A stretch of DNA of 64,000 nt from Minwuia sp. (GTDB taxonomy: Bacteria > Pseudomonadota > Alphaproteobacteria > Minwuiales > Minwuiaceae), in contig JARGPL010000015.1 in the NCBI GenBank assembly GCA_029210175.1, positions 124,001 through 188,000 on the forward strand, in the 5' to 3' direction. Of the stretch, positions 1 through 64,000 are shown in pieces. Made by a program: the position numbers and the translations under genes. The number at the start of each line of letters is the position of its first letter. Within the stretch, counting starts at the first letter, position 1. The notes beneath the pieces were generated by a model. That model was not told where the DNA came from. It saw nothing but the letters and a program-made list of their open reading frames with translations, and did no database searches.

Positions 1-702
1 CCGGTCGATGGATTTCGCAGTGGCTCTGACGCCGTGATGCTGGCAGCGGCCTGCGATCCGCCCTCAGGCGCGCGCGTGCTGGAACTCGGCTGCGGGACCG
101 GGTTGCCCATGCTCTCGCTGGCTGCGCGACGGTTGGATGTTCGTTTCACGGGCATGGAGATACAGCCGGAGATCGCCCGCCTCGCCGTGATCAACATTGC
201 GTCAAATGGCTGGGCGGACCGCGGGCAGGTGGTCGTTGGCGATGTCAGCAGGCCGCCTTTCGGATCCGCCTGTTTCGACATGGTGCTGGCCAATCCGCCC
301 TATTTCGACCCCGCCCGCTCGCGCCGGTCGCCGAACATCGCGCGCGATCTGGCCCGTGCCGACAGCGCGGTACCATTGAGGCACTGGATTGCCACGGCGA
401 CGGATCTGCTGGTGTCGGGTGGGCACGCGGTCCTGATTGTCCGTCGGGAGCGTCTGGACGACGTGCAGGCGGCCTTGCCGAACGGGTCGGCCATGGACAT
501 CCTGCCGCTGGGCGGTCGGCCCGGACGACCCGCCAAGCGGCTGTTGCTGCGAATCCACCCCGATGGCGACGGGCGGCGGCGGGAACTGCCGACGGTCGTG
601 CTGCATGAGGCAGATGGTGCCGACACCCCCCTTGCCAGTGCGATCATGCGTGATGCCGCACCGATCGAATGGCCGCCTTCGCCCGCTTCCGAAACATTTT
701 GA
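1..702 (+). CDS. tRNA1(Val) adenine-N6 methyltransferase-like protein (5' cut by window edge)
   Basis: A class I SAM-dependent N6-adenine methyltransferase of the TrmN6/YfiC type, which modifies adenine 37 of a valine tRNA in the cytoplasm. The reading frame is open from base 1 and matches the family before its first ATG at 34 (GFRSGSDAVMLAAA), so the true start lies outside the window. Motif I is VLELGCGTG, and the catalytic NPPY of N6-adenine methyltransferases is encoded at 292-303. The C-terminus ends in a short acidic/proline tail. It is followed after 48 bp by an S49 peptidase on the same strand. Family assignment is good; the exact tRNA target is inferred. Confidence 0.8.
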   Translation, partial: PVDGFRSGSDAVMLAAACDPPSGARVLELGCGTGLPMLSLAARRLDVRFTGMEIQPEIARLAVINIASNGWADRGQVVVGDVSRPPFGSACFDMVLANPPYFDPARSRRSPNIARDLARADSAVPLRHWIATATDLLVSGGHAVLIVRRERLDDVQAALPNGSAMDILPLGGRPGRPAKRLLLRIHPDGDGRRRELPTVVLHEADGADTPLASAIMRDAAPIEWPPSPASETF

Positions 703-750
703 GACATTGGTGGGCTTGCAAGCTCCATCTGCCTGCCGCACATCTATCCA

Positions 751-1614
751 ATGAGCAAAAAAACCGGATTTCTTCATCGTCCCCTGGCACGGTTCAGGAA
801 GTGGCGGCAAACCCCGACTGTTTCCGTGCTGCGGTTGCAGGGCGTCATTTCATCTGGCGGTGGCGGCCCATTGCGTGCGGCTTCGCTGAACTTTGCATCG
901 CTGGAAAGCTGCATTGCGCAGGCGTTCCGCCCAAAGCGCCTGGCGGCCGTTGTGCTGGTCGTCAACAGCCCCGGTGGATCGCCGGTGCAGTCGGCGCTGA
1001 TTGCCCGCGCGATCCGGGCCCAGGCTGACGAGAAAAAGGTGCCGGTCCTGGCCTTTGCCGAGGATGTGGCTGCGTCAGGCGGATACTGGCTGATGACCGC
1101 AGGGGACGAACTCTATGCTGATAGGGCCTCCATTCTCGGTTCCATCGGTGTCATATCGGCGAGTTTCGGTTTCACCGGCCTGATCGAGAAGCTGGGGGTG
1201 GATCGCCGGATCCACACGGCCGGGGAAAACAAGTCCTTCCTTGATCCCTTCTCGGTGGAGCGTGACGAGGACATCACCCGGCTCAAGGAAATCCAGGGGC
1301 AGATCCATGACACCTTCATGAACCAGGTCAAGTCCCGCCGCGGCGACAAGCTGAATCGCAGGCGCTACAAGGAGATATTCTCCGGCGACGTCTTCCTGGG
1401 TGAGGAGGCGGAGAAGATGGGACTGATCGACGGCATTGCGGATATGCCAACGCTGCTGAAGGAACGCTTCGGCAAGGATGTGCGCATGCGCCAGATCGGT
1501 GTGCGTCGCTCGCCCCTGCGCGGTCTGCTGCGCGGCGGGTCTGCCGCGGAGGCCACACGCGAGGTCATTGCCGGGATCGAAGACAGGCTGCACTGGAGCC
1601 GCTACGGTCTCTGA
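751..1614 (+). CDS. S49 family serine peptidase (short SppA type)
   Basis: A 287-residue peptidase of the SppA/SohB family, which degrades signal-peptide remnants or membrane proteins with a Ser/Lys dyad. The oxyanion region VVNSPGGSP is near residue 70. The probable nucleophile is Ser109 in AASGGYW and the general base is Lys161 in ENKSF; the spacing of 52 residues fits the short Bacillus-type SppA. There is no convincing N-terminal membrane anchor, although residues 1-25 are basic. The length suits a single-domain form rather than the 600-residue E. coli protein. The start codon has no strong Shine-Dalgarno sequence. Substrate is unknown. Confidence 0.88.
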   Translation: MSKKTGFLHRPLARFRKWRQTPTVSVLRLQGVISSGGGGPLRAASLNFASLESCIAQAFRPKRLAAVVLVVNSPGGSPVQSALIARAIRAQADEKKVPVLAFAEDVAASGGYWLMTAGDELYADRASILGSIGVISASFGFTGLIEKLGVDRRIHTAGENKSFLDPFSVERDEDITRLKEIQGQIHDTFMNQVKSRRGDKLNRRRYKEIFSGDVFLGEEAEKMGLIDGIADMPTLLKERFGKDVRMRQIGVRRSPLRGLLRGGSAAEATREVIAGIEDRLHWSRYGL

Positions 1615-1650
1615 ACGGAGCGGACATCCAATTCGGGGAGGGATTGAGGG

Positions 1651-1986
1651 ATGGACATACTTGCGACCCTGGCGAAGGCGCAGACCACGCCCCCCGGCGA
1701 AGGGCGGCGTTCAGCGCTGCTGATGGAACATGGCACCATGACGCTGCGCTTCTACGCGCCGCGCGGCACGGACCCGCAGACCCCGCATGATCAGGATGAA
1801 CTGTATGTCGTCGCCAGGGGGACAGGCACGTTCTTCATGGATGGTCGGCGGGTGGCCTTCAGTCCCGGTGACGTGCTGTTCGCACCAGCGGGCGCGGAAC
1901 ACCGGTTCGAGGATTTCTCGGATGACTTTGAAACCTGGGTCGTGTTCTACGGCGCAGAAGGCGGCGAGGGGAGTGCAGCCACATGA
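1651..1986 (+). CDS. Small cupin-domain protein
   Basis: A 111-residue single-domain cupin. Metal-binding motif 1 is seen as HDQDELYVVARGTG and motif 2 as PAGAEHRFEDF, so a metal-bound beta barrel is expected. The reaction is unknown: such small cupins can be isomerases, dioxygenases or binding proteins. A purine-rich stretch (ggggaggg) lies upstream of the ATG. Its stop overlaps the start of the citryl-CoA lyase gene in an ATGA, so the two are translated together, which suggests a shared pathway. Confidence 0.85.
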   Translation: MDILATLAKAQTTPPGEGRRSALLMEHGTMTLRFYAPRGTDPQTPHDQDELYVVARGTGTFFMDGRRVAFSPGDVLFAPAGAEHRFEDFSDDFETWVVFYGAEGGEGSAAT

Positions 1987-2786
1987 TGGGTAACAAGGGT
2001 GCAGGCGCGTCAGCGATTGCAAAGGCGGATGCGGAATCCGTCACGGTTCGCGGCAAGGACCTCTGCGAGGAACTGATCGGCAAGGTCAACTTCACGGATT
2101 TCTTCTTTCTCCACCTCACGGGGAAGATGCCGACCGAGAACCAGTCGTACTTCCTCAACGCGGTGCTGGTTGCACTGGCGGAGCACGGGCTGACGCCATC
2201 CGCGCAGGCGGCGCGCATGACGCTGCAGGCCGGGCCGGAGGCGATGCAGGGGGCCGTGGCTGCCGGTATTCTGGGCTGTGGCTCGGTCATTCTGGGGTCA
2301 GCGGAGGTCGCCGGAAAGTTCTATGCAGAAGGTGTCGCGCGGGTGCAGGCCGGTGAAGACCGGGATGCGGTGGCTCGGGCAATGGTTCAGGACCTGCGGG
2401 ACCGAAAGGCGTTCCTGCCGGGCTTTGGCCATCCGTTGCACCGGCCCGTCGACCCGCGGGCGGAAAAGCTGCTGGCTTTGGCCGATGAGCGTGGGGCGTC
2501 CGGTGAACACGTCGCGTTCCTCCGGTCAGCCCGTGGCGTGGCGGAAGAAATATACGGCCGCAAGCTGGTGTTGAATGCCAATGGCCCGATTCCGGCAATT
2601 CTGCTCGATCTCGAATTCCCGCCGGATGCGCTGAAGGGCATCTCCATTCTCTGCCGGACGGCTGGCCTGATCGGTCACTGTCTGGAGGAACTGGATCGTC
2701 CCATCGGTTTCCGGCTGGCGCATCTGGGCGACCAGGGCACGGCCTATGATGGCGGCTGGCCGGAAGGGCATCCGAACGCCAAATAG
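1983..2786 (+). CDS. Citryl-CoA lyase / short citrate synthase-like protein
   Basis: A 267-residue protein of the citrate synthase superfamily, much shorter than citrate synthase (about 430 residues). It keeps the core with the catalytic histidine region GFGHPLHRPVDPRA and the C-terminal stretch with RPIGFRLAHLGDQG. Proteins of this size are usually called citryl-CoA lyase, which splits citryl-CoA into acetyl-CoA and oxaloacetate, but citramalyl-CoA or another hydroxyacyl-CoA could be the substrate. It starts inside the cupin stop codon (ATGA), and a second ATG follows at once. No citrate CoA-ligase gene is adjacent. Confidence 0.75.
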   Translation: MMGNKGAGASAIAKADAESVTVRGKDLCEELIGKVNFTDFFFLHLTGKMPTENQSYFLNAVLVALAEHGLTPSAQAARMTLQAGPEAMQGAVAAGILGCGSVILGSAEVAGKFYAEGVARVQAGEDRDAVARAMVQDLRDRKAFLPGFGHPLHRPVDPRAEKLLALADERGASGEHVAFLRSARGVAEEIYGRKLVLNANGPIPAILLDLEFPPDALKGISILCRTAGLIGHCLEELDRPIGFRLAHLGDQGTAYDGGWPEGHPNAK

Positions 2787-2857
2787 GCCTCAATGACCTG
2801 AGATCAGGTTCCGAACCGACTGCCAGGATCGGCTCCGCCGTTCACCTGCCACCCCGG

Positions 2858-2880
2858 CCTTTCCCCGTCGAGGGGGAAGG
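2858..2880. terminator. Hairpin between convergent genes
   Basis: A 9-bp stem (CCTTTCCCC against GGGGGAAGG, one G:T pair) closes a 5-nt loop. It lies between the rightward citryl-CoA lyase and the leftward sugar dehydrogenase. A second, weaker 6-bp dyad (ACCTGA/TCAGGT) sits at 2796-2809. There is no T-tract, so termination is inferred from position and stem strength. Confidence 0.5.
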
Positions 2881-2919
2881 AGAAGATGATGGTGGGCCAC
2901 GGTTCGGACGAAAGCCGCT

Positions 2920-4197
2920 CTACAGGCTCCAGTAGTCGATGTCAGGCCGCAGATCCTTCGGGTCGAGCACTGATTTGATGTCAACCACGATGGCAGAAGG
3001 CCCCGCGAACTCATTGATCCACTTGGCACCGCGTTCAAGGTATTCCTTGTGGGCGACGGCCAGGATGATGGCGTCGGCGCCTTCCAGTTCGGCCTCCTCA
3101 ACCAGACGATAGCCATATTCCTCGAACGTCTCAGCGGGGTCGGCGATGGGGTCATGCAGCTTCACGCTGACCCCGAATTCCAGCAGCTCGTGGACGATGT
3201 CGGGCACCCGGCTGTTGCGCAGATCGGTCACGTCTTCCTTGAAGGTCACGCCGAGCACGGCAAAGCTGGCGGAGACATCGAGGCGGCGACGGCGCGCCAT
3301 CATCTTCATCGCCCGCTGTGCGATATAGGTGCCCATCTGGTCGTTGATCCGCCGCCCCGACAGGATGACCTCCGGGTGGTAGCCCACGTCGTCCGACCGC
3401 GCTGTCAGATAATAGGGGTCAACGCCGATGCAGTGTCCGCCCACAAGGCCGGGCTTGAACGGCAGGAAGTTCCATTTGGTGCCAGCGGCGGCCAGAACGT
3501 CCGCAGTGCGCAGGTTCAACCGCTCGAAAATGATCGCCAGTTCGTTCATCAGGGCGATGTTCAGGTCGCGCTGCGTGTTTTCGATCACCTTTGCCGCCTC
3601 CGCCACCTGAATGGATGGCGCGCAGTGGATTCCGGCATGAACGACAGCGCCGTAGATATCGGCGATCCGATCCGTGGTTTCGGGATCCTGACCCGCGACC
3701 ACCTTGATGATCCGCTCGATCGTGTGTTCCCGGTCGCCGGGATTGATGCGTTCGGGTGAATAGGCGAGCTTGATCTGATCGTACTGCCGCAGGCCGGAAA
3801 CCCGCTGCAGGATCGGGCCACAGAATTCGTCCGTCACGCCGGGATATACCGTCGATTCGATGGTCACCAGGTCATTCTCGACCAGATGCGGTCCGATCAG
3901 CTCACAGGCCTTCTGCAGCAGGCTGAGGTCCGGCTGGCGGTTGGCATTGATGGGGGTTGGTACGGTCAGGAAATAGACCGAAGGCTCCGCCAGCAAGCCT
4001 GGGTCAGCCGTGAAGGTGACGCCACAGCCATCCAGTGTGGCCTTGTCGACTTCGCCGGTGCGGTCGACACCGGCATTCAGTTCCGCAACCCGGTCTTCCT
4101 TGATGTCGAAACCGATCACGCGAAATTTCTTCGCCAGCGCCACCGCAAGGGGCAGACCCACATATCCGAGGCCGATAACGGCCAGCACTTCTGTCAT
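2920..4197 (-). CDS. Nucleotide sugar dehydrogenase (TviB/WbpO type)
   Basis: A 425-residue UDP-sugar 6-dehydrogenase, which oxidises UDP-GlcNAc or UDP-GalNAc to the uronic acid with two NAD+. The N-terminal Rossmann motif is AVIGLGYVGLPLAVALAK; the catalytic cysteine is Cys256 in GGHCIGVDPYY; the C-terminal domain carries GVTFKEDVTDLRNSR. I chose the ATG at 4197, directly before the Rossmann strand; an in-frame ATG at 4239 would add 14 residues with no family match. It feeds surface polysaccharide synthesis, but no glycosyltransferases are adjacent. Its promoter region is shared with divergent mazG. Confidence 0.88.
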   Translation of the reverse strand: MTEVLAVIGLGYVGLPLAVALAKKFRVIGFDIKEDRVAELNAGVDRTGEVDKATLDGCGVTFTADPGLLAEPSVYFLTVPTPINANRQPDLSLLQKACELIGPHLVENDLVTIESTVYPGVTDEFCGPILQRVSGLRQYDQIKLAYSPERINPGDREHTIERIIKVVAGQDPETTDRIADIYGAVVHAGIHCAPSIQVAEAAKVIENTQRDLNIALMNELAIIFERLNLRTADVLAAAGTKWNFLPFKPGLVGGHCIGVDPYYLTARSDDVGYHPEVILSGRRINDQMGTYIAQRAMKMMARRRRLDVSASFAVLGVTFKEDVTDLRNSRVPDIVHELLEFGVSVKLHDPIADPAETFEEYGYRLVEEAELEGADAIILAVAHKEYLERGAKWINEFAGPSAIVVDIKSVLDPKDLRPDIDYWSL

Positions 4198-4232
4198 GAC
4201 TGCACGTCCAGACGTGTCCCTGTGCGATTCGC

Positions 4233-4250
4233 CCATCATCCATATGATGG
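4233..4250. promoter_or_regulatory. Short dyad in the mazG/sugar dehydrogenase divergent region
   Basis: An inverted repeat, CCATCAT-N4-ATGATGG, sits in the 114-bp gap between two divergent start codons. It could be an operator, or simply reflect the two alternative ATG codons of the leftward gene. No regulator is recognisable nearby. Confidence 0.25.
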
Positions 4251-4311
4251 CCGGAAACCGACGCTAGCTACCATGCGATCTGCGTGAGTGCCAGAAAATG
4301 AAGGACCAGCC

Positions 4312-5148
4312 ATGACAGCGACCACATCAGCGCCAGAGCGTCCCATTGATCGCCTGCTGGCAATCATGGCGGCGCTGCGCATGCCCGGGACGGGCTGTCC
4401 CTGGGATCTGGCGCAGGATTTCGCGTCCATCGCGCCTTACACGATCGAGGAAGCCTATGAGGTCGCGGATGCTGTTGCGCGGGGCGACATGGACGACCTG
4501 AAGGGTGAACTTGGGGACCTGCTGTTCCAGACCGTGTTTCATGCCCGGATGGCGGAGGAGGCGGGTGACTTCAGCTTCGATGATGTTGCCACGGCCATTG
4601 CGGACAAGATGGAAAGCAGGCACCCGCACGTCTTCGGCACGCAGGGCGGGATCGACAGCGCCGACGCCCAGACACTCAACTGGGAAAACCAGAAGGCGCA
4701 GGAGCGTGCGGCGAAGGCGGCGACCCTTGGGCGTGTGCCTTCTGCGCTGGATGGCGTTGCCCTGGGGCTTCCTGCCCTGACACGGGCGGAGAAGATTCAG
4801 AAACGTGCGGCCCGCGTCGGATTTGACTGGTCCGAGACGCCGCCAGTTGTTGCCAAGGTGCGGGAGGAACTGGCTGAACTGGAGGCGGAGGTCAGCAGTG
4901 GCGACAGCGCCCGGCAGGCGGAGGAACTGGGCGATCTGTTGTTTGCCGTCGCCAACATGGCCCGCCACCTGGGGCACGACCCGGAAGCTGCGCTGCGCAA
5001 CGCAACGGCCAAGTTCGAGCGGCGGTTTCACGCTGTCGAGGCCGCGATCGAGGCAGAGGGACGCAGTCTGACAGACGCTACGCTGGGCGAGATGGATGAA
5101 CACTGGAATGCTGCCAAGCGCAACGAGAGACGCGACTCCAGAAACTAG
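4312..5148 (+). CDS. mazG: Nucleoside triphosphate pyrophosphohydrolase MazG
   Basis: A 278-residue house-cleaning enzyme that hydrolyses NTPs and dNTPs to the monophosphate and pyrophosphate. It has the usual two MazG domains in tandem: N-terminal CPWDLAQDFASIAPYTIEEAYE followed by the metal-binding KGELGDLLFQ, and a second copy with REELAELEAE and EELGDLLFAVANMARHLG. The ATG at 4312 has AAGGAC six bases upstream and is preferred to the GTG at 4288. The last four bases (CTAG) are shared with the stop of the convergent small zinc-finger gene. Confidence 0.94.
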   Translation: MTATTSAPERPIDRLLAIMAALRMPGTGCPWDLAQDFASIAPYTIEEAYEVADAVARGDMDDLKGELGDLLFQTVFHARMAEEAGDFSFDDVATAIADKMESRHPHVFGTQGGIDSADAQTLNWENQKAQERAAKAATLGRVPSALDGVALGLPALTRAEKIQKRAARVGFDWSETPPVVAKVREELAELEAEVSSGDSARQAEELGDLLFAVANMARHLGHDPEAALRNATAKFERRFHAVEAAIEAEGRSLTDATLGEMDEHWNAAKRNERRDSRN

Positions 5149-5390
5149 GAATTGCTGGAAGGGATCGAAATATGTCCCTTTTTATTGATTTCCGGCTCGA
5201 CCTCTGCAACGCCCAGCTGCTTGAGCAATTCCTTCGCCCGGATGACAGGGATGCCGCCGCTGAATCGTCCATCACAGACATGGCAGATGAACAGCTCCCA
5301 CGACGCGATGTAGCGCCCGTCGTAGCGGCCGAAGCCGAAATCGAAGTCCTTGCGGCAGATGCAGCAAGGTTCGGTAACCGTTGGTCTCAC
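5145..5390 (-). CDS. Small zinc-ribbon-like hypothetical protein
   Basis: A predicted 81-residue protein starting at GTG 5390, with GGAG about 8 bases upstream. The longer reading frame runs back into hisI and is not used. Two CxxC pairs (EPCCICRK and ICHVC) about 25 residues apart could bind one zinc; the region between is aromatic and rich in Gly and Tyr. A KELLKQLG helix and a polar tail follow. It lies just downstream of hisI on the same strand and overlaps the mazG stop by four bases. I do not recognise the family; a nucleic-acid or protein-binding role is possible. Confidence 0.65.
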   Translation of the reverse strand: MRPTVTEPCCICRKDFDFGFGRYDGRYIASWELFICHVCDGRFSGGIPVIRAKELLKQLGVAEVEPEINKKGHISIPSSNS

Positions 5391-5418
5391 GAAACTACTC
5401 CACTCTGGATACGCTGCG

Positions 5419-5796
5419 TCATTGCGGCTGCATGATCTCCACCACCTCGCCCCCGCGCACCGCCCGATAGAAACAGCTGCGCCGGTTGGTGTGGCAAGCG
5501 GCCCCTGTCTGATCCACCAGCAGCAGGATCGTGTCGCCATCGCAGTCGTAGCGGAGTTCGTGCAGACGCTGAACGTGGCCGGAGCTTTCGCCCTTGCGCC
5601 AGAACGCCTGTCGGGACCGCGACCAGTAACAGACCTGACCTGTTTCCAGGGTTTCCTGGATGGAGGCGCGATTCATCCAAGCCATCATCAATATTTCCCC
5701 CGTGTCATGCTGCTGAGCAATGGCGGGAATCAGCCCGTCGGCATTGAACAGCAGATCGGCGTCGAGCGTGGCGGGCAGGGCGGCAGCGGTGGTCAT
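5419..5796 (-). CDS. hisI: Phosphoribosyl-AMP cyclohydrolase HisI
   Basis: A 125-residue single-domain HisI, which opens the adenine ring of phosphoribosyl-AMP in the third step of histidine synthesis. Seen: [38 protein letters not shown], the metal-binding [10 protein letters not shown] and the [11 protein letters not shown] end with conserved cysteines. There is no fused HisE domain, as is usual in alphaproteobacteria. The frame is open further upstream, but homology begins at the ATG at 5796. It is divergent from the N-formylglutamate amidohydrolase gene across 81 bp. Confidence 0.95.
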
Positions 5797-5877
5797 GGCG
5801 GGGCACTTTCGGGAAATCCTGATCAAGGTGCAGGGTGGCCTTGTTTGCGCGACGGGAAAAGCGTCTATTCTGCCGCC

Positions 5878-6660
5878 ATGTTTGATCCCTTCTCCCTGCG
5901 TCCCACCGCCGACGTCGAACCACCTGCATTTCATCTGTTCAACAGGGAAGGCAAGGCGCGCGCGCTGCTGATCTGTGACCATGCATCCAACGCGCTGCCG
6001 CGCGGCTATGGCACCCTGGGCATCGATCCCGACAAGATGTTCGAACACATCGCGTGGGACGTCGGGGCCGCTGCCGTGACACGGCACCTTGCCGAAGCAC
6101 TGGATGCGCCGGCGATTCTGGGGGGGACGTCGCGTCTGTTCGTCGATCTGAACCGATACCCTGATGACGAGACCGCGGTCTCGACCTTTTCCGATGGAGC
6201 GCGGATCGCGGGGAACGAGAATCTCTCGGAAGGCGAGCGTTCCCATCGCATGAGCTGGCATCGCCAGTACCATAATGAGGTCGAGCGTCAGGTCCTGGCG
6301 CTGGCGGCGGGCACACCGCCGCCGTTGCTTTTCATTCACAGTTTCACACCGGTCATTCGCGATCAGCGCCGCCCCTGGCATCTGGGTGTGCTGCATGACC
6401 ACAAGAGTCCGGAAAGCGATCGGCTGCTGCAGATCCTGCGGCGCAACGGCGACCTGGTGATCGGTGACAACCAGCCCTATGCGGTGAATGAGCCCCGGTC
6501 GTTCTCGATCTTCCACCATGCCATCAATGCCGGGCGCCCCTATGTCGCGCTGGAGATCAGGCAGGACCTGATCGAGACCGAAGCAGGCGCGGAGGAATGG
6601 GCGGAACTGCTGGCCGCCGCGTTGGTTGAGATGCTTGAGCCGCTGGAGGTGCTGCCATGA
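5878..6660 (+). CDS. N-formylglutamate amidohydrolase family protein
   Basis: A 260-residue zinc-dependent deformylase-like protein of the FGase family, which in histidine breakdown releases formate and glutamate. Motifs seen: [46 protein letters not shown] and the C-terminal [11 protein letters not shown]. The lack of other hut genes and the coupling (ATGA overlap) to a GCS2-type ligase suggest a role in amide or peptide turnover rather than classic histidine use. The ATG at 5878 directly precedes the conserved region. Confidence 0.85.
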
Positions 6661-7796
6661 CCAAGGACCCGTCGTTCACCATCGGGATCGAGGAAGAATA
6701 TCTGCTGATCGACCCGAACACGGGCAATCTGGCTTCGCGGCCACCGGACAGCATCCTGGAACATGCGCAGTCCCTGGCGCCCGACCAGATCGTCACGCCG
6801 GAGTTCCTGCGCGCCCAGATCGAAGTGGGGACCCGGGTCTGTTCCTCCATTGCAGAGGCCAAGTCGTCGCTGACCGAACTGCGCCAGGCCGTGCATACCG
6901 CCGTGAAGGCGGAGGGGCTGGCCTTCGCCGCCGCATCGTCCCACCCATTCGCGGAATGGAAGGAGCAGGAGCCGACGCAGCGGGACCGCTACATCACCCT
7001 GGCCAAGGACCTTCAGACGGTTGCCCGACGGCTGCTGATCTGCGGCATGCATGTGCATGTCTGTATCGAGGACCCGGAACTGCGCATCGATCTGATGAAT
7101 CAGGTCCGCTATTTCCTGCCGCATCTGCTCGCTCTGACCGCATCGTCCCCTTTCTGGCAGGGGCAACGGTCAGGACTGCAGTCCTATCGCCTGACGGTCT
7201 TTGATGCCCTGCCGCGCACCGGGATGCCGGAAGCCTTTGCCAGCTGGCAGGAGTATGAGCGACTGACGACGCAGTTCATCCGCGCGGGCGTTATCGAGGA
7301 TGCGACCAAGCTCTGGTGGGACATTCGTCCGTCAGACAAGTTTCCGACGCTGGAAATGCGGATGACCGATGTCTGCACCCGTCTGGAAGATGCGATTGCC
7401 GTCGCCGCAATCTATGTCTGTCTGCTGCGCATGCTCTGGCGTCTGAAGCGGCGGAACCAGCGCTGGCGGGTCTATCCAGCAGCTCTGATCAGGGAAAACC
7501 GCTGGATGGCGATGCGCCATGGCGTGACGGGTAACCTGGTCGACTTCGGGCGCGGCGAGCAGGTGCCGTTCGCCGAACTGATCGAGGAGATATTCGAACT
7601 GATTGCGGAGGATGCTGAGGCGCTCGGCTGTACCGCAGAGGTATTGCACGCGCGCGAGATCGTTCGCCGTGGCACGTCAGCCGACCGCCAGATCGCTACC
7701 TTTGATCAGCACATGCAGGAATCCGACGATCCGAAGGTCGCGTTCAAGGCCGTTGTCGATGAACTGGTGGCGGACAGTGCCCTGGGGCTGGACTGA
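6657..7796 (+). CDS. Carboxylate-amine ligase of the GCS2 family (YbdK type)
   Basis: A 379-residue ATP-dependent ligase of the glutamate-cysteine ligase type 2 family. The N-terminus [17 protein letters not shown] carries the Mg-ATP acidic residues; [13 protein letters not shown] and [15 protein letters not shown] follow, with [19 protein letters not shown] in the second half. Many members have weak glutamate-cysteine ligase activity and an unknown true substrate. It starts inside the stop of the upstream amidohydrolase gene (ATGA), so the pair may form and cleave the same kind of amide bond. Confidence 0.85.
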
Positions 7797-7852
7797 CGGA
7801 CACTGGTTGCCCACATGATGGGGAACGCCACGAAACAGCCGGAGGGACAATC

Positions 7853-8149
<297 letters not shown>

Positions 8150-8256
8150 GCGAGATGCGGGCGTCGGGGATTCGCCCAGCCTGACGGTTCTGCATTTGCT
8201 GGCATGCGACCGACGGACGTCAGACGGCGTCCGCCTTGGGAATGGGCGAGCTGATG

Positions 8257-8417
8257 CCCTCAACCTGTCATGCCGGACAAGCGAAGCGCTGATCCGGCAT
8301 CCACACTTTGCGGCTTTCGGTCCGTCCCGAAAGCGTGGCCCCCGGGTCTGACGCCCGGGGTGACAGCGATGTCTCACGGCGCGTTCATGAAACAGACTTC
8401 AGAGGACGTACCCGGGC
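8257..8417. repeat. 161-bp palindrome-rich repeat, copy 1
   Basis: First of two direct copies, 243 bp apart, with 157 of 161 bases identical. Each copy holds two dyads: an outer ATGCCGGA/TCCGGCAT stem, and CCCCGGG-N6-CCCGGGG. No convincing protein is encoded: the open frames crossing it repeat with the DNA. It resembles the dispersed REP/BIME-like intergenic repeats of alphaproteobacteria. The 522-bp gap from 8150 to 8671 consists mostly of these two copies. Confidence 0.9.
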
Positions 8418-8499
8418 TTGAGCCGGATACTATTCACCCGCTGAAAGGCTGGACACGTGCATCGGTTCCGCGTTGGCCATGGGATGGTGTGAACTGGCA

Positions 8500-8660
8500 C
8501 CCTCAACCTGTCATGCCGGACAAGCGAAGCGCTGATCCGGCATCCACACTTTGCGGCTTTCGGTCCGTCCCGAAAGTGTGGCCCCCGGGTCTGACGCCCG
8601 GGGTGACGGTGATGTGTCACGGCGCGTTCATGAAACAGACTTCAGAGGACGTACCCGGGC
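8500..8660. repeat. 161-bp palindrome-rich repeat, copy 2
   Basis: Second direct copy of the element at 8257. The four differences are all single substitutions in the right half, near the CCCCGGG stem. It ends 11 bp before the stop codon of the leftward monooxygenase gene, so its hairpins could serve as that gene's transcription terminator. Confidence 0.9.
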
Positions 8661-8671
8661 CTTGCCGACGG

Positions 8672-9916
8672 TCAGTCGTCGCCGACCGCTGTTTCCTTCT
8701 GCGCTTCCTTGGTGGCCATCTGTTCCTTCAGCTGTTCCGGCGTCAGGCGGACGATGTCGGCGTTCTGATGGCTGTAGATGTCGTAGCCATCGGTGGTCAG
8801 TTCCTCCAGCACGATCTTGCCCGACAGCACATCCTGCTTCCAGGCTTCCTGCGCATCGCGCTCGGCATGGAATTCGGGCATGACTTCGCGCGCGAACAGT
8901 TCATAGCTCCTGCAGATGTCGTCGTGACTCGTGCGGCCCGCCTGGGCGACCAGGATGATCTGGTCGACATGGGCATCAGCGAACATGCGCAGTTTCTTGC
9001 GCAACGTTGCCGGGCTGCCGACCAGCGCGTTGGCCAGTGCATCCTTCGCCTTGTCCGAATTGCGCCAGTCCTGGTAAGCGGCCCAGAGGTCGCTCTTGCC
9101 CGGGGCATCCACACCCATCCGACCGTAGTAGGACAGGGCGAAGATGAAGAAGGTCCAGCCTGCGGCCTTCTCGTTGGCTTCCTCATCGGTCTCCGCACAG
9201 AAGAATCCGTTGGCGACAGCAACGTTGGGGTTGATCGGGTAATCGGCCAGCTTGGCCTGCCGGTGCAGCAGATTGTTGTAATAGCGATGCACCCAGGCCT
9301 GGGCAGCGTCCGCGTTGACGAAGCTGAAGCCCAGTGCACCCATGCCCCATTCACCGGCCTTGCCGATGGTCTGGATGTTCGAACAGGCGACCCAGAGCGG
9401 CGGATGCGGCTTCTGCAGTGGCTTCGGCACGACGTTGCGGGCAGGGAACTTGAAGAACTCGCCCTCGAATGACCAGTCGGTCCTGGTGAACATCGGCACG
9501 AGGGCCTTGACGGCTTCTTCCCAGCGGTCCCGCTTGGATCGAACCTGAACCCCGAAGGGATGCAGCTCGGCCGGGCCGGCGCCTTCGCCAAGCCCGAGTT
9601 CCACCCGGCCACCGGTCAGCACGTCCAGGGTCGAGACCTTTTCGGCGACGCGATGCGGCTGATTGGTGGTGATCTGGATGATGCCGTGGCCCAGACGAAT
9701 GTTCTTTGTGCGCTGGCTGGCGGCACCCAGGAACACTTCCGGCGACGATGAATGTGAATATTCCTCAAGGAAATGATGCTCGACAACCCAGGCGTTGTCG
9801 AAGCCGAGCTTGTCGGCCAGTTCGATCTGGTCGAGGGACTCGTTCAGGGTGCGCTCTTCACTCCGCTCATCCCAGGGACGCGGAATCTGGTGTTCATAGA
9901 AAATGCCGAATTTCAT
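8672..9916 (-). CDS. LLM-class flavin-dependent monooxygenase (luciferase-like)
   Basis: A 414-residue bacterial-luciferase-like oxidoreductase using reduced FMN or F420-type flavin. The N-terminus MKFGIFYEHQIPRPW is typical of the class; a TIM-barrel pattern follows with WVVEHHFLEEYS, RLGHGIIQITTNQPHRVAEK and GRVELGLGEGAGPAE. The C-terminal 60 residues are highly charged and unusual in length. The substrate is unknown; related enzymes oxidise alkanes, sulfonates or aromatic compounds. It is divergent from the CoA-transferase gene across 59 bp, which may mean co-regulation. Confidence 0.87.
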   Translation of the reverse strand: MKFGIFYEHQIPRPWDERSEERTLNESLDQIELADKLGFDNAWVVEHHFLEEYSHSSSPEVFLGAASQRTKNIRLGHGIIQITTNQPHRVAEKVSTLDVLTGGRVELGLGEGAGPAELHPFGVQVRSKRDRWEEAVKALVPMFTRTDWSFEGEFFKFPARNVVPKPLQKPHPPLWVACSNIQTIGKAGEWGMGALGFSFVNADAAQAWVHRYYNNLLHRQAKLADYPINPNVAVANGFFCAETDEEANEKAAGWTFFIFALSYYGRMGVDAPGKSDLWAAYQDWRNSDKAKDALANALVGSPATLRKKLRMFADAHVDQIILVAQAGRTSHDDICRSYELFAREVMPEFHAERDAQEAWKQDVLSGKIVLEELTTDGYDIYSHQNADIVRLTPEQLKEQMATKEAQKETAVGDD

Positions 9917-9975
9917 CGATTTGTCCTCCCGCTTCCGTGAATGTACCTTCTCGTTCGATGAATGGGGAGGGCTAG

Positions 9976-11259
9976 ATGACCGAATGGCTTGAAGCAGCAG
10001 CGGCGGTGCGCCGGATCGGCGCGGGCAGCACGATCTATGTGCAGGGCGGGCCGGGGGAGCCGACGGACCTTGTGCAGGCGATGGCGAATGACGGGGATTG
10101 CGGCGATGGCTGCACCTTCGTCTCCATCAGCATTCCGGGCGTCAACCGCACGGATTACAGCCGATTGCATGACAAGGCCCGGGGTATCGGATTCTTCGGC
10201 ACGCCGGAGACATCCGAATCGCTGACCAGCGGGCGCATCGACATGATCCCGATGCAGTACCACGCGATCTATCGCTACCTGGCTGAGGAGGTCGATGTGG
10301 ATGTGGCGATCATCCAGGTCGGCCCGCCGCGCGCCGACGGGTCGTTCCCGCACGGTCTGGGCGTCGACAGCCAACCCGCCGTGCTGGATCGCGCGAAGCT
10401 GGTCATAGCGGAGGTGAATGCGTCGATGCCGGTGGGCGGCAGCGCAACGCCTGTCCCTGCCGGGCGCGTCGACATTGCTGTCCAGGTCGATCATCCGGTG
10501 CGGGAACTGCGTGTGGGCCAGGTCACGGACGATGTGCAGCAGGTGGCCGACCATGTGGCGGCCCTGATCAACGACGGCGACTGCATCCAGATCGGTATCG
10601 GCACCCTGCCCATTGCCGTTTTGCGTGCCCTCGTGACCAAGAACGACCTCGGCGTTCACTCGGGCATGATCGCCGATGGCATGCCGGACCTGATCGATGG
10701 CGGCAACATGAATGGCCGCCGCAAGACCATGGACACCGGCATCATGCTGGGCGGGGTCAGCATGGGGTCCCAGGCACTGTATGACTGGACCGTCGGGCGG
10801 CAGGACATTGTCTACAAGCCCATCAGCTACACCCATGACTCGGCCCTGATCGGCCAGATCGACAATTTCGTGTCCATCAATTCCGGGCTGGAGATCGATC
10901 TGTTCGGTCAACTGAATGCAGAGACCCTGAAGGGGAAGCAGGTATCGGGCACCGGCGGGTCCGTGGACTTCATGCGCGGCGCTGCCCGCAGCCGGGGCGG
11001 ACGGTCCATCATCGCCATGACGGCGACTGCAGCCGGGGGCAGGATCAGCCGCATCGTGCCTGCGATCGATCGCGGCGGCGTGGTCACAGGCCTGCGGACC
11101 GATATCGATCATGTGGTGACGGAACATGGTGTGGCAAAGCTGAAGAACATGCCGGTGCATCACCGCCCGGGGGCCTTGATCGAGATCGCTGGCCCGGAGT
11201 TCCGTGATGGCCTGAAGGACGCATGGCGGGACATGGTGAAGGGGCGCTGGCCCGCCTGA
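9976..11259 (+). CDS. Acetyl-CoA hydrolase/CoA-transferase family protein
   Basis: A 427-residue member of the acetyl-CoA hydrolase/4-hydroxybutyrate CoA-transferase family, which moves CoA between carboxylic acids through a glutamyl thioester. Seen: the N-terminal GSTIYVQGGPGEPTDL, the mid GDCIQIGIGTLPIAVL, and INSGLEIDLFGQLNAE, where the family has conserved Glu and Gln residues. GTGGSVDFMRGA and VTEHGVAKLKN close the protein. A strong site (ggggaggg) lies six bases before the ATG. The stop overlaps the following methyltransferase gene by one base. Confidence 0.87.
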   Translation: MTEWLEAAAAVRRIGAGSTIYVQGGPGEPTDLVQAMANDGDCGDGCTFVSISIPGVNRTDYSRLHDKARGIGFFGTPETSESLTSGRIDMIPMQYHAIYRYLAEEVDVDVAIIQVGPPRADGSFPHGLGVDSQPAVLDRAKLVIAEVNASMPVGGSATPVPAGRVDIAVQVDHPVRELRVGQVTDDVQQVADHVAALINDGDCIQIGIGTLPIAVLRALVTKNDLGVHSGMIADGMPDLIDGGNMNGRRKTMDTGIMLGGVSMGSQALYDWTVGRQDIVYKPISYTHDSALIGQIDNFVSINSGLEIDLFGQLNAETLKGKQVSGTGGSVDFMRGAARSRGGRSIIAMTATAAGGRISRIVPAIDRGGVVTGLRTDIDHVVTEHGVAKLKNMPVHHRPGALIEIAGPEFRDGLKDAWRDMVKGRWPA

Positions 11260-11939
11260 TGGCCGCTGATGCCCGATCCGCGCCAGCCCTGAGCGTCGAT
11301 GATGCCCGCGCCCACTATGACGCGCTGGGCGCGGGGCAGGACCGGGAGCTGCGTTACGCCATGCCGGCGTTTCGCCGATTGCTCGGCAGTCTTGATCTGT
11401 CATCGACCCCGGTGGTCGTGGAACTGGGTTCGGGCACGGGTGCCCTTGCCGAAATGGCGCTGGCAGATCATCTGAATGACCGCGCCACGTGGCTGGGTCT
11501 GGATATCAGCCCGGTGATGTGCGACGTCGCGCGGCGGCGGCTGACCCGTTTCGGCGGGCGCGCCGATGTTCGGACATGCGATGGAGATGCCCGACTGCCC
11601 TTGCCCGACCATGCGGCTGATCTGGTTGTCGCGACCTATGTGCTGGATCTGCTGTCACCGGCTGCCATCGACAGGTTTCTGGCCGAGGCCAGCCGCGTGT
11701 TGCGCCCCGGCGGGCAGCTGGCGATCGCCGGGCTGGCACCGCCAACGTTCAGTCTCGCCGGGGTCAACATGGCGCTCTGGACCGTTGCCCATCGGTTGAT
11801 GCCGAGGCGCGTGGGCGGTTGCCGCCCGGTCAGGGTTGATCGTCGTCTTTCGGGTGATGTCTGGCGGATCGCGCATCGCAGTACCGTGCGCGCGGCGGGC
11901 ATCCAGTCTGTGGTTCTGATCGCCCGTCAAATGACTTAG
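11259..11939 (+). CDS. Class I SAM-dependent methyltransferase
   Basis: A 226-residue methyltransferase with motif I VVVELGSGTGALAEMAL, motif II WLGLDISPVMCDVARRR, the aspartate of DGDARLPLPDHAADLV and post-motif VLRPGGQLAIAGL. The C-terminus is short, and the target cannot be read from it. I start it at the ATG at 11259, which overlaps the CoA-transferase stop (TGATG); the in-frame ATG at 11223 would lie inside the upstream gene. Coupling to the CoA-transferase is structural only; a shared pathway is not proven. Confidence 0.82.
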   Translation: MAADARSAPALSVDDARAHYDALGAGQDRELRYAMPAFRRLLGSLDLSSTPVVVELGSGTGALAEMALADHLNDRATWLGLDISPVMCDVARRRLTRFGGRADVRTCDGDARLPLPDHAADLVVATYVLDLLSPAAIDRFLAEASRVLRPGGQLAIAGLAPPTFSLAGVNMALWTVAHRLMPRRVGGCRPVRVDRRLSGDVWRIAHRSTVRAAGIQSVVLIARQMT

Positions 11940-11954
11940 CCCGCATTCACGATG

Positions 11955-11972
11955 CGTCACTTGAGCGTGACG
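11955..11972 (+). terminator. Short hairpin after the methyltransferase gene
   Basis: CGTCAC-N6-GTGACG, a 6-bp stem 15 bp after the methyltransferase stop and about 80 bp before the P460 gene. There is no T-tract. It is a weak terminator candidate. Confidence 0.3.
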
Positions 11973-12052
11973 ACGGCAGGTATCGCTGGCTCTGGACCCC
12001 ATCCATCCCAATGTCTGAATGCAGATGCTGGTGATTTCCGGAGGAGGGTCCG

Positions 12053-12691
12053 ATGCTGCGCAATCCTGGTCTGATCGGGATGGTTGTCGTTGTCTTCTGG
12101 ATCATCGGGTATTTCTGGCTCGCATCGGATGAGAATCCATCACCCACGTCCTTCCAGCCTGAAGGCCATTTCAAGACATTCCACGCGGCTGACAACAGTC
12201 CGGAGCGGTCCGAAGAACTCTACAACAGTCTGCGAGGCGATATGGCGGATCGCTATGCGGAGGCATCCGAGCCGTCCGTGATGGGCTATCAGAACTGGCA
12301 GCGGTTCAATACTGCCCCATACCTTTCCGCCACGCATGGCGACCGCTTCGTGAACAATTATGGCAACGCACTGGCTGGGGATTACACCAATGTCCTGACA
12401 GGGGCCGCGATGCCCGCCGGTGCGATTCTGGCCAAGGACGCCTTCGCCGTGACAGAGGAAGGTCAGGTCTTCGCCCAGTCTCTGTTCGTGATGGAAAAAC
12501 TGGGCGCGGGGCGCAGCCCTGAAACAGCCGACTGGCGCTATGTCATGATCACTGCCGCAGGCGAAGTGTATGGCGATTCCATGGGCGAGAACGCCATGAA
12601 GGTGACGTTCTGCCACGAATGCCATCAGCAGGTGGCAGGGCAGGATTACCTGTTCTTCGTGCCGGAAGCGTTCCGCACCGCCAGCAGATGA
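12053..12691 (+). CDS. Cytochrome P460 family c-type haem protein
   Basis: A 212-residue exported haem protein. An N-terminal hydrophobic segment (residues 7-24, GMVVVVFWIIGYFWLAS) acts as signal or anchor to the periplasm. The haem site CHECH is at residues 187-191, close to the C-terminus as in P460 proteins. Cytochrome P460 enzymes oxidise hydroxylamine or bind NO; many relatives outside nitrifiers have unknown roles. A ggaggag site precedes the ATG. The 3' end overlaps the convergent NUDIX gene by 46 bp. Confidence 0.8.
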   Translation: MLRNPGLIGMVVVVFWIIGYFWLASDENPSPTSFQPEGHFKTFHAADNSPERSEELYNSLRGDMADRYAEASEPSVMGYQNWQRFNTAPYLSATHGDRFVNNYGNALAGDYTNVLTGAAMPAGAILAKDAFAVTEEGQVFAQSLFVMEKLGAGRSPETADWRYVMITAAGEVYGDSMGENAMKVTFCHECHQQVAGQDYLFFVPEAFRTASR

Positions 12692-13095
12692 TTCCGGAGC
12701 GGCGGATAGAGCCGCAACTGAAGCGCCTCCGACGCAGTGACCCATCGGGCTTCGGCGATCTCGACCGGGTCCAGGGTCAGTGCGGGGCGCTGATCCAGGT
12801 GCGCGGCATGTATTTCGATCTGTTCTGTCCGGTGCTGCCAGCTGTGGGTGGAGGCGAAGACACGCTGAAGCGCCTCTTCCGGCAGCTGAACGCCTGTTTC
12901 TTCCCGCAGTTCCCGCGCCGCACCCGCCATGAAACCTTCGCCGCGGTCGACCCGGCCCCCCGGCAATGTGAACCATGAATTGTACGAGTTGCGCACCAGC
13001 AGGATGTGTTCGCCAACCTGAACGAGAGCGAGTGCGCCGCGCATGTGCGGGCGCACGGCAATGCTGCCGATCCGGTAGGTCATGTAGAGTGCCAT
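12646..13095 (-). CDS. NUDIX hydrolase
   Basis: A NUDIX pyrophosphohydrolase of at least 149 residues. The NUDIX box is visible as GRVDRGEGFMAGAARELREETGVQL, broken here only by its loose spacing (GX5EX7REUXEEXGU). The start is uncertain. ATG 13095 lacks a ribosome site; GTG 13131 or a CTG at 13176 would extend it to match the basic, aromatic leader seen in relatives. The CTG overlaps the stop of the upstream remnant gene (CTGA) and has GGAGG seven bases before it, so translation by coupling is possible. Substrate unknown. Confidence 0.85.
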   Translation of the reverse strand: MALYMTYRIGSIAVRPHMRGALALVQVGEHILLVRNSYNSWFTLPGGRVDRGEGFMAGAARELREETGVQLPEEALQRVFASTHSWQHRTEQIEIHAAHLDQRPALTLDPVEIAEARWVTASEALQLRLYPPLRNHLLAVRNASGTKNR

Positions 13096-13172
13096 GTAGA
13101 TCAGCCGTCCGCACCAGTGACGCGCACGCACCTTCGGGCGAATGATGTCGGCAGTCGGGGCAGGACCGGTGG

Positions 13173-13562
13173 TCAGGTCAGGTCCTCCAGCGCGGTCTCC
13201 AGCAGGCGCTGGCAGGTTGCCACATCGCCGATTTCCCGCCCCAGCAGCAGGGCCAGTTTCGCCAGGAACAGAGCTTCCTGACCCGGCCCGGCCTGGTCGA
13301 TGCCCCCGGCGAGCGTTTCCCACCAGATCTCCAGCGACCGCCGCGACGTGCAGGTCGCCCGGCTGCCGAAGCTGGCACTGTCGCGGGGTTCGATCACGAC
13401 CGACTGGACGCCATGGGACGCGAGCCCCAGCGCCAACGTCAGGCCGATCGGTCCGCCACCGACGATGGCAACCGGTGCCGGGGCGGCCTGACCGGAAAGT
13501 TCTGGCGGCGTGACAACGGGGTAACGGGGAAATGCGTCGTAGATGTCTCGACCGATGGCCAT
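13173..13562 (-). pseudogene. Fused remnant: FAD hydroxylase N-terminus joined to DUF2783 C-terminus
   Basis: A 129-residue frame with two unrelated halves. Residues 1 to about 75 match the start of PheA/TfdB-type FAD hydroxylases, with the FAD-binding VAIVGGGPIGLTLALGLASHG and SRATCTSRRSLEIW. From WETLAGGIDQAGPGQEALFL to the end it matches the small DUF2783 proteins that are normally encoded by a separate gene directly after such a hydroxylase. The simplest reading is an in-frame deletion of about 1.4 kb. No flavin substrate domain remains, so hydroxylase activity is lost. AAGGAC lies before ATG 13562; ATG 13625 is an alternative. Confidence 0.75.
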
Positions 13563-13647
13563 GCCGTCCTTGCCCCCTGAAAGTCGCGCGCCCGATCGTG
13601 CATCGAAACAGGTCGGTTCGTCCATGGCGGGCAGGGGAGGGGAGGTG

Positions 13648-14808
13648 TCAGCCCCGCTTGAAGTGTTTCGACAGTTTCAGGCCCTGACCCTGGTAATGGC
13701 TGCCAATGTCGGCGCCATAGAGCGTTTCGGGCGCTTCGCTGAGGCGTTCATAGACCAGGCGGCAAACCCGCTGTCCGTGTGCCAACTCGAACGGCACTTC
13801 ATGGCTGCGTACCTCCAGAACGGCAGGTGTGCCGCCGCCCGATGCCGCCCCGTAGCCAAAACCGGGATCGAAGAATCCTGCATAGTGGATGCGGAACTCA
13901 CCGAAGGACGTGTCGTAGGCGACCATCTCAGCGGCTGAATCCGGTGGCACCGCAACCCGTTCCCGACTGACCAGGATGTAGAACTGGTTCGGATCAAGGA
14001 TCAGTGTGCGATCCGCATTGGCGCGCACCGGCTCCCAGAACTCTTCCACAGGGTAATGGTCGATGCGGTTGAGATCGATCAGAGGCGCGTGATGGCGCGC
14101 GCGATAGCCGATCAGTCCGCCATGACTTTCGCCGGAAAGATCAACGGAAACCCAGAGGCCATCACGGATCGTCGGCTCGGCCCCGTCCAGGCTCTCGGGG
14201 CTGACCAGGGCGCTGCGCTGATGCAGTTCCCGGTGCAGATTGTCCGACGGTCGCGGATTGCCGCGCCAGACCCGCAGCTGGTTCAACCGCTGTCCTGCGC
14301 TGACCAGTACCGAAAACGTCCTGGGCGCGATCTCCAGATACAGCGGGCCGTCATAGCCGGACGCCACACTCTCGAAGCTCTCGCAGTTGTCCGTCACGAG
14401 ACGGGTGAACACGTCCAGCCGTCCGGTGGAGCTTTTCGGATTGGTCTTTGCGGACATGTCGCGGGGCAGGCGCAACCGTTCCTGCAGTTCCACGATATAG
14501 ACGCAGCCACGCTCCAGCACCGTCGGCGCGCTGAGGTCAATCTCATGCATTGTCAGGCGGTCCAGCTTTTGCTGGACGGTTGATGCAGCGCCGGGCAGGA
14601 AGCTTGTGCGCACCCGCCAGGCCCGCTGGCCCAGTCGCAGGTCCAGGCTCGCTGGCTGGATCAGTTCGTCAGGGATACCGCCGTCCGCCGTGATGCGACC
14701 CTCTTCCACCAGACGACGCAAGGCCTGTCCGGGCAGGATGCCGGTGCGTCGGGCACGATCACCTGTGCCACCTGCCTCTGAAGCCGCTGAATTCTGGCCT
14801 GACGCCAT
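13648..14808 (-). CDS. dcd: dCTP deaminase, long two-domain form
   Basis: A 386-residue 2'-deoxycytidine 5'-triphosphate deaminase that makes dUTP for thymidylate synthesis. Alphaproteobacteria carry this long form, in which two dUTPase-fold halves are fused. The first half has LIQPASLDLRLG, YIVELQERLRLP and SAKTNPKSSTGRLDVFTRL; the second has DPNQFYILVSRERVAVPP, VAYDTSFGEFRIHYAGFFDPG and VPFELAHGQRVCRLVYERL. ATG 14808 is preferred to a TTG 11 codons upstream. The 5' flank is shared with the divergent acyl-CoA synthetase gene. Confidence 0.9.
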   Translation of the reverse strand: MASGQNSAASEAGGTGDRARRTGILPGQALRRLVEEGRITADGGIPDELIQPASLDLRLGQRAWRVRTSFLPGAASTVQQKLDRLTMHEIDLSAPTVLERGCVYIVELQERLRLPRDMSAKTNPKSSTGRLDVFTRLVTDNCESFESVASGYDGPLYLEIAPRTFSVLVSAGQRLNQLRVWRGNPRPSDNLHRELHQRSALVSPESLDGAEPTIRDGLWVSVDLSGESHGGLIGYRARHHAPLIDLNRIDHYPVEEFWEPVRANADRTLILDPNQFYILVSRERVAVPPDSAAEMVAYDTSFGEFRIHYAGFFDPGFGYGAASGGGTPAVLEVRSHEVPFELAHGQRVCRLVYERLSEAPETLYGADIGSHYQGQGLKLSKHFKRG

Positions 14809-14944
14809 TCCTGCCCCCGATTCGTTCTGCCTGTATCGCAAGGATTGTTGATCACCCGCGACCGTTCGGCTTTTATGGCCCCTGAATCAGGTCCGGTGTC
14901 AACCATGACAACTGCCAGGAGCCTGCACGAGGGAGATACGTTCC

Positions 14945-16570
14945 ATGAGCCAGGCAGCCTACGCCAACAATCTCGACATGAATCTCGCGAACAGCACCGT
15001 ACTTTCGCCGTTGAGCCTTATCCGACGGTCGGCTGCTGTCTATCCTGACAAACCTGCCATCGTGCATGGGGAGGTTATCCAGTCCTGGGCAGAGACCTAT
15101 GCCAACTGCGTCCGGTTGGGTTCGGCGCTGAAGGCCCGGGGCATCGGGGCGCTGGATACCGTCGCCATCATGTGCCCCAACACGCCGCCGATGTATGAGG
15201 CGCATTTCGGTGTGCCGATGATCGGTGCCGTGCTGAACGCCCTGAACTATCGCCTCACCGCGCCGGAGATCGCCTTCATCCTGGATCACGGCGAGGCCAA
15301 GGCGCTGATCACCGACACCGAGTTCGCGCCGATCATCAGGGAAGCGCTGCAGATCATCGGTCGCGATATCCTGGTCATCGACATTGCCGACCCGCAGGGA
15401 CCGGGCGGGGAACGGCTGGGCGAGATCGAATATCACGACTTCATCGCTGAAGGCGACGCGGACATGGACTGGTCCATGCCGGATGACGAATGGAACAAGA
15501 TCGCCCTGAACTACACGTCCGGCACCACGGGCAACCCGAAGGGCGTCGTGTTCAGCCACCGCGGTGCCTATCTGAACTCCATCAACAACGCGCTGACCTG
15601 GGGGATGCCGACGCACGCGCGCTATCTCTGGACCTTGCCGATGTTCCATTGCAACGGCTGGTGTTTCCCCTGGACGCTGGCTGCGGTCGCCGGTGTCAGC
15701 ATCTGCCTGCGTCGGGTGGATTCGGGCACCATCTATGACGCCATTGCCACGCATGATGTGACGCACCTGTGCGGCGCGCCGATCATCATGCAGTTCATCA
15801 CGGGCGCATCGGATGCGCAGAAGAAGCCGTTCGATCAGAAGGTCAACATGATGGTTGCTGCCGCCCCGCCGCCTGCCGCCGTGCTGGCCGAAATGGCGAA
15901 GCAGGGGTTCGAGGTGACGCACGTCTATGGCCTGACGGAAAGCTATGGCCCCTGTGTGGTCTGTGCCTGGAAGGACGAATGGGCCGACCTGGACGCTGCC
16001 GAGAAGGCCCGCATGAAGGCCCGTCAGGGCGTGACATCGATCATGCAGGAAGCGCTGATGGTCGCCGACCCCGACACCATGGAACCGGTGCCGATGGACG
16101 GCGAGACGATGGGCGAGGTGATGATGCGCGGCAATGCCATCATGTGCGGTTACCTGAAGAACCCGAAGGCGACGGACGAATCATTCCGGGGCGGCTGGTT
16201 CCATACCGGCGATCTGGGCGTCTGGCATGCGGACGGTTATCTGGAACTGAAGGACCGGTCCAAGGACATCATCATTTCAGGCGGCGAGAACATCTCCTCG
16301 ATCGAGGTGGAGGACACGCTCTATGCCCACCCTGCCGTCGCGGCCTGCGGCGTCGTCAGCAAGTTGAGCGAAAAATGGGGCGAAACGCCGGTCGCCTATG
16401 TCGAGCTGAAGCCCGGCAAGACCGCCACGGCTGAAGAGATCATCAAGCACCTGCGCAGCCATCTGGCGGGCTACAAGTGCCCGAAGGAGATCGTGTTCGG
16501 TGAAGTACCGAAGACGTCCACCGGCAAGATCCAGAAATTCAAGCTGCGTGAGATGGCCCGCGCAGGCTGA
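14945..16570 (+). CDS. Acyl-CoA synthetase, AMP-binding family
   Basis: A 541-residue adenylate-forming enzyme that activates a carboxylic acid to its CoA thioester. The P-loop NYTSGTTGNPKGVVFSHRG, the central YGLTESYGP, GGWFHTGDLG, DRSKDIIISGGENISSIEVE and the C-terminal catalytic lysine in KTSTGKIQKF are all present. The W-rich MFHCNGWCFPW stretch is typical of medium-chain acyl-CoA synthetases. It is closed by a 36-bp palindrome and faces an SDR gene. Confidence 0.92.
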   Translation: MSQAAYANNLDMNLANSTVLSPLSLIRRSAAVYPDKPAIVHGEVIQSWAETYANCVRLGSALKARGIGALDTVAIMCPNTPPMYEAHFGVPMIGAVLNALNYRLTAPEIAFILDHGEAKALITDTEFAPIIREALQIIGRDILVIDIADPQGPGGERLGEIEYHDFIAEGDADMDWSMPDDEWNKIALNYTSGTTGNPKGVVFSHRGAYLNSINNALTWGMPTHARYLWTLPMFHCNGWCFPWTLAAVAGVSICLRRVDSGTIYDAIATHDVTHLCGAPIIMQFITGASDAQKKPFDQKVNMMVAAAPPPAAVLAEMAKQGFEVTHVYGLTESYGPCVVCAWKDEWADLDAAEKARMKARQGVTSIMQEALMVADPDTMEPVPMDGETMGEVMMRGNAIMCGYLKNPKATDESFRGGWFHTGDLGVWHADGYLELKDRSKDIIISGGENISSIEVEDTLYAHPAVAACGVVSKLSEKWGETPVAYVELKPGKTATAEEIIKHLRSHLAGYKCPKEIVFGEVPKTSTGKIQKFKLREMARAG

Positions 16571-16579
16571 CCCGCCTCA

Positions 16580-16615
16580 CACCACTCTCTCCGCAACGTT
16601 GCGGAGAGAGTGGTG
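16580..16615. terminator. 36-bp perfect palindrome between convergent genes
   Basis: Two 18-bp arms, fully complementary, meet at AAC|GTT with no spacer. It lies 9 bp after the acyl-CoA synthetase stop and 9 bp before the SDR stop, so it is well placed to end transcription from both sides. There is no T-tract. Confidence 0.75.
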
Positions 16616-16624
16616 CGCTGGCGT

Positions 16625-17368
16625 TCAGGTGCGCAGCGTCAAGCCGCCATCCACTGTCAGACCGTGCCCGGAAACGAAGCCGGCATCGTCGGACGCCAGA
16701 AAAAGCGCTGCCCGCGCAATGTCGATCGGCTGCCCCAGGCGGCGCAGGGCGGCTTTCTTGGCCCAGATGGTCGCGATGTTCTCGTCGGCGAAGCTGGCAC
16801 CGGTCATGCCGGTATGGATCGCCCCGGGTTCGATATAGTTGCAGGTGATGCCGAACTTGCCCAGCTCCAGCGCCAGGGTCCGCGTCATGCCCGCGACGCC
16901 TGCCTTTGACGCGCAATAGGCGGTCAGGCCGTAGTCCGTCATGCGCGCCATGACCGATGCGGTCGAGATGATGCGTGGGTTGCTGCTTTCCTTCAGATGC
17001 GGAATGGCGGCGCGGCAGAGGCGATAGGGGCCGGTCAGATTGACTGCCAGGGTGATGTCCCACTGGTCGTCGGTCATGACCTCGGCCAGCGCATTTCGAC
17101 TGACCCCGGCGTTGTTGTAGAGGATGTCGAGCTTGCCGAAGGTGTCCACGGCCTTGCCGATGATCCTTTCCGCTGCACCATCGGCGGCAACATCGGCTTC
17201 GAACGGGGTGACGTAGGCATGATCATGCGCCTCGGCCAGTCCCTTGCCCGGCAGGTCGACCGCCAGAACCATGGCGCCTTCGCGGGCAAACAGATCTGCC
17301 GTTGCCTGCCCGATACCGCTGCCCGCACCCGTTACAATGGCCGCGCGACCTTCCAAACGTCCTGTCAT
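16625..17368 (-). CDS. Short-chain dehydrogenase/reductase
   Basis: A 247-residue classical SDR. The cofactor motif is [20 protein letters not shown] follows; the catalytic Ser lies in ISTASVMAR and Tyr/Lys in YCASK; the end [14 protein letters not shown] is typical. The aspartate after the second strand (AVDLPG) suggests NAD rather than NADP. ATG 17368 has a strong GGGAGGATATC leader and is chosen over 17392. A fatty-acid or alcohol oxidation role next to the acyl-CoA synthetase is plausible but not shown. Confidence 0.88.
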
Positions 17369-17401
17369 GATATCCTCCCCAGGCTGTGTCACGGACTGAG
17401 C

Positions 17402-18178
17402 CTAGCCCGCCGCCACGCTCCATGCCAACAGCACGGCGGTTTCGGTGACCGCGCAAGTAGCACCCAGGATGTCGCCGGAATAACCGCCGAAAGCCGACCG
17501 GGCCTGGCGCATGACCAGCCAGAGGGCTGCGCCGCCGACGGCGATCACGGCAATCATGTGCAGAACGGGCAACCCGCCCAATCCGCTGGCAATGACGGTG
17601 ATGAGGATGCCGGTAGCAACGGCCCTGCGCGCATCGGCTGGCCTGGCCAAACCTGCTGCCGCCGCCGCACCCTGTGCGCGGGCGAGCGGAAGCCTGGTCA
17701 TCGTCACCGCCATGGCGGCGCGGCCCAGCGCCATCGCACTGGCCAGCGCAGCCATCACCTGCAGCGGGGGCAGGTCAGCCAGCGCGGCAATCCTGACCAG
17801 CAGGATGATGATCAGGCCCAGAACGCCGTAAGCGCCGATCCGGCTGTCGCGCATGGCGGTCAGACGCGCACTCTGCCCGCCCCGCGCACCCAGGCCATCC
17901 AGCATGTCGGCCAGCCCGTCCTCATGCAGGGCGCCGGTCAGCAGCGCGCCGACGGTGACGGTCACGACGGCGGCGAGCAGCGGCGATGCGCCGAGGCCGG
18001 TCAGCAGGCTGAAACATGCGGCCATGGCGCTGGCAAGCAGCAGGCCGATCAGGGGAAAGGCCCACAGTGCCTGTGCCAGCTTCCGCTGCCCGGCGGCGGG
18101 CGGAAACGCGACCGGCAAACGGGTCAGCCAGCCAAGCGCCAAGGACAGATCAGCGTTCAGTCTGGTGAGCGTGCTCAT
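17402..18178 (-). CDS. cobS: Adenosylcobinamide-GDP ribazoletransferase CobS
   Basis: A 258-residue integral membrane enzyme (cobalamin-5-phosphate synthase) that joins adenosylcobinamide-GDP with alpha-ribazole. Family motifs: FPLIGLLLASAM, LLTGALHEDGLADMLDGLG, the stretch around RDSRIGAYGVLGL, and the C-terminal GGYSGDILGATCAVTETAVLL. About six hydrophobic segments are visible. The ATG at 18178 overlaps cobU by four bases. It is the last gene of the leftward cobT-cobU-cobS operon. The symbol follows E. coli usage; it is cobV in Pseudomonas usage. Confidence 0.93.
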   Translation of the reverse strand: MSTLTRLNADLSLALGWLTRLPVAFPPAAGQRKLAQALWAFPLIGLLLASAMAACFSLLTGLGASPLLAAVVTVTVGALLTGALHEDGLADMLDGLGARGGQSARLTAMRDSRIGAYGVLGLIIILLVRIAALADLPPLQVMAALASAMALGRAAMAVTMTRLPLARAQGAAAAAGLARPADARRAVATGILITVIASGLGGLPVLHMIAVIAVGGAALWLVMRQARSAFGGYSGDILGATCAVTETAVLLAWSVAAG

Positions 18179-18741
18179 TGCTGGTCCGGCCGTTTCATCA
18201 CCAGCGGCAGACCGGCAGCGACGAACAGGACGCAATCGGCGCTCAAGGCGACACGCTGATTGGTCAGCCCCTGCCAGTCGCGAAACTGCCGTCCGAGAGG
18301 TGTTTCCGGAACCAGCCCCAGGCCAACTTCGTTGGACACCAGCACGGTCGGGGCCGTGCGTTCCGCCAGAACTTCGATCAGGCTGGCAATTTCACGGTCC
18401 ATGGCCATGTCGGCGAGCATCAGGTTGCTGAGCCAGAGCGTCAGGCAATCCACCAGGACAGGCCGGTCACCACAGGCATCCAGCCGGTCAGGCAGATCAC
18501 GCGGTGCCTCTACGGTTACCCAGTCGCCGCCCCTGTCGCGCTGGTGCAGTGCAATTCGCGCACGCATCTCCTCGTCAAATGCCTCTGCACTCGCGAGATA
18601 GACCGGCGTCATACCGGTGGCGTGGTCCCGGACCAGTCGTTCCCCCAGGCGGCTCTTGCCGGATCGTGCACCGCCGAGCACCAGGGTGGTCCAGGGCAGG
18701 GGGGCAACCGATGGCCCGAGTATGGCGTCAAACCCGCTCAC
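18175..18741 (-). CDS. cobU: Adenosylcobinamide kinase/guanylyltransferase CobU
   Basis: A 188-residue bifunctional enzyme that phosphorylates adenosylcobinamide and then adds GMP from GTP. The P-loop LVLGGARSGKSRLGE is near residues 21-35; VYLASAEAFDEEMRARIALHQ and the histidine/arginine region of guanylation follow, then VLVDCLTLWLSNLM and TVLVSNEVGLGLVPETPLGRQFRD. It overlaps cobT upstream and cobS downstream by four bases each. The symbol is cobP in the Pseudomonas nomenclature. Confidence 0.94.
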   Translation of the reverse strand: MSGFDAILGPSVAPLPWTTLVLGGARSGKSRLGERLVRDHATGMTPVYLASAEAFDEEMRARIALHQRDRGGDWVTVEAPRDLPDRLDACGDRPVLVDCLTLWLSNLMLADMAMDREIASLIEVLAERTAPTVLVSNEVGLGLVPETPLGRQFRDWQGLTNQRVALSADCVLFVAAGLPLVMKRPDQQ

Positions 18742-19760
18742 GGGTCCTGCTTCCCGGCCACGGCAGCTTCGGCAAACGTTGCCATGCCGTTGTGGCAGGC
18801 AAGGGCGGCGCGGACCAACCCCAGGGCTGTCGCTGCGCCAGATCCTTCCCCCAGCCGCATCCCGAGGGACAGCAAGGGATCAAGCCCCAGCCGGCTCAGC
18901 AGGCGCTTGTGTCCGGGTTCGCCGGACTGGTGCGCAGCGAGGGCGTGTGACAGGCCATCGGTTCCGGCAATGCTGTGCAGCGGTGCGACGGCGGCGGTGA
19001 TGATGAACCCATCCAGCAACACGGGGATCCGGTGCCGACGTGCGGCAAGGCAGGCGCCGAACACAGCCGCCAGTTCCCGCCCCCCGACGCAGGCCAGTGC
19101 CTGCAGCGGATCGTTCAGGGCTGTTCCATGCGTGATCCTGGCGCGCTGAATGACATCGGCTTTCCGGGCAAGTCCCGCATCATCGACTCCCGTTCCCGGG
19201 CCAACCCAGTCACCAGGACTCCCGCCGAACAGCGCCATGGCCACTGCGGCTGCTGCGGTTGTGTTGCCGATGCCCATTTCACCGAAGACCAGCAGATCCT
19301 CATTCCCGCGCACGGCATCCATCCCGAGCGTCACGGCGGTCATGAATGCGGTCTCGTCCATTGCGGGGGCGACCGTGAAATCCTCTGTTGGGGTGTCGAT
19401 GCCGCAGTCAACGACCGTCAGTTCCGCACCGAAGGCCGCCGTCAGCTGGCAGATCGCGGCGAACCCGGCACCGAAACCGGCCAGCATCTGGGCGTTCACT
19501 TCATCGGGGAAGGCGGAGACGCCATGGCGGGTCATGCCGTGACTGCCCGCAAAGATGATTGCGCGCGTGGCATCCATGGACGGGCGCTCGCGGCCCTGCC
19601 AGCGGGCCAGATGGATGGCGATTTCCTCCAGACGGCCCAGGGACCCGGCTGGCTTCACCAGATTGTCCTGCCGATCCGATGCGGCCTCGGCGGACGCATC
19701 GTCGGGTGCGGGGAGCGCGGCAATGAGGGCACGCAGGTCGGTGAGGTCTTTCAGGGTCAT
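18738..19760 (-). CDS. cobT: Nicotinate-nucleotide--dimethylbenzimidazole phosphoribosyltransferase CobT
   Basis: A 340-residue enzyme that forms alpha-ribazole phosphate, the lower ligand of cobalamin. Seen: DNLVKPAGSLGRLEEIAIHLA, IFAGSHGMTRHGVSAFP, LLVFGEMGIGNTTAAAAV, and the catalytic glutamate in RLGEGSGAATAL. ATG 19760 has GGAG nine bases upstream and gives the usual length; ATG 19793 is an alternative. Its leader lies opposite the cobalamin riboswitch of the rightward operon and carries some riboswitch-like elements of its own. Confidence 0.93.
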   Translation of the reverse strand: MTLKDLTDLRALIAALPAPDDASAEAASDRQDNLVKPAGSLGRLEEIAIHLARWQGRERPSMDATRAIIFAGSHGMTRHGVSAFPDEVNAQMLAGFGAGFAAICQLTAAFGAELTVVDCGIDTPTEDFTVAPAMDETAFMTAVTLGMDAVRGNEDLLVFGEMGIGNTTAAAAVAMALFGGSPGDWVGPGTGVDDAGLARKADVIQRARITHGTALNDPLQALACVGGRELAAVFGACLAARRHRIPVLLDGFIITAAVAPLHSIAGTDGLSHALAAHQSGEPGHKRLLSRLGLDPLLSLGMRLGEGSGAATALGLVRAALACHNGMATFAEAAVAGKQDP

Positions 19761-19919
19761 CTGCCCAGGCTCCGGATGCTGATCGGTGCGCATCTTGATC
19801 ACGCCGGAGCGGGAGTCGCAACGCTGGCGGCTTCCGAAACGGGCACCAGTGGCATGCAGGCCGGACTGACCGCTGATCGTGTTGCGTGTGGATTGGTGCG
19901 TCTGTAAGGTCCGTCGCGC

Positions 19920-20118
19920 ATGATGGTTCCTCCTGCCCGGCAACGGTTGGGGGGATGAAACAAGGGAACACGGTCAGGCGTACCCATCAGGGACCAAAAC
20001 CGTGGCTGCCCCCGCAACTGTAGACGTCGAGGATGCCCGACAATGCCACTGGTCCGTTCGGGACCGGGAAGGCCGGGTCAGCCGCCTAAGACGTGAGCCA
20101 GGAAACCTGCCGCATGCG
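19920..20118 (+). ncRNA. Cobalamin riboswitch upstream of cobW
   Basis: An AdoCbl-binding leader controlling cobW-cobN-cobO. The conserved class-I elements occur in order: GGGAA then ACGGT (about 19963), ACCGTGGCTGCCCCCGCAAC ending about 20016, GCCACTGG near 20045, CCGGGAAGGC near 20064, and GAGCCAGGAAACCTGCC ending near 20112. The start of the cobW coding region lies about 50 bp downstream, where a B12-dependent stem could hide the ribosome site. Borders are approximate; the 5' limit is set at the first pairing segment. Confidence 0.9.
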
Positions 20119-20166
20119 TGTGTTGAACCCTTGAACATTGCCGGTGGGGCGATGGGGAGAATTCTG

Positions 20167-21258
20167 ATGACAGAACCAATGATTCACGCTGGTGGCGCAA
20201 CGATCCCGCGCCTCGGCACGGCAAAGATTCCGGCGACCGTGGTTACCGGCTTTCTCGGTGCGGGCAAGACCACCCTGATCCGGCACTTGCTGCAGAACGC
20301 CAAGGGCAAGCGCATTGCCCTGATCATCAATGAATTCGGTGATCTGGGTGTCGATGGTGAGGTCCTCAAGGGCTGCGGGGAGGAGACCTGCTCCGAGGAC
20401 GATGTGGTGGAACTGGCCAATGGCTGCATCTGCTGCACCGTGGCCGATGACTTCGTGCCCACCATGACCATGCTGCTGGATCGTGATAACCCGCCGGACC
20501 ACATCATCATCGAAACATCCGGCCTGGCCCTGCCGCAGCCGCTGGTGAAGGCATTCAACTGGCCCGACATCCGCACCCGTGTCACCGTTGATGGTGTCGT
20601 GACCGTGGTGGACGGTGCCGCAGTCGCTGCCGGTCGCTTTGCCCATGATGAGGCGGCGCTGGATGCGCAGCGCCAGGCCGATGCGATGCTGGACCATGAG
20701 ACTCCCATGTCGGAACTGTTCGAGGATCAGCTGGGCTGTGCCGATCTGATCATCGTCAACAAGACGGACCTGCTGGGTGAAGGCGGCCTGGATCAGGTGC
20801 GCGAGTTCATCCGCCCCGATGTGCGCAAGGGTGTTCCCGTCATCGCCGCGACGCAGGGCGTGCTGCCGCCCGCTGCGCTGATCGGCCTGGGTGTCGGCGC
20901 CGAAGACGACATCGCCAATCGCCCGACCCATCACGAACGGGCCGGCCAGGTGGACCACGATCACGACGACTTCGACAGCTTTCACGTGGACCTGCCACAG
21001 ATCACCGATCCAGCGGCATTCTCCGCCAGCGTGTCGAAGATGCTGGAGGCCCGGAACGTGCTGCGCCTGAAGGGTTTCGTCGCGGTCACGGGCAAGCCGA
21101 TGCGCATGGTCATCCAGGCCGTTGGACCGCGGGTCGATCACTACTTCGACCGACCGTGGCATGCAGACGAAGCCCGCGTGACCCGGCTCGTGGTCATCGG
21201 CGAGAAGGGTCTGGATCAGGCAGGTATTTCAGCAGACCTGCAACGATCGGCTATCTGA
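20167..21258 (+). CDS. cobW: Cobalamin biosynthesis GTPase CobW
   Basis: A 363-residue G3E-family P-loop GTPase and metallochaperone thought to deliver cobalt to cobaltochelatase. The P-loop GFLGAGKTTL is at residues 28-37; the metal-binding CICC is at 87-90; the G4-like motif NKTDLLG follows; a His/Asp-rich stretch (HHERAGQVDHDHDD) lies near residues 255-270. ATG 20167 with GGGGAGA eight bases upstream is chosen; a longer frame would run into the riboswitch. cobN follows after 3 bp. Confidence 0.95.
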   Translation: MTEPMIHAGGATIPRLGTAKIPATVVTGFLGAGKTTLIRHLLQNAKGKRIALIINEFGDLGVDGEVLKGCGEETCSEDDVVELANGCICCTVADDFVPTMTMLLDRDNPPDHIIIETSGLALPQPLVKAFNWPDIRTRVTVDGVVTVVDGAAVAAGRFAHDEAALDAQRQADAMLDHETPMSELFEDQLGCADLIIVNKTDLLGEGGLDQVREFIRPDVRKGVPVIAATQGVLPPAALIGLGVGAEDDIANRPTHHERAGQVDHDHDDFDSFHVDLPQITDPAAFSASVSKMLEARNVLRLKGFVAVTGKPMRMVIQAVGPRVDHYFDRPWHADEARVTRLVVIGEKGLDQAGISADLQRSAI

Positions 21259-21261
21259 CCG

Positions 21262-24200
21262 ATGCACCTGCTTCAGGCGCAGCCGGGAGCGATCGAGGAC
21301 GGTGAGGAAGCCATTGATCTGGCTCAGGATCCGGCGGATGTGCTGGTCCTTACTGCTGCCGATACGGAGATCGCCGCCCTTGCCACTGCACGTGCGTCGC
21401 TGGGGGACGCGGCACCTTCGCTGCGCCTTGCCGGATTGGGTTTCCTGAAACATCCCATGTCCGTCGACCTGTATGCGGAACGCACGGTCGCGGGTGCGAA
21501 GCTTGTCGTTGGCCGGTTCCTGGGGGGTGTCGGTTACTGGTCCTATTGCATCGAGGAGATTGCGCGGACCTGTCGCAGCAATGGCATTCCCTTCGTGGCG
21601 CTGCCTGGCGACGACAAGCCCGACAGTGATCTTGCCGCCGTCTCGACCGTCGCGGCTGCGGAGCGGGAGGCACTCTGGTCGTACCTGGTGGAGGGCGGGC
21701 CAGGCAACAGCCGCGGGTTCCTGGCCGCGTGCCGGGCGATCATCAACCGCACGGAACTGCCGGCCCCGGCGCGGCCCCTGATGCGTGCCGGACTCTACTG
21801 GCCGGGCAGGGATGCACCCGGTCTGGCCGACATTGCGCCCGACAGCGATCCCCGGCCCCGCGCGCTGATCACATTCTATCGCGCCAACGTGCAAGGTGGG
21901 GCCATGGCCCCGGTGGATGCACTGATTGATGCCCTGGCGGTCGAGGGTGTGGCGGCTGTGCCGGTCTTCGTGTCGAGCCTGAAGGATGCCGGATCGAACG
22001 CGATCCTGAGTGGCATCATGGGCACGGCAAGGCCTGACATCGTGCTCAACATGACCGCGTTTGCTGTCGGAAAGCCGGGGGAGGCTGATGGCACTGCCGC
22101 GATGCCCGGCACGGTGCTGGATGCTGCTGACTGCCCGGTGCTGCAACTGGTCTCAGGTGCCAGCACGACAGCGGTCTGGCAGCAGTCCATGCAGGGGCTG
22201 GGGGCGCGGGATGTGGCCATGCACGTCGCCCTGCCGGAAGTCGATGGCCGCATCCTGACCCGCGCCATTGCCTTCAAGGCTGGCGCGACCTTCGACGCGC
22301 ACGTGCAATGCGCCATCGTCCGGCCTGAGCCGATCCCCGACCGGGTGGCGTTCGTTGCCCGGCTGGCCGCGAACTGGATCGGGCTGCGCCGAACGGACGT
22401 TGCCGAGCGGAAGGTGGCGCTGGTGCTGGCCAACTATCCCAATCGCGATGGGCGGTTGGCCAACGGTGTCGGTCTGGATACGCCCGCGAGCACGGTGGGT
22501 GTGCTGCAGGCCCTGCGCGATGCAGGATACGGGGTGGACGGCGCGCCGGGATCGGGTGGCGATCTGATGGCGGCCATCCTGCGTGGTCCGACGAACTGGC
22601 TGACGGATCGGGCGGACCGGCAGGGCGGCGTCGTTCTGGACACGGCAAGCTACCAGCAGTTCTTCGATGGCCTGCCCGAGGCCGTGCGGACCACGATCAC
22701 GGACCGCTGGGGCGCACCGGAAAACGACCCGTTTCATGACCCGGAAAGAGGCGGGTTTGTCCTGTCGGTTCTGACATACGGCAATGTGGTGGTCGGCATC
22801 CAGCCCGCACGCGGCTACCAGATCGACCCGAAGGAAAGCTATCACAGCCCCGATCTGCCGCCGCCGCACGGCTATCTCGCGTTCTATCTCTGGCTGCGTC
22901 AGACCTATGGGGCACAGGCCATCGTGCATCTGGGCAAGCATGGCAATCTTGAATGGTTGCCGGGCAAGGCGCTGGCGCTTTCCGAAACCTGCTTTCCGGA
23001 GGTTGCGCTGGGGCCGATGCCGCACCTCTATCCCTTCATCGTCAATGACCCGGGGGAAGGCACGCAGGCCAAGCGTCGTGCGCAGGCGGTGATCGTCGAT
23101 CATCTGACACCGCCCATGACCCGTGCAGAGACCTATGGCGCGCTGCGCGACCTTGAGGCGCTGGTGGATGAATACTACGACGCCGCGGGGCTGGATCGTC
23201 GTCGCCTCGACCTGCTGCGCCGTGAAATCCTGTCGCTGGTGGATGCGGAGAACCTGGGTGTCGATGCATCGATCACGGGTGATGACGACGAGGACGCGGC
23301 GTTTGCCAAGCTCGACAACTACCTGTGTGAACTGAAGGAAGCGCAGATTCGCGACGGATTGCATGTCTTTGGTGCGTCGCCGGACGGGCGACAGCGGCGC
23401 GACCTGCTTCTGGCACTGGCGCGGGTGCCGCGCGGCGGCAAGGGCACGGGGAACGGATCATTGCTGCGCGCACTGGCTGCCGACCTGAACCTCGACTTCG
23501 ATCCACTGGATTGTGCGATGGGTGACCGCTGGACCGGGGAACGGCCCGATGTACTGGCCGGTGTCGACGCGCAGCACTGGCGGACGACGGGCGATACCGT
23601 TGAAAGGCTTGAACTGCTGACCATGGCGATGCTGGATGATCCGGCTGCCACCCCGGCACCTGGCCCGGCGAGTGCCCAGGTGATGGATGGGATCAAGGAC
23701 CGGCTGGCGCCCGATCTGGATGCCTGCGGACCGGCTGAACTGTCCGGTCTGTTGCTGGGTCTGGCAGGCCGTTTCGTTGCGCCAGGACCGTCAGGTGCCC
23801 CGACGCGCGGGCGACCGGATACCTTGCCCACGGGGCGCAACTTCTTCTCCATCGACAGCCGCGCCATGCCGACGCAAACCGCATGGACGCTGGGCTGGAA
23901 ATCCGCCAGCCGCCTGATAGAGCGTCACCTGCAGGATAATGGTGACTGGCCCCGGGTGATGGCTTTGACCGCCTGGGGTACGTCCAACATGCGGACCGGT
24001 GGCGATGACATTGCGCAGGCACTGGCCCTGCTGGGCTGCCGCCCGACGTGGGAGCCTGCTTCGCGCCGGGTGACGGGCTTCGAGATCCTGCCGCTCACCG
24101 TGCTGGATCGCCCGCGCGTCGATGTGACCCTGCGGATTTCCGGCTTTTTCCGGGACGCATTTCCGACCCAGATCGAGTTGTTCGATTCCGCCGTCCGCGC

Positions 24201-25044
24201 GGTCATGCGGGAAACGGAACCGGCGGACATGAACCCGCTGGCCGCAGCCTTCAGCCGCGACCGTGACGCGCTGCTGGCCGACGGCGTTGATCCGGCGGAT
24301 GCCGAACGGCGTGCCGGGTTCCGTATCTTCGGTGCCCGCCCCGGTGCCTACGGCGCTGGCCTGCAGGCGATGCTTGATGAACGCCTGTGGGAAGACCGCG
24401 GCGATCTGGCGGAAGCCTTCGTTGCCTGGGGCGGTCACGCCTATGGCGCTGGCGTCGCGGGGGAGGGCGCGGCAGACGACATGCGCACCCGGCTGGCGCA
24501 GGTGGAGGCGGTGGTGCAGAATCAGGACAACCGCGAGCACGACCTGCTGGACTCCGACGATTACTACCAGTTCGAAGGCGGCCTGAGTGCCACCGTTGAG
24601 CACCTGAAGGGGGCCGCACCGACCGTCTATCACAATGACCATTCCCGCCCCGAACGCCCTGTCATCCGCACGCTGGAGGAAGAGATCGGGCGTGTCGTCC
24701 GGTCCCGCGCGGTGAACCCGAAGTGGATCGAAGGTGTCATGCGTCATGGCTACAAGGGCGCGTTCGAGATCGCGGCGACCGTGGACTACCTCTTCGCCTT
24801 CGCCGCCACGACCAATGCGGTGCGCGACCATCATTTCGATCTGGTCTGGCGCGCCTATCTGGATGACGAGAAGGTCAGGGCGTTTCTGGAAGACAACAAC
24901 CAACCGGCCTTGCGGGAAATCGCAGACCGCCTGCAGGAAGCGATTGATCGCGGCCTCTGGCACCCGCGCGCCAACACGATACGATCCAGTCTGGACGCCA
25001 TTCGCGACCCCGACCGACGCATTCAGGAGGAAACATCAGCATGA
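21262..25044 (+). CDS. cobN: Cobaltochelatase subunit CobN
   Basis: The 1260-residue large subunit of the ATP-dependent aerobic cobaltochelatase (CobNST), which inserts Co2+ into hydrogenobyrinic acid a,c-diamide. Family landmarks: HLGKHGNLEWLPGKALALS, YPFIVNDPGEGTQAKRRAQA, PTGRNFFSIDSRAMPT, ALTAWGTSNMRTGGDDIAQAL, and ESDDYYQFEGGL-like LLDSDDYYQFEGGL with NPKWIEGVMRHGYKG near the end. The partners CobS/CobT (chelatase subunits) are not in the window. It overlaps cobO by four bases. Confidence 0.96.
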   Translation: MHLLQAQPGAIEDGEEAIDLAQDPADVLVLTAADTEIAALATARASLGDAAPSLRLAGLGFLKHPMSVDLYAERTVAGAKLVVGRFLGGVGYWSYCIEEIARTCRSNGIPFVALPGDDKPDSDLAAVSTVAAAEREALWSYLVEGGPGNSRGFLAACRAIINRTELPAPARPLMRAGLYWPGRDAPGLADIAPDSDPRPRALITFYRANVQGGAMAPVDALIDALAVEGVAAVPVFVSSLKDAGSNAILSGIMGTARPDIVLNMTAFAVGKPGEADGTAAMPGTVLDAADCPVLQLVSGASTTAVWQQSMQGLGARDVAMHVALPEVDGRILTRAIAFKAGATFDAHVQCAIVRPEPIPDRVAFVARLAANWIGLRRTDVAERKVALVLANYPNRDGRLANGVGLDTPASTVGVLQALRDAGYGVDGAPGSGGDLMAAILRGPTNWLTDRADRQGGVVLDTASYQQFFDGLPEAVRTTITDRWGAPENDPFHDPERGGFVLSVLTYGNVVVGIQPARGYQIDPKESYHSPDLPPPHGYLAFYLWLRQTYGAQAIVHLGKHGNLEWLPGKALALSETCFPEVALGPMPHLYPFIVNDPGEGTQAKRRAQAVIVDHLTPPMTRAETYGALRDLEALVDEYYDAAGLDRRRLDLLRREILSLVDAENLGVDASITGDDDEDAAFAKLDNYLCELKEAQIRDGLHVFGASPDGRQRRDLLLALARVPRGGKGTGNGSLLRALAADLNLDFDPLDCAMGDRWTGERPDVLAGVDAQHWRTTGDTVERLELLTMAMLDDPAATPAPGPASAQVMDGIKDRLAPDLDACGPAELSGLLLGLAGRFVAPGPSGAPTRGRPDTLPTGRNFFSIDSRAMPTQTAWTLGWKSASRLIERHLQDNGDWPRVMALTAWGTSNMRTGGDDIAQALALLGCRPTWEPASRRVTGFEILPLTVLDRPRVDVTLRISGFFRDAFPTQIELFDSAVRAVMRETEPADMNPLAAAFSRDRDALLADGVDPADAERRAGFRIFGARPGAYGAGLQAMLDERLWEDRGDLAEAFVAWGGHAYGAGVAGEGAADDMRTRLAQVEAVVQNQDNREHDLLDSDDYYQFEGGLSATVEHLKGAAPTVYHNDHSRPERPVIRTLEEEIGRVVRSRAVNPKWIEGVMRHGYKGAFEIAATVDYLFAFAATTNAVRDHHFDLVWRAYLDDEKVRAFLEDNNQPALREIADRLQEAIDRGLWHPRANTIRSSLDAIRDPDRRIQEETSA

Positions 25045-25658
25045 CCGATGAACAGGACGTCAACGTTCGACACAGCGAAAAGATGGCGCGCAAGAAAGTC
25101 GCCCGCGACAAGATCATGGCCGCAAAGACCGGCGAGAAGGGTCTGATCATCGTCCACACCGGCAAGGGCAAGGGCAAGTCCACGGCGGCATTTGGCATGA
25201 TCTTCCGTTGCATCGCCAATGACATGCGCTGCGCGGTGGTCCAGTTCATCAAGGGCGGCATGGAAACCGGCGAACGCCGCCTGATCGAGGAACGGTTCGG
25301 CGACATCTGTTCCTTCGACACCATGGGTGAAGGCTTCACCTGGGAAACCCAGGACCGGGCGCGCGACATCGCCAACGCCCGGAAGGCATGGGACCGCGCC
25401 AAGGAACTGATCCGCGACCCTGCAGTGCGCATGGTGCTGCTGGACGAACTCAACATCGCGCTGCGCTATGACTACATCCCCGTGGCGGAAATCGTCGAGT
25501 TCCTCAAGACCGAGAAACCGGAGATGACCCACGTCGTCATCACGGGCCGCAACGCCAAGGAAGAACTGCTGGAGATCGCAGATCTGGCCACCGAGATGAC
25601 CCTGCTGAAACATCCCTTCCGCGATGGCGTGAAGGCACAGATCGGCGTGGAATTCTGA
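25041..25658 (+). CDS. cobO: Cob(I)yrinic acid a,c-diamide adenosyltransferase CobO
   Basis: A 205-residue ATP:corrinoid adenosyltransferase of the CobA/BtuR type, which adds the upper adenosyl ligand. The P-loop HTGKGKGKSTAAFG is near residues 38-51; VVQFIKGGMETGE, LLDELNIALRYDYIP and THVVITGRNAKEELLEIADLATEM match the family. It is the last gene of the riboswitch-controlled operon, joined to cobN by ATGA. Confidence 0.95.
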   Translation: MTDEQDVNVRHSEKMARKKVARDKIMAAKTGEKGLIIVHTGKGKGKSTAAFGMIFRCIANDMRCAVVQFIKGGMETGERRLIEERFGDICSFDTMGEGFTWETQDRARDIANARKAWDRAKELIRDPAVRMVLLDELNIALRYDYIPVAEIVEFLKTEKPEMTHVVITGRNAKEELLEIADLATEMTLLKHPFRDGVKAQIGVEF

Positions 25659-25687
25659 CCGGGCGATTGCTGCAGCGCCCGCTGTGC

Positions 25688-25715
25688 GCCCGGGCTTGAT
25701 CCGCGTGTCCAGGGT
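25688..25715 (+). repeat. REP-like sequence, left flank of the GIY-YIG gene
   Basis: A 28-bp sequence beginning GCCCGGGCTTGA. It matches the reverse complement of 26100-26127 at 24 of 28 positions, so the GIY-YIG gene lies between the two in inverted orientation. The core is related to the CCCGGG stems of the 8.2-8.7 kb repeats. Confidence 0.7.
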
Positions 25716-25764
25716 CTCGGCAATGAATTGCCCAGAAAGAACGCGGCGCCAATCGGGAATTGCC

Positions 25765-26055
25765 TCAATCGAAGGGAATTTCTGCAGAAAGTTCCCGCCA
25801 GTTCGGATTGCGGGCTTCGATCAGGTCGAGTTTCCAACGCCCTCGCCAATGCTTGATGGTGCGCTCGCGTTGCTGCGCCATGATCAGGCTCTCGTGGGTC
25901 TCGAAATAGACAAGCAGCCCGACGTTGTAGCGATCCGTGAATTGTGACCACCCCGCCCTGTGCTCCATCAGCCGTCGCCGCAGATCGCGGGTCACGCCGG
26001 TATAGAGCGTGCCATTTCGCTTGCTGGCGAGGATGTAGACGAAGAACTGCGAAAT
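25765..26055 (-). pseudogene. GIY-YIG endonuclease-like gene without a normal start codon
   Basis: A single-domain GIY-YIG protein of the UPF0213 type, about 96 residues if read from an ATT codon at 26055. VYILASKRNGTLYTGVTRDL carries the two signature strands; the arginines of RRRLMEHR and the EKxIKxWRR-like RERTIKHWRGRWK follow. No ATG, GTG or TTG lies in frame between the domain start and the upstream TGA inside the right-hand repeat; the first usable codon is GTG 25995, after the catalytic motif. It is either started at ATT or decayed. Such genes are common next to intergenic repeats. Confidence 0.65.
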
Positions 26056-26099
26056 GCTGGTTGCCGATCTGCCGAGTTGATTGGCGAGAACGCTGGTGC

Positions 26100-26127
26100 A
26101 CCCTGGGTACCCGGGTCAAGCCCGGGC
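26100..26127 (-). repeat. REP-like sequence, right flank of the GIY-YIG gene
   Basis: An inverted partner of 25688-25715, containing ACCCGGGTCAAGCCCGGGC with a CCCGGG/CCCGGG stem. A further dyad, ACGCGG-N7-CCGCGT, follows at about 26160-26178. It borders the GIY-YIG frame on its 5' side, and the in-frame stop upstream of that gene lies in it. The rest of the 25659-26265 gap outside the nuclease shows no other gene. Confidence 0.7.
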
Positions 26128-26265
26128 ACGCCGTGAAATCCTGTTCTCCAAAACGGCGAACGCGGACCTGAACCGCGTGTCCGTTGTTCCGGAAACCGGT
26201 TTGCAAGGTGCGCGCAGGCAAAGTCCCTGAACACGGACCGCCTTTCTGGATCCGTCCATATGCGA

Positions 26266-27558
26266 TCAGGACCCGAACGTTTCGCCCCAAAGGTCGGCAG
26301 TATGGGCGTTCAGGAAACGGCCACCCGGATCAAGTTCCCGTCTGAGCGCAGTGAAACGTTCGAAATCAGGATATAGCTCCCGCAGGTCCGCAGCCGTTAG
26401 CGAATGCATCTTGCCCCAGTGAGGTCGCCCGCCGCGACGGCGAAAGATGGGTTCCACATGTTCGAAGAACCAGTCGACGCTGTCTTCGTGCCAGGCATGC
26501 ACGGCCACGGAAATCCGTGGTCCCCCCTGAAACGGGCTGAGCCAGGCGTCGTCTCCGGCGGTCTGGCGACATTCGATGGGGAAGAACACGTCCCGCCGCT
26601 GCCGCTCGATCACCGCCAGTACTTCCTGCAGGGCGTCGAGACCCTGATCGACCGGCAGGTGATATTCCATCTCGTTGAAGCGGTTGTTGCGTTCGCTGGC
26701 CAGCATTTCCCAGCTTGTTCCAATCATTTCCTCCGGCTTCTGGTGTCTGGCCACCTGATTGAGCAGCGCCCGGCGCAGCGGCTTCGACCAGCCAAGCAGG
26801 TCGCGCAGTCGCTTCAGTTGCATGACCGCATTGCTGTCGCTGTTTTCCTTGGCACCAAAGCTATCCGCGTCGGTCTCGTCATGGATGATGTTGAAGGCAT
26901 GGTCACAGAACGGCAGGCAGAAGAATTCGAAGTTGCGGTGTGTGCGCCAACTTCCCATGGCATGGGCCAGCGTGTCCTGCAGGGACCGGGTGAAGGTCCT
27001 GCGGTGCAGCCTGTATGCCGGGCGGACCGATACGGTCGCGTCGGTGATGATGCCCAGACTGCCGATGGCCACGCGCGCCGCGTGCAGCAGATCAGCATTC
27101 TCTGTGGTGCTGGCGGTGACCAACTCCCCGGAAGCGAGCATCAGATTGATCTCCACCATCTCTGCCGAGAGACAGGGAAATCCAACGCCGGTGCCATGGG
27201 TGCCTGTTGATGTGGCACCGGCGAGAGTCTGGACATCGATATCACCCAGGTTCTTGAATGCCAGTCCCTGTTGCTGCAGCCCGCGCGAGAGCGCATTCAG
27301 CGATGCGCCGGCCTGCAGCCGCGCAGTTTCAGCGTTCCGATCGCACGAGAGGACTGTCCCCGGTATTTCATCGAGGCTGATCAGAGTGCCTTCCGTTGCG
27401 GCCAGGGCCGTGAAGGAATGACCTTTGCCGACCATCCGGACATGCCCGTCGGGTGCTCTCAGGGCATCGCGAAGTTCGGTCATGTCCTTGGGCTTCAGCC
27501 ACTTCTGTGGCGTGGACCGGACATGACCCGACCAGTTCTGCCAATTGACGTCTGCCAT
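26266..27558 (-). CDS. D-arabinono-1,4-lactone oxidase family FAD enzyme
   Basis: A 430-residue VAO-type flavoprotein of the aldonolactone oxidase family, which oxidises sugar lactones with oxygen or cytochrome c. The FAD-binding half has GHVRMVGKGHSFTALA and LGDIDVQTLAGATSTGTHGT; the C-terminal ALO domain ends with the signature HWGKMHSLTAADL and LDPGGRFLNAH. A His in GHSF could be the covalent flavin site, as in the family. It is divergent from the small gene before glpD. The substrate is uncertain. Confidence 0.87.
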   Translation of the reverse strand: MADVNWQNWSGHVRSTPQKWLKPKDMTELRDALRAPDGHVRMVGKGHSFTALAATEGTLISLDEIPGTVLSCDRNAETARLQAGASLNALSRGLQQQGLAFKNLGDIDVQTLAGATSTGTHGTGVGFPCLSAEMVEINLMLASGELVTASTTENADLLHAARVAIGSLGIITDATVSVRPAYRLHRRTFTRSLQDTLAHAMGSWRTHRNFEFFCLPFCDHAFNIIHDETDADSFGAKENSDSNAVMQLKRLRDLLGWSKPLRRALLNQVARHQKPEEMIGTSWEMLASERNNRFNEMEYHLPVDQGLDALQEVLAVIERQRRDVFFPIECRQTAGDDAWLSPFQGGPRISVAVHAWHEDSVDWFFEHVEPIFRRRGGRPHWGKMHSLTAADLRELYPDFERFTALRRELDPGGRFLNAHTADLWGETFGS

Positions 27559-27635
27559 CCCGGTCTCCCATAACCTCTGCAGCGGCGACCGTGATGGTAT
27601 CCATCCTCGACGGGGCGCGGCACAGGAGATTGCAC

Positions 27636-27926
27636 ATGGGCGATGATGAACGCCAGGAACTGGCGGAAAAGCGGCTGGACACGATCAAGAGCATTCTGGG
27701 CAGTGCCTGGCGGTCTGACCCGGTGGAAGTCCAGGTGCTGATTGACCGACTGACCGTCGAGACGCTTGTCGACAAGATTTCCAAGCCCCGACGCCAGGTC
27801 TATCGCGCCCTGATCGACTATCTGGAAGACGCGCTGGAAGAACGCGAAGACGCTGATCCGGAAGAGGTGCGGCAGCGCACGGGTCGCCAGAGCTATCTTC
27901 AGCGACTGATCAAGGGCCTCGATTGA
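27636..27926 (+). CDS. Small helical hypothetical protein upstream of glpD
   Basis: A predicted 96-residue acidic, all-helical protein; I do not recognise the family. ATG 27636 has AGGAGA six bases upstream, which decides it over the ATG at 27591. Residues 15-60 (LDTIKSILGSAWRSDPVEVQVLIDRLTVETL) look like two amphipathic helices, followed by a KPRRQVYRALIDYLED helix and a charged tail. It sits 17 bp from the longest possible glpD frame and is probably co-transcribed with it. Confidence 0.7.
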   Translation: MGDDERQELAEKRLDTIKSILGSAWRSDPVEVQVLIDRLTVETLVDKISKPRRQVYRALIDYLEDALEEREDADPEEVRQRTGRQSYLQRLIKGLD

Positions 27927-27985
27927 GGCGTGCATGAGCATGTGTGCCCGATCATGAATGCAAGCGACAGGTGGGTGGGACAGCA

Positions 27986-29494
27986 GTGACCCGGCATTTC
28001 GACATCTTCGTCATTGGTGGCGGCATCAATGGCTGTGGCATCGCCCGTGATGCTGTCGGGCGGGGCCGATCCGTGATGCTGGCGGAAATGAACGACCTGG
28101 CCCAGGGCACGTCGTCGGGATCCACGAAGCTGATCCACGGCGGTCTGCGGTATCTGGAACACTTCGAATTCAGGCTGGTGCGGGAATCCCTGATGGAACG
28201 GGAACGCCTGTGGGCCATGGCACCGCAGATCATCTGGCCCATGCGGTTCGTGCTGCCGCATCACAAGGGGCTGCGTCCAGCCTGGATGCTGCGTCTTGGC
28301 CTGTTCATGTATGACCATCTTGGCGGACGCAGGCTGCTGCCATCGACGCGCACCCTGAACCTGCGCACTGATCCGCTGGGCGCGCCCTTGTCCGACACCT
28401 TCACAAAGGGTTTCGAATATTCAGACTGCTGGGTCGATGACGCCCGTCTGGTCGTTCTCAACGCCCGCGATGCGGCAGACCGGGGGGCGGTCGTGCGCAC
28501 CCGGACAAGGGTCATGTCTGCCCGCGTTGCGCAGGGGAAGTGGCAGGTCCAGATGCTGGACCAGCGCACTGGTGTCGAGGAAATCGTGACCGCTGACGTG
28601 CTGATCAATGCCGCCGGACCCTGGGTAGACGATGTCATTGGCGGGGTCGTGGGCCGCAACAATGCCCACAACGTGCGCCTCGTCCAGGGCAGCCATATCG
28701 TCGTGCCGCGCCTGTTTGACCACGACCGGAGCTACATCTTCCAGAATGCCGATGGCCGGGTCGTCTTCGCCATTCCCTATGAGGGTGATTACACCCTGAT
28801 AGGCACAACGGATCGGGATTTCGATGGCGACCCCGCTGACATTCGCATCAGTGATGAGGAACGGGCCTATCTGACTGAAGCCGTCAGCGCCTATTTCCGC
28901 AAGCCGGTCACGGTCGATGACATAGTCTGGACCTATTCCGCCGTCCGCCCGCTTTACGATGACGGGGCGTCCAGGGCTCAGGAAGCGACCCGCGACTATG
29001 TGCTGACCAGTGACACGGATGCCGGTGCGCCGCTGATCAACGTGTTTGGTGGCAAGATCACCACGTTCCGCCGTCTGGCGGAGGAGGTGATGGAGAAGAT
29101 CGACACGGTCACGGGCCGCAAGTCCACGCCCTGGACAGCGCGGTCGACGTTGCCCGGCGGCGACATGCCGACCACGGGTTTCGATGATTTCGCGACAGCG
29201 TTGCAGGCGGAATTCCCCGCCGTTGATGGCGCAACCGTCACCCGGCTCGCTCGCCTGTATGGCACTGTCGCGCGCGACATTCTCACGTCATCGCAAGATG
29301 AGGGCGGACTGGGTGCGCATTTCGGTGCGGGCATTCATGCCGCGGAACTGCATCATCTGATCCGACGCGAATGGGTGACGGAAGTGGATGATGTTCTCTA
29401 TCGGCGAACCAAGCTGGGCCTGCGTCTGACGGATGCCGAAAAGCAGGGCCTGAGTGACTGGATCAGAAACGAAGTGGCCCCCGCCCGCTCCTGA
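27986..29494 (+). CDS. glpD: Glycerol-3-phosphate dehydrogenase GlpD
   Basis: A 502-residue membrane-associated FAD enzyme that oxidises glycerol-3-phosphate to dihydroxyacetone phosphate and passes electrons to quinone. FAD motif DIFVIGGGINGCGIARDA is at the N-terminus; GTSSGSTKLIHGGLRYLE, DVLINAAGPWVDDV, GDYTLIGTTDRDFDGDP and NVFGGKITTFRRLAEE are family marks. I choose GTG 27986, right before the FAD strand; GTG 27944 would add 14 residues. No glycerol kinase or transporter is adjacent. Confidence 0.93.
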   Translation: MTRHFDIFVIGGGINGCGIARDAVGRGRSVMLAEMNDLAQGTSSGSTKLIHGGLRYLEHFEFRLVRESLMERERLWAMAPQIIWPMRFVLPHHKGLRPAWMLRLGLFMYDHLGGRRLLPSTRTLNLRTDPLGAPLSDTFTKGFEYSDCWVDDARLVVLNARDAADRGAVVRTRTRVMSARVAQGKWQVQMLDQRTGVEEIVTADVLINAAGPWVDDVIGGVVGRNNAHNVRLVQGSHIVVPRLFDHDRSYIFQNADGRVVFAIPYEGDYTLIGTTDRDFDGDPADIRISDEERAYLTEAVSAYFRKPVTVDDIVWTYSAVRPLYDDGASRAQEATRDYVLTSDTDAGAPLINVFGGKITTFRRLAEEVMEKIDTVTGRKSTPWTARSTLPGGDMPTTGFDDFATALQAEFPAVDGATVTRLARLYGTVARDILTSSQDEGGLGAHFGAGIHAAELHHLIRREWVTEVDDVLYRRTKLGLRLTDAEKQGLSDWIRNEVAPARS

Positions 29495-29538
29495 CCGGAC
29501 AGGACGAATCTGCCGCGCCGCGCCGCCTGCTGTGTCGT

Positions 29539-30087
29539 TCAGCGGTGCTGGTCCAGGAACCGGTGAATCTTGGCCCGGGCGCGCGATGTTCGGGACTTTA
29601 CGGTCCCGATTTCGACGTCCAGTTCCTTTGACGCTTCCTGATAGTCCATGCCCATCACGCCCACCAGGTACAGGGTGTCGCGTTCCTGCGATGGCAAGGT
29701 TGCATAGGCCATGGCGAAGTCACTGATGTCGGCCCGGCCTTCCTGGTTTCCTGACGTTGCGAAAAGATGCTCGACGTCGGTGATGTCGACATGCTGTCCG
29801 CGACGGCCACTCTGCCTGAGGTCGGATCGGAACTTGTTGCGCATGATGGTGAAGAGCCAGGCTTCGAGGTTGGTGCCGGTCTGGAACTGATGGCGCGCGC
29901 GCATGGCCCGTTCCATCGTGTCCTGCAGAAGGTCGTCGGCACCCGCCGTGGATCGCGTCAGGCTGATCGCAAAGCGCCTGAGTTTCGGGATGGCGGTGAT
30001 CACGCCATCATTGAAGGGGCAGGCGGTGTGTGAAGCGTTTGCTGCAAGATCGGTTTCTCTGAACAGCGTATTGGGCGAAAGGTCCAA
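29539..30087 (-). CDS. ECF RNA polymerase sigma factor, EcfG-like
   Basis: A 182-residue ECF sigma factor. Region 2 shows DDLLQDTMERAMRARHQF and GTNLEAWLFTIMRNKFRS; region 4 shows LPSQERDTLYLVGVMGMDYQ and VEIGTVKSRTSRARAKI. The linker with TSGNQEGRADISDF resembles the EcfG/ECF15 general stress group of alphaproteobacteria. The usual neighbours NepR and PhyR are not here. The start codon is TTG at 30087; a GTG 27 codons later would remove a leader that is atypical of the family. Two GGAAC-N16/17-CGTT motifs occur within 1.5 kb. Confidence 0.85.
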   Translation of the reverse strand: MDLSPNTLFRETDLAANASHTACPFNDGVITAIPKLRRFAISLTRSTAGADDLLQDTMERAMRARHQFQTGTNLEAWLFTIMRNKFRSDLRQSGRRGQHVDITDVEHLFATSGNQEGRADISDFAMAYATLPSQERDTLYLVGVMGMDYQEASKELDVEIGTVKSRTSRARAKIHRFLDQHR

Positions 30088-30119
30088 GACGTGGTCCCCG
30101 GCTTCCTGGCGAATCTGAT

Positions 30120-30141
30120 CCTTTCACCATGATGGTGAAGG
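30120..30141 (-). terminator. Hairpin between the lipoprotein and sigma factor genes
   Basis: TTCACCAT-N1-ATGGTGAA (30123-30139), an 8-bp stem extended by one G:T and one C:G pair. It lies between the lipoprotein stop and the sigma factor start on the leftward strand, so it may end lipoprotein transcription or act as an operator. Confidence 0.35.
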
Positions 30142-30240
30142 CCGATCCGCCAGGTCACACTGCGGGGCGCCCCGAATGGCCGCGACAACATAGGTTAAGC
30201 TTGCCGCCGATTTCGGGTCTTTCCTGTCATTGAGGACCGG

Positions 30241-30450
30241 TCAGTCGGTCCGTTCCTCGATCTTGTCGCCGGCTTCTTCGGCTGCGTCACCGAATTTCTC
30301 GGTGGCGTCGTCAACCGCGTCCCCGAGTTTTTCACCAGCTTTCTCGATGGATTCACCGGCTGAATCCGGCTCGTCATCGCAGGCGCTGAGCGTCAGTGTG
30401 GCTGCCAGCGCAGCTGCTACGGCGAAAGTCGTGAATCTTGAACTTTGCAT
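30241..30450 (-). CDS. Small lipoprotein with acidic amphipathic repeats
   Basis: A 69-residue predicted lipoprotein. The signal peptide FTTFAVAAALAATLTLSAC ends with the lipobox LSAC and Cys24. The mature part is about 45 residues of Ala/Asp/Glu/Lys heptad-like repeats (EKAGEKLGDAVDDATEKFGD), resembling the helical repeats of stress-induced small lipoproteins or LEA-like peptides. It is surrounded by stress-type genes. An exact family is not assigned. Confidence 0.78.
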   Translation of the reverse strand: MQSSRFTTFAVAAALAATLTLSACDDEPDSAGESIEKAGEKLGDAVDDATEKFGDAAEEAGDKIEERTD

Positions 30451-30540
30451 GGTCTTGCCGATCTCTCTTCAGGTCTCTGTTGGATGAATGGCGGCTCATC
30501 ATGTGATGGGCTGCCATTCTAGCACGGTTTCGATGGTCTC

Positions 30541-30717
30541 TTATCGTGGGCCGCGACGTCCGCGTCCCAGGTGCAAGATCACCGAGATGACCAGCAGTAC
30601 GAGGAAGACAAAGAACAGGATCTGTGCGATCCCCGCAGAAGCGGATGCGATGCCGCCAAAGCCGAATACGCCGGCAACGATTGCCACGATGAAAAAGACA
30701 ATGGCCCAATAGAGCAT
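30541..30717 (-). CDS. DUF1328 small membrane protein
   Basis: A 58-residue protein of the DUF1328/YtjA family with two transmembrane helices: [22 protein letters not shown], and the second from about residue 30 ([20 protein letters not shown]). A basic tail RGRRGPR ends it. A ggagaga ribosome site precedes the ATG. These proteins are often induced in stress; function is unknown. A motif matching the EcfG promoter lies about 50 bp upstream. Confidence 0.9.
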
Positions 30718-30769
30718 GGTTCTCTCCCTGCTGTTCATATGGTGCCGACAGGTGGCATCCGTCTGATCC

Positions 30770-30794
30770 AACGAGGGATTGTGGCTTTGGTTCC
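30770..30794 (-). promoter_or_regulatory. EcfG-type promoter for the DUF1328 gene
   Basis: On the minus strand GGAAC (30794-30790) is followed by a 16-base spacer and CGTT (30773-30770). This is the exact consensus of alphaproteobacterial general-stress (EcfG) promoters. It ends 53 bp before the DUF1328 start codon and lies in an intergenic gap, 0.7 kb from an EcfG-like sigma gene. Confidence 0.65.
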
Positions 30795-30811
30795 GATTCA
30801 GTGGCCGTTTC

Positions 30812-31528
30812 TCAGAAATCGGGGCCGCCATCTTCATGCAGGAACTGTTCGTCGAAATCACTCATCTGGCGCAGACGCGGTTCATCCAGCAGGGCGATGC
30901 CTCTGGCTGATGTCTCGATCACCCCCTCACGGACCAGCTGGCGGATCGTGCGGTTGGTATGGACCGGACTGATCCCCAGAACATCCGCCAGCAGGATCTG
31001 TGTGACGGGAAGCAATTGCGCTTCGGCTTCCGGCATGCCGCCCTTGCGCACCCGCTCCGCCAGTTCCACGAGCAGGTGTGCCATGTGCTCCCGCGCTGTC
31101 CGTTGCCCCAGGCTGACAATGTGTTCGCGCAGCACCGATTCCTCCAGTGCAGTACTCCAGAACAGGGTTGCACCAAGGCGCGGGCTGCCGGCGATGACCT
31201 GCATCAGCCTGTCGGGATCGATGCGGGCGTAGCGCACTTCCGTCATCGTGATGACCGTATGATCGGCATGGGCGAAGAAGGCTGCGGCAAAGCCGATCGC
31301 GTCTCCCGGGACCAGGAAATTCATCACCTGACGCCGACCATCCTTCAGCAATCGCTGGCGAAAGGACCAGCCGCGTTCGATCACGTAGGCACTGGGGTAT
31401 TCATCACCCTGGTTGACCAGCCGCGTCTGTGCCGGCACAACCTTCTCCGTCTCGACGCAGGTGGCCAGCGCGATGCGCTCATCGTCGCTCAATTCGGTGA
31501 ACCGGCCCAGTTTTTCGACGAAATGCAT
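30812..31528 (-). CDS. Crp/Fnr family transcriptional regulator
   Basis: A 238-residue regulator. The N-terminal cyclic-nucleotide-binding-type beta roll has [18 protein letters not shown] and [13 protein letters not shown]; a long dimer helix leads to a winged-helix domain with [27 protein letters not shown]. The four-cysteine cluster of true FNR is missing, and the ligand pocket does not clearly match Crp, so the signal is unknown. It lies upstream of the DUF1328 gene, and divergent from a small gene with its own EcfG-like motif. Confidence 0.88.
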
Positions 31529-31591
31529 GGCGCGCCCCTATTTTGATCCCGAGCCATTTGCGGGTAAATCGTTCTGGCAGGCAAGTGTCAT

Positions 31592-31617
31592 GGAACTGCA
31601 ACCGCTTCCGCTGCGTT
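31592..31617 (+). promoter_or_regulatory. Second EcfG-type promoter motif
   Basis: GGAAC (31592-31596), 17-base spacer, CGTT (31614-31617). It ends 8 bp before ATG 31626, so a transcript from it would be nearly leaderless. An upstream in-frame ATG at 31590 would make this motif part of the coding region, which would argue against it. Confidence 0.45.
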
Positions 31618-31625
31618 ACCTGTGC

Positions 31626-31922
31626 ATGAATGAAAATGAAGGCGAAGACAAGCGGTCGAGACCTTCAGCATCGCGTGCATTGTTGTCTGCCAGTGCAGCC
31701 GCCGAAGCCTCCCTGACCCTGACCGAACTGATACTTGTGCAGCTGCGCGAGAATGGGTCCCTGTTGCACGAAGATATGATCGAAGGCCTGGAAAGCGCCT
31801 TGCAAAGCCACCTGTCCCTGGCTGTCGATCCGGTGATACCAGAAGATGCCCGTGGCCATCATGAGCACACCGCCGAGATCATCCGATCGGTCCTGACCAG
31901 ACAGCGCACCAGAGTAGGGTGA
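31626..31922 (+). CDS. Small hypothetical protein
   Basis: A predicted 98-residue acidic protein; I do not recognise the family. Residues 1-25 are polar and low in complexity. The core (SLTLTELILVQLRENGSLLHEDMIEGLESALQSHL) reads as two helices with a turn, like small dimeric regulators. The start is uncertain: ATG 31626 lies just behind an EcfG-type promoter motif and lacks a ribosome site, while ATG 31590 adds 12 residues (MELQPLPLRYLC). It is divergent from the Crp/Fnr gene. Confidence 0.6.
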   Translation: MNENEGEDKRSRPSASRALLSASAAAEASLTLTELILVQLRENGSLLHEDMIEGLESALQSHLSLAVDPVIPEDARGHHEHTAEIIRSVLTRQRTRVG

Positions 31923-32039
31923 GGGGGTGCCGTACGCTCACCTGGATTGCCGTCTTGTGTCCACTGGACGCGACGGTCCTGTTTGGGCATAGTCCGCGCA
32001 AGTTCACACTGCATTTTCCTGCTTGGAGCAGACCCGGTC

Positions 32040-32387
32040 ATGGCACATATCGGCACACGGTTCTTCACTTGGCGCAACGGCAAGCTGGTCGGGGAAGACC
32101 AGTTTGGCAACCGCTATTACGAAGACCGTCGCGGTTCCGGTCGCCGCTGGGTGGTCTACAAGGGCACGGTGGAGGCTTCGAAGGTTCCGTCGCAATGGAA
32201 TGCGTGGCTGCACCGCACCACCGACAAGGTGCCCGACGCCAAGGCTGATCTGCGCGATTGGGAAAAACTGCATCAGCCGAATCTGACAGGCACGCCGCAT
32301 GCCTATCGGCCAGCGGGGCATGTCACCCGTGGTGCCAAGCGCGCTGCGGCCACCGGTGATTATGAGGCCTGGTCGCCGGAAGGCTGA
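32040..32387 (+). CDS. NDUFA12-type NADH:ubiquinone oxidoreductase accessory subunit
   Basis: A 115-residue complex I accessory protein related to mitochondrial NDUFA12 (B17.2), found in alphaproteobacteria and eukaryotes. Seen: GTRFFTWRNGKLVGEDQFGN, YYEDRRGSGRRWVVYKG, VPSQWNAWLHRTTD, and PNLTGTPHAYRPAGH. ATG 32040 directly starts the domain; the longer upstream frame has no family match. It heads a group with mlaD, as in many alphaproteobacteria. Confidence 0.92.
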   Translation: MAHIGTRFFTWRNGKLVGEDQFGNRYYEDRRGSGRRWVVYKGTVEASKVPSQWNAWLHRTTDKVPDAKADLRDWEKLHQPNLTGTPHAYRPAGHVTRGAKRAAATGDYEAWSPEG

Positions 32388-32424
32388 TCGCGCCGTTTCA
32401 ACCAGAATTCAGGGGCAGCAAAGT

Positions 32425-32883
32425 ATGTCCAACAATATCGTCGAGACAGTCATCGGGGCCGTGGTCATTGCCATTGCGGCCATGTTCCTGTTCTTCGCAT
32501 ACCGCACCGCCGACCTGGCACCCGGCACGGGCTATGAACTGATCGCAAAGTTCGGCACAGTGAATGGCGTCAACGTCGGCGCAGACGTGCGGATGAGCGG
32601 CATCAAGATCGGGTCAGTCACATCGACGGAACTGGAATCGCCCAGCTTCCTGGCGCTGGTGAAGCTCAACATCGCGTCCTCCGTGCAAATTCCGAAGGAT
32701 TCGTCGGTGCGCGTGCTCGCCGATGGCCTGTTGGGTGACACGTTCCTGTCGATCGAGCCGGGCGGGGATGAGGCAAACATGAATGCGGGTGATGTGTTCA
32801 GGTTTGCCCAGGGGTCCGTCAACCTGATGGATCTGGTCGGTCAGGCGATCTATTCCAGCGGGTCCGGCGGCGACAGCAAGTGA
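32425..32883 (+). CDS. mlaD: Outer membrane lipid asymmetry protein MlaD
   Basis: A 152-residue MCE-domain protein anchored by one N-terminal transmembrane helix (residues 7-25) with a periplasmic beta-barrel domain. It is the substrate-binding part of the Mla phospholipid transport system. MCE marks: YELIAKFGTVNGVNVGADVR, MSGIKIGSVTS, LADGLLGDTFLSIEPGGDE. Its ABC partners MlaE/MlaF are not in the window. An AGGGGCAG leader precedes the ATG. The stop overlaps the next GTG start. Confidence 0.92.
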   Translation: MSNNIVETVIGAVVIAIAAMFLFFAYRTADLAPGTGYELIAKFGTVNGVNVGADVRMSGIKIGSVTSTELESPSFLALVKLNIASSVQIPKDSSVRVLADGLLGDTFLSIEPGGDEANMNAGDVFRFAQGSVNLMDLVGQAIYSSGSGGDSK

Positions 32884-33650
32884 CCGCCGGGTCTGAAGCC
32901 CAGTCACAGGACTGGCAGCCGCATCGCTACCAGAAGAATGCCGGTTTCGTTGCAGTGCTCGGGTCTGCAGTTTTCGGCTTGCTTGACCCGCAACCTGGTG
33001 AACGGGTCCTCGACCTTGGCTGTGGTGATGGCGTGCTGACCGAAAAGCTGGTCGCCGCAGGCTGCGACGCTGTTGGTGTCGATGCCGGGGCGGACATGAT
33101 TGCCGCCGCGCGGGCACGCGGACTGGATGCCCATGTCGTCGACGGCCATGCGCTGGATTTCGACGGCGCGTTCGATGCCGTTTTTTCCAATGCGGCGCTG
33201 CACTGGATGGTGCGACCGCAGGAAGTTGTCGCCGGTGTCTTTCGCGCCCTGAGGCCGGGTGGCCGTTTTGTTGCCGAATTTGGCGGGCATGGAAACGTTG
33301 CGGCGATCCGCACGGCACTGCTTGCCGTTCTGGCGCGTCGTGGCATTGATGGGTTGGCGCTGAGCCCCTGGTACTTTCCGACGCCGGACGAATACAGGGC
33401 CCTGCTGCAGGCCGGTGGTTTCACGGTGCATTCTGCCGAACTGATACCGCGCCCGACACCCCTGCCAACCGATGTCGGTGGCTGGCTGGATACATTTGCG
33501 GACAGTTTCTTTGCCGCCTTGCCGCAGGCGGAACGCGCAGAGGTGAAGGGGGAGGTGATTGACCTGCTCCGCCCCGTGCTTTGTGACAGTGAGGGACGAT
33601 GGACCGCCGATTACGTCCGATTGCGCTTTTCAGCCTCGCGCTCTGCCTGA
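32880..33650 (+). CDS. Class I SAM-dependent methyltransferase
   Basis: A 256-residue methyltransferase related to trans-aconitate/malonyl-ACP-type enzymes. Motif I VLDLGCGDGVLTEKL, AVGVDAGADMIAAARARG, FDAVFSNAALHWMVRP and LRPGGRFVAEFGGHGNV are visible; the last two are typical of the trans-aconitate methyltransferase group. GTG 32880 overlaps the mlaD stop (GTGA). Its 3' end overlaps the DUF2155 gene by 52 bp. The substrate is not known. Confidence 0.82.
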   Translation: MTAGSEAQSQDWQPHRYQKNAGFVAVLGSAVFGLLDPQPGERVLDLGCGDGVLTEKLVAAGCDAVGVDAGADMIAAARARGLDAHVVDGHALDFDGAFDAVFSNAALHWMVRPQEVVAGVFRALRPGGRFVAEFGGHGNVAAIRTALLAVLARRGIDGLALSPWYFPTPDEYRALLQAGGFTVHSAELIPRPTPLPTDVGGWLDTFADSFFAALPQAERAEVKGEVIDLLRPVLCDSEGRWTADYVRLRFSASRSA

Positions 33651-34114
33651 GCCTTCTTTCGGTTCTGGTGAGTGGCCTTCCGGCGTCTTCACAGATCATT
33701 GTCGAAGGGCAGGGCAGCGACATCACCGCCGCCCAGGCAGAAGACGCGACCGGTCGCATTGCCGTGCTGCGGGCGCTGGACAAGGTAACTGCCCGCACCG
33801 TCGATCTGGAAGTCCCGGTCAACGAACCGGTGCGCTTCGGTACGCTGGTGACGACGGTGCGCTATTGCCGGACCCGGCCACCGGAGGAGCCGCCCGAGAC
33901 CTTCGCGTTCCTGGAAATCGAGGAAGCGACGGAGGGGCGTGTCGGCACGCGGATATTCACTGGCTGGATGATTGCGTCCAGCCCGGCGCTGAACCCTTTG
34001 GAACACCCGGTCTACGCGATCTGGGTCGTGGGCTGTCGCCACCCTGAACCGCCTGCAGTCGAAACCGAAGCTGACACGGAAGCCGATTCCGAGGGTGCGC
34101 CCGGGGCCGAATAG
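33599..34114 (+). CDS. DUF2155 exported protein
   Basis: A 171-residue exported protein. The signal peptide LFSLALCLSLLSVLVSGLPASS is followed by the DUF2155 domain, with AVLRALDKVTARTVDLEVPV, the cysteine of VRYCRTRPPEEPPE, and GWMIASSPALNPLEHPVYAIWVVGC. A Glu/Asp-rich tail ends it. Function is unknown; in many alphaproteobacteria it neighbours the NDUFA12 and mla genes, as here. The start lies 52 bp inside the upstream gene. Confidence 0.88.
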   Translation: MDRRLRPIALFSLALCLSLLSVLVSGLPASSQIIVEGQGSDITAAQAEDATGRIAVLRALDKVTARTVDLEVPVNEPVRFGTLVTTVRYCRTRPPEEPPETFAFLEIEEATEGRVGTRIFTGWMIASSPALNPLEHPVYAIWVVGCRHPEPPAVETEADTEADSEGAPGAE

Positions 34115-34174
34115 CCGGATCGAACCGCCGGGCCGGTCTATCTGACCAATGGCCCGGCGTTCAGGGCGCTGGCT

Positions 34175-35323
34175 TCAGCGGTTGCGCAGCAACCCGCGCG
34201 AAATCACCACGTTCTGGATCTCCGTCGTGCCGTCCATGAACTGGCACATCTTGGCGCTCGCGAAATGTCGTGCGGCGACCTCATCAATCATGAATCCGTT
34301 CGCCCCCATGACCTGCATGCAGTCGGTCAGGCGGGTGAGGGCGGCACGTGTGGCGAACTTCTTGGCGTGAGCGGCTGCCATGGATGCATTGCCGCCCCTG
34401 TCCCAGGTGTCGGCGGCGCTGTAGGTGAGCAGACGCATCGCCTCCAGGTCCGTTGCGACATCGGCCAGCATCCACTGGATGCCCTGGAAATCGGCCACTT
34501 TCTGCCCGAACGCGGGACGGGCCGCGACATATTCCAGGCTGCGTTCCAGCGCGGCACTGACCATGCCGGTGCACATGGCACCAACGAAGAACCGGGCGCT
34601 GTCGATGCCCCCCATGGCGCCCTTGAAGGCGGCTTCCTGTTCCAGCAGCACGTCATCGCGGGTCAGTCTGACGCCTTCGAAGCGGAACCCGCCAGTGCCG
34701 AGCGCGTGGCCCCCGGCCATGGCGTAGGGGCCGACCCGATGCACGCCCTCGCGCTCCGCCTCGATCATGAAGCACATGATGCCGCGCCAGCCCTTGGAAG
34801 GATCGGTCTGGGCATAGATTGACAGTACGCCCGCATGGGATGCGCTGGAGATCCAGGCCTTCTCGCCGTCCAGCACCCATCCGTCGTTGTCTGGCCTGGC
34901 CATGCAGGCGACGGCCTGCGCGTCTGATCCCATGCCGGGTTCGGTCAGCAGGAACGCCCCGATCCTGCGACAGGCGATCAGGTCGGCAAGAAACTTGTCC
35001 TTCAGCAGCGCAGAGCCATTGGCGGCGAGGCTCATGGCGAAATTGTTGTGGACCACCATGCTGAAGGTGAAGGCCATGCAGCCGTTCGCCAGTTCCTCGA
35101 AGATGCGGCACGCAGCAGTGTAGGAAACGCCCTGGCCGCCATCGGCTTTGGGTACCAGAACACCGCCCAGACCCCTCGCCGCCGCAGCCATCTGCGTGTC
35201 GCGCGGGTAGGTGCGATCATGTTCCCAGTCGCCGGCATTCGGGGTGATCTCTGCTGCGGTAAAGTCCTGAGCGATATCAACCAGTTCCTGCTCCTGCACC
35301 GTCAAGCTGACGTCGAAACACAT
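34175..35323 (-). CDS. Acyl-CoA dehydrogenase family protein
   Basis: A 382-residue FAD acyl-CoA dehydrogenase. Seen: FLLTEPGMGSDAQAVACMA, WVLDGEKAWISSASHAG, VLLEQEAAFKGAMGGIDSAR, and QVMGANGFMIDE near the C-terminus. The usual catalytic Glu of the C-terminal YEGT motif is an Asp here (Asp364 in FMDGTTEIQ), and the alternative Glu of the isovaleryl type also seems absent. A GGGGAGG site sits before ATG 35323. Chemistry may differ from simple alpha-beta dehydrogenation. Confidence 0.88.
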   Translation of the reverse strand: MCFDVSLTVQEQELVDIAQDFTAAEITPNAGDWEHDRTYPRDTQMAAAARGLGGVLVPKADGGQGVSYTAACRIFEELANGCMAFTFSMVVHNNFAMSLAANGSALLKDKFLADLIACRRIGAFLLTEPGMGSDAQAVACMARPDNDGWVLDGEKAWISSASHAGVLSIYAQTDPSKGWRGIMCFMIEAEREGVHRVGPYAMAGGHALGTGGFRFEGVRLTRDDVLLEQEAAFKGAMGGIDSARFFVGAMCTGMVSAALERSLEYVAARPAFGQKVADFQGIQWMLADVATDLEAMRLLTYSAADTWDRGGNASMAAAHAKKFATRAALTRLTDCMQVMGANGFMIDEVAARHFASAKMCQFMDGTTEIQNVVISRGLLRNR

Positions 35324-35486
35324 GACATTCCTCCCCTGCATCCATATCCGTTTGCGCCACCCTAGGCGGCAATACGAGAGAAGGGAACGGCATGGGTCAG
35401 TTGGCCGCCATGTGTCTGACAGAGATTTACCCTGTGCCTTGGTTGGTTCTACAGTCCGGCTCCGGCGAACAGGGAGTGCAGACGCT

Positions 35487-36320
35487 ATGACGCGGTTTCT
35501 GACAGAGGCGCAGGTCGCAGACTATCAGCGTGACGGGTTCCTGTTTCCACTGCGCGCCTTCGCGCCGGAGACCGCTGCCGCCTATCGCCACCGGCTGGAA
35601 AGCTACGAGACTGAGACGGGCGGACCCATTCGCGCCAACATGCGCCACAAGGTGCATCTGCTGTTTACATGGGCATCTGAACTGATCCGTCATCCACGCA
35701 TTCTGGACGCTGTGGAGGATGTGCTTGGCCCGGACATTCTCTGCTGGAGCACGAACTTCTTCATCAAGGAAGCGTCGGACGCGAGCTTCGTGTCCTGGCA
35801 CCAGGATTCGACTTACTGGGGGCTGGAACCCCCTGATGTTGTCACCGCCTGGGTTGCCCTGTCCGACGCGCCTGTCGAATCCGGCGCCATGAAGTTCCTG
35901 CCGGGCAGCCACCTTGGCGGTCAGATCGCCCACACCGATACCTTTGATCCGAACAACCTGCTGACCCGCGGGCAGCAGATTTCAGGGGCGCTGGACCTGG
36001 CGGACGCCGTTGAGGTGCCGCTGCAGGCCGGCGAGTTCTCGCTGCATCACATCCGACTGGCGCACGGATCGGAACCCAATCAGACCCACGACCGGCGCGT
36101 CGGTTTTGCGATCCGCTATATCGGCGCGCATGTGAAACCGGTGAAATCCGCCCGCAGTGCCACGCTGGTGCGCGGTATGGATCAGTTCGGTCATTTCGAT
36201 ATGGAAGAGCAGCCGGTGCTGGATCTGGATCGCAACGCCCTTGCCGCACATGAACACGCCATGCAGGGACAGCTTCAGGCGCTCTATTCGGAAACGGATA
36301 TCCGCACAGCCAGGGACTGA
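35487..36320 (+). CDS. Phytanoyl-CoA dioxygenase family protein
   Basis: A 277-residue Fe(II)/2-oxoglutarate-dependent dioxygenase of the PhyH family. The iron ligands are seen as SWHQDSTYW (HxD) and in HIRLAHGSEPNQ (distal His), with a 2-oxoglutarate-binding Arg expected in RRVGFAIRYIG. GAMKFLPGSHLGG is typical. The substrate could be a CoA ester or a small natural product. GGGAG lies before ATG 35487. It is divergent from the acyl-CoA dehydrogenase gene, so a common pathway is possible. Confidence 0.87.
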   Translation: MTRFLTEAQVADYQRDGFLFPLRAFAPETAAAYRHRLESYETETGGPIRANMRHKVHLLFTWASELIRHPRILDAVEDVLGPDILCWSTNFFIKEASDASFVSWHQDSTYWGLEPPDVVTAWVALSDAPVESGAMKFLPGSHLGGQIAHTDTFDPNNLLTRGQQISGALDLADAVEVPLQAGEFSLHHIRLAHGSEPNQTHDRRVGFAIRYIGAHVKPVKSARSATLVRGMDQFGHFDMEEQPVLDLDRNALAAHEHAMQGQLQALYSETDIRTARD

Positions 36321-36331
36321 CCGCACCCACT

Positions 36332-37138
36332 TCAATCGGCGCGCAGGAATTCCTGAATCGCAGGCCAAGCGGCACGGTCTTCCATGAAGAACAGGTGGCC
36401 GCCCTCGAACTCCCGCAATGTGGCATCAGGCATGCGGTCGCGCATCGCCTCGGCCCGTGCAGTGGTCGCGATATCATCATACATGCCGGCGCAGATCAGT
36501 GTCGGCACCGGGATGCCGGGCAACAGGTTCCAGGCATCATGGCTGGCTCGGGCGGCAAGCTGCCGGTTCTGTGCGGCCCGCTTCACCGGGTCTTCGCGAT
36601 TGGCCCGGGCGCTGGTCTGGTAATAGTCGACCATGCGTTTCGCTTCTTCGGGGTTCTTCGCCCGCCAGGCCGCATCGCGGCGGTTGTCGCTGAGTGACAG
36701 CATTCTTTCCGCAAAGGTCTCCGCATCCAGATCCGCCATCTCGTGCAGGGGATAGGATGAACCGCCTTCGCCGCCCGGGCTGGTACAGCAGAGCACCAGC
36801 CGGGTCAGTCGTTTGCCGAGGCGCACAGCCAGGTGCTGCGCCACCATGCCGCCGAAGGAGACACCAACGACAGCGCAACTGTCCCAGCCCAGATGGTCCA
36901 GCAGTGCCAGCGCATCATCGGCAAAGTCATCCATCGTCAGAGGGCCGTCGGTGATCGTCGATTGCCCCATCAGGCGATGATCGTAGGCGCAGATGGTCAG
37001 CCGTTCGATACCCGGCACGTCGAACACGTTCGGCGTGCGCCGCAGGTCGCTGCCCGTGCCGCTGATGAACAGGACCCTTGGGCCGTCACCCCGTACTTCA
37101 TGATACAGGCTGATCCCCCGGACGCTGGCAAACGGCAT
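36332..37138 (-). CDS. Alpha/beta hydrolase
   Basis: A 268-residue alpha/beta-fold hydrolase. The nucleophile elbow is VGVSFGG with Ser94; the catalytic His is in EFEGGHLFFMED near the C-terminus, and the acid is probably the Asp of ICAGMYDDIATT. The oxyanion region LFISGTGSDLRRTP is like that of 3-oxoadipate enol-lactonase relatives. It lies 3 bp after the upstream small gene, forming a two-gene unit. The substrate is unknown. Confidence 0.86.
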   Translation of the reverse strand: MPFASVRGISLYHEVRGDGPRVLFISGTGSDLRRTPNVFDVPGIERLTICAYDHRLMGQSTITDGPLTMDDFADDALALLDHLGWDSCAVVGVSFGGMVAQHLAVRLGKRLTRLVLCCTSPGGEGGSSYPLHEMADLDAETFAERMLSLSDNRRDAAWRAKNPEEAKRMVDYYQTSARANREDPVKRAAQNRQLAARASHDAWNLLPGIPVPTLICAGMYDDIATTARAEAMRDRMPDATLREFEGGHLFFMEDRAAWPAIQEFLRAD

Positions 37139-37141
37139 GGG

Positions 37142-37501
37142 TCAGTCCTGCACGCGTTGATACAGGCCGACGATGTAGGCCCGGTCTTCCGGGTCCAGCT
37201 CACCCTTTTCCAGGTCCTTGCGGAAATCTTCCAGATCTTCGCGGGTGCCGTCGTGAAGGGCCGGGCGGGCGAGCATGCTGTCGATGACCTTCATGATCGA
37301 CTCGTCATCCTCGCTGACTTCGATGACGGGTCCCGCCTCCACGATCGTGCCGGGCAGGCGCTCCACCAGCAGTTCGTCCCACTCGTATCCCGCCTGATCC
37401 ACCATGGTATGGGCGGCACGGGCAGCGCTCAGCGCCATCTCATTGTCTTCCCCACCCATCGCGTCCAGCGCGGCCAACAGGGCGTCACGATCGATACTCA
37501 T
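37142..37501 (-). CDS. Small acidic hypothetical protein
   Basis: A 119-residue acidic protein, unrecognised as a full-length family. The N-terminus ALDAMGGEDNEMALSAARAA followed by HTMVDQAGYEWDELLV resembles the DUF2786-like helical module that often occurs in small proteins of uncertain role. The C-terminal half (DLEDFRKDLEKGELDPEDRAYI) is helical. It is translated just ahead of an alpha/beta hydrolase gene (3-bp gap). Confidence 0.75.
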   Translation of the reverse strand: MSIDRDALLAALDAMGGEDNEMALSAARAAHTMVDQAGYEWDELLVERLPGTIVEAGPVIEVSEDDESIMKVIDSMLARPALHDGTREDLEDFRKDLEKGELDPEDRAYIVGLYQRVQD

Positions 37502-37672
37502 ACTGTTCAGTCTCCAACAGGCCAGGGGGCGTCAGGCGAAATGGGTTCTGCCAGGACGCTGGAATCTCGTCTACCCTGCGCCATATCACGAATGCCGCTT
37601 CCGACCCAAGCGGCGACGTGGGTTCACCTTCGATTGACCCCCGCAGACAGACTGCCCGGCGATGAGGATCTG

Positions 37673-38818
37673 ATGATGAAGAAGCAATCGCCGGAGACCC
37701 TGGTGGCCCAGGCCGCAGGCCATGTGGAGCCGGTCTCGCGCGGTCTGGCACCGGGCATCTATCCGGCGACTACCTATGAACGCGATCCGGACCTGAGCCT
37801 GCCTGGCGGCGCAGTCTATGCCCGTGACGAGAACCCGGCGTTCGATGCGGCAGAGGACATGCTGCGGGAACTGGAAGGCGGGGCGGAGGCGATGCTGTTC
37901 GCATCCGGCATGGCGTCCGGCGCGGCCCTGTTCAAGGCCCTGCGTCAGGGGGATCGGGTCATTCTGCCCCAGGTGATGTATTTCGCGCTGCAGGTCTGGG
38001 TGAAGGGCTTTGCGGAACGCTTCGGACTGGAGCTTGAACTGGTCGAGAACGACGCCGCATCCTATGCCGCCGCGCTGGCACGCAAGCCTGCGCGCCTGGT
38101 CTGGGTGGAAACCCCGTCCAACCCGCTCTGGACAATCACCGACATTGCGGCGGTCGCTGACGCATGCCGGTCCTGCGGCGCGAAGCTGGCTGTGGACAAT
38201 ACGGTCCCCACACCGGTCTTCACCAGACCGCTGGCACTGGGGGCTGATTTCGTCATGCATTCCGCGACCAAGGGGCTGAACGGTCATTCGGATGTGCTGG
38301 CCGGCGCATTGGTGACCCGCGACAAGTCCGATCCCATCTGGCAGGGCGCAAGGGAAGAGCGGCGGCTTGGCGGTGCGGTGCTTGGTCCGTTCGAGGCCTG
38401 GTTGCTGGCGCGTGGCATGCGCACGTTGTTTGTCCGGGTCGAGCGCGCGGCGGCCAATGCCGCGGCCCTGGCGGACTGGCTTGACGCGCGACCCGACGTG
38501 GCGCGCGTGCTTTATCCCGGGCTGGCCAGCCATCCCGACCACGATGTCGCCGCCCGTCAGATGCACGGCGGTTTCGGCAGCATGCTGTCCATCCTGACCG
38601 GCGGCGGTGAGGAGAGGGCGCGCGCGGTCAAGGGGCGGTTGAAGCTGTTCCGCCGCGCGACATCGCTTGGCGGCGTCGAAAGCCTGGTGGAACACCGCAA
38701 GAGCGTCGAGGGACCGACCAGCCAGGCACCGGCAGACCTGCTGCGCCTTTCGGTGGGTATCGAGGCGCTGCAGGACCTGAAAGACGATCTGAAGCGGGCG
38801 CTGGAAGGCAACGACTGA
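37673..38818 (+). CDS. PLP-dependent transsulfuration family enzyme
   Basis: A 381-residue Cys/Met-metabolism PLP enzyme (cystathionine gamma-synthase/beta-lyase fold). Seen: YARDENPAFDAAEDMLRELE, AMLFASGMASGAALFKALR, VWVETPSNPLWTITDI, and the PLP lysine Lys200 in SATKGLNGHSDVLAGAL. The end SLGGVESLVEHRKSVEGP is typical of the family. ATG 37673 has GAGG before it. Which substrate is used (cystathionine, O-acyl-homoserine) cannot be told. Confidence 0.9.
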   Translation: MMKKQSPETLVAQAAGHVEPVSRGLAPGIYPATTYERDPDLSLPGGAVYARDENPAFDAAEDMLRELEGGAEAMLFASGMASGAALFKALRQGDRVILPQVMYFALQVWVKGFAERFGLELELVENDAASYAAALARKPARLVWVETPSNPLWTITDIAAVADACRSCGAKLAVDNTVPTPVFTRPLALGADFVMHSATKGLNGHSDVLAGALVTRDKSDPIWQGAREERRLGGAVLGPFEAWLLARGMRTLFVRVERAAANAAALADWLDARPDVARVLYPGLASHPDHDVAARQMHGGFGSMLSILTGGGEERARAVKGRLKLFRRATSLGGVESLVEHRKSVEGPTSQAPADLLRLSVGIEALQDLKDDLKRALEGND

Positions 38819-38819
38819 C

Positions 38820-38859
38820 CGGCAGTCTGCGAGAAGCGGCAGTCTGCGAGAAGCGGCAG
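38820..38859. repeat. 17-bp tandem repeat
   Basis: Two exact copies of CGGCAGTCTGCGAGAAG plus six bases of a third. It begins two bases after the transsulfuration gene stop and lies before the GST gene, so it does not alter either protein. Confidence 0.9.
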
Positions 38860-38897
38860 AAAAACAGGGATACCAACAGACAGAGGGAACGCGGATC

Positions 38898-39515
38898 ATG
38901 ATCGATCTCTACACGTGGGGCACACCGAATGGGCGCAAGGTGTCTGTGATGCTGGAAGAATGCGGACTGCCCTATCAGGCATTTTCCGTGAACATCTCCA
39001 AGGATGAGCAGTTCGCGCCGGACTTCCTGAAGATCTCTCCCAACAACAAGATACCGGCGATCGTCGATACGGACGGACCGGACGGCAAGCCGATCTCCGT
39101 TTTCGAAACCGGGGCGATCCTGATCTATCTGGCGCAGAAGACCGGCAAGTTCCTGCCCAGCGATCCGCGCAAGTTTGCCGACACGATGCAGTGGTTGATG
39201 TGGCAGATGGGCGGCCTGGGGCCGATGCTGGGTCAGACGCACCATTTCCGCCGTTTCGCCCCGGAGCAGATACCCTATGCGGTGGATCGATATACCACTG
39301 AAACCAAGCGTTTGTATGGCGTTCTTGACAAACAGGTTGGCGAACATGGTTGGCTGGCCGCAGGTGAATACACCATTGCGGACATCGCATCCTTCCCCTG
39401 GATCGCCCGGTATGAATGGCAGAATCAGAAGCTGGAAGACTACCCGAACCTGAAGCAGTGGTACGACCGGATCTGGGCGCGTGAAGCCGTCAAGAAAGGC
39501 TTCGAGGTTCCCTGA
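38898..39515 (+). CDS. Glutathione S-transferase family protein (YfcG-like)
   Basis: A 205-residue GST with a thioredoxin-like N-terminal domain (MIDLYTWGTPNGRKVSVMLEE, then NNKIPAIVD and the glutathione-contacting SVFETGAILIYLA) and a helical C-terminal domain (YTIADIASFPWIARYEWQ). The TPNG active-site segment resembles the disulfide-bond oxidoreductases YfcG/YghU. It follows the transsulfuration gene, which fits a thiol-metabolism context. Confidence 0.9.
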   Translation: MIDLYTWGTPNGRKVSVMLEECGLPYQAFSVNISKDEQFAPDFLKISPNNKIPAIVDTDGPDGKPISVFETGAILIYLAQKTGKFLPSDPRKFADTMQWLMWQMGGLGPMLGQTHHFRRFAPEQIPYAVDRYTTETKRLYGVLDKQVGEHGWLAAGEYTIADIASFPWIARYEWQNQKLEDYPNLKQWYDRIWAREAVKKGFEVP

Positions 39516-39542
39516 TGGATACAGTGGCTGCCATCCGATCGA

Positions 39543-40406
39543 TCAGGCTGGCCACCGGCGGACGTGGGTGACGGACCCATAGCCGCCGCGGGTGCGGGCG
39601 AAGACTGTTTCGACCGGTTCATGCGTGACCGCCATATGCGTTGCGTTGGCATGAACCAGCTTCCCCGCCCCGTCTGCGATCATGCAATGGCCGGGGAAGT
39701 AGACGATATCGCCCCGTCTCAGATCGCGCATGTCTGCAGGCTTGGGTGCGTTCTGCCCCAGTTCATCGCGTTGCATGTCGGAATCACGCGGTGGTTCGCC
39801 ACCAATGGCCTGCACGGCCACCTGCACCAGCCCGGAGCAATCCAAGCCGAGGCTGCTGCGCCCGCCCCACAGATACGGCGCACCGAGGTTGCGCAGGGCG
39901 ACATCGACCAGATCGGTTTCCGGCGCATTGATGGTGCGAATATGGCTGGCGATCAGGTGGCGGCCATCGTCCAGTCTTGCAAACTTGCCCGAGATGCTGG
40001 CCACGTTCAGCCGCGCACCCAGGGTCACACGTCCCACGGGCGGGTCCTTTATGGTTGGTTGGCTGAACAGGTGGCTCAGCCGCGCGCTGACCAGATGTGT
40101 TGGCGGTGGAAGGGTATCAAGGCTCAGGCCGCCAGCGCGGACGTAGCCGACATAACCGTCCAGTGCGCCCTGGACCCAGGCCCAGTCATCGCGTTGTTCA
40201 TAGATCGCGACGTTTTCACCGAACAGCAATTCGGAAATCTGCATTGCCCCGGATTCCGGGCGGGCCTGGATGGACAGCACTTCGCTGCACACGCGGGCGG
40301 GCACCGGGTCGGCAAACCGCGCCGCCCTGACCTGATCCTTCAGGTAGGCAGCCGCGAGGTCATCGCGATAGGGATGGCGGCGGTGGTCGAGAGGGGCATT
40401 TTCCAT
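39543..40406 (-). CDS. NlpC/P60 family cell-wall peptidase
   Basis: A 287-residue C40 cysteine peptidase, probably a dipeptidyl-peptidase-VI-like peptidoglycan hydrolase. The N-terminal half holds SH3-like domains (ISELLFGENVAIYEQRDDWA); the catalytic domain has YLWGGRSSLGLDCSGLVQ with Cys190 and the His of HANATHMAVTH. GDIVYFPGHCMIADG lies between. There is no signal peptide, so export or recycling of cytoplasmic muropeptides is open. A dyad covers its start codon. Confidence 0.9.
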   Translation of the reverse strand: MENAPLDHRRHPYRDDLAAAYLKDQVRAARFADPVPARVCSEVLSIQARPESGAMQISELLFGENVAIYEQRDDWAWVQGALDGYVGYVRAGGLSLDTLPPPTHLVSARLSHLFSQPTIKDPPVGRVTLGARLNVASISGKFARLDDGRHLIASHIRTINAPETDLVDVALRNLGAPYLWGGRSSLGLDCSGLVQVAVQAIGGEPPRDSDMQRDELGQNAPKPADMRDLRRGDIVYFPGHCMIADGAGKLVHANATHMAVTHEPVETVFARTRGGYGSVTHVRRWPA

Positions 40407-40430
40407 GGCGGCGATTGTTCACCGCCATGG
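40403..40430 (-). promoter_or_regulatory. Dyad covering the NlpC/P60 start codon
   Basis: CCATGGCGG-N10-CCGCCATGG, a 9-bp perfect inverted repeat whose downstream arm contains the start ATG at 40406. In mRNA it could pair and hide the start codon, or the dyad could bind a protein. Confidence 0.35.
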
Positions 40431-40510
40431 ATTGCACTGCAAGACGCCTGACCGGTCACGCGTGGACCGGCGATCATGCCACCAGCATTGGGCTGACTAG
40501 GTCACTGGAT

Positions 40511-40620
40511 GCTGGGCAACCCTATGCAGCTGGGCGCTGGGGTGCCTTATGCAGCTGGGCGCTGGGCAACCCTATGCAGCTAGGCGCTGGGGTGCCTTAT
40601 GCAGCTGGGCGCTGGGCCAG
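40511..40620. repeat. 50-bp tandem repeat (2 x 25-bp subunits) at the flaF 3' end
   Basis: Two 50-bp copies (40511-40560, 40561-40610) differ at one base; each is two related 25-mers ending in CTATGCAGCTGGGC or TTATGCAGCTGGGC. A partial fifth subunit runs into flaF. The unit contains the last codons and stop of flaF (encoding QRPAA and the stop), so the gene end seems to have been copied outward. No unique spacers exist, so this is not a CRISPR array. Confidence 0.9.
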
Positions 40621-40953
40621 GCCTTCCATGATCGTGCGATTGATGTCGATCAGGGGTTCGATGCTTTCACCGCCACGCATGATTGCGCTTGACTGCTTGT
40701 CGACCCAGATCGAGAGCGAGATGATCGACGCACGGATGCTGTCCGGCAGACCATTGCCATCACGGCTGCAATCACTCAGCAGTGTGCTCCAGAGACGACG
40801 GTTCCGGTACAGCGCGTCAATGACCTCACGGTCATGTCGGGGCTGATCCTTCACCTTGATCAACTGGCGCGTGATCTCGGCGAAGAGGCGGTATTCGGTA
40901 TCCCGCGGGTTCTCGGCGACCCGCTGGGTGCGGCTATACGCTTGCAGGCTCAT
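40597..40953 (-). CDS. flaF: Flagellar biosynthesis regulator FlaF
   Basis: A 118-residue FlaF. In alphaproteobacteria FlaF is needed for flagellin synthesis and works with FlbT. Seen: LQAYSRTQRVAENPRDTEYR, LFAEITRQLIKVKD and RRLWSTLLSDCSRDGNGLPDSIRASIISLSIWVDK. It overlaps flbT by 20 bp. The stop codon lies inside a tandem repeat made from its own last codons. No flagellin gene lies in the window. Confidence 0.93.
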   Translation of the reverse strand: MSLQAYSRTQRVAENPRDTEYRLFAEITRQLIKVKDQPRHDREVIDALYRNRRLWSTLLSDCSRDGNGLPDSIRASIISLSIWVDKQSSAIMRGGESIEPLIDINRTIMEGLAQRPAA

Positions 40954-41338
40954 GATGCAATCTCTCGCTTTCGAATTCGAGCAGCTTCCGGCACAGCGTC
41001 AGACCCTTGTAGTACTGACGATCCATGACGCACTGGCTGACGGCGACACAGGTGGAAAGGGCTTCGGGATCGGTCAGAGCCCCCATGAATTCCGACATGC
41101 GCATGACGAATTCTTCGTAGAATCGCGGTCGGACTTTTTCGTCGAGATACATCGACATGATGGCGAAATAGATCCGCTTCGATGGCGTGTCGACGTCTTC
41201 GGCCTTCAGGATATCCCGCTCCCGCAGGATCGACGCCTTGTTGTGCAGGACCAGCGTTGCCCGGCGGTCGCCATTGGCAATCACCGCCCCGTTGATCACG
41301 AATTTCTCCCCTGGTTTCAGGGTCAGCTTCAGGGCCAT
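40934..41338 (-). CDS. flbT: Flagellin translation regulator FlbT
   Basis: A 134-residue FlbT, an mRNA-binding regulator that limits flagellin translation in Caulobacter and relatives. Seen: MALKLTLKPGEKFVINGAVI, the basic GDRRATLVLHNKASILRERD, and DEKVRPRFYEEFVMRM. It is upstream of and overlaps flaF, and is divergent from the TPR glycosyltransferase gene across 227 bp that hold a CtrA-like site and two dyads. Confidence 0.95.
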   Translation of the reverse strand: MALKLTLKPGEKFVINGAVIANGDRRATLVLHNKASILRERDILKAEDVDTPSKRIYFAIMSMYLDEKVRPRFYEEFVMRMSEFMGALTDPEALSTCVAVSQCVMDRQYYKGLTLCRKLLEFESERLHHEPASV

Positions 41339-41429
41339 TCGATGTTTCAGCCGGTTTCCCGACCGCCTTCTGACGCGACGTTTGACTGGCCCGGTAGCGG
41401 ACCGTTCAGCAATCTTGGCGGCGGTCTGG

Positions 41430-41445
41430 TTGAATTATCGTTAAC
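41430..41445. promoter_or_regulatory. CtrA-like site between flbT and the glycosylation operon
   Basis: TTGA-N7-TTAAC, one mismatch from the alphaproteobacterial CtrA site TTAA-N7-TTAAC. A perfect 12-bp palindrome (GAAACCGGTTTC, 41453-41464) and a GCTTAAG-N5-CTTAAGC dyad (41495-41513) lie between it and the rightward gene. CtrA commonly controls flagellar genes in this class, which fits, but this was found by eye. Confidence 0.35.
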
Positions 41446-41565
41446 GCTGATCGAAACCGGTTTCCGGGGACTGCGGAAAAATCGTGGTGAGGTTGCTTAA
41501 GCGTTTCTTAAGCCTGATCGGGCTGAATAGCGCACGGTTCTCCATTCCCTTTCGAGAGGTACGGC

Positions 41566-43389
41566 ATGTCCCGCAACGCCGCACGCAAGAAGCAGATCGA
41601 CAGCAGCCCGCGCAGCAATGCGCCCGGCGACGCGCCCACCATCGGGCGCCAGATCATGCAGGCCGGCACGTTCCAGATGATGGCGACGCTGCAGACTGTT
41701 GATGATGATCGCAAGCCCACACGCAACGATCTGAAGCGCGCCGTACAACTGCTGAAACAGGGCAGCAAGCAGGCCGGCCAGGCCAGGTATGATGACGCGG
41801 CCCTGTCGTTCCTGCAGGCGCACAAGCTTGACCCAGCGAACGCCGATACCCTGCTGGTGCTTGGTAACAACCTGCGCCACGCTGGGCAGATCCAGGCGGC
41901 GGTGCATGTCATGGAAAAGGCGCTGAAGGTATCGGGCGAAGACCCGGAGATCATCTATGGTGTCGGCTTGCTGGCGCAGGACCTGGGCATGCTGCCCGCG
42001 GCGGAGAACATGTTCGCGCTGATCATGCAGCGGACGCCAGACGACAGCCGCGGCCCCATCGCCATGGCATCGGCAAAGCGCGCCAGCGGCAACTACGAAG
42101 CGGCGATCGACACCCTGAAGTTCGCTGTCCAGGGCAAGCCGGAAGATCACACCCTTTGGCAGGCACTGGGTGTCACGGTCGCAGAGGCGCAGGGTGTGGA
42201 AGCGGCCCGCCCGTTCTTCGAGGAAGCGTTGCGGTTGCAGCCGACGTTCGACATTGCCTTCGCCAACCTTGGCCATGCCCTGACGGCGGAAGGCCGTTTC
42301 ACGGAATCACTGCCTTATCTCGACAAGGCGGTGCAGATGCGCCCCGATGATGCGGACACTCGATTCAACTATGCGACATCGTTGCTGGGAACCGGCGACT
42401 TCGCCAGGGGCTGGGAACAGTATGAATGGCGTCTGGACAGGAAACGCGGTGACTCGGTCGTCTTCGTGCATGATCTGCCGCGCTGGCAGGGTGAGGACAT
42501 TTCGGACAAGACCCTGCTGATCTCGGATGAGCAGGGCATTGGTGACGCGATCATCTTCGCCAGCGCCTTTCAGGAAGTGATTGACCGCGCCGGTCACGTG
42601 ATCATCGAATGTGACCACAGGCTGGTCAGCTGGTTCCAGCGATCTTTCCCGGCAGCCACTGTGCACCGCCACATCACGTTCCGGTCCAACAACAAGATCC
42701 ATCGTCACTATGGATGGCTCAAGGATGATGGTGTGCCGCAGCCGGACCTGTTCATCCCCTCCGGCTCCATCTTCAGCCTGCTTCGCCCCGACCTTGAAAG
42801 CTTTGACCGCCCGGTTCCCTATCTGACGCCGGATCCGGAACGGGTCGCGTTCTGGAAGCAGCGGTTTGACGCTCTTGGGCCAGGGCCAAAGGTCGGGCTG
42901 TGCTGGTCCGGTGGCTTCGTTACCCCGATCCGGTCCAAAGGCTATATGTCGCTCAGCGATTTCGCACCGTTCTTCGATCTCAAGGACAAGGGCGCGCACT
43001 TCATCGACGTCATGTACAAGGACGCGTCGGAAGATCGGACGAAGCTGAAAGCCGAATTCGGCGTCGATCTGCATGACTGGGACGATATCGACCGGCGCAA
43101 TCAGATCGATGAGGCTGCGGCCTATACGGCGGCACTGGATTTCGTGGTCTCCATTTCGTCGTCGCCGGTCGCGATTGCCGGCGCAATGGGTGTGCCGACC
43201 GTGACCTTGCTGCACAAGGCTGACCGCTTTCACTTTGGTGCGGGGATCGAACCCTGGTTTCCCAAGGCGGAGATCTTCGTTGCCGCAAACCGTTCGGAAT
43301 GGCCAGCCGTGCCCTGTCGGGCTGCGCGCGACGCCACCGCACGTCGGCTTGGTCTGACGTCGGGGGAAGGGGCACATGCCGATGCATGA
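41566..43389 (+). CDS. TPR protein with C-terminal glycosyltransferase-like domain
   Basis: A 607-residue protein. Residues 1-55 are polar and flexible. TPR repeats occupy about 60-290 (ARYDDAALSFLQAHKLDPAN, RFTESLPYLDKAVQMRPDDA). The C-terminal half is a GT9/GT41-like domain with LLISDEQGIGDAIIFASAF, GPKVGLCWSGGF and SSSPVAIAGAMGVPTVTLL. Similar TPR-glycosyltransferases act in flagellin modification. It heads an operon of nonulosonate genes and faces flbT, so it is the best candidate for the enzyme that attaches the sugar to flagellin. It overlaps the next gene by 14 bp. Confidence 0.85.
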   Translation: MSRNAARKKQIDSSPRSNAPGDAPTIGRQIMQAGTFQMMATLQTVDDDRKPTRNDLKRAVQLLKQGSKQAGQARYDDAALSFLQAHKLDPANADTLLVLGNNLRHAGQIQAAVHVMEKALKVSGEDPEIIYGVGLLAQDLGMLPAAENMFALIMQRTPDDSRGPIAMASAKRASGNYEAAIDTLKFAVQGKPEDHTLWQALGVTVAEAQGVEAARPFFEEALRLQPTFDIAFANLGHALTAEGRFTESLPYLDKAVQMRPDDADTRFNYATSLLGTGDFARGWEQYEWRLDRKRGDSVVFVHDLPRWQGEDISDKTLLISDEQGIGDAIIFASAFQEVIDRAGHVIIECDHRLVSWFQRSFPAATVHRHITFRSNNKIHRHYGWLKDDGVPQPDLFIPSGSIFSLLRPDLESFDRPVPYLTPDPERVAFWKQRFDALGPGPKVGLCWSGGFVTPIRSKGYMSLSDFAPFFDLKDKGAHFIDVMYKDASEDRTKLKAEFGVDLHDWDDIDRRNQIDEAAAYTAALDFVVSISSSPVAIAGAMGVPTVTLLHKADRFHFGAGIEPWFPKAEIFVAANRSEWPAVPCRAARDATARRLGLTSGEGAHADA

Positions 43390-44083
43390 TCTTGTCCCCA
43401 TCATTGTTCAGGCGCGGACCGGGTCCACCCGGTGCCCGGCGAAGGTGATGCGCCCCGTCGCGGGGCGTCGTCTGATCGATTTCACGCTGGATGCGCTGGA
43501 ACGCTGCCGTGCCGCGCGGCCGATGATCGTTGCAACCTCCACTGATCCGCTGGATGACGCGCTGGCCGCCCATTGCACGGCGCGTCATGTGCCGGTTGTG
43601 CGGGGATCGCTCGACAATGTTGCGGGCCGGTTTCGTGACGTGCTGGACCGGTTTCCGGTTGCCGGCTTCGTTCGCGTGTCAGGGGACAGCCCGCTGATCG
43701 ACCGTCGGCTGGTGGACGCGGCGGTGGAGAAATTTCGCGAAACCGGTGCCGACCTGGTGACCAACGTCTTTCCGCGCAGCTTCCCCAAGGGTCAGTCCGT
43801 GGAAGTGATCCGCACCGACGTCTTTCTGGCGGCTGAGGCGGAGATGACCGACGCGTCCGACCGGGAACATGTCACCCCCTGGTTCTACCGCAGCCCGGAG
43901 CGTTACAAGATCGTCAATATCGAAGCGCAATCGGGCGACGGCGAGGCATCGATGGTCGTGGATACGGAAGAGGATTTCGAGCGCTTCCGGGCAATCGCCC
44001 ACACGCTCGACGCCCCGTCATGGCGCTATCACTGGGAAGAACTCGCGGCCCTGCCGAGAACGGCGGGCAGGATCGTGGCGTGA
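43376..44083 (+). CDS. SpsF-type sugar cytidylyltransferase
   Basis: A 235-residue nucleotidyltransferase related to SpsF/KdsB/NeuA. It likely makes the CMP-sugar that the transferase uses. N-terminal IIVQARTGSTRCPAKVMRPV binds nucleotide; TSTDPLDDALAAHC and GFVRVSGDSPLIDRRLVDA carry the Mg-binding aspartates; DREHVTPWFY is typical of the SpsF group. The usual STRLPGK reads STRCPAK here. It sits between the transferase and a Gfo/Idh/MocA gene, overlapping both. Confidence 0.85.
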   Translation: MPMHDLVPIIVQARTGSTRCPAKVMRPVAGRRLIDFTLDALERCRAARPMIVATSTDPLDDALAAHCTARHVPVVRGSLDNVAGRFRDVLDRFPVAGFVRVSGDSPLIDRRLVDAAVEKFRETGADLVTNVFPRSFPKGQSVEVIRTDVFLAAEAEMTDASDREHVTPWFYRSPERYKIVNIEAQSGDGEASMVVDTEEDFERFRAIAHTLDAPSWRYHWEELAALPRTAGRIVA

Positions 44084-45099
44084 ACGGTTCTGACCGCCCT
44101 GCGATTCAGGCCGGAATCATTGGTCTGGGCGTCGGGGAACGCCATATTGGCGGCTATGAACGCCACCCCGCCTGCAAGGTCACGCGGCTGGCCGACTTCT
44201 GCGCCGAGAAGCGCGCGGATGTGCTGAGGCGGTTTCCGGATCGGGAAATTGCCGACAATGCCGACGCGGTGCTGAACGATCCGGATGTTTCCATCGTTTC
44301 CATAGCGTCCCACGATCAGGACCACTTTGCCCAGGTCATGCGGGCAATCGATGCCGACAAGCATGTCTTCGTCGAGAAACCGCTGGTGCTGAATATCGAT
44401 CACGCCCGCCAGGTCCGCGCGGCCCTGAACGCGAAACCACATCTGAAAATCTCGTCGAACCTGATCCTGCGTCGCTGCCCGCGCTTTCTGAAGCTGCGGG
44501 CTGATATTGCCGCGGGAGACTACGGGCAGTTGTTCCACATCGATGCCGATTATCAATATGGCCGCATCCACAAGCTGATCAGCGGTTGGCGTGGCACGCA
44601 GCCGGGATACAGCCTGGTGCTGGGCGGCGCGGTTCACATGGTGGATCTGGTGCTCTGGTTAACGGGTGACCGTGCGGTGGAAGTCACTGCGATGGGCAAC
44701 AGTATCGCGACGGCTGACAGTGGTTTCGCCAACTTCGACCTGGTGCAGGCGCTGGTCCGCTTCGAAAGCGGGATGGTCGCCAAGATCGGCTGCAATGGCG
44801 GCTGTGTGCACCCGCATTTCCACAAGCTGGAGGTCTACGGCACGAACGCCAGTTTCGTTAACGGTTTGGAAAGTGCGTTTGTTTACCGTGATCGTCATCC
44901 CGGCAGAAGGCCGGAAACAATGACGGAGGCCTATCCCGGTGTCGACAAGGGTGACCTGTTACAGGATTTCGTGGACGCGGTCCTTCATGACCGTGCGCCG
45001 GAGGTGAATGCAGATGACGTATTCCGCTCCCTCGCCGTCTGCTTTGCCATCGAACGTGCCGCTCATACCGGACGATCCGTCGCTGTCGAGCAGCTCTGA
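44080..45099 (+). CDS. Gfo/Idh/MocA family oxidoreductase
   Basis: A 339-residue NAD(P)-dependent sugar dehydrogenase/reductase. The Rossmann motif is AGIIGLGVGERHIGGYERHP; the family EKP is present in HVFVEKPLVLNIDHARQV; YSLVLGGAVHMVDLVLWLTG carries the catalytic His/Asp region. Start GTG 44080 overlaps the upstream stop (GTGA). Such enzymes appear in several legionaminic and related sugar clusters, where they oxidise a nucleotide sugar or a nonulosonate carbon. The exact step is unknown. Confidence 0.87.
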   Translation: MNGSDRPAIQAGIIGLGVGERHIGGYERHPACKVTRLADFCAEKRADVLRRFPDREIADNADAVLNDPDVSIVSIASHDQDHFAQVMRAIDADKHVFVEKPLVLNIDHARQVRAALNAKPHLKISSNLILRRCPRFLKLRADIAAGDYGQLFHIDADYQYGRIHKLISGWRGTQPGYSLVLGGAVHMVDLVLWLTGDRAVEVTAMGNSIATADSGFANFDLVQALVRFESGMVAKIGCNGGCVHPHFHKLEVYGTNASFVNGLESAFVYRDRHPGRRPETMTEAYPGVDKGDLLQDFVDAVLHDRAPEVNADDVFRSLAVCFAIERAAHTGRSVAVEQL

Positions 45100-46255
45100 A
45101 TCAACCGAATTTCGCCAGATCCATTTTGGCCGCCCGATCATCGGCGACGCCGAACGGCGTGCCGTCATGGAGGTTCTGGACAGCCCGATACTGGTGCACG
45201 GCCCCCGCGCGCTGAAGTTCGAAGAGGACTTCGCCGCATTCGCGGGTGGTGGGGAGGCGATTACCGTATCGTCCTGCACCGCCGGGCTGCACCTGGGTTA
45301 CTTCCAGCTCGGCCTGGGGCCGGGGGATGAGGTGATTGTACCCGCCCAGACCCATACGGCCACAGCTCACGCGGTCGAATATGTCGGTGCGAAGCCCGTC
45401 TTCGTCGATGCCGAGCGGGAAACCGGCAACATCGACATCGATCAGATCGAAGCGGCGATCACGCCAGCGACCAGAGCGATATCGGTGGTGCATTACCTCG
45501 GCATGCCGGTCGACATGGTGCGGATCAACGCAATCGCCGCCAGACATGGCCTGTTCGTCATGGAGGACGCGGCGCTGGCTGTCGGGACCTATCTGGATGG
45601 CATTCATGCCGGCCTGATGGGGGACATGGGCTGCTTCTCCTTCTACCCGGTCAAGCACATGACCACGGCAGAGGGCGGCATGGTCCTGACCCGCGACAGC
45701 GCCATTGGCGAACGTATCCGCCGCAAGAAGGCCTTCGGGCTGGACCGCACGGTGATGGAGCGCAAGGAACCCGGCGTCTATGACGTCACCCAGCTCGGCT
45801 TCAACTACCGCATGAACGAGATGCAGGCAGCCATGGGCGTCGAGCAGCTGAAGCAGGTTCAAGGGTTTCTTGACGTGCGTCACGCCAACTACGAACGGCT
45901 GGAAGCGGGCCTGTTGGATCTGGAAGGTCTGCACCTGTTTCAGTCCAGCAATGGCCGGTTCCACAGCAGCCACTATTGCCTCTCCGTCGTCCTCACCGGG
46001 GCCCGTGCCTCCCGCCGGTCAGAAGTGGCCGCAGCGCTGAATGCGCAGGGGGTAGGCACCAGCGTCTATTACCCCGGTCCGGTGCCGGGCCTGTCGTACT
46101 ACCGCGACAAGTACGGGGTCCGCGCCGAAGACTATCCCAATGCCACGGAAATCAGCCGGTGTTCCATCGCGCTGCCCGTCGGCCCGCATCTGAACCATGA
46201 CGACATGGATTTCATCATTCACGCCATGAAGAAGGCTTTGCACGATGTCCGTTGA
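45008..46255 (+). CDS. DegT/DnrJ/EryC1/StrS sugar aminotransferase
   Basis: A 415-residue PLP aminotransferase that adds an amino group to a nucleotide keto-sugar (LegC, PseC and SpsC belong here). The PLP lysine is Lys216 in YPVKHMTTAEGG; FVMEDAALAVGTYLDG and FGLDRTVMER with GFNYRMNEMQAAMG fit. The reading frame starts 92 bp inside the upstream gene, at ATG 45008 or 45014 with GGAGG before them; no later start exists before the conserved RQIHFGRPIIG. It overlaps the dehydratase gene by 11 bp. Confidence 0.92.
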   Translation: MQMTYSAPSPSALPSNVPLIPDDPSLSSSSESTEFRQIHFGRPIIGDAERRAVMEVLDSPILVHGPRALKFEEDFAAFAGGGEAITVSSCTAGLHLGYFQLGLGPGDEVIVPAQTHTATAHAVEYVGAKPVFVDAERETGNIDIDQIEAAITPATRAISVVHYLGMPVDMVRINAIAARHGLFVMEDAALAVGTYLDGIHAGLMGDMGCFSFYPVKHMTTAEGGMVLTRDSAIGERIRRKKAFGLDRTVMERKEPGVYDVTQLGFNYRMNEMQAAMGVEQLKQVQGFLDVRHANYERLEAGLLDLEGLHLFQSSNGRFHSSHYCLSVVLTGARASRRSEVAAALNAQGVGTSVYYPGPVPGLSYYRDKYGVRAEDYPNATEISRCSIALPVGPHLNHDDMDFIIHAMKKALHDVR

Positions 46256-47360
46256 AACAAGCTTCCACACAGAAGAATCGGCCATGATCGGCAAGAAGGT
46301 CGTCATCATCGGCGGCGCTGGCTTCATCGGCCACAACATGGCGCTGAGGATGAAGTCGCTGGGTGTCGAGGTGTCGGTGATCGACAGCCTTGGCGTCAAC
46401 AACTACTACGCCATCGAGCGGGAGCGGTACACGAACCCGAACGGTGAGGTCTATCTGAACTTCATCAAGCAGCGGATGAACCTGCTGCATCAGGCCCAGG
46501 TGCCGTTCATCGAGGCGGATGCGCGCGACTATCACGCCCTGTCGGAGGCGCTTGAGGATCTGAACCCGGACTTCATCGTGCATCTGGCCGCCGTGTCCCA
46601 TGCCAACCGGTCCAACAAGGACCCCTATTCGACGTTCGATCATTCGCTGCGGACACTGGAGAACGCGCTGGACGCGTCCCGCTCCACCCGCCTGAACGTG
46701 AAGCGTTTCGTCTATTTCTCGTCCTCCATGGTCTACGGCACCTTCGCCGACGGCATCGTGGATGAGGAAACCGATTGCAATCCGATGGGCATCTACGGCG
46801 CGCTGAAGTTCGCGGGCGAGAAGATGGTCATTGCCTACAATCAGGTCTTTGATCTGCCCTATACGATTGTCCGGCCGTCGGCCCTCTATGGCGAACGCTG
46901 TGTCAGCCGCCGGGTCGGACAGGCGCTGATCGAGAACGCGCTGCGTGGCAATGCGCTGACCATCAATGGTGACGGCTCCGACTGTCTCGACTTCACCTAT
47001 ATCCAGGACCTGGTCGGTGGTGTCATCGCGGCCCTGTCAACCGATGCGGCTGCCAACGAGGTCTTCAATCTGACCTATGGTCAGGGGCGTTCCCTGAACG
47101 AGATGGTGGGGATCATCCAGGAACATTTCCCCGGTGTCGAAGTGCGCCACAATGAACGCGACAGCCTGATGCCGGAGCGTGGAACCCTGTCGGTCGAGAA
47201 GGCAAAGAGCCTGATCGGTTACCGCCCGAGCCATCCGCTGGACGTCGGTTTCGTGAACTACATCAACTGGTACAAGGACAACTGGGCCAGCTTCATCGGT
47301 TCGAACAGTGATCCGGAAGATGGACAGGTGGTCTACCTCAAGCGGCGTGCCTGGGCGTGA
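46245..47360 (+). CDS. NAD-dependent sugar epimerase/dehydratase
   Basis: A 371-residue extended SDR. The NAD motif is VIIGGAGFIGHNMALRM; FVYFSSSMVYG carries the Ser and IYGALKFAGEKM the Tyr/Lys pair; IVRPSALYGERCVSRR is typical. An insertion at residues 55-80 (YAIERERYTNPNGEVYLNFI) is unusual. It could be the 4,6-dehydratase (LegB role) that supplies the keto-sugar to the DegT enzyme, or a later epimerase. It overlaps neighbours on both sides. Confidence 0.88.
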   Translation: MSVETSFHTEESAMIGKKVVIIGGAGFIGHNMALRMKSLGVEVSVIDSLGVNNYYAIERERYTNPNGEVYLNFIKQRMNLLHQAQVPFIEADARDYHALSEALEDLNPDFIVHLAAVSHANRSNKDPYSTFDHSLRTLENALDASRSTRLNVKRFVYFSSSMVYGTFADGIVDEETDCNPMGIYGALKFAGEKMVIAYNQVFDLPYTIVRPSALYGERCVSRRVGQALIENALRGNALTINGDGSDCLDFTYIQDLVGGVIAALSTDAAANEVFNLTYGQGRSLNEMVGIIQEHFPGVEVRHNERDSLMPERGTLSVEKAKSLIGYRPSHPLDVGFVNYINWYKDNWASFIGSNSDPEDGQVVYLKRRAWA

Positions 47361-48055
47361 ATGCCAATGCCCCCATGGCGCTGCGGCCAGATGACTGGCT
47401 CGCGGGTCTGCTCGGCAAGCCGGCCTGGCATCTGACGCCGTCGGCAGAGCCGAACCGGCCTGTCGAGGTGCCGACGGGGCAGCCCTGCTTCATTGATGCC
47501 CGCCTGCCTGTCACACGGACCGAGGTGGCGCGCAAACTGGAAGACGCCGGATTCCGCCTGGTCGATACGGGCATGAACTTCGAACGCCCGACCTGGGCTG
47601 CGGCGCACAGTCGGCATTGCCGCCTGTCAGTACCGTCCGACCGGGCCGCGGTCGAGGACATCGCCAGCCGGAACTTCACTTTCAGCCGTTTCCACCTGGA
47701 TCCGATCGTCAGCAATGATGCGGCAAACGAGATCAAGCGCCAGTGGGCCGGCAACCACTTCGCGGGCACCCGGGGCGACGGCATGATCGTGGCCGAGGTG
47801 GAGGGGGAGACCGTGGGTTTTCTGCTTTATCTGCTGTCGGGTGATGTTCTCACCATCGATCTGGTTGCCGTCGACAGCCGCCACAGGGGCAAGGGTCTGG
47901 CGAGGGACATGATCGCCTTTGCCGATTCACTTGTTCCCGGTGTTGCGATCCTGCGGGTCGGCACGCAACTGGCCAACGCACCGTCCCTGCGCAGTTACAT
48001 GGGCGACAACTTTCGCCTGATTTCGTCCAGCTACGTCTTTCACTATCACGGGTGA
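47357..48055 (+). CDS. GNAT-type acyltransferase (sugar N-acetyltransferase candidate)
   Basis: A 232-residue GNAT. The acetyl-CoA loop is seen in VAVDSRHRGKGLARDMIAFA; the N-terminal 100 residues (WHLTPSAEPNRPVEVPTGQP) resemble the WecD/PseH/SpsD type, which acetylates amino groups on sugars. GTG 47357 overlaps the upstream stop. Placed between the aminotransferase/dehydratase genes and neuB, it most likely makes the 4-N-acetyl group before condensation. Confidence 0.83.
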   Translation: MNANAPMALRPDDWLAGLLGKPAWHLTPSAEPNRPVEVPTGQPCFIDARLPVTRTEVARKLEDAGFRLVDTGMNFERPTWAAAHSRHCRLSVPSDRAAVEDIASRNFTFSRFHLDPIVSNDAANEIKRQWAGNHFAGTRGDGMIVAEVEGETVGFLLYLLSGDVLTIDLVAVDSRHRGKGLARDMIAFADSLVPGVAILRVGTQLANAPSLRSYMGDNFRLISSSYVFHYHG

Positions 48056-49074
48056 GCGCCATGCAGATCGCGGGCAGGAACACGAACGACCGGACCTTTG
48101 TCATTGCCGAGGTCGGCAACAATCACGAAGGCGACTTCGGTCTGGCACAGGAACTGGTGCATCTCGCCGCCGCCGCTGGTGTGGACGCAGTCAAGTTCCA
48201 GACCTTCAACACCGAACAGTTCATCGCCCCCATCGATGCCGCGCGCTTTCAGCGGATGAAGGGGTTCGAACTGAGCCATGACCAGTTCGCTGCGCTTGGC
48301 GTGCTGGCGCGGAAGGTCGGGTTGAGTTTCATCTCGACGCCGCTGGACATGGAGGCTGCGGTCTTCCTGAACGACCATGTGGATGCGTTCAAGGTCGCCA
48401 GTTCCGACAACACCTTCTGGCCGCTGATCGACTATGTTGCCGGAACGGCGAAGCCGGTGATCGTCTCCACAGGGCTGGCTGACATGGACGAGATCCAGCA
48501 GGTCGTCTGCCGCGTCAAGTCACGCTGGATTGCCGACAAGGTCGACCCCGGTCTGGGCGTGCTGCATTGCGTATCCGCCTATCCGACCCCGCCGGAGCAC
48601 GCGAATGTCGCTGCGGTACGGACGATGATCGACACGCTGTGTGGTTGTGAAGTCGGCTATTCCGATCACACCAGTGGCAATGATGCGGCCCTGGCTGCCG
48701 TTGCCATGGGCGCGCGCATCGTGGAGAAACATTTCACCATCGCGCATGACCACAGCGATTTCCGCGATCACCAGCTTTCCGCCAACCCGGCCGAGATGCA
48801 GGACCTCGTGGCCCGCATTCGCCTGACCGAGACCCTGATGGGCACCGGCCAGGTCGCGATGGCAGAGATTGAACGGGACACCGCGCCCCTGATACGCCGG
48901 TCCATCGCCGCCCGTCATCCGCTTTCCGCCGGGCATCAGGTGTCCGGTAGTGACCTGATCTGGGTGCGGCCAGGTGACGGCCTGCCACCGGGGCGCGAGG
49001 CGGAAGTGATCGGGCGCACGCTGGTCGCGCCGATGGCCATGGGCGACCGTTTCACCGCCGAACTGCTGGGCTGA
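48052..49074 (+). CDS. Nonulosonic acid (sialic-type) synthase NeuB/SpsE family
   Basis: A 340-residue TIM-barrel synthase that joins phosphoenolpyruvate to a six-carbon N-acetyl sugar to form a nine-carbon nonulosonic acid. Seen: FVIAEVGNNHEGDFGLAQEL, DAVKFQTFNTEQFI, SFISTPLDMEAAVFLND, KPVIVSTGLADMDEI, GYSDHTSGNDAALAAVAMGA, EKHFTIAHDHSDFRDHQLS, and a C-terminal SAF domain (HPLSAGHQVSGSDLIWVRPG). Start GTG 48052, coupled to the GNAT gene. Which nonulosonate is made cannot be decided from the sequence. Confidence 0.92.
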   Translation: MSAMQIAGRNTNDRTFVIAEVGNNHEGDFGLAQELVHLAAAAGVDAVKFQTFNTEQFIAPIDAARFQRMKGFELSHDQFAALGVLARKVGLSFISTPLDMEAAVFLNDHVDAFKVASSDNTFWPLIDYVAGTAKPVIVSTGLADMDEIQQVVCRVKSRWIADKVDPGLGVLHCVSAYPTPPEHANVAAVRTMIDTLCGCEVGYSDHTSGNDAALAAVAMGARIVEKHFTIAHDHSDFRDHQLSANPAEMQDLVARIRLTETLMGTGQVAMAEIERDTAPLIRRSIAARHPLSAGHQVSGSDLIWVRPGDGLPPGREAEVIGRTLVAPMAMGDRFTAELLG

Positions 49075-49079
49075 GCCGC

Positions 49080-50903
49080 ATGTGCGGGATCGCAGGACAC
49101 TTCGGGCCTGAACAGCCCCAGCCGGAGCGGCAGCAGGCGTGCCTGACGGCCATGGGACGGCGTGGTCCGGACGCCGCCGGCCGTTTCGATACGGAAATTG
49201 GGTCGAACTGGCTGACCCTGCTGCACACCCGGCTTGCCATCATCGATCTGGACAGCCGCGCCGATCAGCCGTTCCGGCGTGACGGGCTGACGGTCGTCTT
49301 CAATGGCGAGATCTACAACTACGTTGAAATACGCGAGACCCTGCGCGCGCGCGGGATCATCTTCACCACCCAATCCGATACCGAGGTCCTGCTGGAGGCC
49401 TATCGGGCCTGGGGTGATCGGTTGGTCGATCATATCGAGGGCATGTGGGCGTTCGCGATCCATGATGCAACGCGCCGTCGCCTGCTGATTTCCCGCGATC
49501 CCTTTGGTGAGAAACCGCTTTATTGGCAGGACAGGGGGGAGGGGTTCCGCTTCGCCTCCGAGATCAAGGCGCTGGCGGCCCTGAACGGTGTTCGCCCGTC
49601 CGTGAACGAGGAAACGGTTCGTCGCTTTCTCGTCAATGGATACAAGTCGCTCTACAAGTCCGGCGCGCTGTTTCACGCCGGTGTCAATGAATTGCCGCCG
49701 GGCCACAATCTGGTGGTGGGCGACAATCGTGGTGTGACCATGGAAGCCTACTGGCGCCCGGAATACCGTCCGGACCGTGGCATGTCGTTCGGCACCGCAG
49801 TGGACGGCCTGCGCCACCATCTGGAAGAGAGCCTGCGCCTGCGCCTGCGTGCCGATGTGCCGATTGCGTTCTGCCTGTCCGGTGGTGTCGACAGCGCGGC
49901 ACTCGCATCGTTCGCGGCGAAGCGGCACGGCGTCGATGTGGCCTCGTTCTCGATCATCGATCCGGACCCGCGTTACGACGAAAGCGACAATATTCGCGCG
50001 ACGGTGCGGGACCTCGGCTGCCAGCACCGGGAAATCCACCTGGAACAGTCCCGCGATCTTGACCGCTTTGCGGATCTGGTTGCCTATCACGACAAGCCGG
50101 TGATCACCGCGTCCTACTACGTCCACAGCATGCTGTCGGAGGCGATGCGGGCCGATGGTTTCCGGGTCTCCGTCTCAGGCACCGGCGCCGACGAACTGGT
50201 GACCGGCTACTATGACCATTTCAATCTGCATCTGAAGGCGATGGAGGGCCATCCGGAACGTGATGCCCGCCTGGCCGACTGGAACTGCCACGTGCGTCCC
50301 ATCGTGCGGAACCCGCATCTGCAGAACCCCGATCTCTACAGCCAGCAGCCGCAGTTCAGGGACCACATCTACCTCAACCGCGATGTCTTCTCGGATTACC
50401 TGACCACACCCTTCGATGAACCCTTCACCGAGAGCGCCCTGTCCGACGATCTGCTGCGCAATCGCATGCTGAACGAACTGACGACGGAGGCGGTGCCGAT
50501 CATCCTCAGGGAAGACGACATGAATTCCATGCGGTCATCGGTGGAAAACCGCAGTCCCTATCTGGATCGGGCGCTGTGCGACTTCGCCTACACGATCCCG
50601 CCCGAGCATCTGATCCGCGACGGCCACGCCAAGGCGCCGCTGCGTGCGGCGTCCCGTGGTGTGCTGAACGACAAGGTGCGCCTGGACCGCCACAAGAAGG
50701 GCTTCAATGCGGCATTCCGTAGCCTGTTCGACCTCGACAACGCAAGGACACGGGAACGCATTCTGGACGATGGACCGATCTTCGATCTGGTGAAGCGAGA
50801 CCGGATCGAGGCGGCCATGCGTGAACCTGACCTGCCAAACAGTTTCTCCAAGTTCCTGTTTTCCTTCGTTTCAGCGAAACTCTTCATGGAGCAGTGGGCA
50901 TGA
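49080..50903 (+). CDS. AsnB-type glutamine-hydrolysing amidotransferase
   Basis: A 607-residue asparagine-synthetase B family protein. Cys2 of MCGIAGHFG starts the glutaminase domain, with RRGPDAAGRF, LAIIDLDSRADQPF and VFNGEIYNY; the synthetase domain has the PP-loop AFCLSGGVDSAALASFAAK and SGTGADELVTGYYDH. It lies 5 bp after neuB and is coupled to a sugar amidotransferase gene, so it may deliver ammonia or amidate the sugar acid rather than make asparagine. Free asparagine synthesis is the alternative. Confidence 0.88.
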   Translation: MCGIAGHFGPEQPQPERQQACLTAMGRRGPDAAGRFDTEIGSNWLTLLHTRLAIIDLDSRADQPFRRDGLTVVFNGEIYNYVEIRETLRARGIIFTTQSDTEVLLEAYRAWGDRLVDHIEGMWAFAIHDATRRRLLISRDPFGEKPLYWQDRGEGFRFASEIKALAALNGVRPSVNEETVRRFLVNGYKSLYKSGALFHAGVNELPPGHNLVVGDNRGVTMEAYWRPEYRPDRGMSFGTAVDGLRHHLEESLRLRLRADVPIAFCLSGGVDSAALASFAAKRHGVDVASFSIIDPDPRYDESDNIRATVRDLGCQHREIHLEQSRDLDRFADLVAYHDKPVITASYYVHSMLSEAMRADGFRVSVSGTGADELVTGYYDHFNLHLKAMEGHPERDARLADWNCHVRPIVRNPHLQNPDLYSQQPQFRDHIYLNRDVFSDYLTTPFDEPFTESALSDDLLRNRMLNELTTEAVPIILREDDMNSMRSSVENRSPYLDRALCDFAYTIPPEHLIRDGHAKAPLRAASRGVLNDKVRLDRHKKGFNAAFRSLFDLDNARTRERILDDGPIFDLVKRDRIEAAMREPDLPNSFSKFLFSFVSAKLFMEQWA

Positions 50904-52051
50904 ATATGCGTTTCTGTCAGTCCTGCGTTCTGCCGGACAGCCGCCCCGGTATCACCATCGGCGCAGATGGCGTCTGCAATGCCTGCCACGGTCATCGCCG
51001 CAACCGGCTGGAGATCGACTGGGCAACGCGGGAACAACACCTGAATGACGTGGTGGCGTGGGCAAAGGGCCGGAACGCGGCCTATGACTGCATCGTGCCC
51101 GTGTCCGGTGGCAAGGACAGTTTCTGGCAGGTCGCCCGCTGTCTCGACATGGGTCTGAAGGTACTGGCTGTGACGTGGAAGTCGCCGGGACGCAATGCCC
51201 TGGGCCAGTCCAATCTGGATGCCCTGGTGCGACTGGGTGTTGATCATGTGGATTTCACCATCGACCCGTCCGTCGAGGCGCGTTTCATGCGCCGGACCCT
51301 GATCGAGACAGGGTCGAGCGCAGTGCCGATGCACCTGGCCATCTTCGCCATTCCGATGCGCTTCGCGGCCCGCCTGGGTGTGCCGCTGATCGTCTGGGGC
51401 GAAAGTCCGTTCATGGAATATGGCGGCGATGCCGGGGACAGTGATCTGGACCTGCTGAACCACGCCTGGCTGAAACGCCATGGTATCCTGCAGGGCCGTG
51501 AGGCGCAGGACTGGATTGGCGATGAGTTGAGTGCCCGTGAACTGGAACCCTTTACCCCACCGGCAGAAGCCGAGTTCGAAGCTGCAGACATTCGCTCCGT
51601 CTTCCTGGGCTATTACCTGCCATGGGACCCGTCGGAGAGCCTGCGGGTCGCGGAAGCCAACGGTTTCAAGCGCCGGGCCGAGGGGCCGAAGGTCGGCCTT
51701 TACGACTATGCCGACATCGACTGCGATTTCATCTCGATCCATCACTGGTTCAAGTATCCCAAGTTCGGTTTCACGCGCCTGTTCGACAATCTTTCGCTGG
51801 AAATCCGCAATGGCCGGATGACTCGTGATCAGGCGCTCGCCATCGTATCGCGTATGGGTGATCAACGCCCCGATGCCGACATTGCGCGCGCGCTGACCTT
51901 CATGGACCTGTCATCGACAGCCTTTGTGGAGCTGGAGGAAAAGTTCCGCGACCGCACGATCTGGCAGCTGCGCGATGGCCACTGGGTTGTCCCCGGCTTC
52001 CCGGTTTCGGATTGGCTCTGGCCTGTTGCTGCCATGGACCAGGCAGCATGA
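50900..52051 (+). CDS. N-acetyl sugar amidotransferase (WbpG/PseA type)
   Basis: A 383-residue PP-loop ATPase of the family that turns an N-acetyl group on a sugar into an acetamidino group (WbpG in LPS, PseA in flagellin pseudaminic acid). The zinc finger has RFCQSCVLPDSRPG and GVCNACHGH; the PP-loop is IVPVSGGKDSFWQVA; PLIVWGESPFMEYGGDAGD and FSIHHWFKYPKFGF-like SIHHWFKYPKFGFTR follow. ATG 50900 overlaps the asnB stop. Known partners (HisH/HisF-like ammonia donors) are missing; AsnB could take their place. Confidence 0.88.
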   Translation: MNMRFCQSCVLPDSRPGITIGADGVCNACHGHRRNRLEIDWATREQHLNDVVAWAKGRNAAYDCIVPVSGGKDSFWQVARCLDMGLKVLAVTWKSPGRNALGQSNLDALVRLGVDHVDFTIDPSVEARFMRRTLIETGSSAVPMHLAIFAIPMRFAARLGVPLIVWGESPFMEYGGDAGDSDLDLLNHAWLKRHGILQGREAQDWIGDELSARELEPFTPPAEAEFEAADIRSVFLGYYLPWDPSESLRVAEANGFKRRAEGPKVGLYDYADIDCDFISIHHWFKYPKFGFTRLFDNLSLEIRNGRMTRDQALAIVSRMGDQRPDADIARALTFMDLSSTAFVELEEKFRDRTIWQLRDGHWVVPGFPVSDWLWPVAAMDQAA

Positions 52052-52392
52052 GGCTGGCTGAAAAGGACCCGCCACGGGTATTCGAGCCCACCCCCGGCAT
52101 CGCCATCGCCGACTGTGGTGACGTGCATCTGTCGCCTGATGAGCAGGTGACGCTGGTCACGCGTTCCGGTCGCCGGATGGACGTGGCGGCGAAGGACTTC
52201 GGTTTCTACGCCACGCCTTCGATCAATGGGCGCCTGAAGGGGGAGGGGTTTCGCACCGCCCTTGTCCGCAACATGCGGGGCCAGATCTACGTGATGGTGG
52301 TGGAGCAGGACCGCATGGACCGCTTCGACGCCTATTGCGTCGCGGAACAACAGACAGTGCTGGAGTGGCTGGATGAACGCCCCCTGGACTGA
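52048..52392 (+). CDS. Small uncharacterised protein of the nonulosonate operon
   Basis: A 114-residue protein I do not recognise. It is mixed alpha/beta and has no signal peptide or membrane segment. The central KDFGFYATPSINGRLKGEGF and RGQIYVMVVEQDRMDRFDAY regions look like a compact fold; the end EQQTVLEWLDERPLD is helical. Start ATG 52048 overlaps the amidotransferase stop, and the 3' end overlaps the acyl-ligase gene by 20 bp, so it is translated with both. A binding or regulatory role in amidation or acyl transfer is a guess. Confidence 0.75.
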   Translation: MRLAEKDPPRVFEPTPGIAIADCGDVHLSPDEQVTLVTRSGRRMDVAAKDFGFYATPSINGRLKGEGFRTALVRNMRGQIYVMVVEQDRMDRFDAYCVAEQQTVLEWLDERPLD

Positions 52393-54988
52393 GGACACGC
52401 TTCAAGGCGTCCTGGCCGCCAACCGCGCCCGCATGGCCGGGGAGGATTTCCTGACCCTGGTCGCCGCTGACGGTTCGGAACAGAGCTTCACCTATGACCA
52501 TGTGTTCGAGGCGGCTGAGCATTGGGCAGCGCGCTATCGGGCTTCCGGCGTTTCCCAGGGTGACCGGGTCGTGGTCATCCTGCGCCATGGCAGGGACCTC
52601 TATGCGGCCTACATCGGCGCGATCCTGCTCGGTGCTGTGCCCGCCATGTTCGCTCATCCGTCGCCGAAACTTTCGGAAAGCGTCTATTTCGAGACCGTCC
52701 GGGCATTGCTGGACAGCAGCCGCGCGAAGCTGCTGGTGACCTACGCCGATCTGGCCCCGAAACTGGCATCACTGGTTGATGCGTTGCCGACCTTCGATGC
52801 GTTGCTGGTGGCCGGGCAGGGCGAGGCCGTGACGGCGGCCCCCACGATGCCGGAACGCGTGGACCCCGATGCCCCGGCATTCCTGCAGTATTCGTCCGGT
52901 ACGACGGGCCTGAAGAAGGGCGTGACGATCTCTCACCGCGCCCTGCTCTGGCAGGTCAGCAACTATGGCGACATGATTGGCGCGGACGACCGTGACGTGA
53001 TTGTCAGCTGGTTGCCGCTCTATCACGACATGGGGCTGATCACCTGCTTCTTCCTGCCGCTGATTCGGCGTTGCCGCCTGGTGGCGATCTCGCCATTCGA
53101 CTGGGTGCAGCGACCGACGCTCTGGCTGGATGCAGTCAGCCGCCACAGGGGAACGCTCGGCTGGATGCCGAACTTCGCTTACAGCTTCATGGCGCGCAAC
53201 GCACCGACTGGCGACTGGGACCTGTCCAGCATGCGCGGGCTGGTGAATTGTTCGGAACCGATCACTGCCACTTCCCATCGTGCCTTCCTTGACCGTTTCG
53301 GTGCTCACGGCTTCCTGCCTGATGCGCTCGCCGGGTCCTATGCCATGGCGGAGACAACCTTTGCTGCGACGTCAGGCGGCTTTGATGCCCCGTTGCAGGT
53401 CGAGACGGTGGATGTCGCGGCCCTGACCGAAAATCAGGTGGCGCGCCCTGCGCATATTGGCCGGGAACTGGTGTCTTCGGGCATCGCCCTGCCACAGACC
53501 GGACTGACGATCCGCGGCGCAGACGGATCCATCCTGCCTGACCGGCAGGTGGGCGAGATCGAGATCAGCAGCCCGTCCTTGTTCCAGAGCTATGACGGAC
53601 AGTCCGGCCGCACCGCAGAAGTACTGCGGGATGGCCGCTACCTCAGCGGTGATCTGGGTTATCTGGCCAACGGGCACCTGTTCGTCGTCGGGCGCAAGCG
53701 CGATCTGATCATCGTCGGTGGCAAGAACATCTATCCCCACGATGTGGAGGCGCTGGCCTGCACGGTGGACGGTGTGCTGCCGGGCAGGGCGGTTGCCCTG
53801 GGTGATGCGGATGCGGTGGCGGGTACCGAAAGACTGATCCTGATCGCCGAGAGCGATCAACCCGAAGAGGCATGGTCAGGTATCGCGGACTGCATCCGTG
53901 AAACCATTGCTGCGGGAACCGAGATCGTGCCGGCGGATGTAAGGATCGTTGCGCCGCGCTGGCTGAGAAAATCGACATCGGGGAAGATGGCGCGTGGCGA
54001 AAACCTGAAGCGTTATCATGCACTTCTGATCGATGTTTCGCGCCATGCTCTGGACCGACCTGCGGTGATCGGGACCAGCATGGCAGAGGCTGTCCGCCGG
54101 GTAGTGGTGGACGAAATCCTTGCGGGACGCCCGGTCGATGATGATGCATCGCTGATCCGCAGTGGTCGGATCGATTCCTTCTCCATCGTGAACCTGATCC
54201 TGGCCCTGGAACAGCGGTTCGGTGTTTCAATTCCTGAAACGGTCACTGCCGATCCGGACGCCCTGGACAGCATTTCGGGGATCACGCGCACGGTTGAGCG
54301 CCTGAAAGCCGGGGAAACTCTCGCCGCTGAAACATCTGATCTGACTGCGGATCAGGTGCCGATGATCACGGATGATCCGGTTGCCCTGCCCACCAGCAAG
54401 GTCGGGTTCTGGACCTGGTACTATCGGTTCACGTTTCGCCGGCTCGGCATTGCCCATGGCCCGGGCCTGCGTGTGCTGGGGCCGATCCTGCTGCGTCCCG
54501 ACGGCGACCCGCGCAACATCCGTCTTGGCCGGTCAGTCACCCTGATGCCCTGGGTGGATCTGAAGGTGCGGGAGGATGGTCGGATCATCCTGGGGGATGG
54601 TGCGGCGGTTGACACGACCGCAAGGCTGGTCGCGGCGCGCGACGGCACGATCCACATTGGTGACCGGGCGCAGGTGGCTTTCTCGTCGATCATCAATGCC
54701 GGGGCCGATGTCACGATTGGCCGCGACAGCGCCACGGCGGGGCATTGCACCATCATCGCCTCGGAACACCGCTTCGACAGTCGGGAGCCGATCATGCGCC
54801 AGGGTTATGTGCATGAACCGGTGCTGATCGGCGCTGATGTCTGGCTGGCGTCCGGGGTCACGGTGACGCCCGGATCACGGATTGGCAATGGCGCGATCAT
54901 CAGCGCGCGGTCCACTGTATCCGGCGACATTCCCGGTTATACCGTCGCCGCCGGAACCCCTGCGCGGGTCATCAAGCGCCGGGGCTAG
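52373..54988 (+). CDS. Acyl-AMP ligase / acyl carrier / left-handed beta-helix acyltransferase fusion
   Basis: An 871-residue, three-module protein. Residues 1 to about 555 form an adenylating domain of the fatty acyl-AMP ligase type: QYSSGTTGLKKGVTISHRA (from about 172), VSWLPLYHDMGLI, SGDLGYLANGHLFVVGRKRD, and Lys538 in KSTSGKMARG. About 565-645 is a carrier domain with Ser602 in SGRIDSFSIVNLI as phosphopantetheine site. About 690-871 is a hexapeptide-repeat acyltransferase with His799 in ASEHRF and the ending GTPARVI. Inferred job: activate an acid, load it on the carrier, transfer it to a sugar. GGAG precedes the ATG. Confidence 0.88.
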   Translation: MNAPWTEDTLQGVLAANRARMAGEDFLTLVAADGSEQSFTYDHVFEAAEHWAARYRASGVSQGDRVVVILRHGRDLYAAYIGAILLGAVPAMFAHPSPKLSESVYFETVRALLDSSRAKLLVTYADLAPKLASLVDALPTFDALLVAGQGEAVTAAPTMPERVDPDAPAFLQYSSGTTGLKKGVTISHRALLWQVSNYGDMIGADDRDVIVSWLPLYHDMGLITCFFLPLIRRCRLVAISPFDWVQRPTLWLDAVSRHRGTLGWMPNFAYSFMARNAPTGDWDLSSMRGLVNCSEPITATSHRAFLDRFGAHGFLPDALAGSYAMAETTFAATSGGFDAPLQVETVDVAALTENQVARPAHIGRELVSSGIALPQTGLTIRGADGSILPDRQVGEIEISSPSLFQSYDGQSGRTAEVLRDGRYLSGDLGYLANGHLFVVGRKRDLIIVGGKNIYPHDVEALACTVDGVLPGRAVALGDADAVAGTERLILIAESDQPEEAWSGIADCIRETIAAGTEIVPADVRIVAPRWLRKSTSGKMARGENLKRYHALLIDVSRHALDRPAVIGTSMAEAVRRVVVDEILAGRPVDDDASLIRSGRIDSFSIVNLILALEQRFGVSIPETVTADPDALDSISGITRTVERLKAGETLAAETSDLTADQVPMITDDPVALPTSKVGFWTWYYRFTFRRLGIAHGPGLRVLGPILLRPDGDPRNIRLGRSVTLMPWVDLKVREDGRIILGDGAAVDTTARLVAARDGTIHIGDRAQVAFSSIINAGADVTIGRDSATAGHCTIIASEHRFDSREPIMRQGYVHEPVLIGADVWLASGVTVTPGSRIGNGAIISARSTVSGDIPGYTVAAGTPARVIKRRG

Positions 54989-55009
54989 CGGTCGTCTGTC
55001 AGATTGCAT

Positions 55010-55084
55010 CACCAGCCCGCTCCCCCACCCGGCCACCCACTGGATCATCCTGAATGGGTGGCCGGGTGGGGGAGCGGGCTGGTG
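55010..55084. terminator. 30-bp perfect inverted repeat between convergent genes
   Basis: Two 30-bp arms (55010-55039 and 55055-55084), fully complementary, with a 15-nt loop. It lies 21 bp after the acyl-ligase fusion gene and 40 bp before the ada stop. The length and perfection exceed a usual terminator stem; there is no T-tract. A bidirectional terminator is the simplest reading. Confidence 0.75.
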
Positions 55085-55124
55085 CGATTCCATCATTTGA
55101 TGGACAGATCTGGCGGTCGTCTGT

Positions 55125-56183
55125 TCAACCGGCCGCATCGCGCTCCATATCCAGCAGCGCCTGCTTGCGTTCCAGTCCCCAGCGATAGCCGCGCAGCCCG
55201 CCATCCGCGCCGATGGCCCGGTGACACGGGATGGCAAGGCCGACCGGGTTGAGGCCACAGGCCCGACCGACCGCGCGGGACGCCTTGGGCGTGCCCAGCA
55301 TGGCGGCGACCTGGGCGTAGCTGCGGGTTTCGCCGTAGGGGATCTGCTGCAATGCCTGCCAGACGCGCCACTGAAACGCCGTGGCCCTGACATCCAGCGG
55401 CAGGGATGGATTGGGTCCCTTCTGATCCAGATAGGCGACCAGTTGTTTCAGGGCGTCTTCCAGCCCGTCGCGGTCTTCCGACAGGATGGCGCCGGGATAT
55501 TCGACCTCCAGGTCCCGCGCCAGCTTCGCCGTGTCGTCGCCCAGATAGACCGCCGATACGCCCTTTGGCGTCGCGGCAGCCATGACGAGGCCCAGGTGGC
55601 TGTCTGCAAATGCGTAATTCATGGCGATCCCTGTCGCGCCCCTGGCATAGGCCCCCGGTGACATGCCGAGCGTCCTGTCCGCGCGCTCGTAGACCCTGCT
55701 GGGGGAGCCGAAGCCAGCGCCATAGACCGCATCAGCCACGCCGTTACCGGCCCGCAGCCCGGTTTTCAGCCGGGCCGTACGCCGGGCGTCGGCATAGTCG
55801 CGCGGTGACAGGCCAAGGGCGCGCTTGAACGCCTTCTGGAAATGCTGCGCATTGAACCCGGCACGATCGGCCAGGTCGGCCAGTTCCGGCACCGACGCAT
55901 CCTGTTCCAGACAGCGGTCAATGCGCCGCGCCGCGTCTTCCACTGCTGCCATCATCGGGTCGACCAGATCCAGCCGTTCCGGCCGGCAGCGCTTGCAGGG
56001 GCGAAAACCTGCGCGCTCGGCTGCAGCAGGCACATCGTAGAACTGCACGTTCTCCCGCTTCGGCCGGCGCGCAGCGCACCCCGGTCGGCAGTAGACACCC
56101 GTGGTCTTCACGGCAAAGACGAACGTGCCGTCCTGTTGTGAATCCCTGGCGCAGATGGCGTCCCAACGCTGATGTTCGGTCAT
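55125..56183 (-). CDS. ada: Ada: methylation-response regulator and O6-methylguanine-DNA methyltransferase
   Basis: A 352-residue bifunctional Ada. The N-terminal zinc domain takes methyl groups from phosphotriesters (TTGVYCRPGCAARRPKRENV, FRPCKRCRPE); an AraC-type helix-turn-helix follows (LADLADRAGFNAQHFQKAFK, LSPRDYADARR); the C-terminal suicide methyltransferase has the acceptor cysteine in IPCHRAIGADGGLRGYRWG. ATG 56183 with GGAGG upstream is preferred to 56213. It repairs alkylated DNA and activates its own gene once methylated. Confidence 0.94.
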   Translation of the reverse strand: MTEHQRWDAICARDSQQDGTFVFAVKTTGVYCRPGCAARRPKRENVQFYDVPAAAERAGFRPCKRCRPERLDLVDPMMAAVEDAARRIDRCLEQDASVPELADLADRAGFNAQHFQKAFKRALGLSPRDYADARRTARLKTGLRAGNGVADAVYGAGFGSPSRVYERADRTLGMSPGAYARGATGIAMNYAFADSHLGLVMAAATPKGVSAVYLGDDTAKLARDLEVEYPGAILSEDRDGLEDALKQLVAYLDQKGPNPSLPLDVRATAFQWRVWQALQQIPYGETRSYAQVAAMLGTPKASRAVGRACGLNPVGLAIPCHRAIGADGGLRGYRWGLERKQALLDMERDAAG

Positions 56184-56272
56184 GGTGTCCTCCTTCTCTC
56201 TGTCAGACACCATGCTGGATACGACTCCGCCGCTCTATCCGTCGCTTGTGGTCAATGTCGGCAATCCAGACC

Positions 56273-58093
56273 TCAGGCGACTGCCGCGTCGTCTGCGAAG
56301 GCTTCATGCACGCCCCAGGCAACCGGCACCTGAACAGGCAGGTCCATCATGATCTGCGCGTAGGCCTTGCCCTGATTGTCGGTGCGCAGGCTGGCAACGC
56401 CGCCACCACCGAGGGCTTCGTGCAGGAAGAAGTTCATCGCGCCGATGCCGGGCAGGTCATAGCGGTCCACCTTGATCTCCCCATCGAAGACATGGGCGAA
56501 ATAGTCGCCGACCACTTCCGGGGTCAGGGCGTGACGCAGCAGGGGCAGGTATTCCGGCGCGCGGGCAATGATGCCGATGTTGGCATGTGCGCCCTTGTCG
56601 CCGGACCGGCCATGGGCGATGGCGAGCAGCGGCACCGTCACCAGGGGGCCGTCCGGCGCGGCAGCGACCACCGGGTCCGGCTGCTGAATGGTTCCGGCGT
56701 CAAAGCCACCTTTGGTTGGAATCGCGACAGGAATCTCGGTGCCGTCGAGCAGGACCTTCACGTCGAATTCGGTCTTGGCAACAAGGCAGGAGAACAGGCG
56801 GACCACCGGCTGGGCCTTGGGCCGTCCACCGCCAAAACCCGTGGTGCCTTGACTGAAGGAGGTGCCGGCGGGCGCGATTTCCCGGGCAAACATGGAGAGC
56901 GCCTTCGGATCCGGGTGCTTCACGGCCAGTTTCATGATCGCTTCCCGGGCGGCGCGGGTGCGGGAATGGGCACCATACATCGCTTCTCCGCCGAGGATCT
57001 CCACATTGGTTTCCGTGTAGTCGCCCATGTTCTGCTCCGCCAGCATCCGCCGCGTGCGCTTCAGGATGGCCTCGGCGGTCTTGTGGCTCTTGCCGACGGC
57101 ATCCCAGCCGCCGATGACCATGGACGCCACGGCCTTGAAGCCGTCCTGGAACGTGGCAGAGACCTTGTAATGGGGGGATGGAGCGGTGCCCTTCGCACCG
57201 GTAACCCGCACGCGGTCCTTGCCGATTTCCTCCACCGCGACCTGCGTGAAGTCACAGGTGACATCGGGCAGCAGATAGGCGGTCGGATCACCAATCTCGT
57301 AGAGCAGCTGTTCCTTCACCGTGCCGGGCACGACAATGCCGCCGGTGCCATCCGGCTTGGTGACGACAAAGCTGCCGTCAGCGGCGCATTCCGCGATCGG
57401 ATAGCCGATGTCATCCCAGTCGGGCACGTCCTGATAGTCGGTGAACAGGCCGCCTGTCGCCTGGGCACCGCATTCCAGGATATGGCCACAAAGGCTGCCC
57501 GCCGCCAGCAGGTCATAGGCGTCATCGGCCCAGCCGAATTCATGCATCAGGGGACCGAGAGTCACAGCGGAATCGACCGCCCGTCCCGTCACCACGATCT
57601 GCGCCCCGGCGTCCAGCGCACGGGCCACCGGAATTGCGCCCAGATAGGCATTGATTGACCAGCACTTGTCGGGGAAGGCTGCACCGGAGAACATTTCGGT
57701 GATACCGGCCTTGCGCAGCGCTTCCTCGCGCGCCAGCAGGTCGTCGCCCTCCACATGGGCCACCTTGATCTCCACCCCGGCCTCCGTAGCCAGGGCACGG
57801 ATGGCATCGGCGCAGGCCTTCGGGTTCACGCCACCGGCGTTGGAAACCACACGGATGTTCTTTTCCGCGATTTCCCGAATGACCTGCTTCAGCGCGACAG
57901 CCACGAAATCGACGGCGTAACCGGCATTCGGATCCTTGGCGCGCATCCGCGCCATGATCGACATCGTGATCTCTGCCAGATAGTCGAAGACGAGGTAATC
58001 GACCTCTGCACGGCGAACCAGCTGCGGTGCCGCCACCCCGGAATCGCCCCAGAAACCGGATGCGCCACCAATGCGAACGATCTTGTCAGTCAT
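56273..58093 (-). CDS. AtuA/DUF1446 family protein
   Basis: A 606-residue protein of the AtuA family, known from acyclic terpene (citronellol/geranyl-CoA) breakdown but widespread in alphaproteobacteria with other roles. Seen: IVRIGGASGFWGDSGVAAPQ, YLVFDYLAEITMSIMARMR, VVSNAGGVNPKACADAI, DAGAQIVVTGRAVDSAVTLG and the C-terminal AIAHGRSGDKGAHANIGIIA. No other atu genes are nearby. GGGGAGG lies before ATG 58093. The biochemical activity of the family is not settled. Confidence 0.88.
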   Translation of the reverse strand: MTDKIVRIGGASGFWGDSGVAAPQLVRRAEVDYLVFDYLAEITMSIMARMRAKDPNAGYAVDFVAVALKQVIREIAEKNIRVVSNAGGVNPKACADAIRALATEAGVEIKVAHVEGDDLLAREEALRKAGITEMFSGAAFPDKCWSINAYLGAIPVARALDAGAQIVVTGRAVDSAVTLGPLMHEFGWADDAYDLLAAGSLCGHILECGAQATGGLFTDYQDVPDWDDIGYPIAECAADGSFVVTKPDGTGGIVVPGTVKEQLLYEIGDPTAYLLPDVTCDFTQVAVEEIGKDRVRVTGAKGTAPSPHYKVSATFQDGFKAVASMVIGGWDAVGKSHKTAEAILKRTRRMLAEQNMGDYTETNVEILGGEAMYGAHSRTRAAREAIMKLAVKHPDPKALSMFAREIAPAGTSFSQGTTGFGGGRPKAQPVVRLFSCLVAKTEFDVKVLLDGTEIPVAIPTKGGFDAGTIQQPDPVVAAAPDGPLVTVPLLAIAHGRSGDKGAHANIGIIARAPEYLPLLRHALTPEVVGDYFAHVFDGEIKVDRYDLPGIGAMNFFLHEALGGGGVASLRTDNQGKAYAQIMMDLPVQVPVAWGVHEAFADDAAVA

Positions 58094-58166
58094 GAATGCC
58101 TCCCCTTGAAGCGCGCAAATTAGCACGCGCTGTTGCGGGGAACCAATGGCGTCTGTCGCTGGTGAC

Positions 58167-59084
58167 TTATGCGTCGACCTTCTTTTCGCGATAGACGATG
58201 TAGAGGCCGCTGCCGACAATGATCGACGCGCCGATCCAGGTCCATTGGTCGGGGAAGGTATCGAAGATGAAGTAGCCCAGCAGCGTCGCGCCGATCAGCT
58301 GGCCATAGCCGAAAGGGGCCACGACGGATGCACTGGCATGCTGGAATGCCTTCACCACGAAGTAATGGCCGAACCCGCCCAGCGCCCCCATGGAGATGAA
58401 CAGGATCCAGTGCCAGGTGGAGCGCGGGATCTCCACGCCGTTGACCAGCAACACACTGGCAATGATGCAGCCAACCAGCGCTGTATAGGTGATCGTGGTT
58501 TCCGGCGTATCGGCGGCGGAAATCCTGCGCGTCAGGACCTGGTAGAAGGCATAGCAGATCGTATTGGCGACCACGAGCAGGGTAGCCCAGTGGAATTCCG
58601 TGCCCCCTGGCCGGATGATGATCAGCGCGCCACCGAAACCGATGATGACGGCAACCCAGCGGCGCATGCCGACCTTTTCACCCAGAAAGGGAACCGACAG
58701 CGCGGTCAGCAGGATCGGGCTGGTGAAGCTGATCGATGCGGCAAGTGTCAGGTCAACGAACTGCAGGGCGTAGAAATACAGCGCCGTGCAGGAAAACAGC
58801 AGCAGCGACCGGATGGCCTGCACGCCGGGCCTGTGGGTGACGAACAGCGATCGGCCAAAGCGCGGCGCGAAGGCGATGACCATGAACACGAAATGGCCCG
58901 CATAGCGCGCCCAGACGATCTGACCGTAGGGATAACCCTCCGCGCCCAGGTACTTCACGGTCGCGTTCATCGGCGGAAACATGGCGATGGCCAGGCACAT
59001 GAACAGGATACCGGTCACCACCTTGGGCTGCCAGACGTCGGTCTTGGCCGCCGAAGGATGCGGCTGGTCATTCGTGAGGGTCAT
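58167..59084 (-). CDS. EamA/DMT family transporter
   Basis: A 305-residue inner-membrane protein with about ten predicted helices in two EamA halves (ILFMCLAIAMFPPMNATVKY; VGCIIASVLLVNGVEI; GHYFVVKAFQHASASVVAPF). The second half has the typical APFGYGQLIGATLLGYFIFD. Such carriers export metabolites or amino acids; the substrate is unknown. A charged tail REKKVDA ends it. It lies upstream of the AtuA-family gene with a 73-bp gap. Confidence 0.9.
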   Translation of the reverse strand: MTLTNDQPHPSAAKTDVWQPKVVTGILFMCLAIAMFPPMNATVKYLGAEGYPYGQIVWARYAGHFVFMVIAFAPRFGRSLFVTHRPGVQAIRSLLLFSCTALYFYALQFVDLTLAASISFTSPILLTALSVPFLGEKVGMRRWVAVIIGFGGALIIIRPGGTEFHWATLLVVANTICYAFYQVLTRRISAADTPETTITYTALVGCIIASVLLVNGVEIPRSTWHWILFISMGALGGFGHYFVVKAFQHASASVVAPFGYGQLIGATLLGYFIFDTFPDQWTWIGASIIVGSGLYIVYREKKVDA

Positions 59085-59221
59085 GTGGTCGGCTCGGGAG
59101 GGTTAGTATTCATGGCCTATTGATACATCGCCCATGCGCTGCCCAAGCATGCGTATATCGCAACCGTCTGGCGCAGGGCGCGATCAGGCGCACCAGACTG
59201 TTGATCTGCCGGTTACCGGCC

Positions 59222-60181
59222 TCAGAAAACGTCACCGCCCTGGAAGATGTTGGCGGTGACACAGAAAGCCCTGACCTCGCCGCTTTCCATCAGGGTGCTG
59301 CGTCGGGTCCAGTACTCAGCCTCTGCCACCAGCAGGGGCTGCAGGGTCGGTGCGTCAGAGCCCGCTTCCTGCAGGATTGTCCCGACCTGGCCAAAGGCTT
59401 CGCGGATTCCGGCCAGATAGGCGTCGGTGATGTCCACGAAGTCCGGCATGGCAAAACCGATGTCATAGAGCATGTCGCGGGCGGCCTGCGGGTTCATCAG
59501 ATGCATGGGCCGCGGTTCCATGGCCGACCAGACTGCCACTTCCGGGCATTCCGGGTCATCGCCGGTCAGGAACAGGTCCGTGTAGACGAGTTTTCCCGTG
59601 GGCTTCAGAATGTGGAAGATGTGGTCGAACAGATGCTTCTTGCGTCGTACGGCCATGAAGCTGTCGCGGGCGATCACCGCGTCGGCAAAGCCGCGCCGCA
59701 GACCGGTGTCATGCAGTTCCCGCCGGTCGAGCCGCACCGATGCACCTGATTTCTCCACCCAGGCAACGCCGTGGTCGATCAGGCCCACCCGGTCATCGAA
59801 AGCTGTAACGGTGGCGCCGGATTGCATGGAGAGACGGGCGCCGATGCCACCAAGACCGGCACCCAGCTCCACGATCCGTGAGTCCTTGTCCAGATCGACG
59901 TCCATGTCCTGTTCAAGCGGTCGAAGCATGCGCTCGACCATCGCTTCGCCACCGGGCCAGACAAGTCCGTCGCCGAAAAGGCGTTGCACCAGTTTGACCC
60001 GGTCGTGTGGCCAGACAGGGTCGTCCGCAGATTGTTTGTCGTTGTCGAACGGTGAATGCGTGCCGGACCGACGCGGTGTTTCAGAGTCCCACCACGCAGC
60101 CAGACGGCCAAGAATGCCGCTCTTCGATTCGCGATCAGCTGCCGCCATTGCCTTGTCTGCCACCAGTGCCACGGGCACCAC
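59222..60181 (-). CDS. Class I SAM-dependent methyltransferase
   Basis: A 319-residue methyltransferase. Motif I is RIVELGAGLGGIGARLSM; DRVGLIDHGVAWVEKSG and FADAVIARDSFMAVRRKKHL follow; the second half (HILKPTGKLVYTDLFLTGDD) and the C-terminal barrel-like part suggest a small-molecule target, as in phosphoethanolamine/sarcosine methylation enzymes. The start is uncertain: GTG 60181 or ATG 60148. It is divergent from korA. Confidence 0.78.
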   Translation of the reverse strand: MVPVALVADKAMAAADRESKSGILGRLAAWWDSETPRRSGTHSPFDNDKQSADDPVWPHDRVKLVQRLFGDGLVWPGGEAMVERMLRPLEQDMDVDLDKDSRIVELGAGLGGIGARLSMQSGATVTAFDDRVGLIDHGVAWVEKSGASVRLDRRELHDTGLRRGFADAVIARDSFMAVRRKKHLFDHIFHILKPTGKLVYTDLFLTGDDPECPEVAVWSAMEPRPMHLMNPQAARDMLYDIGFAMPDFVDITDAYLAGIREAFGQVGTILQEAGSDAPTLQPLLVAEAEYWTRRSTLMESGEVRAFCVTANIFQGGDVF

Positions 60182-60303
60182 CCCTCAGATATTCAGGATC
60201 CCTGTAGAGATTAGGCCAGCATGGGTTAAGCGCGCGTAAACCTTGGGGCTGTGATGGTCCACCGGCGGCAGAGTCTCATGTGACAAGGGCATGACACGTC
60301 GCT

Positions 60304-60360
60304 TTGACATCAACCGCCGTTGCCGAGCGAACAGCAGAGCCTTATGTTGATCGTCGATCA
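60304..60360 (+). promoter_or_regulatory. Possible promoter and operator for korA-korB
   Basis: TTGACA at 60304-60309 could be a -35 box; a clear -10 is not visible. A perfect dyad, TGATCG-N1-CGATCA, lies at 60348-60360, about 80 bp before korA. It is close to, but does not match, an FNR box. The rest of the 256-bp gap shows no gene. Confidence 0.3.
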
Positions 60361-60437
60361 GCGTACGGCAATCGTTTCTTGGGGAGTTCGGCGCCGACGG
60401 CACGAAAGAAAACTTGCGGAACCGGGTATCAGATTAA

Positions 60438-62309
60438 ATGACCAATACTGCAGAGATTACTGAACCTCGCGGAGGCCATCGCGAGGTTCTCGAGTCGGTT
60501 GTTGTGCGCTTCGCCGGAGATTCCGGTGACGGGATGCAGCTGACGGGGAGCCAGTTCACCCAGTCAACGGCGCTGGCAGGCAACGACCTTGCCACCTTCC
60601 CGGATTTTCCGGCAGAGATCCGCGCGCCTACGGGCACGACATTCGGTGTCTCCGCCTTCCAGATAAACTTCGGCGCGCGGGAAGTGATGACGGCGGGGGA
60701 TCAGCCTGATGTGCTGGTTGCCATGAATTCGGCCGCACTCAAGGTCAATCTCGACAATTTGCGTCGCGGTGGCCTGGTCATCGTTGACAGCGGCACGTTC
60801 AAGGAACGCGACCTGCGCAAGGCCGGGTATGACTCCAATCCGCTGGAAGACGGCAGCCTCGACCCCTATCAGGTGGTCGAGATCGACGTTTCCAAGATGG
60901 TGGTGGAAGCGGTCAAGGAATTCGGCCTGGGCACCCGTGACGCCCTGCGCTGCAAGAACATGTGGCTGCTGGGTCTTGTGTACTGGCTGTATGGCCGCGA
61001 CCGGCAGCCTTCGATCGACTGGCTGAACAACAAGTTCAAGGCGCTTCCGGATGTTGCTGCGGCCAATGTGGCTGCGCTGAACGCGGGGCATGCCTATGGC
61101 GAGACCGTGGAACTGCCGGGCGAGATCCTGGGCTACACGGTGGGTCCGGCAAAGATCGACAGTGGCCTGTACCGCAATGTCGCTGGCGCGGAGGCGCTTG
61201 CCTGGGGCCTGGCCGCGGGCGCGCAGTTGGCAGAGCTGCCGATGTTCTTCGGTTCCTACCCCATCACGCCAGCGTCGTCCCTGTTGCACACGCTTGCGCG
61301 ACTGAAGCAGTTCGGCATCACGACGTTCCAGGCCGAGGATGAGATTGCGGCGGTCTGTGCGGCCATCGGGGCGTCCTACACCGGCCAGATCGGCGTCACA
61401 TCCAGCTCCGGACCCGGCATCGCGCTGAAGACGGAAGCCATTGGCCTGGCCATCATGGTGGAACTGCCGTTGGTCATCGTGAACTCCCAGCGTGCCGGCC
61501 CTTCGACCGGCATGCCGACCAAGACGGAACAGTCGGACCTGTATCAGGCTGTCTATGGCCGTAATGCCGACAGCCCGCTTGTGGTGCTGGCATCGAACGG
61601 TCCGGGTGACTGCTTCTACACGGCGATCGAGGCGGTCCGGCTGGCCACGAAATTCATGACGCCCGTCATGCTGCTGACCGACGGCTATATCGCCAATGCG
61701 TCGGAGCCCTGGCTGATTCCTGATTTCTCGTCATTCGACAAGTTCCCGGTTACCCAGCATACGGAAACGGAAGGGTTCGAGCCCTACAACCGTGATCCCG
61801 ACACCCTGGCGCGTGTCTGGGCGGTGCCTGGAACGCCGGGTCTGCAGCATCGTGTGGGTGGCATCGAGAAGGACTTCACATCCGGCCATATTTCCTATGA
61901 CGCGCAGAACCACCAGCGCATGACCGACGTGCGTCACGCCAAGATCAACAACATCGCCAGGTACATTCCCGAACAGACCGTTGATCAGGGTGAAGCGGGC
62001 GGCAAGCTGGCCATCGTTGGCTGGGGGTCGACCTATGGCCCGATCAGTCGTGCGGTGTCCAACATGCGCGACGCGGGGATGGATGTCTCGCACGTCCACC
62101 TGCGCCATATCTGGCCGATGCCGGGCAATCTGGGTGAACTGCTTTCATCCTATGACACTGTGATCTGCCCGGAGATGAACAACGGGCAGCTTTCGACGGT
62201 GCTGCGCGCCGAGTTCCTCATTGACGTTCGCCCCCTGACCAAGGTGGAGGGCATGCCCTTCAAGATCAGGGAAATCGAGGCGGCCATCCAGGCAGCCTTG
62301 AAAGCCTGA
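60438..62309 (+). CDS. korA: 2-oxoacid:acceptor oxidoreductase, fused gamma-alpha subunit (KorA)
   Basis: A 623-residue subunit of a 2-oxoglutarate (or related 2-oxoacid) ferredoxin oxidoreductase, which oxidatively decarboxylates the acid to its CoA ester and reduces ferredoxin. Residues about 15-190 form the gamma domain (RFAGDSGDGMQLTGSQFTQS, PAEIRAPTGTTFGVSAFQI). From about 220 the alpha domain follows, with SYPITPASSLLHTLA near residue 273, FQAEDEIAAVCAAIGASYTG and SQRAGPSTGMPTKTEQSDL. The korB gene follows after 13 bp. Confidence 0.93.
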   Translation: MTNTAEITEPRGGHREVLESVVVRFAGDSGDGMQLTGSQFTQSTALAGNDLATFPDFPAEIRAPTGTTFGVSAFQINFGAREVMTAGDQPDVLVAMNSAALKVNLDNLRRGGLVIVDSGTFKERDLRKAGYDSNPLEDGSLDPYQVVEIDVSKMVVEAVKEFGLGTRDALRCKNMWLLGLVYWLYGRDRQPSIDWLNNKFKALPDVAAANVAALNAGHAYGETVELPGEILGYTVGPAKIDSGLYRNVAGAEALAWGLAAGAQLAELPMFFGSYPITPASSLLHTLARLKQFGITTFQAEDEIAAVCAAIGASYTGQIGVTSSSGPGIALKTEAIGLAIMVELPLVIVNSQRAGPSTGMPTKTEQSDLYQAVYGRNADSPLVVLASNGPGDCFYTAIEAVRLATKFMTPVMLLTDGYIANASEPWLIPDFSSFDKFPVTQHTETEGFEPYNRDPDTLARVWAVPGTPGLQHRVGGIEKDFTSGHISYDAQNHQRMTDVRHAKINNIARYIPEQTVDQGEAGGKLAIVGWGSTYGPISRAVSNMRDAGMDVSHVHLRHIWPMPGNLGELLSSYDTVICPEMNNGQLSTVLRAEFLIDVRPLTKVEGMPFKIREIEAAIQAALKA

Positions 62310-62322
62310 GGGAGACAGAACC

Positions 62323-63348
62323 ATGAACCAGCAGGCCCCGATCGAATACAAGCCCAAGGATTTCGCCACCGATCAGGAGGTGCGTTGGTGCCCCGGTTGC
62401 GGTGACTACGCGATCCTGAAGGGCGTGCAGAAGACGCTGGCCGAGATCGGCACGGCGCCGGAGAACGTGGTCTTCGTTTCCGGGATCGGCTGTGCGGCGC
62501 GTTTCCCCTATTACATCGAGACATATGGCTTCCACACCATCCATGGCCGTGCCCCGGCTGTGGCGACGGGCGTGAAACTGGCCAACCCGGATCTGGATGT
62601 CTGGCTGGTGTCCGGTGACGGCGATGCCATGTCGATCGGCGGCAACCACATGATGCACCTGCTGCGTCGCAACATCGATGTGAACTACCTGATCTTCAAC
62701 AACGAGATCTATGGCCTGACCAAGGGGCAGTATTCGCCGACGTCGCGCCTCGGCACACGTTCGCCGTCCACGCCTGCGGGATCCATCGATGCGCCCGTAT
62801 CGGCATGCGGGCTGGCGCTGGGGGCCGGGGGGCGGTTCGTGGCACGTGGGATCGACCGGGGCCAGAAGGACCTGCCGGGCATCCTGAAGAGCGCGCACGC
62901 GCACAAGGGCGCCTCGTTCGTCGAGATCCTGCAGAACTGCATCGTCTACAATGACGGTGTTTTCGATGGTGTGGTCGACAAGAGTGTCGCGACCGAAGCC
63001 CAGATCCATGTGAAACACGGGCAGCCGCTGCTGTTCGGGGCTGACAATGCCAAGGGGCTGACGTTCAACGCAAAGGCGATGCGGTTGGAAATCGCGACCG
63101 TCGGTGAGAACGGCGTCACGGAAGACGACGTCATCGTGCATGATGAGACCAACCTGGCGCTTGCCCAGATGCTCGCCGCGATGGATCGCCCGGACTTCCC
63201 CGTCGCCGTGGGCGTGATCTACAACAATCCGACAGATGTGACCTACGATCAGGCGGTCCATGCGCAGAATGCCAGTGCGAAGGCCGAAGCCAGGATCACC
63301 ACGATTGATCAGTTGCTGCGGTCCGGTGCCACCTGGCAGGTGGACTGA
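62323..63348 (+). CDS. korB: 2-oxoacid:acceptor oxidoreductase beta subunit (KorB)
   Basis: A 341-residue thiamine-diphosphate-binding beta subunit. WCPGCGDYAILKGVQKTL near the N-terminus and VSGDGDAMSIGGNHMMHLLR with NNEIYGLTKGQYSPTS carry cofactor-binding residues. No ferredoxin domain or delta subunit is present, as in the two-subunit KorAB of Mycobacterium and several alphaproteobacteria. A GGGAG leader precedes the ATG. Confidence 0.94.
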   Translation: MNQQAPIEYKPKDFATDQEVRWCPGCGDYAILKGVQKTLAEIGTAPENVVFVSGIGCAARFPYYIETYGFHTIHGRAPAVATGVKLANPDLDVWLVSGDGDAMSIGGNHMMHLLRRNIDVNYLIFNNEIYGLTKGQYSPTSRLGTRSPSTPAGSIDAPVSACGLALGAGGRFVARGIDRGQKDLPGILKSAHAHKGASFVEILQNCIVYNDGVFDGVVDKSVATEAQIHVKHGQPLLFGADNAKGLTFNAKAMRLEIATVGENGVTEDDVIVHDETNLALAQMLAAMDRPDFPVAVGVIYNNPTDVTYDQAVHAQNASAKAEARITTIDQLLRSGATWQVD

Positions 63349-63354
63349 TCTGCC

Positions 63355-63783
63355 TTGGGGAATGATCTGCCTGATCTGACACGTGCCGAAGCCTACCGGC
63401 ACTGGATCACCGACCGCATCCGCTATTGCGACACGGACATGGCTGGCCACGTGAACAACGTGGCCTATGCCGCCTATGCCGAGACCGGGCGGCTGGACAT
63501 CATGCATGGTGTCATCCGCCCGCAAATGCCGGATGGGCTGAGGTTCATCGCTGCGTCGGTGACGATCAATTACGTGCGCGAAAGCCACTACCCCGGCGAG
63601 ATGCGTATCGGCACCGGTGTGGCGCGGATCGGGCGGACGTCGATCACCGTGGGGCAGGGCATCTTCAAGGACGACGCCTGCGTGGCGACTGCTCTCGGCA
63701 CTGTCGTGCTGCTGGATGGCGCGACCCCCACACCCCTGACCGATCACCTGCGCCAGGTCTGCAACGGCCTGTTGCTCAGCTGA
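63355..63783 (+). CDS. Hotdog-fold acyl-CoA thioesterase
   Basis: A 142-residue thioesterase of the 4-hydroxybenzoyl-CoA thioesterase/YbgC type. RYCDTDMAGHVNNVAYAAYAE holds the active-site aspartate (first D of DTDMAGHVN); RFIAASVTINYVRESHYPGE and VARIGRTSITVGQGIF follow. The likely start is TTG 63355, since homology begins about 15 residues later and no ATG precedes it. It lies 6 bp after korB, so it may hydrolyse the CoA ester made there, or another acyl-CoA. Confidence 0.85.
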   Translation: MGNDLPDLTRAEAYRHWITDRIRYCDTDMAGHVNNVAYAAYAETGRLDIMHGVIRPQMPDGLRFIAASVTINYVRESHYPGEMRIGTGVARIGRTSITVGQGIFKDDACVATALGTVVLLDGATPTPLTDHLRQVCNGLLLS

Positions 63784-63823
63784 CCGGGCTTTTCGGCTGA
63801 TCGGGGCCCAGACGGGCGAGTCC

Positions 63824-63882
63824 GGCAAAATTTGCCGGGTCATTGCTGCCCGGTCGGCATGAATTACCCGGCAAATTTTGCC
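63824..63882. promoter_or_regulatory. Nested double palindrome near the right edge
   Basis: A 17-bp perfect inverted repeat (63824-63840 and 63866-63882) with a 25-nt centre. Each arm itself is a GGCAAA-N1-TTTGCC dyad, so two similar operator-like sites face each other. The surrounding bases up to 64000 are AT-richer than the genes. This may be the control region of a gene beyond the window, or a terminator for the thioesterase unit. No gene is seen in 63784-64000. Confidence 0.55.
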
Positions 63883-64000
63883 CTGGTTAACGGTTCCCCT
63901 GAAAAATTTCATATTCTTCAAATGGTTATCGGGTTTGGTTAACTGGCCTGACGGTTGCTCTTGATGGAACCGGGCAAAACGCCCTCCGAACCCAAATGAT

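Follow-up and report, generated by a model that had tools for sequence, protein, structure and literature searches.

A conserved gene cassette without a local hydrolase, predicted to make an unusual nonulosonate-type sugar for flagellin in Minwuia sp.

In this study, we analysed an operon of eleven genes in a 64 kb window (the whole stretch of DNA examined) of a Minwuia sp. genome. The results indicated that this operon probably makes an unusual CMP-activated nonulosonate-type sugar and attaches it to flagellin, with a synthase that would use an anionic sugar and so bypass the hydrolase. Nine of the genes form a cassette that recurs in the same order in several phyla, and no hydrolase gene accompanies it in nearly all of the loci where the flanks could be searched.

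Operon structure and gene assignments

The window lies on contig C24 of a genome of 4.09 Mb (43 contigs, 99.99% complete). ORF calls on the window showed that eleven ORFs on one strand fill positions 41566-54988 without interruption (Table 1), in agreement with the tightly packed same-strand set described in the initial annotation. Ten of eleven adjoining pairs had been counted there as overlapping or nearly so; eleven genes have ten junctions, however, and with the likeliest starts nine of them overlap by 4 to 92 nt, while the 5 bp spacing given for neuB-asnB was reproduced. In gene order, the gaps were -14, -4, -92, -11, -4, -4, +5, -4, -4 and -20. The 92-nt overlap between the Gfo/Idh and DegT genes assumes the first ATG of DegT, which lies directly behind GGAGGTG. 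The gene families named earlier were found in the operon, and the identities of genes 1 and 11 were missing from that list.

Table 1. Positions and assignments of the operon genes and neighbouring features in the window
Feature	Position	Strand	Evidence or remark
flaF, flagellin export/assembly protein, divergent neighbour outside the operon	40597..40953	-	Pfam FlaF 123.8 bits
flbT, flagellin regulator, divergent neighbour outside the operon	40934..41338	-	Pfam FlbT 149.3 bits
Presumed CtrA-type site TTAA-N7-TTAA, 54 bp upstream of gene 1	41497..41511	+	Sequence match
Gene 1, TPR plus OGT/SPINDLY-like glycosyltransferase (predicted), FlmG architecture	41566..43389	+	TPR families, model matches
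Gene 2, cytidylyltransferase	43376..44083	+	PF02348 86.7 bits
Gene 3, Gfo/Idh/MocA dehydrogenase	44080..45099	+	GTG 44080 likelier start than 44020
Gene 4, DegT aminotransferase, nearest PseC/ArnB	45008..46255	+	PseC model 286 of cut-off 423.5
Gene 5, NAD-dependent epimerase-type extended SDR	46245..47360	+	PF01370 162 bits
Gene 6, GNAT acyltransferase, WecD-like	47357..48055	+	PRK10975 64 bits, under cut-off 219
Gene 7, NeuB-type PEP-condensing synthase, R65/R238 pocket	48052..49074	+	PF03102 212 bits, plus SAF
Gene 8, AsnB-type glutamine amidotransferase, both domains intact	49080..50903	+	TIGR01536 383 bits, over cut-off 267
Gene 9, WbuX/WbpG/PseA-type N-acetyl sugar amidotransferase	50900..52051	+	Start ATG 50900; TIGR03573 306.8 bits, over cut-off 203.2
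Gene 10, orphan protein SML, 114 aa	52048..52392	+	No Pfam match
Gene 11, fatty-acyl-AMP ligase, ACP and hexapeptide acyltransferase fusion	52373..54988	+	AMP-binding, PP-binding, Hexapep
Perfect 30 bp inverted repeat after the operon	55010..55084		No T tail

Among the matches listed, only AsnB and WbuX passed their NCBIfam cut-offs, so the operon is filed under no named nonulosonate (NulO) pathway. Cys2 and SGGxDS of AsnB were kept in at least 90% of 36 aligned rows, and the PP-loop SGGKDS of WbuX in at least 90% of 31 rows. The cytidylyltransferase scored under every NCBIfam cut-off and by that measure is not PseF, NeuA or KdsB; its best PDB relative was 6oew. For the Gfo/Idh protein, the name inositol dehydrogenase was dropped at 104 of 355 bits.

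Gene 5 had been called a dehydratase/epimerase. In 4,6-dehydratases, an Asp-Glu catalytic pair precedes VYG. The motifs SSSxVYG (SSSMVYG in the window protein) and YxxxK were kept in nearly all of the 34 aligned rows, with Ser at position 161 in 32 rows (Cys in 2) and Met, Thr, Ser or Leu at position 162 in 33. Because these motifs are present and the Asp-Glu pair is absent, gene 5 looks like an epimerase or reductase and the dehydratase part of the call was given up; its score against the PseB model was 33.5 of 407.8 bits. If gene 5 is indeed no dehydratase, the sugar need not be 6-deoxy, unless it is fed by a separate PF02719 dehydratase encoded elsewhere in the genome, on contig C7 (359 bits).

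Behind the operon, the inverted repeat forms a strong hairpin (z -11) in front of a convergent ada-type gene. We rejected it as a terminator, since it has no T run and the terminator scan was negative. The hairpin arm has no second copy elsewhere in the window, and no 12-base palindrome was found behind the operon in the stretch searched in the related loci L009 and L010. Downstream, window positions 60438-63348 encode a 2-oxoacid:ferredoxin oxidoreductase pair (a fused gamma/alpha chain and a beta chain).

Conservation of a nine-gene cassette

A NeuB scan of GTDB genomes gathered 45 loci. The core cassette consists of cytidylyltransferase, Gfo/Idh, DegT, epimerase, GNAT, NeuB, AsnB, WbuX and the small orphan protein, in this order. 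Enough flank, defined as at least 5.5 kb before and at least 7 kb after the NeuB start, was available for 28 loci. All nine core genes lay on the same strand in 20 of these 28, in the order above in 17 and in a changed order in three (L040, L046 and L047); the other eight (L012, L018, L026, L031, L035, L041, L043 and L048) carried between 1 and 9 of them, either incomplete or arranged differently. The ordered loci included Alphaproteobacteria, Gammaproteobacteria, Rhodocyclaceae, Thermodesulfobacteriota, Methylomirabilota, Tectomicrobia, Verrucomicrobiota, Bacteroidota and Neomarinimicrobiota, and one was from an archaeal MAG (Methanomicrobiaceae). The recurrence of one order in 17 of 28 loci from several phyla indicates that the gene set is more than chance. 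The nearest named relatives with long flanks were Minwuia and "Kordiimonadales" bacterium IMCC3096 (NeuB 82-84%).

For the most part, gene 1 and the acyl ligase fusion were added to the cassette locally. Inserts also varied, with a formyltransferase and a polysaccharide deacetylase between NeuB and AsnB in some cases and methyltransferases after the orphan gene in others, as expected for N-acyl and methyl tailoring. Plasmid p5 of Azospirillum brasilense (L052 6124-8910) carries the cassette with several frames broken as deposited; its cytidylyltransferase, Gfo/Idh and DegT genes are each split over two or three frames, which may reflect either pseudogenes or sequencing errors. A conjugative plasmid of Pseudohalocynthiibacter (L082) has AsnB and WbuX near NeuB, DegT and NeuC in a NulO locus of another kind, which shows that AsnB also partners NulO genes outside the cassette.

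In the literature searched, we found no description matching this gene combination, and the cassette without a hydrolase appears to be a conserved form of NulO-type flagellin glycosylation that had not been described there. Synthase sequences of unknown specificity are mentioned for Accumulibacter (PMC8053191, in the part available).

The synthase and its sugar pocket

The window NeuB consists of a TIM barrel and a SAF domain. E20, K48, K114, S204-D205-H206, H227 and R306 are all present, so that the metal-site residues are kept, as are the PEP-binding residues on which the initial annotation had let the synthase call depend. Its scores were under both cut-offs (NeuB_NnaB, 276.5 of 399.65 bits; PseI, 213 of 340), and its best PDB relative was SpsE (1vli), with NeuB and PseI close behind. 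When 56 synthases were placed in a tree, all 45 cassette rows grouped in a single clade (100/100) and the 11 references of Neu, Leg or Pse type fell outside it; this separation is partly built in, because the rows had been collected by their similarity to the query. The clade differs from the references at sixteen positions (clade counted without L035, L041 and L045). It lacks the loop that in the alignment contains Asn74 of the meningococcal synthase, a residue that contacts the ligand according to an excerpt of PMC6795526.

The cassette synthases have Arg at position 65 and Phe-Arg at 237-238, whereas the references have Q, L or I and Pro there. R65 and R238 occurred together in 42 of the 45 clade rows, and neither was found in the other three rows or in the 11 references. 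We suggest that R65 and R238 may together bind a phosphate or carboxylate group of the sugar. A NeuB-family enzyme that takes a phosphorylated sugar has a precedent in the animal Neu5Ac-9-P synthase route, where the mammalian synthase uses ManNAc-6-P (PMC6795526, same excerpt); the likeness concerns the type of substrate. Two points stand against an anionic sugar. No dedicated phosphatase was found in the cassette, unlike in the animal route, and the DegT protein most resembles NDP-sugar enzymes, with ArnB as its best PDB match.

The three rows with A/P at these positions are Nitrospinota. PseG-like genes were found in all three of their genomes (107-135 bits), compared with 5 of the 38 genomes whose synthase carries both arginines (R/R genomes, 30 plus 8 of a further 12, excluding L049, in which NeuB is cut off). 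This association between the arginines and the hydrolase is suggestive only, since it comes from one Nitrospinota clade contrast.

Search for a hydrolase

No UDP-sugar hydrolase/2-epimerase and no classic NeuA had been seen in the gene set, and the family models likewise found none in the operon. In a tblastn search with ten NeuC, LegG, PseG and WecB references, 43 of 46 cassette loci gave no match. Many of these loci sit on short contigs, and a sounder count comes from the 28 with enough flank, of which 27 gave no match to the same ten references. The only matches were in L041, L045 and L051, all Nitrospinota and all outside the conserved layout. On the basis of this search, we rejected a hydrolase hidden in the cassette neighbourhood. 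The tblastn control was partly independent, as 9 of the 11 control loci had supplied queries; L056 gave an independent match and L077 gave none. In this last locus, from Azospirillum lipoferum AZO_p6, NeuB is accompanied by a formyltransferase and a pair of Gfo/Idh genes, and the search found no hydrolase within about 6 kb.

A search of the rest of the genome for PseG, LegG and NeuC, which the initial annotation had proposed, gave a divided result. PseG had no match at E ≤ 0.001, and one NeuC was present, on contig C31 (383 bits). It belongs to a second NulO-type locus (C31 1-11195, L003) with NeuB, NeuC, a MurJ-like flippase, a methyltransferase, a glycosyltransferase-like gene and a second WbuX.

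Standard chemistry with a hydrolase in trans, in which the C31 NeuC would free the sugar and the flagellar NeuB would use it, is conceivable given this gene and the over-cut-off NeuC in 18 of the 38 R/R genomes. We consider this account rather unlikely. The C31 NeuC is already paired with its own NeuB (402.7 bits, over the NeuB_NnaB cut-off of 399.65), the cassette travels without a hydrolase in 27 of the 28 flank-complete loci, and another 18 of the 38 R/R genomes had neither NeuC nor a PseG-like gene of at least 90 bits. Most of the genomes are MAGs, so that their hydrolase absences are weak, and Thalassospira sp. HJ (L047), which has neither gene, is an isolate.

The anionic group and the orphan protein

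As a variant of the anionic-sugar reading, a C6 carboxylate of the hexose could be held by the NeuB arginines and later converted to a carboxamide by AsnB. The Pseudomonas Wbp pathway is a model for such a step from carboxylate to carboxamide. This uronate variant would fit the conserved catalytic motifs of AsnB and the finding that 8 of 45 loci have a member of a UDP-sugar dehydrogenase family close to NeuB (in some, a UDP-HexNAc 6-dehydrogenase upstream). Such a dehydrogenase is absent from the window operon, however, the Gfo/Idh protein is far from WbpB (23 bits) and the DegT protein is nearer ArnB than WbpE, which makes the variant improbable here.

The orphan gene was present in 21 of the 28 loci with enough flank. 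It is rare overall, and among 398 genomes sampled across the phylum three had it; its neighbours in these three were WbuX/AsnB (the window and L084) and DegT (L085). An alignment of the window copy with 21 relatives (22 rows) showed ten invariant residues, R10, L28, E32, D45, G52, Y54, S58, R62, L63 and Y96. The structure model was confident (pLDDT 94.4) and had no PDB match at E ≤ 0.001. Two fold leads were rejected. The VIA-align 2 lead reached a Z of at most 5.1 over 41-47 residues, which we took to be a common arrangement, and the inorganic pyrophosphatase rows (Z 2.3) were too weak. The position of the gene suggests a partner of WbuX or a role in the N-acyl step.

As a core member with invariant polar residues, the orphan could also be imagined as an unrecognised hydrolase in a canonical NDP-sugar route. 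No fold or family match points to a hydrolase, and we give a route of this kind, through the orphan or another unrecognised gene, little probability.

Flagellar setting

The operon stands beside flbT and flaF. Between flbT and gene 1 lies TTAA-N7-TTAA, which we take to be the CtrA-type consensus. It is the sole match in the 64 kb window, was found in 0 of 100 shuffles, and recurs at the same distance in the relatives L008, L009 and L010. A flagellin gene of 270 aa starts 19 bp past the window end (L005 19-831), and its product is likely the sugar acceptor.

The model of gene 1 (pLDDT 83) had SPINDLY and OGT as best Foldseek matches (E about 1e-12, with a low whole-chain TM of about 0.3). Judged by its architecture, an N-terminal TPR part and a C-terminal GT-B-type domain, gene 1 appears to be an FlmG-type protein. 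Of 142 genomes sampled within the class, 45 had relatives at E ≤ 1e-20. A second FlmG-like TPR glycosyltransferase is encoded in the genome on contig C40 (4811-6370, 31% identity).

The sugar might instead be destined for lipopolysaccharide, capsule or another surface glycan, as many other phyla have sulfotransferases, methyltransferases and radical SAM genes by the cassette and not flagellar genes. For this genus, such a destination is quite unlikely, since the cassette is joined to flbT/flaF, the CtrA-type site and the OGT-like transferase; moreover, a gene clustering with the FlbT of L008 also adjoins L013 and L017.

Comparison with known pathways

The pseudaminic pathway did not fit, as PseG was found neither in the genome nor in the operon and the PseI, PseB and PseC models were all under cut-off for the window genes. 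Nor did the legionaminic and neuraminic pathways, with NeuC/LegG absent from the operon, NeuB_NnaB under cut-off, LegB at 98 of 475 bits and LegC at 208 of 420. The earlier statement that the set matches no textbook pseudaminic, legionaminic or sialic set is borne out by a synthase under the Neu and Pse cut-offs and the lack of a hydrolase. A co-expressed route of this kind is also consistent with the intact PEP and metal residues of NeuB and with a gene order conserved across phyla. The initial annotation had proposed such a route and had left out the flagellar context, the OGT-like transferase, the orphan as ninth core part, the NeuB pocket and the second locus with NeuB and NeuC.

The operon closely resembled the flm genes of Caulobacter (PMC7591256, as excerpted), with cytoplasmic flagellin O-glycosylation and CtrA control (both predicted for the window), a TPR plus GT-B transferase and a flaF/flbT context, together with a NeuB-type synthase, a DegT protein, an N-acyltransferase and a cytidylyltransferase. 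Caulobacter FlmG, a TPR and GT-B protein of 596 residues, is needed to modify flagellin with pseudaminic acid, and its gene has a promoter that is bound and activated by CtrA (same excerpt). Unlike flm, the window operon has no PseB-type dehydratase and no PseG/FlmD hydrolase, its NeuB pocket differs, it adds Gfo/Idh, AsnB, WbuX, the orphan and the acyl ligase fusion, and everything lies in one operon.

Legionaminic sets (L053 of Azospirillum thermophilum, and the Plesiomonas locus in the excerpt of PMC4481668) share NeuB, DegT, a PtmF-type oxidoreductase and a cytidylyltransferase, and L053, like the cassette, also has a WbuX-type amidotransferase. The cassette has no LegG/NeuC, LegB or PtmE, however, and neither its cytidylyltransferase nor its Gfo protein matched the L053 genes at E ≤ 1e-3, so PtmF of the Leg sets was rejected as a name for gene 3. 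In Aeromonas group II flagellar islands, ACP and AMP-dependent synthetase genes likewise stand beside flagellar NulO genes (PMC7874193, in part); those islands lie between genes of a pse set that has PseG, unlike in the window.

Proposed pathway

The operon most likely yields an ulosonic acid that is amidinated and CMP-activated and that would serve to O-glycosylate flagellin. We propose that the Gfo/Idh, DegT and GNAT proteins install an acylamino group on a hexose, which the SDR of gene 5 would epimerise. NeuB would then add PEP to an anionic sugar, whose phosphate or carboxylate would be held by R65 and R238; if the synthase takes such a sugar, no NDP-sugar hydrolase is needed. The cytidylyltransferase would form the CMP sugar. 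WbuX, with or beside AsnB, may turn the N-acetyl group into an amidine, and the ligase-ACP-acyltransferase fusion may add a further acyl group. Finally, the FlmG-like transferase would attach the sugar to flagellin while it is still in the cytoplasm, and export with the help of FlaF would follow. Analogies for these steps were drawn from kanosamine (NtdC/NtdA), Kdo8N and the Wbp pathway.

More tentatively, the cassette could represent a further class of nonulosonate pathway, present in many phyla and in at least one archaeal MAG. In such a class, the NeuB of the nine-gene cassette would join PEP to a hexose that bears a phosphate or carboxylate and is bound by two arginines, the hydrolase would be unneeded, and the orphan together with AsnB/WbuX would lead to an amidinated product, which in Minwuiales would be dedicated to flagellin.

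Significance

The type of NulO is usually predicted from the synthase and its dedicated hydrolase. For a widespread cassette with neither canonical score, annotation would misname the synthase "N-acetylneuraminate synthase", and glycan surveys would miss or misread the sugar. The cassette offers a compact, testable set of enzymes with a precise prediction, two arginines and an anionic substrate, and it brings a new orphan protein family that may be linked to sugar amidination.

Follow-up and report, generated by a model that had tools for sequence, protein, structure and literature searches.

A predicted acyl-AMP ligase, carrier and beta-helix acyltransferase fused in one chain at the end of a nonulosonate-type sugar operon of Minwuia

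The last gene of a sugar operon in Minwuia sp. encodes an 871-residue protein that, as read from its sequence, is a fatty acyl-AMP ligase (FAAL), a carrier and a left-handed beta-helix (LbH) acyltransferase in one chain. The favored reading, to which we give a probability of roughly 0.6, is that this fusion acts as a self-loading acyltransferase on the sugar produced by its own operon, to which it would add an unusual acyl group. The gene lies in the window (the whole stretch of 64,000 nucleotides that was analyzed), where it is preceded by ten genes on the same strand that overlap or lie only a few bases apart. The operon and the domains of the fusion are as follows.

41566..43389, + strand: TPR protein with a weakly GT9-like C-terminal part; layout as in the flagellin glycosyltransferase FlmG
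43376..44083, + strand: CMP-sugar cytidylyltransferase-like protein (CTP_transf_3)
44020..45099, + strand: Gfo/Idh/MocA oxidoreductase; the true start may lie further in
45008..46255, + strand: DegT/PseC-like aminotransferase
46245..47360, + strand: NAD-dependent epimerase/dehydratase
47357..48055, + strand: WecD-like GNAT acetyltransferase
48052..49074, + strand: NeuB-family synthase (PF03102, 212 bits; below the NnaB and PseI equivalog cut-offs)
49080..50903, + strand: AsnB-type amidotransferase (TIGR01536, 383 bits, cut-off 267.1)
50894..52051, + strand: WbuX-type N-acetyl sugar amidotransferase (NCBIfam TIGR03573, 306.8 bits, cut-off 203.2)
52048..52392, + strand: conserved 114-residue protein of no known family (pathway marker, sm126); overlaps the WbuX stop (ATGA) and, by 20 bp, the fusion gene
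52373..54988, + strand: FAAL-carrier-LbH fusion protein (871 residues, open reading frame)
52373..54022, + strand: FAAL (acyl-AMP ligase) domain, residues 1-550; Lys538 at 53984-53986
54089..54307, + strand: carrier (PP-binding) domain, residues 573-645; Ser602 at 54176-54178
54401..54985, + strand: left-handed beta-helix acyltransferase domain, residues 677-871; His799 at 54767-54769

The fusion protein scores above the Pfam cut-offs for AMP-binding (residues 31-407, 2.2e-53), PP-binding (residues 585-623, 22.4 bits, cut-off 20.8) and Hexapep (residues 817-851, 32.2 bits, cut-off 27). This bears out the first-pass annotation, which had placed a ligase, a carrier and a transferase in one chain; Lys538 (in LRKSTSGK), the SGTTG loop, Ser602 (in RIDSFS) and His799 (in ASEHRF) are also where it had put them.

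FAALs usually serve lipids, polyketides and peptides, and their adenylate-forming domain converts a carboxylic acid and ATP to an acyl-AMP. The first 550 residues of the fusion have FAALs as their closest PDB relatives and contain the SGTTG loop and the catalytic lysine of that fold. The FAAL-type insertion region aligns with FAALs such as 3pbk with gaps of only 1-3 residues. From YAMAE to GIALP there are 47 residues, compared with 30 in a CoA-ligase-like paralog of the same genome (L005), and the approximately 17 extra residues are, by this comparison, the FAAL-type insertion of the N-terminal domain. The insertion is about 16 residues shorter in the copy from genome G368 (L105). The top NCBIfam matches to these 550 residues come from families of long-chain ligases and fatty acyl-AMP ligases, and all stay below the curated cut-offs.

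The carrier follows directly behind the ligase, with a serine of the DSF/L type (Ser602) that is kept in four sequences. In a low-confidence structure model of the carrier and LbH parts (pLDDT 64), the carrier matches DltC/ACP chains (Z about 10, rmsd 1.6-1.7). As substrates FAALs accept holo-ACP but not CoA (PMC8460268), and FAAL-ACP didomain enzymes such as HapA and NocH are known (reviewed in PMC11837247). Like the Minwuia protein, these have their own carrier fused to the FAAL and pass the acyl-AMP to the holo-carrier, but they feed polyketide or peptide assembly, whereas in the Minwuia chain a beta-helix acyltransferase follows and the gene is part of a sugar operon. The words "sugar" and "glycos" do not occur in the main text of that review.

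The beta-helix domain aligns with LacA and the maltose acetyltransferases, and His799, invariant in five sequences, falls on His115 of LacA (1kqa), which we take to be the catalytic residue. By sequence the nearest families are the WbbJ/WcaF/LacA/Vat O-acetyltransferases. These are free, CoA-dependent enzymes, whereas the Minwuia domain has a carrier fused to it and falls well short of every equivalog cut-off: it scores 74.9 bits against the WbbJ model NF007240 (cut-off 243), and so is related to WbbJ but not a member. The first-pass annotation had called the domain a sugar N-acyltransferase; the score against the NeuD/PglB/VioB N-acyltransferase model TIGR03570 (35.8 bits, cut-off 160.8) and the closer likeness to O-acetyltransferases do not favor this. 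In the structure model the beta-helix best matches the N-acyltransferases AntD and WlbB, with Z of 13.8-14.5 but an rmsd of 12. Since the operon already encodes a GNAT for one amino group, a second amino group or a hydroxyl is slightly favored as the acceptor.

Another one-chain arrangement is found in the poly-lysine and poly-ornithine synthetases Pls and PosA, which have an adenylation domain, a carrier and a C-terminal part modeled with three left-handed beta-helices (PMC10522769). In those enzymes, however, the C-terminal part is a membrane domain of about 730 residues with six TM helices that polymerizes amino acids. The fusion has only about 215 residues and one beta-helix there, so it was rejected as a homopolymer synthetase of this kind.

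Full-length relatives with 66-79% identity occur in IMCC3096 (L009), L011 and L105, all keeping Lys538, Ser602 and His799. Identity to the IMCC3096 protein is 76% in the FAAL, 74% in the carrier and 96% in the beta-helix, with 27-65% in the linkers, while 46-48% of the four-fold sites differ. The combination of changed four-fold sites and conserved domains indicates that all three domains are under purifying selection, the transferase most strictly, which rules out a chance read-through joining Hexapep to AMP-binding. Each of the four genomes sampled from the genus (G000, G082, G197, G368) contains the fusion. In G197, a MAG, the beta-helix is interrupted by a frameshift (L010, about position 12607, contig C107), as might be expected if the chain were a decaying or chimeric gene whose carrier is never loaded in life. 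The other three copies are intact, the selection on every domain is strong, and the frameshift may be a sequencing error in the MAG; decay is thus highly improbable.

At the thresholds used, the fusion was found in none of the 381 other genomes of the class and in none of the 398-genome phylum sample. A search of the latter with the LbH domain returned two weak free relatives (G628 and G516) and no fusion, and a plasmid search with the whole protein gave FAAL-length matches only, none covering 80% of the query. In a FAAL tree the fusions, including the window protein, form one fully supported clade, whose sister group is not resolved. In a Planctomycetota MAG (L046) and an Acidobacteria MAG (L039), LbH, carrier and FAAL are three adjacent separate genes; no sugar genes were seen near them, on short contigs that were compared mainly with the genes of the window.

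The upstream genes include a NeuB synthase, a CMP-transferase, an aminotransferase and a dehydratase, the enzymes that mark a nonulosonate pathway. NeuB and the sugar amidotransferase were already recognized in the first-pass annotation, and both are confirmed at the scores listed above. The nine carbons proposed earlier for the sugar are deduced from NeuB; the genome gave no PseG match. NeuB, the DegT aminotransferase and the dehydratase have good scores, but none reaches the equivalog cut-off of a Neu5Ac, Pse or Leg enzyme. A pseudaminic acid pathway was rejected, as the PseI (212.7 against 340) and PseC (286 against 423) scores are too low and PseG is missing. Promoter and terminator scans of the operon gave no more matches than shuffled sequence. 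The structure model of the 114-residue protein is poor (pLDDT 59) and has no PDB match. The same Minwuia genome (G000) has, on contig C31 (L124), another NeuB gene together with an epimerase-like ORF and a further relative of WbuX, and so seems to have two nonulosonate pathways.

The 114-residue protein is a useful marker, being present in 15 of 385 genomes of the class. Eight other alphaproteobacterial genera have all or much of the nine-gene core of the operon. This core is complete around the marker in G298, G097, G211, G081 and G226, and partial, up to the ends of the contig or stretch, in G122, G091, G315 and G032, while G379 and G105 have the marker without core genes. G081 has two tandem copies of the marker. 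The genes beside the core vary. A methyltransferase gene lies there in G097, G091 and G211, and in G032 a methyltransferase-like domain is fused to the marker itself. The Minwuia fusion gene takes its place among these variable tailoring genes of a conserved pathway.

G298 has a methyltransferase and also a free LbH protein of 228 residues, 51% identical to residues 658-870 of the fusion, whose gene lies inside the core operon, flanked by an additional AsnB and by WbuX. Five of the 385 class genomes have LbH relatives at E<=1e-20, every one within the core operon. The sugar-acylation idea of the first-pass annotation depended on homologs lying beside sugar genes, and the G298 protein does so. 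That the same core operon has a free LbH in G298 and a fused one in Minwuia is the strongest evidence that the fusion acts on the sugar of the pathway, and acylation of the operon's sugar by the fusion is well supported by this genomic context. In the alignment the join of the fusion falls just behind the carrier, near residue 650-656.

The G298 gene also bears on the donor. There is no FAAL or carrier within about 45 kb of it, and the nearest families use acetyl-CoA. The beta-helix of the fusion could thus still take acetyl-CoA, with the FAAL-carrier half serving another enzyme and the fusion simply co-locating two tailoring steps; in relatives, the FAAL-carrier unit is joined to other tails, for example a putative SGNH-like domain. 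However, the operon shows no further acyltransferase with an obvious capacity for long acyl groups, and the carrier and transferase remain directly joined in each of the four genomes. A FAAL-carrier unit normally supplies the domain that follows it. A transferase that keeps to acetyl-CoA is therefore unlikely.

The acceptor may be questioned in the same way, since FAALs act mostly in lipid and peptide pathways (PMC11837247), and the FAALs of L079-L091 are fused to a part that, with the tail read by eye, resembles a lipid acyltransferase. The fusion might then modify lipid A, another lipid or a peptide, with its position in the operon incidental. The free LbH homolog that another family has inside the same conserved sugar operon speaks against this, as do the remaining neighbors, which are small-molecule tailoring enzymes, and such an acceptor seems quite unlikely.

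For the favored self-loading acyltransferase, the FAAL domain would activate a carboxylic acid with ATP as acyl-AMP, and the acyl group would then be loaded, without CoA, onto the phosphopantetheine arm that Ser602 would bear in the carrier. The LbH domain is probably trimeric and, with His799 as the general base, would acylate either a hydroxyl or an amino group on the operon's nonulosonate-type sugar or a precursor. A fatty or hydroxy-fatty acid is favored because of the kinship with FAALs, most likely one that is short or medium. The sugar would most likely next be activated with CMP, after which a cytoplasmic glycosyltransferase would attach it to flagellin; the candidate for this step is the TPR protein encoded at 41566. 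The fusion probably arose when a FAAL-carrier module was joined to a free transferase of the same pathway. A tail swap from FAAL-carrier proteins with an SGNH-like third domain is only suggested by sequence score.

In G211 the genes for a flagellin, a TPR protein that matches GT41 and a glycosyltransferase of the Maf type (PF20157, 200 bits) directly precede NeuB, AsnB and WbuX on one strand. Flagellin is found in 10 of 10 marker genera, compared with 165 of 276 in the sample (60%, P=0.005). In this Minwuia genome a flagellin gene, followed by FlaG, starts 19 bases past the window and 9 kb downstream of the fusion, and unrelated genes lie in between. The TPR protein at 41566 has clear TPRs and a weak GT9 match (16.3 bits, Pfam cut-off 22), and its relatives adjoin flagellin or hook genes in G315, where the homolog comes after the flagellin genes, and in L013. 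In layout it resembles FlmG, the flagellin glycosyltransferase of Caulobacter (PMC7591256), with about 600 residues, a TPR half, a GT-like half and a link to a nonulosonate pathway. The G211 gene order, the association of the marker with flagellin and the FlmG-like layout of the TPR protein together suggest that the operon's sugar is probably a flagellin sugar. It is possible, as a more tentative proposal, that a CoA-dependent acetyltransferase of the flagellin nonulosonate pathway captured a FAAL-carrier module and so became CoA-independent, giving a flagellin sugar with a fatty or hydroxy-fatty acyl group and hence a lipidated or hydroxyacylated filament.

The Aeromonas group II flagellin glycosylation islands (PMC7874193) have pseudaminic acid genes beside an ACP, a 3-oxoacyl-ACP reductase and an AMP-dependent synthetase. 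There, however, the components are separate proteins and no hexapeptide transferase is fused to them. A literature search on FAALs or ACPs with viosamine or sugar amidotransferases returned nothing on point. Every part of the fusion thus has a precedent, and the combination in one chain within a nonulosonate operon, not found in the literature searched, is the new aspect. If the favored reading is right, the reach of FAALs, which are known from pathways for lipids, polyketides and peptides, would extend to sugars linked to proteins, and sugar tailoring could draw its acyl groups from a source other than CoA. The free transferase of G298 and the fused one of Minwuia, in the same operon, are a natural pair with which the effect of a fused carrier on donor choice can be tested. 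The operon would mark a conserved, uncharacterized alphaproteobacterial flagellin-sugar pathway with changeable tailoring genes.

Other FAAL arrangements were also seen. FAAL-carrier proteins of up to about 950 residues with a third domain occur in L012-L015, L043, L100 (4180-7026) and L101 (10508-13405). The motifs GSSR ... DG.HMG..NGD make this third domain SGNH-like by eye, and Pfam gave no match to it. In L013 the gene directly follows fliK-, flgD- and flgE-type genes, near two TPR/GT9 proteins. The FAALs of L079-L087, L090 and L091 have about 950-1000 residues, with tails that by eye are lysophospholipid acyltransferase-like (NHxSYxD motif). Elsewhere in the window, on the - strand at 56273-58219, one protein combines AtuA with the AtuA ferredoxin-like domain.
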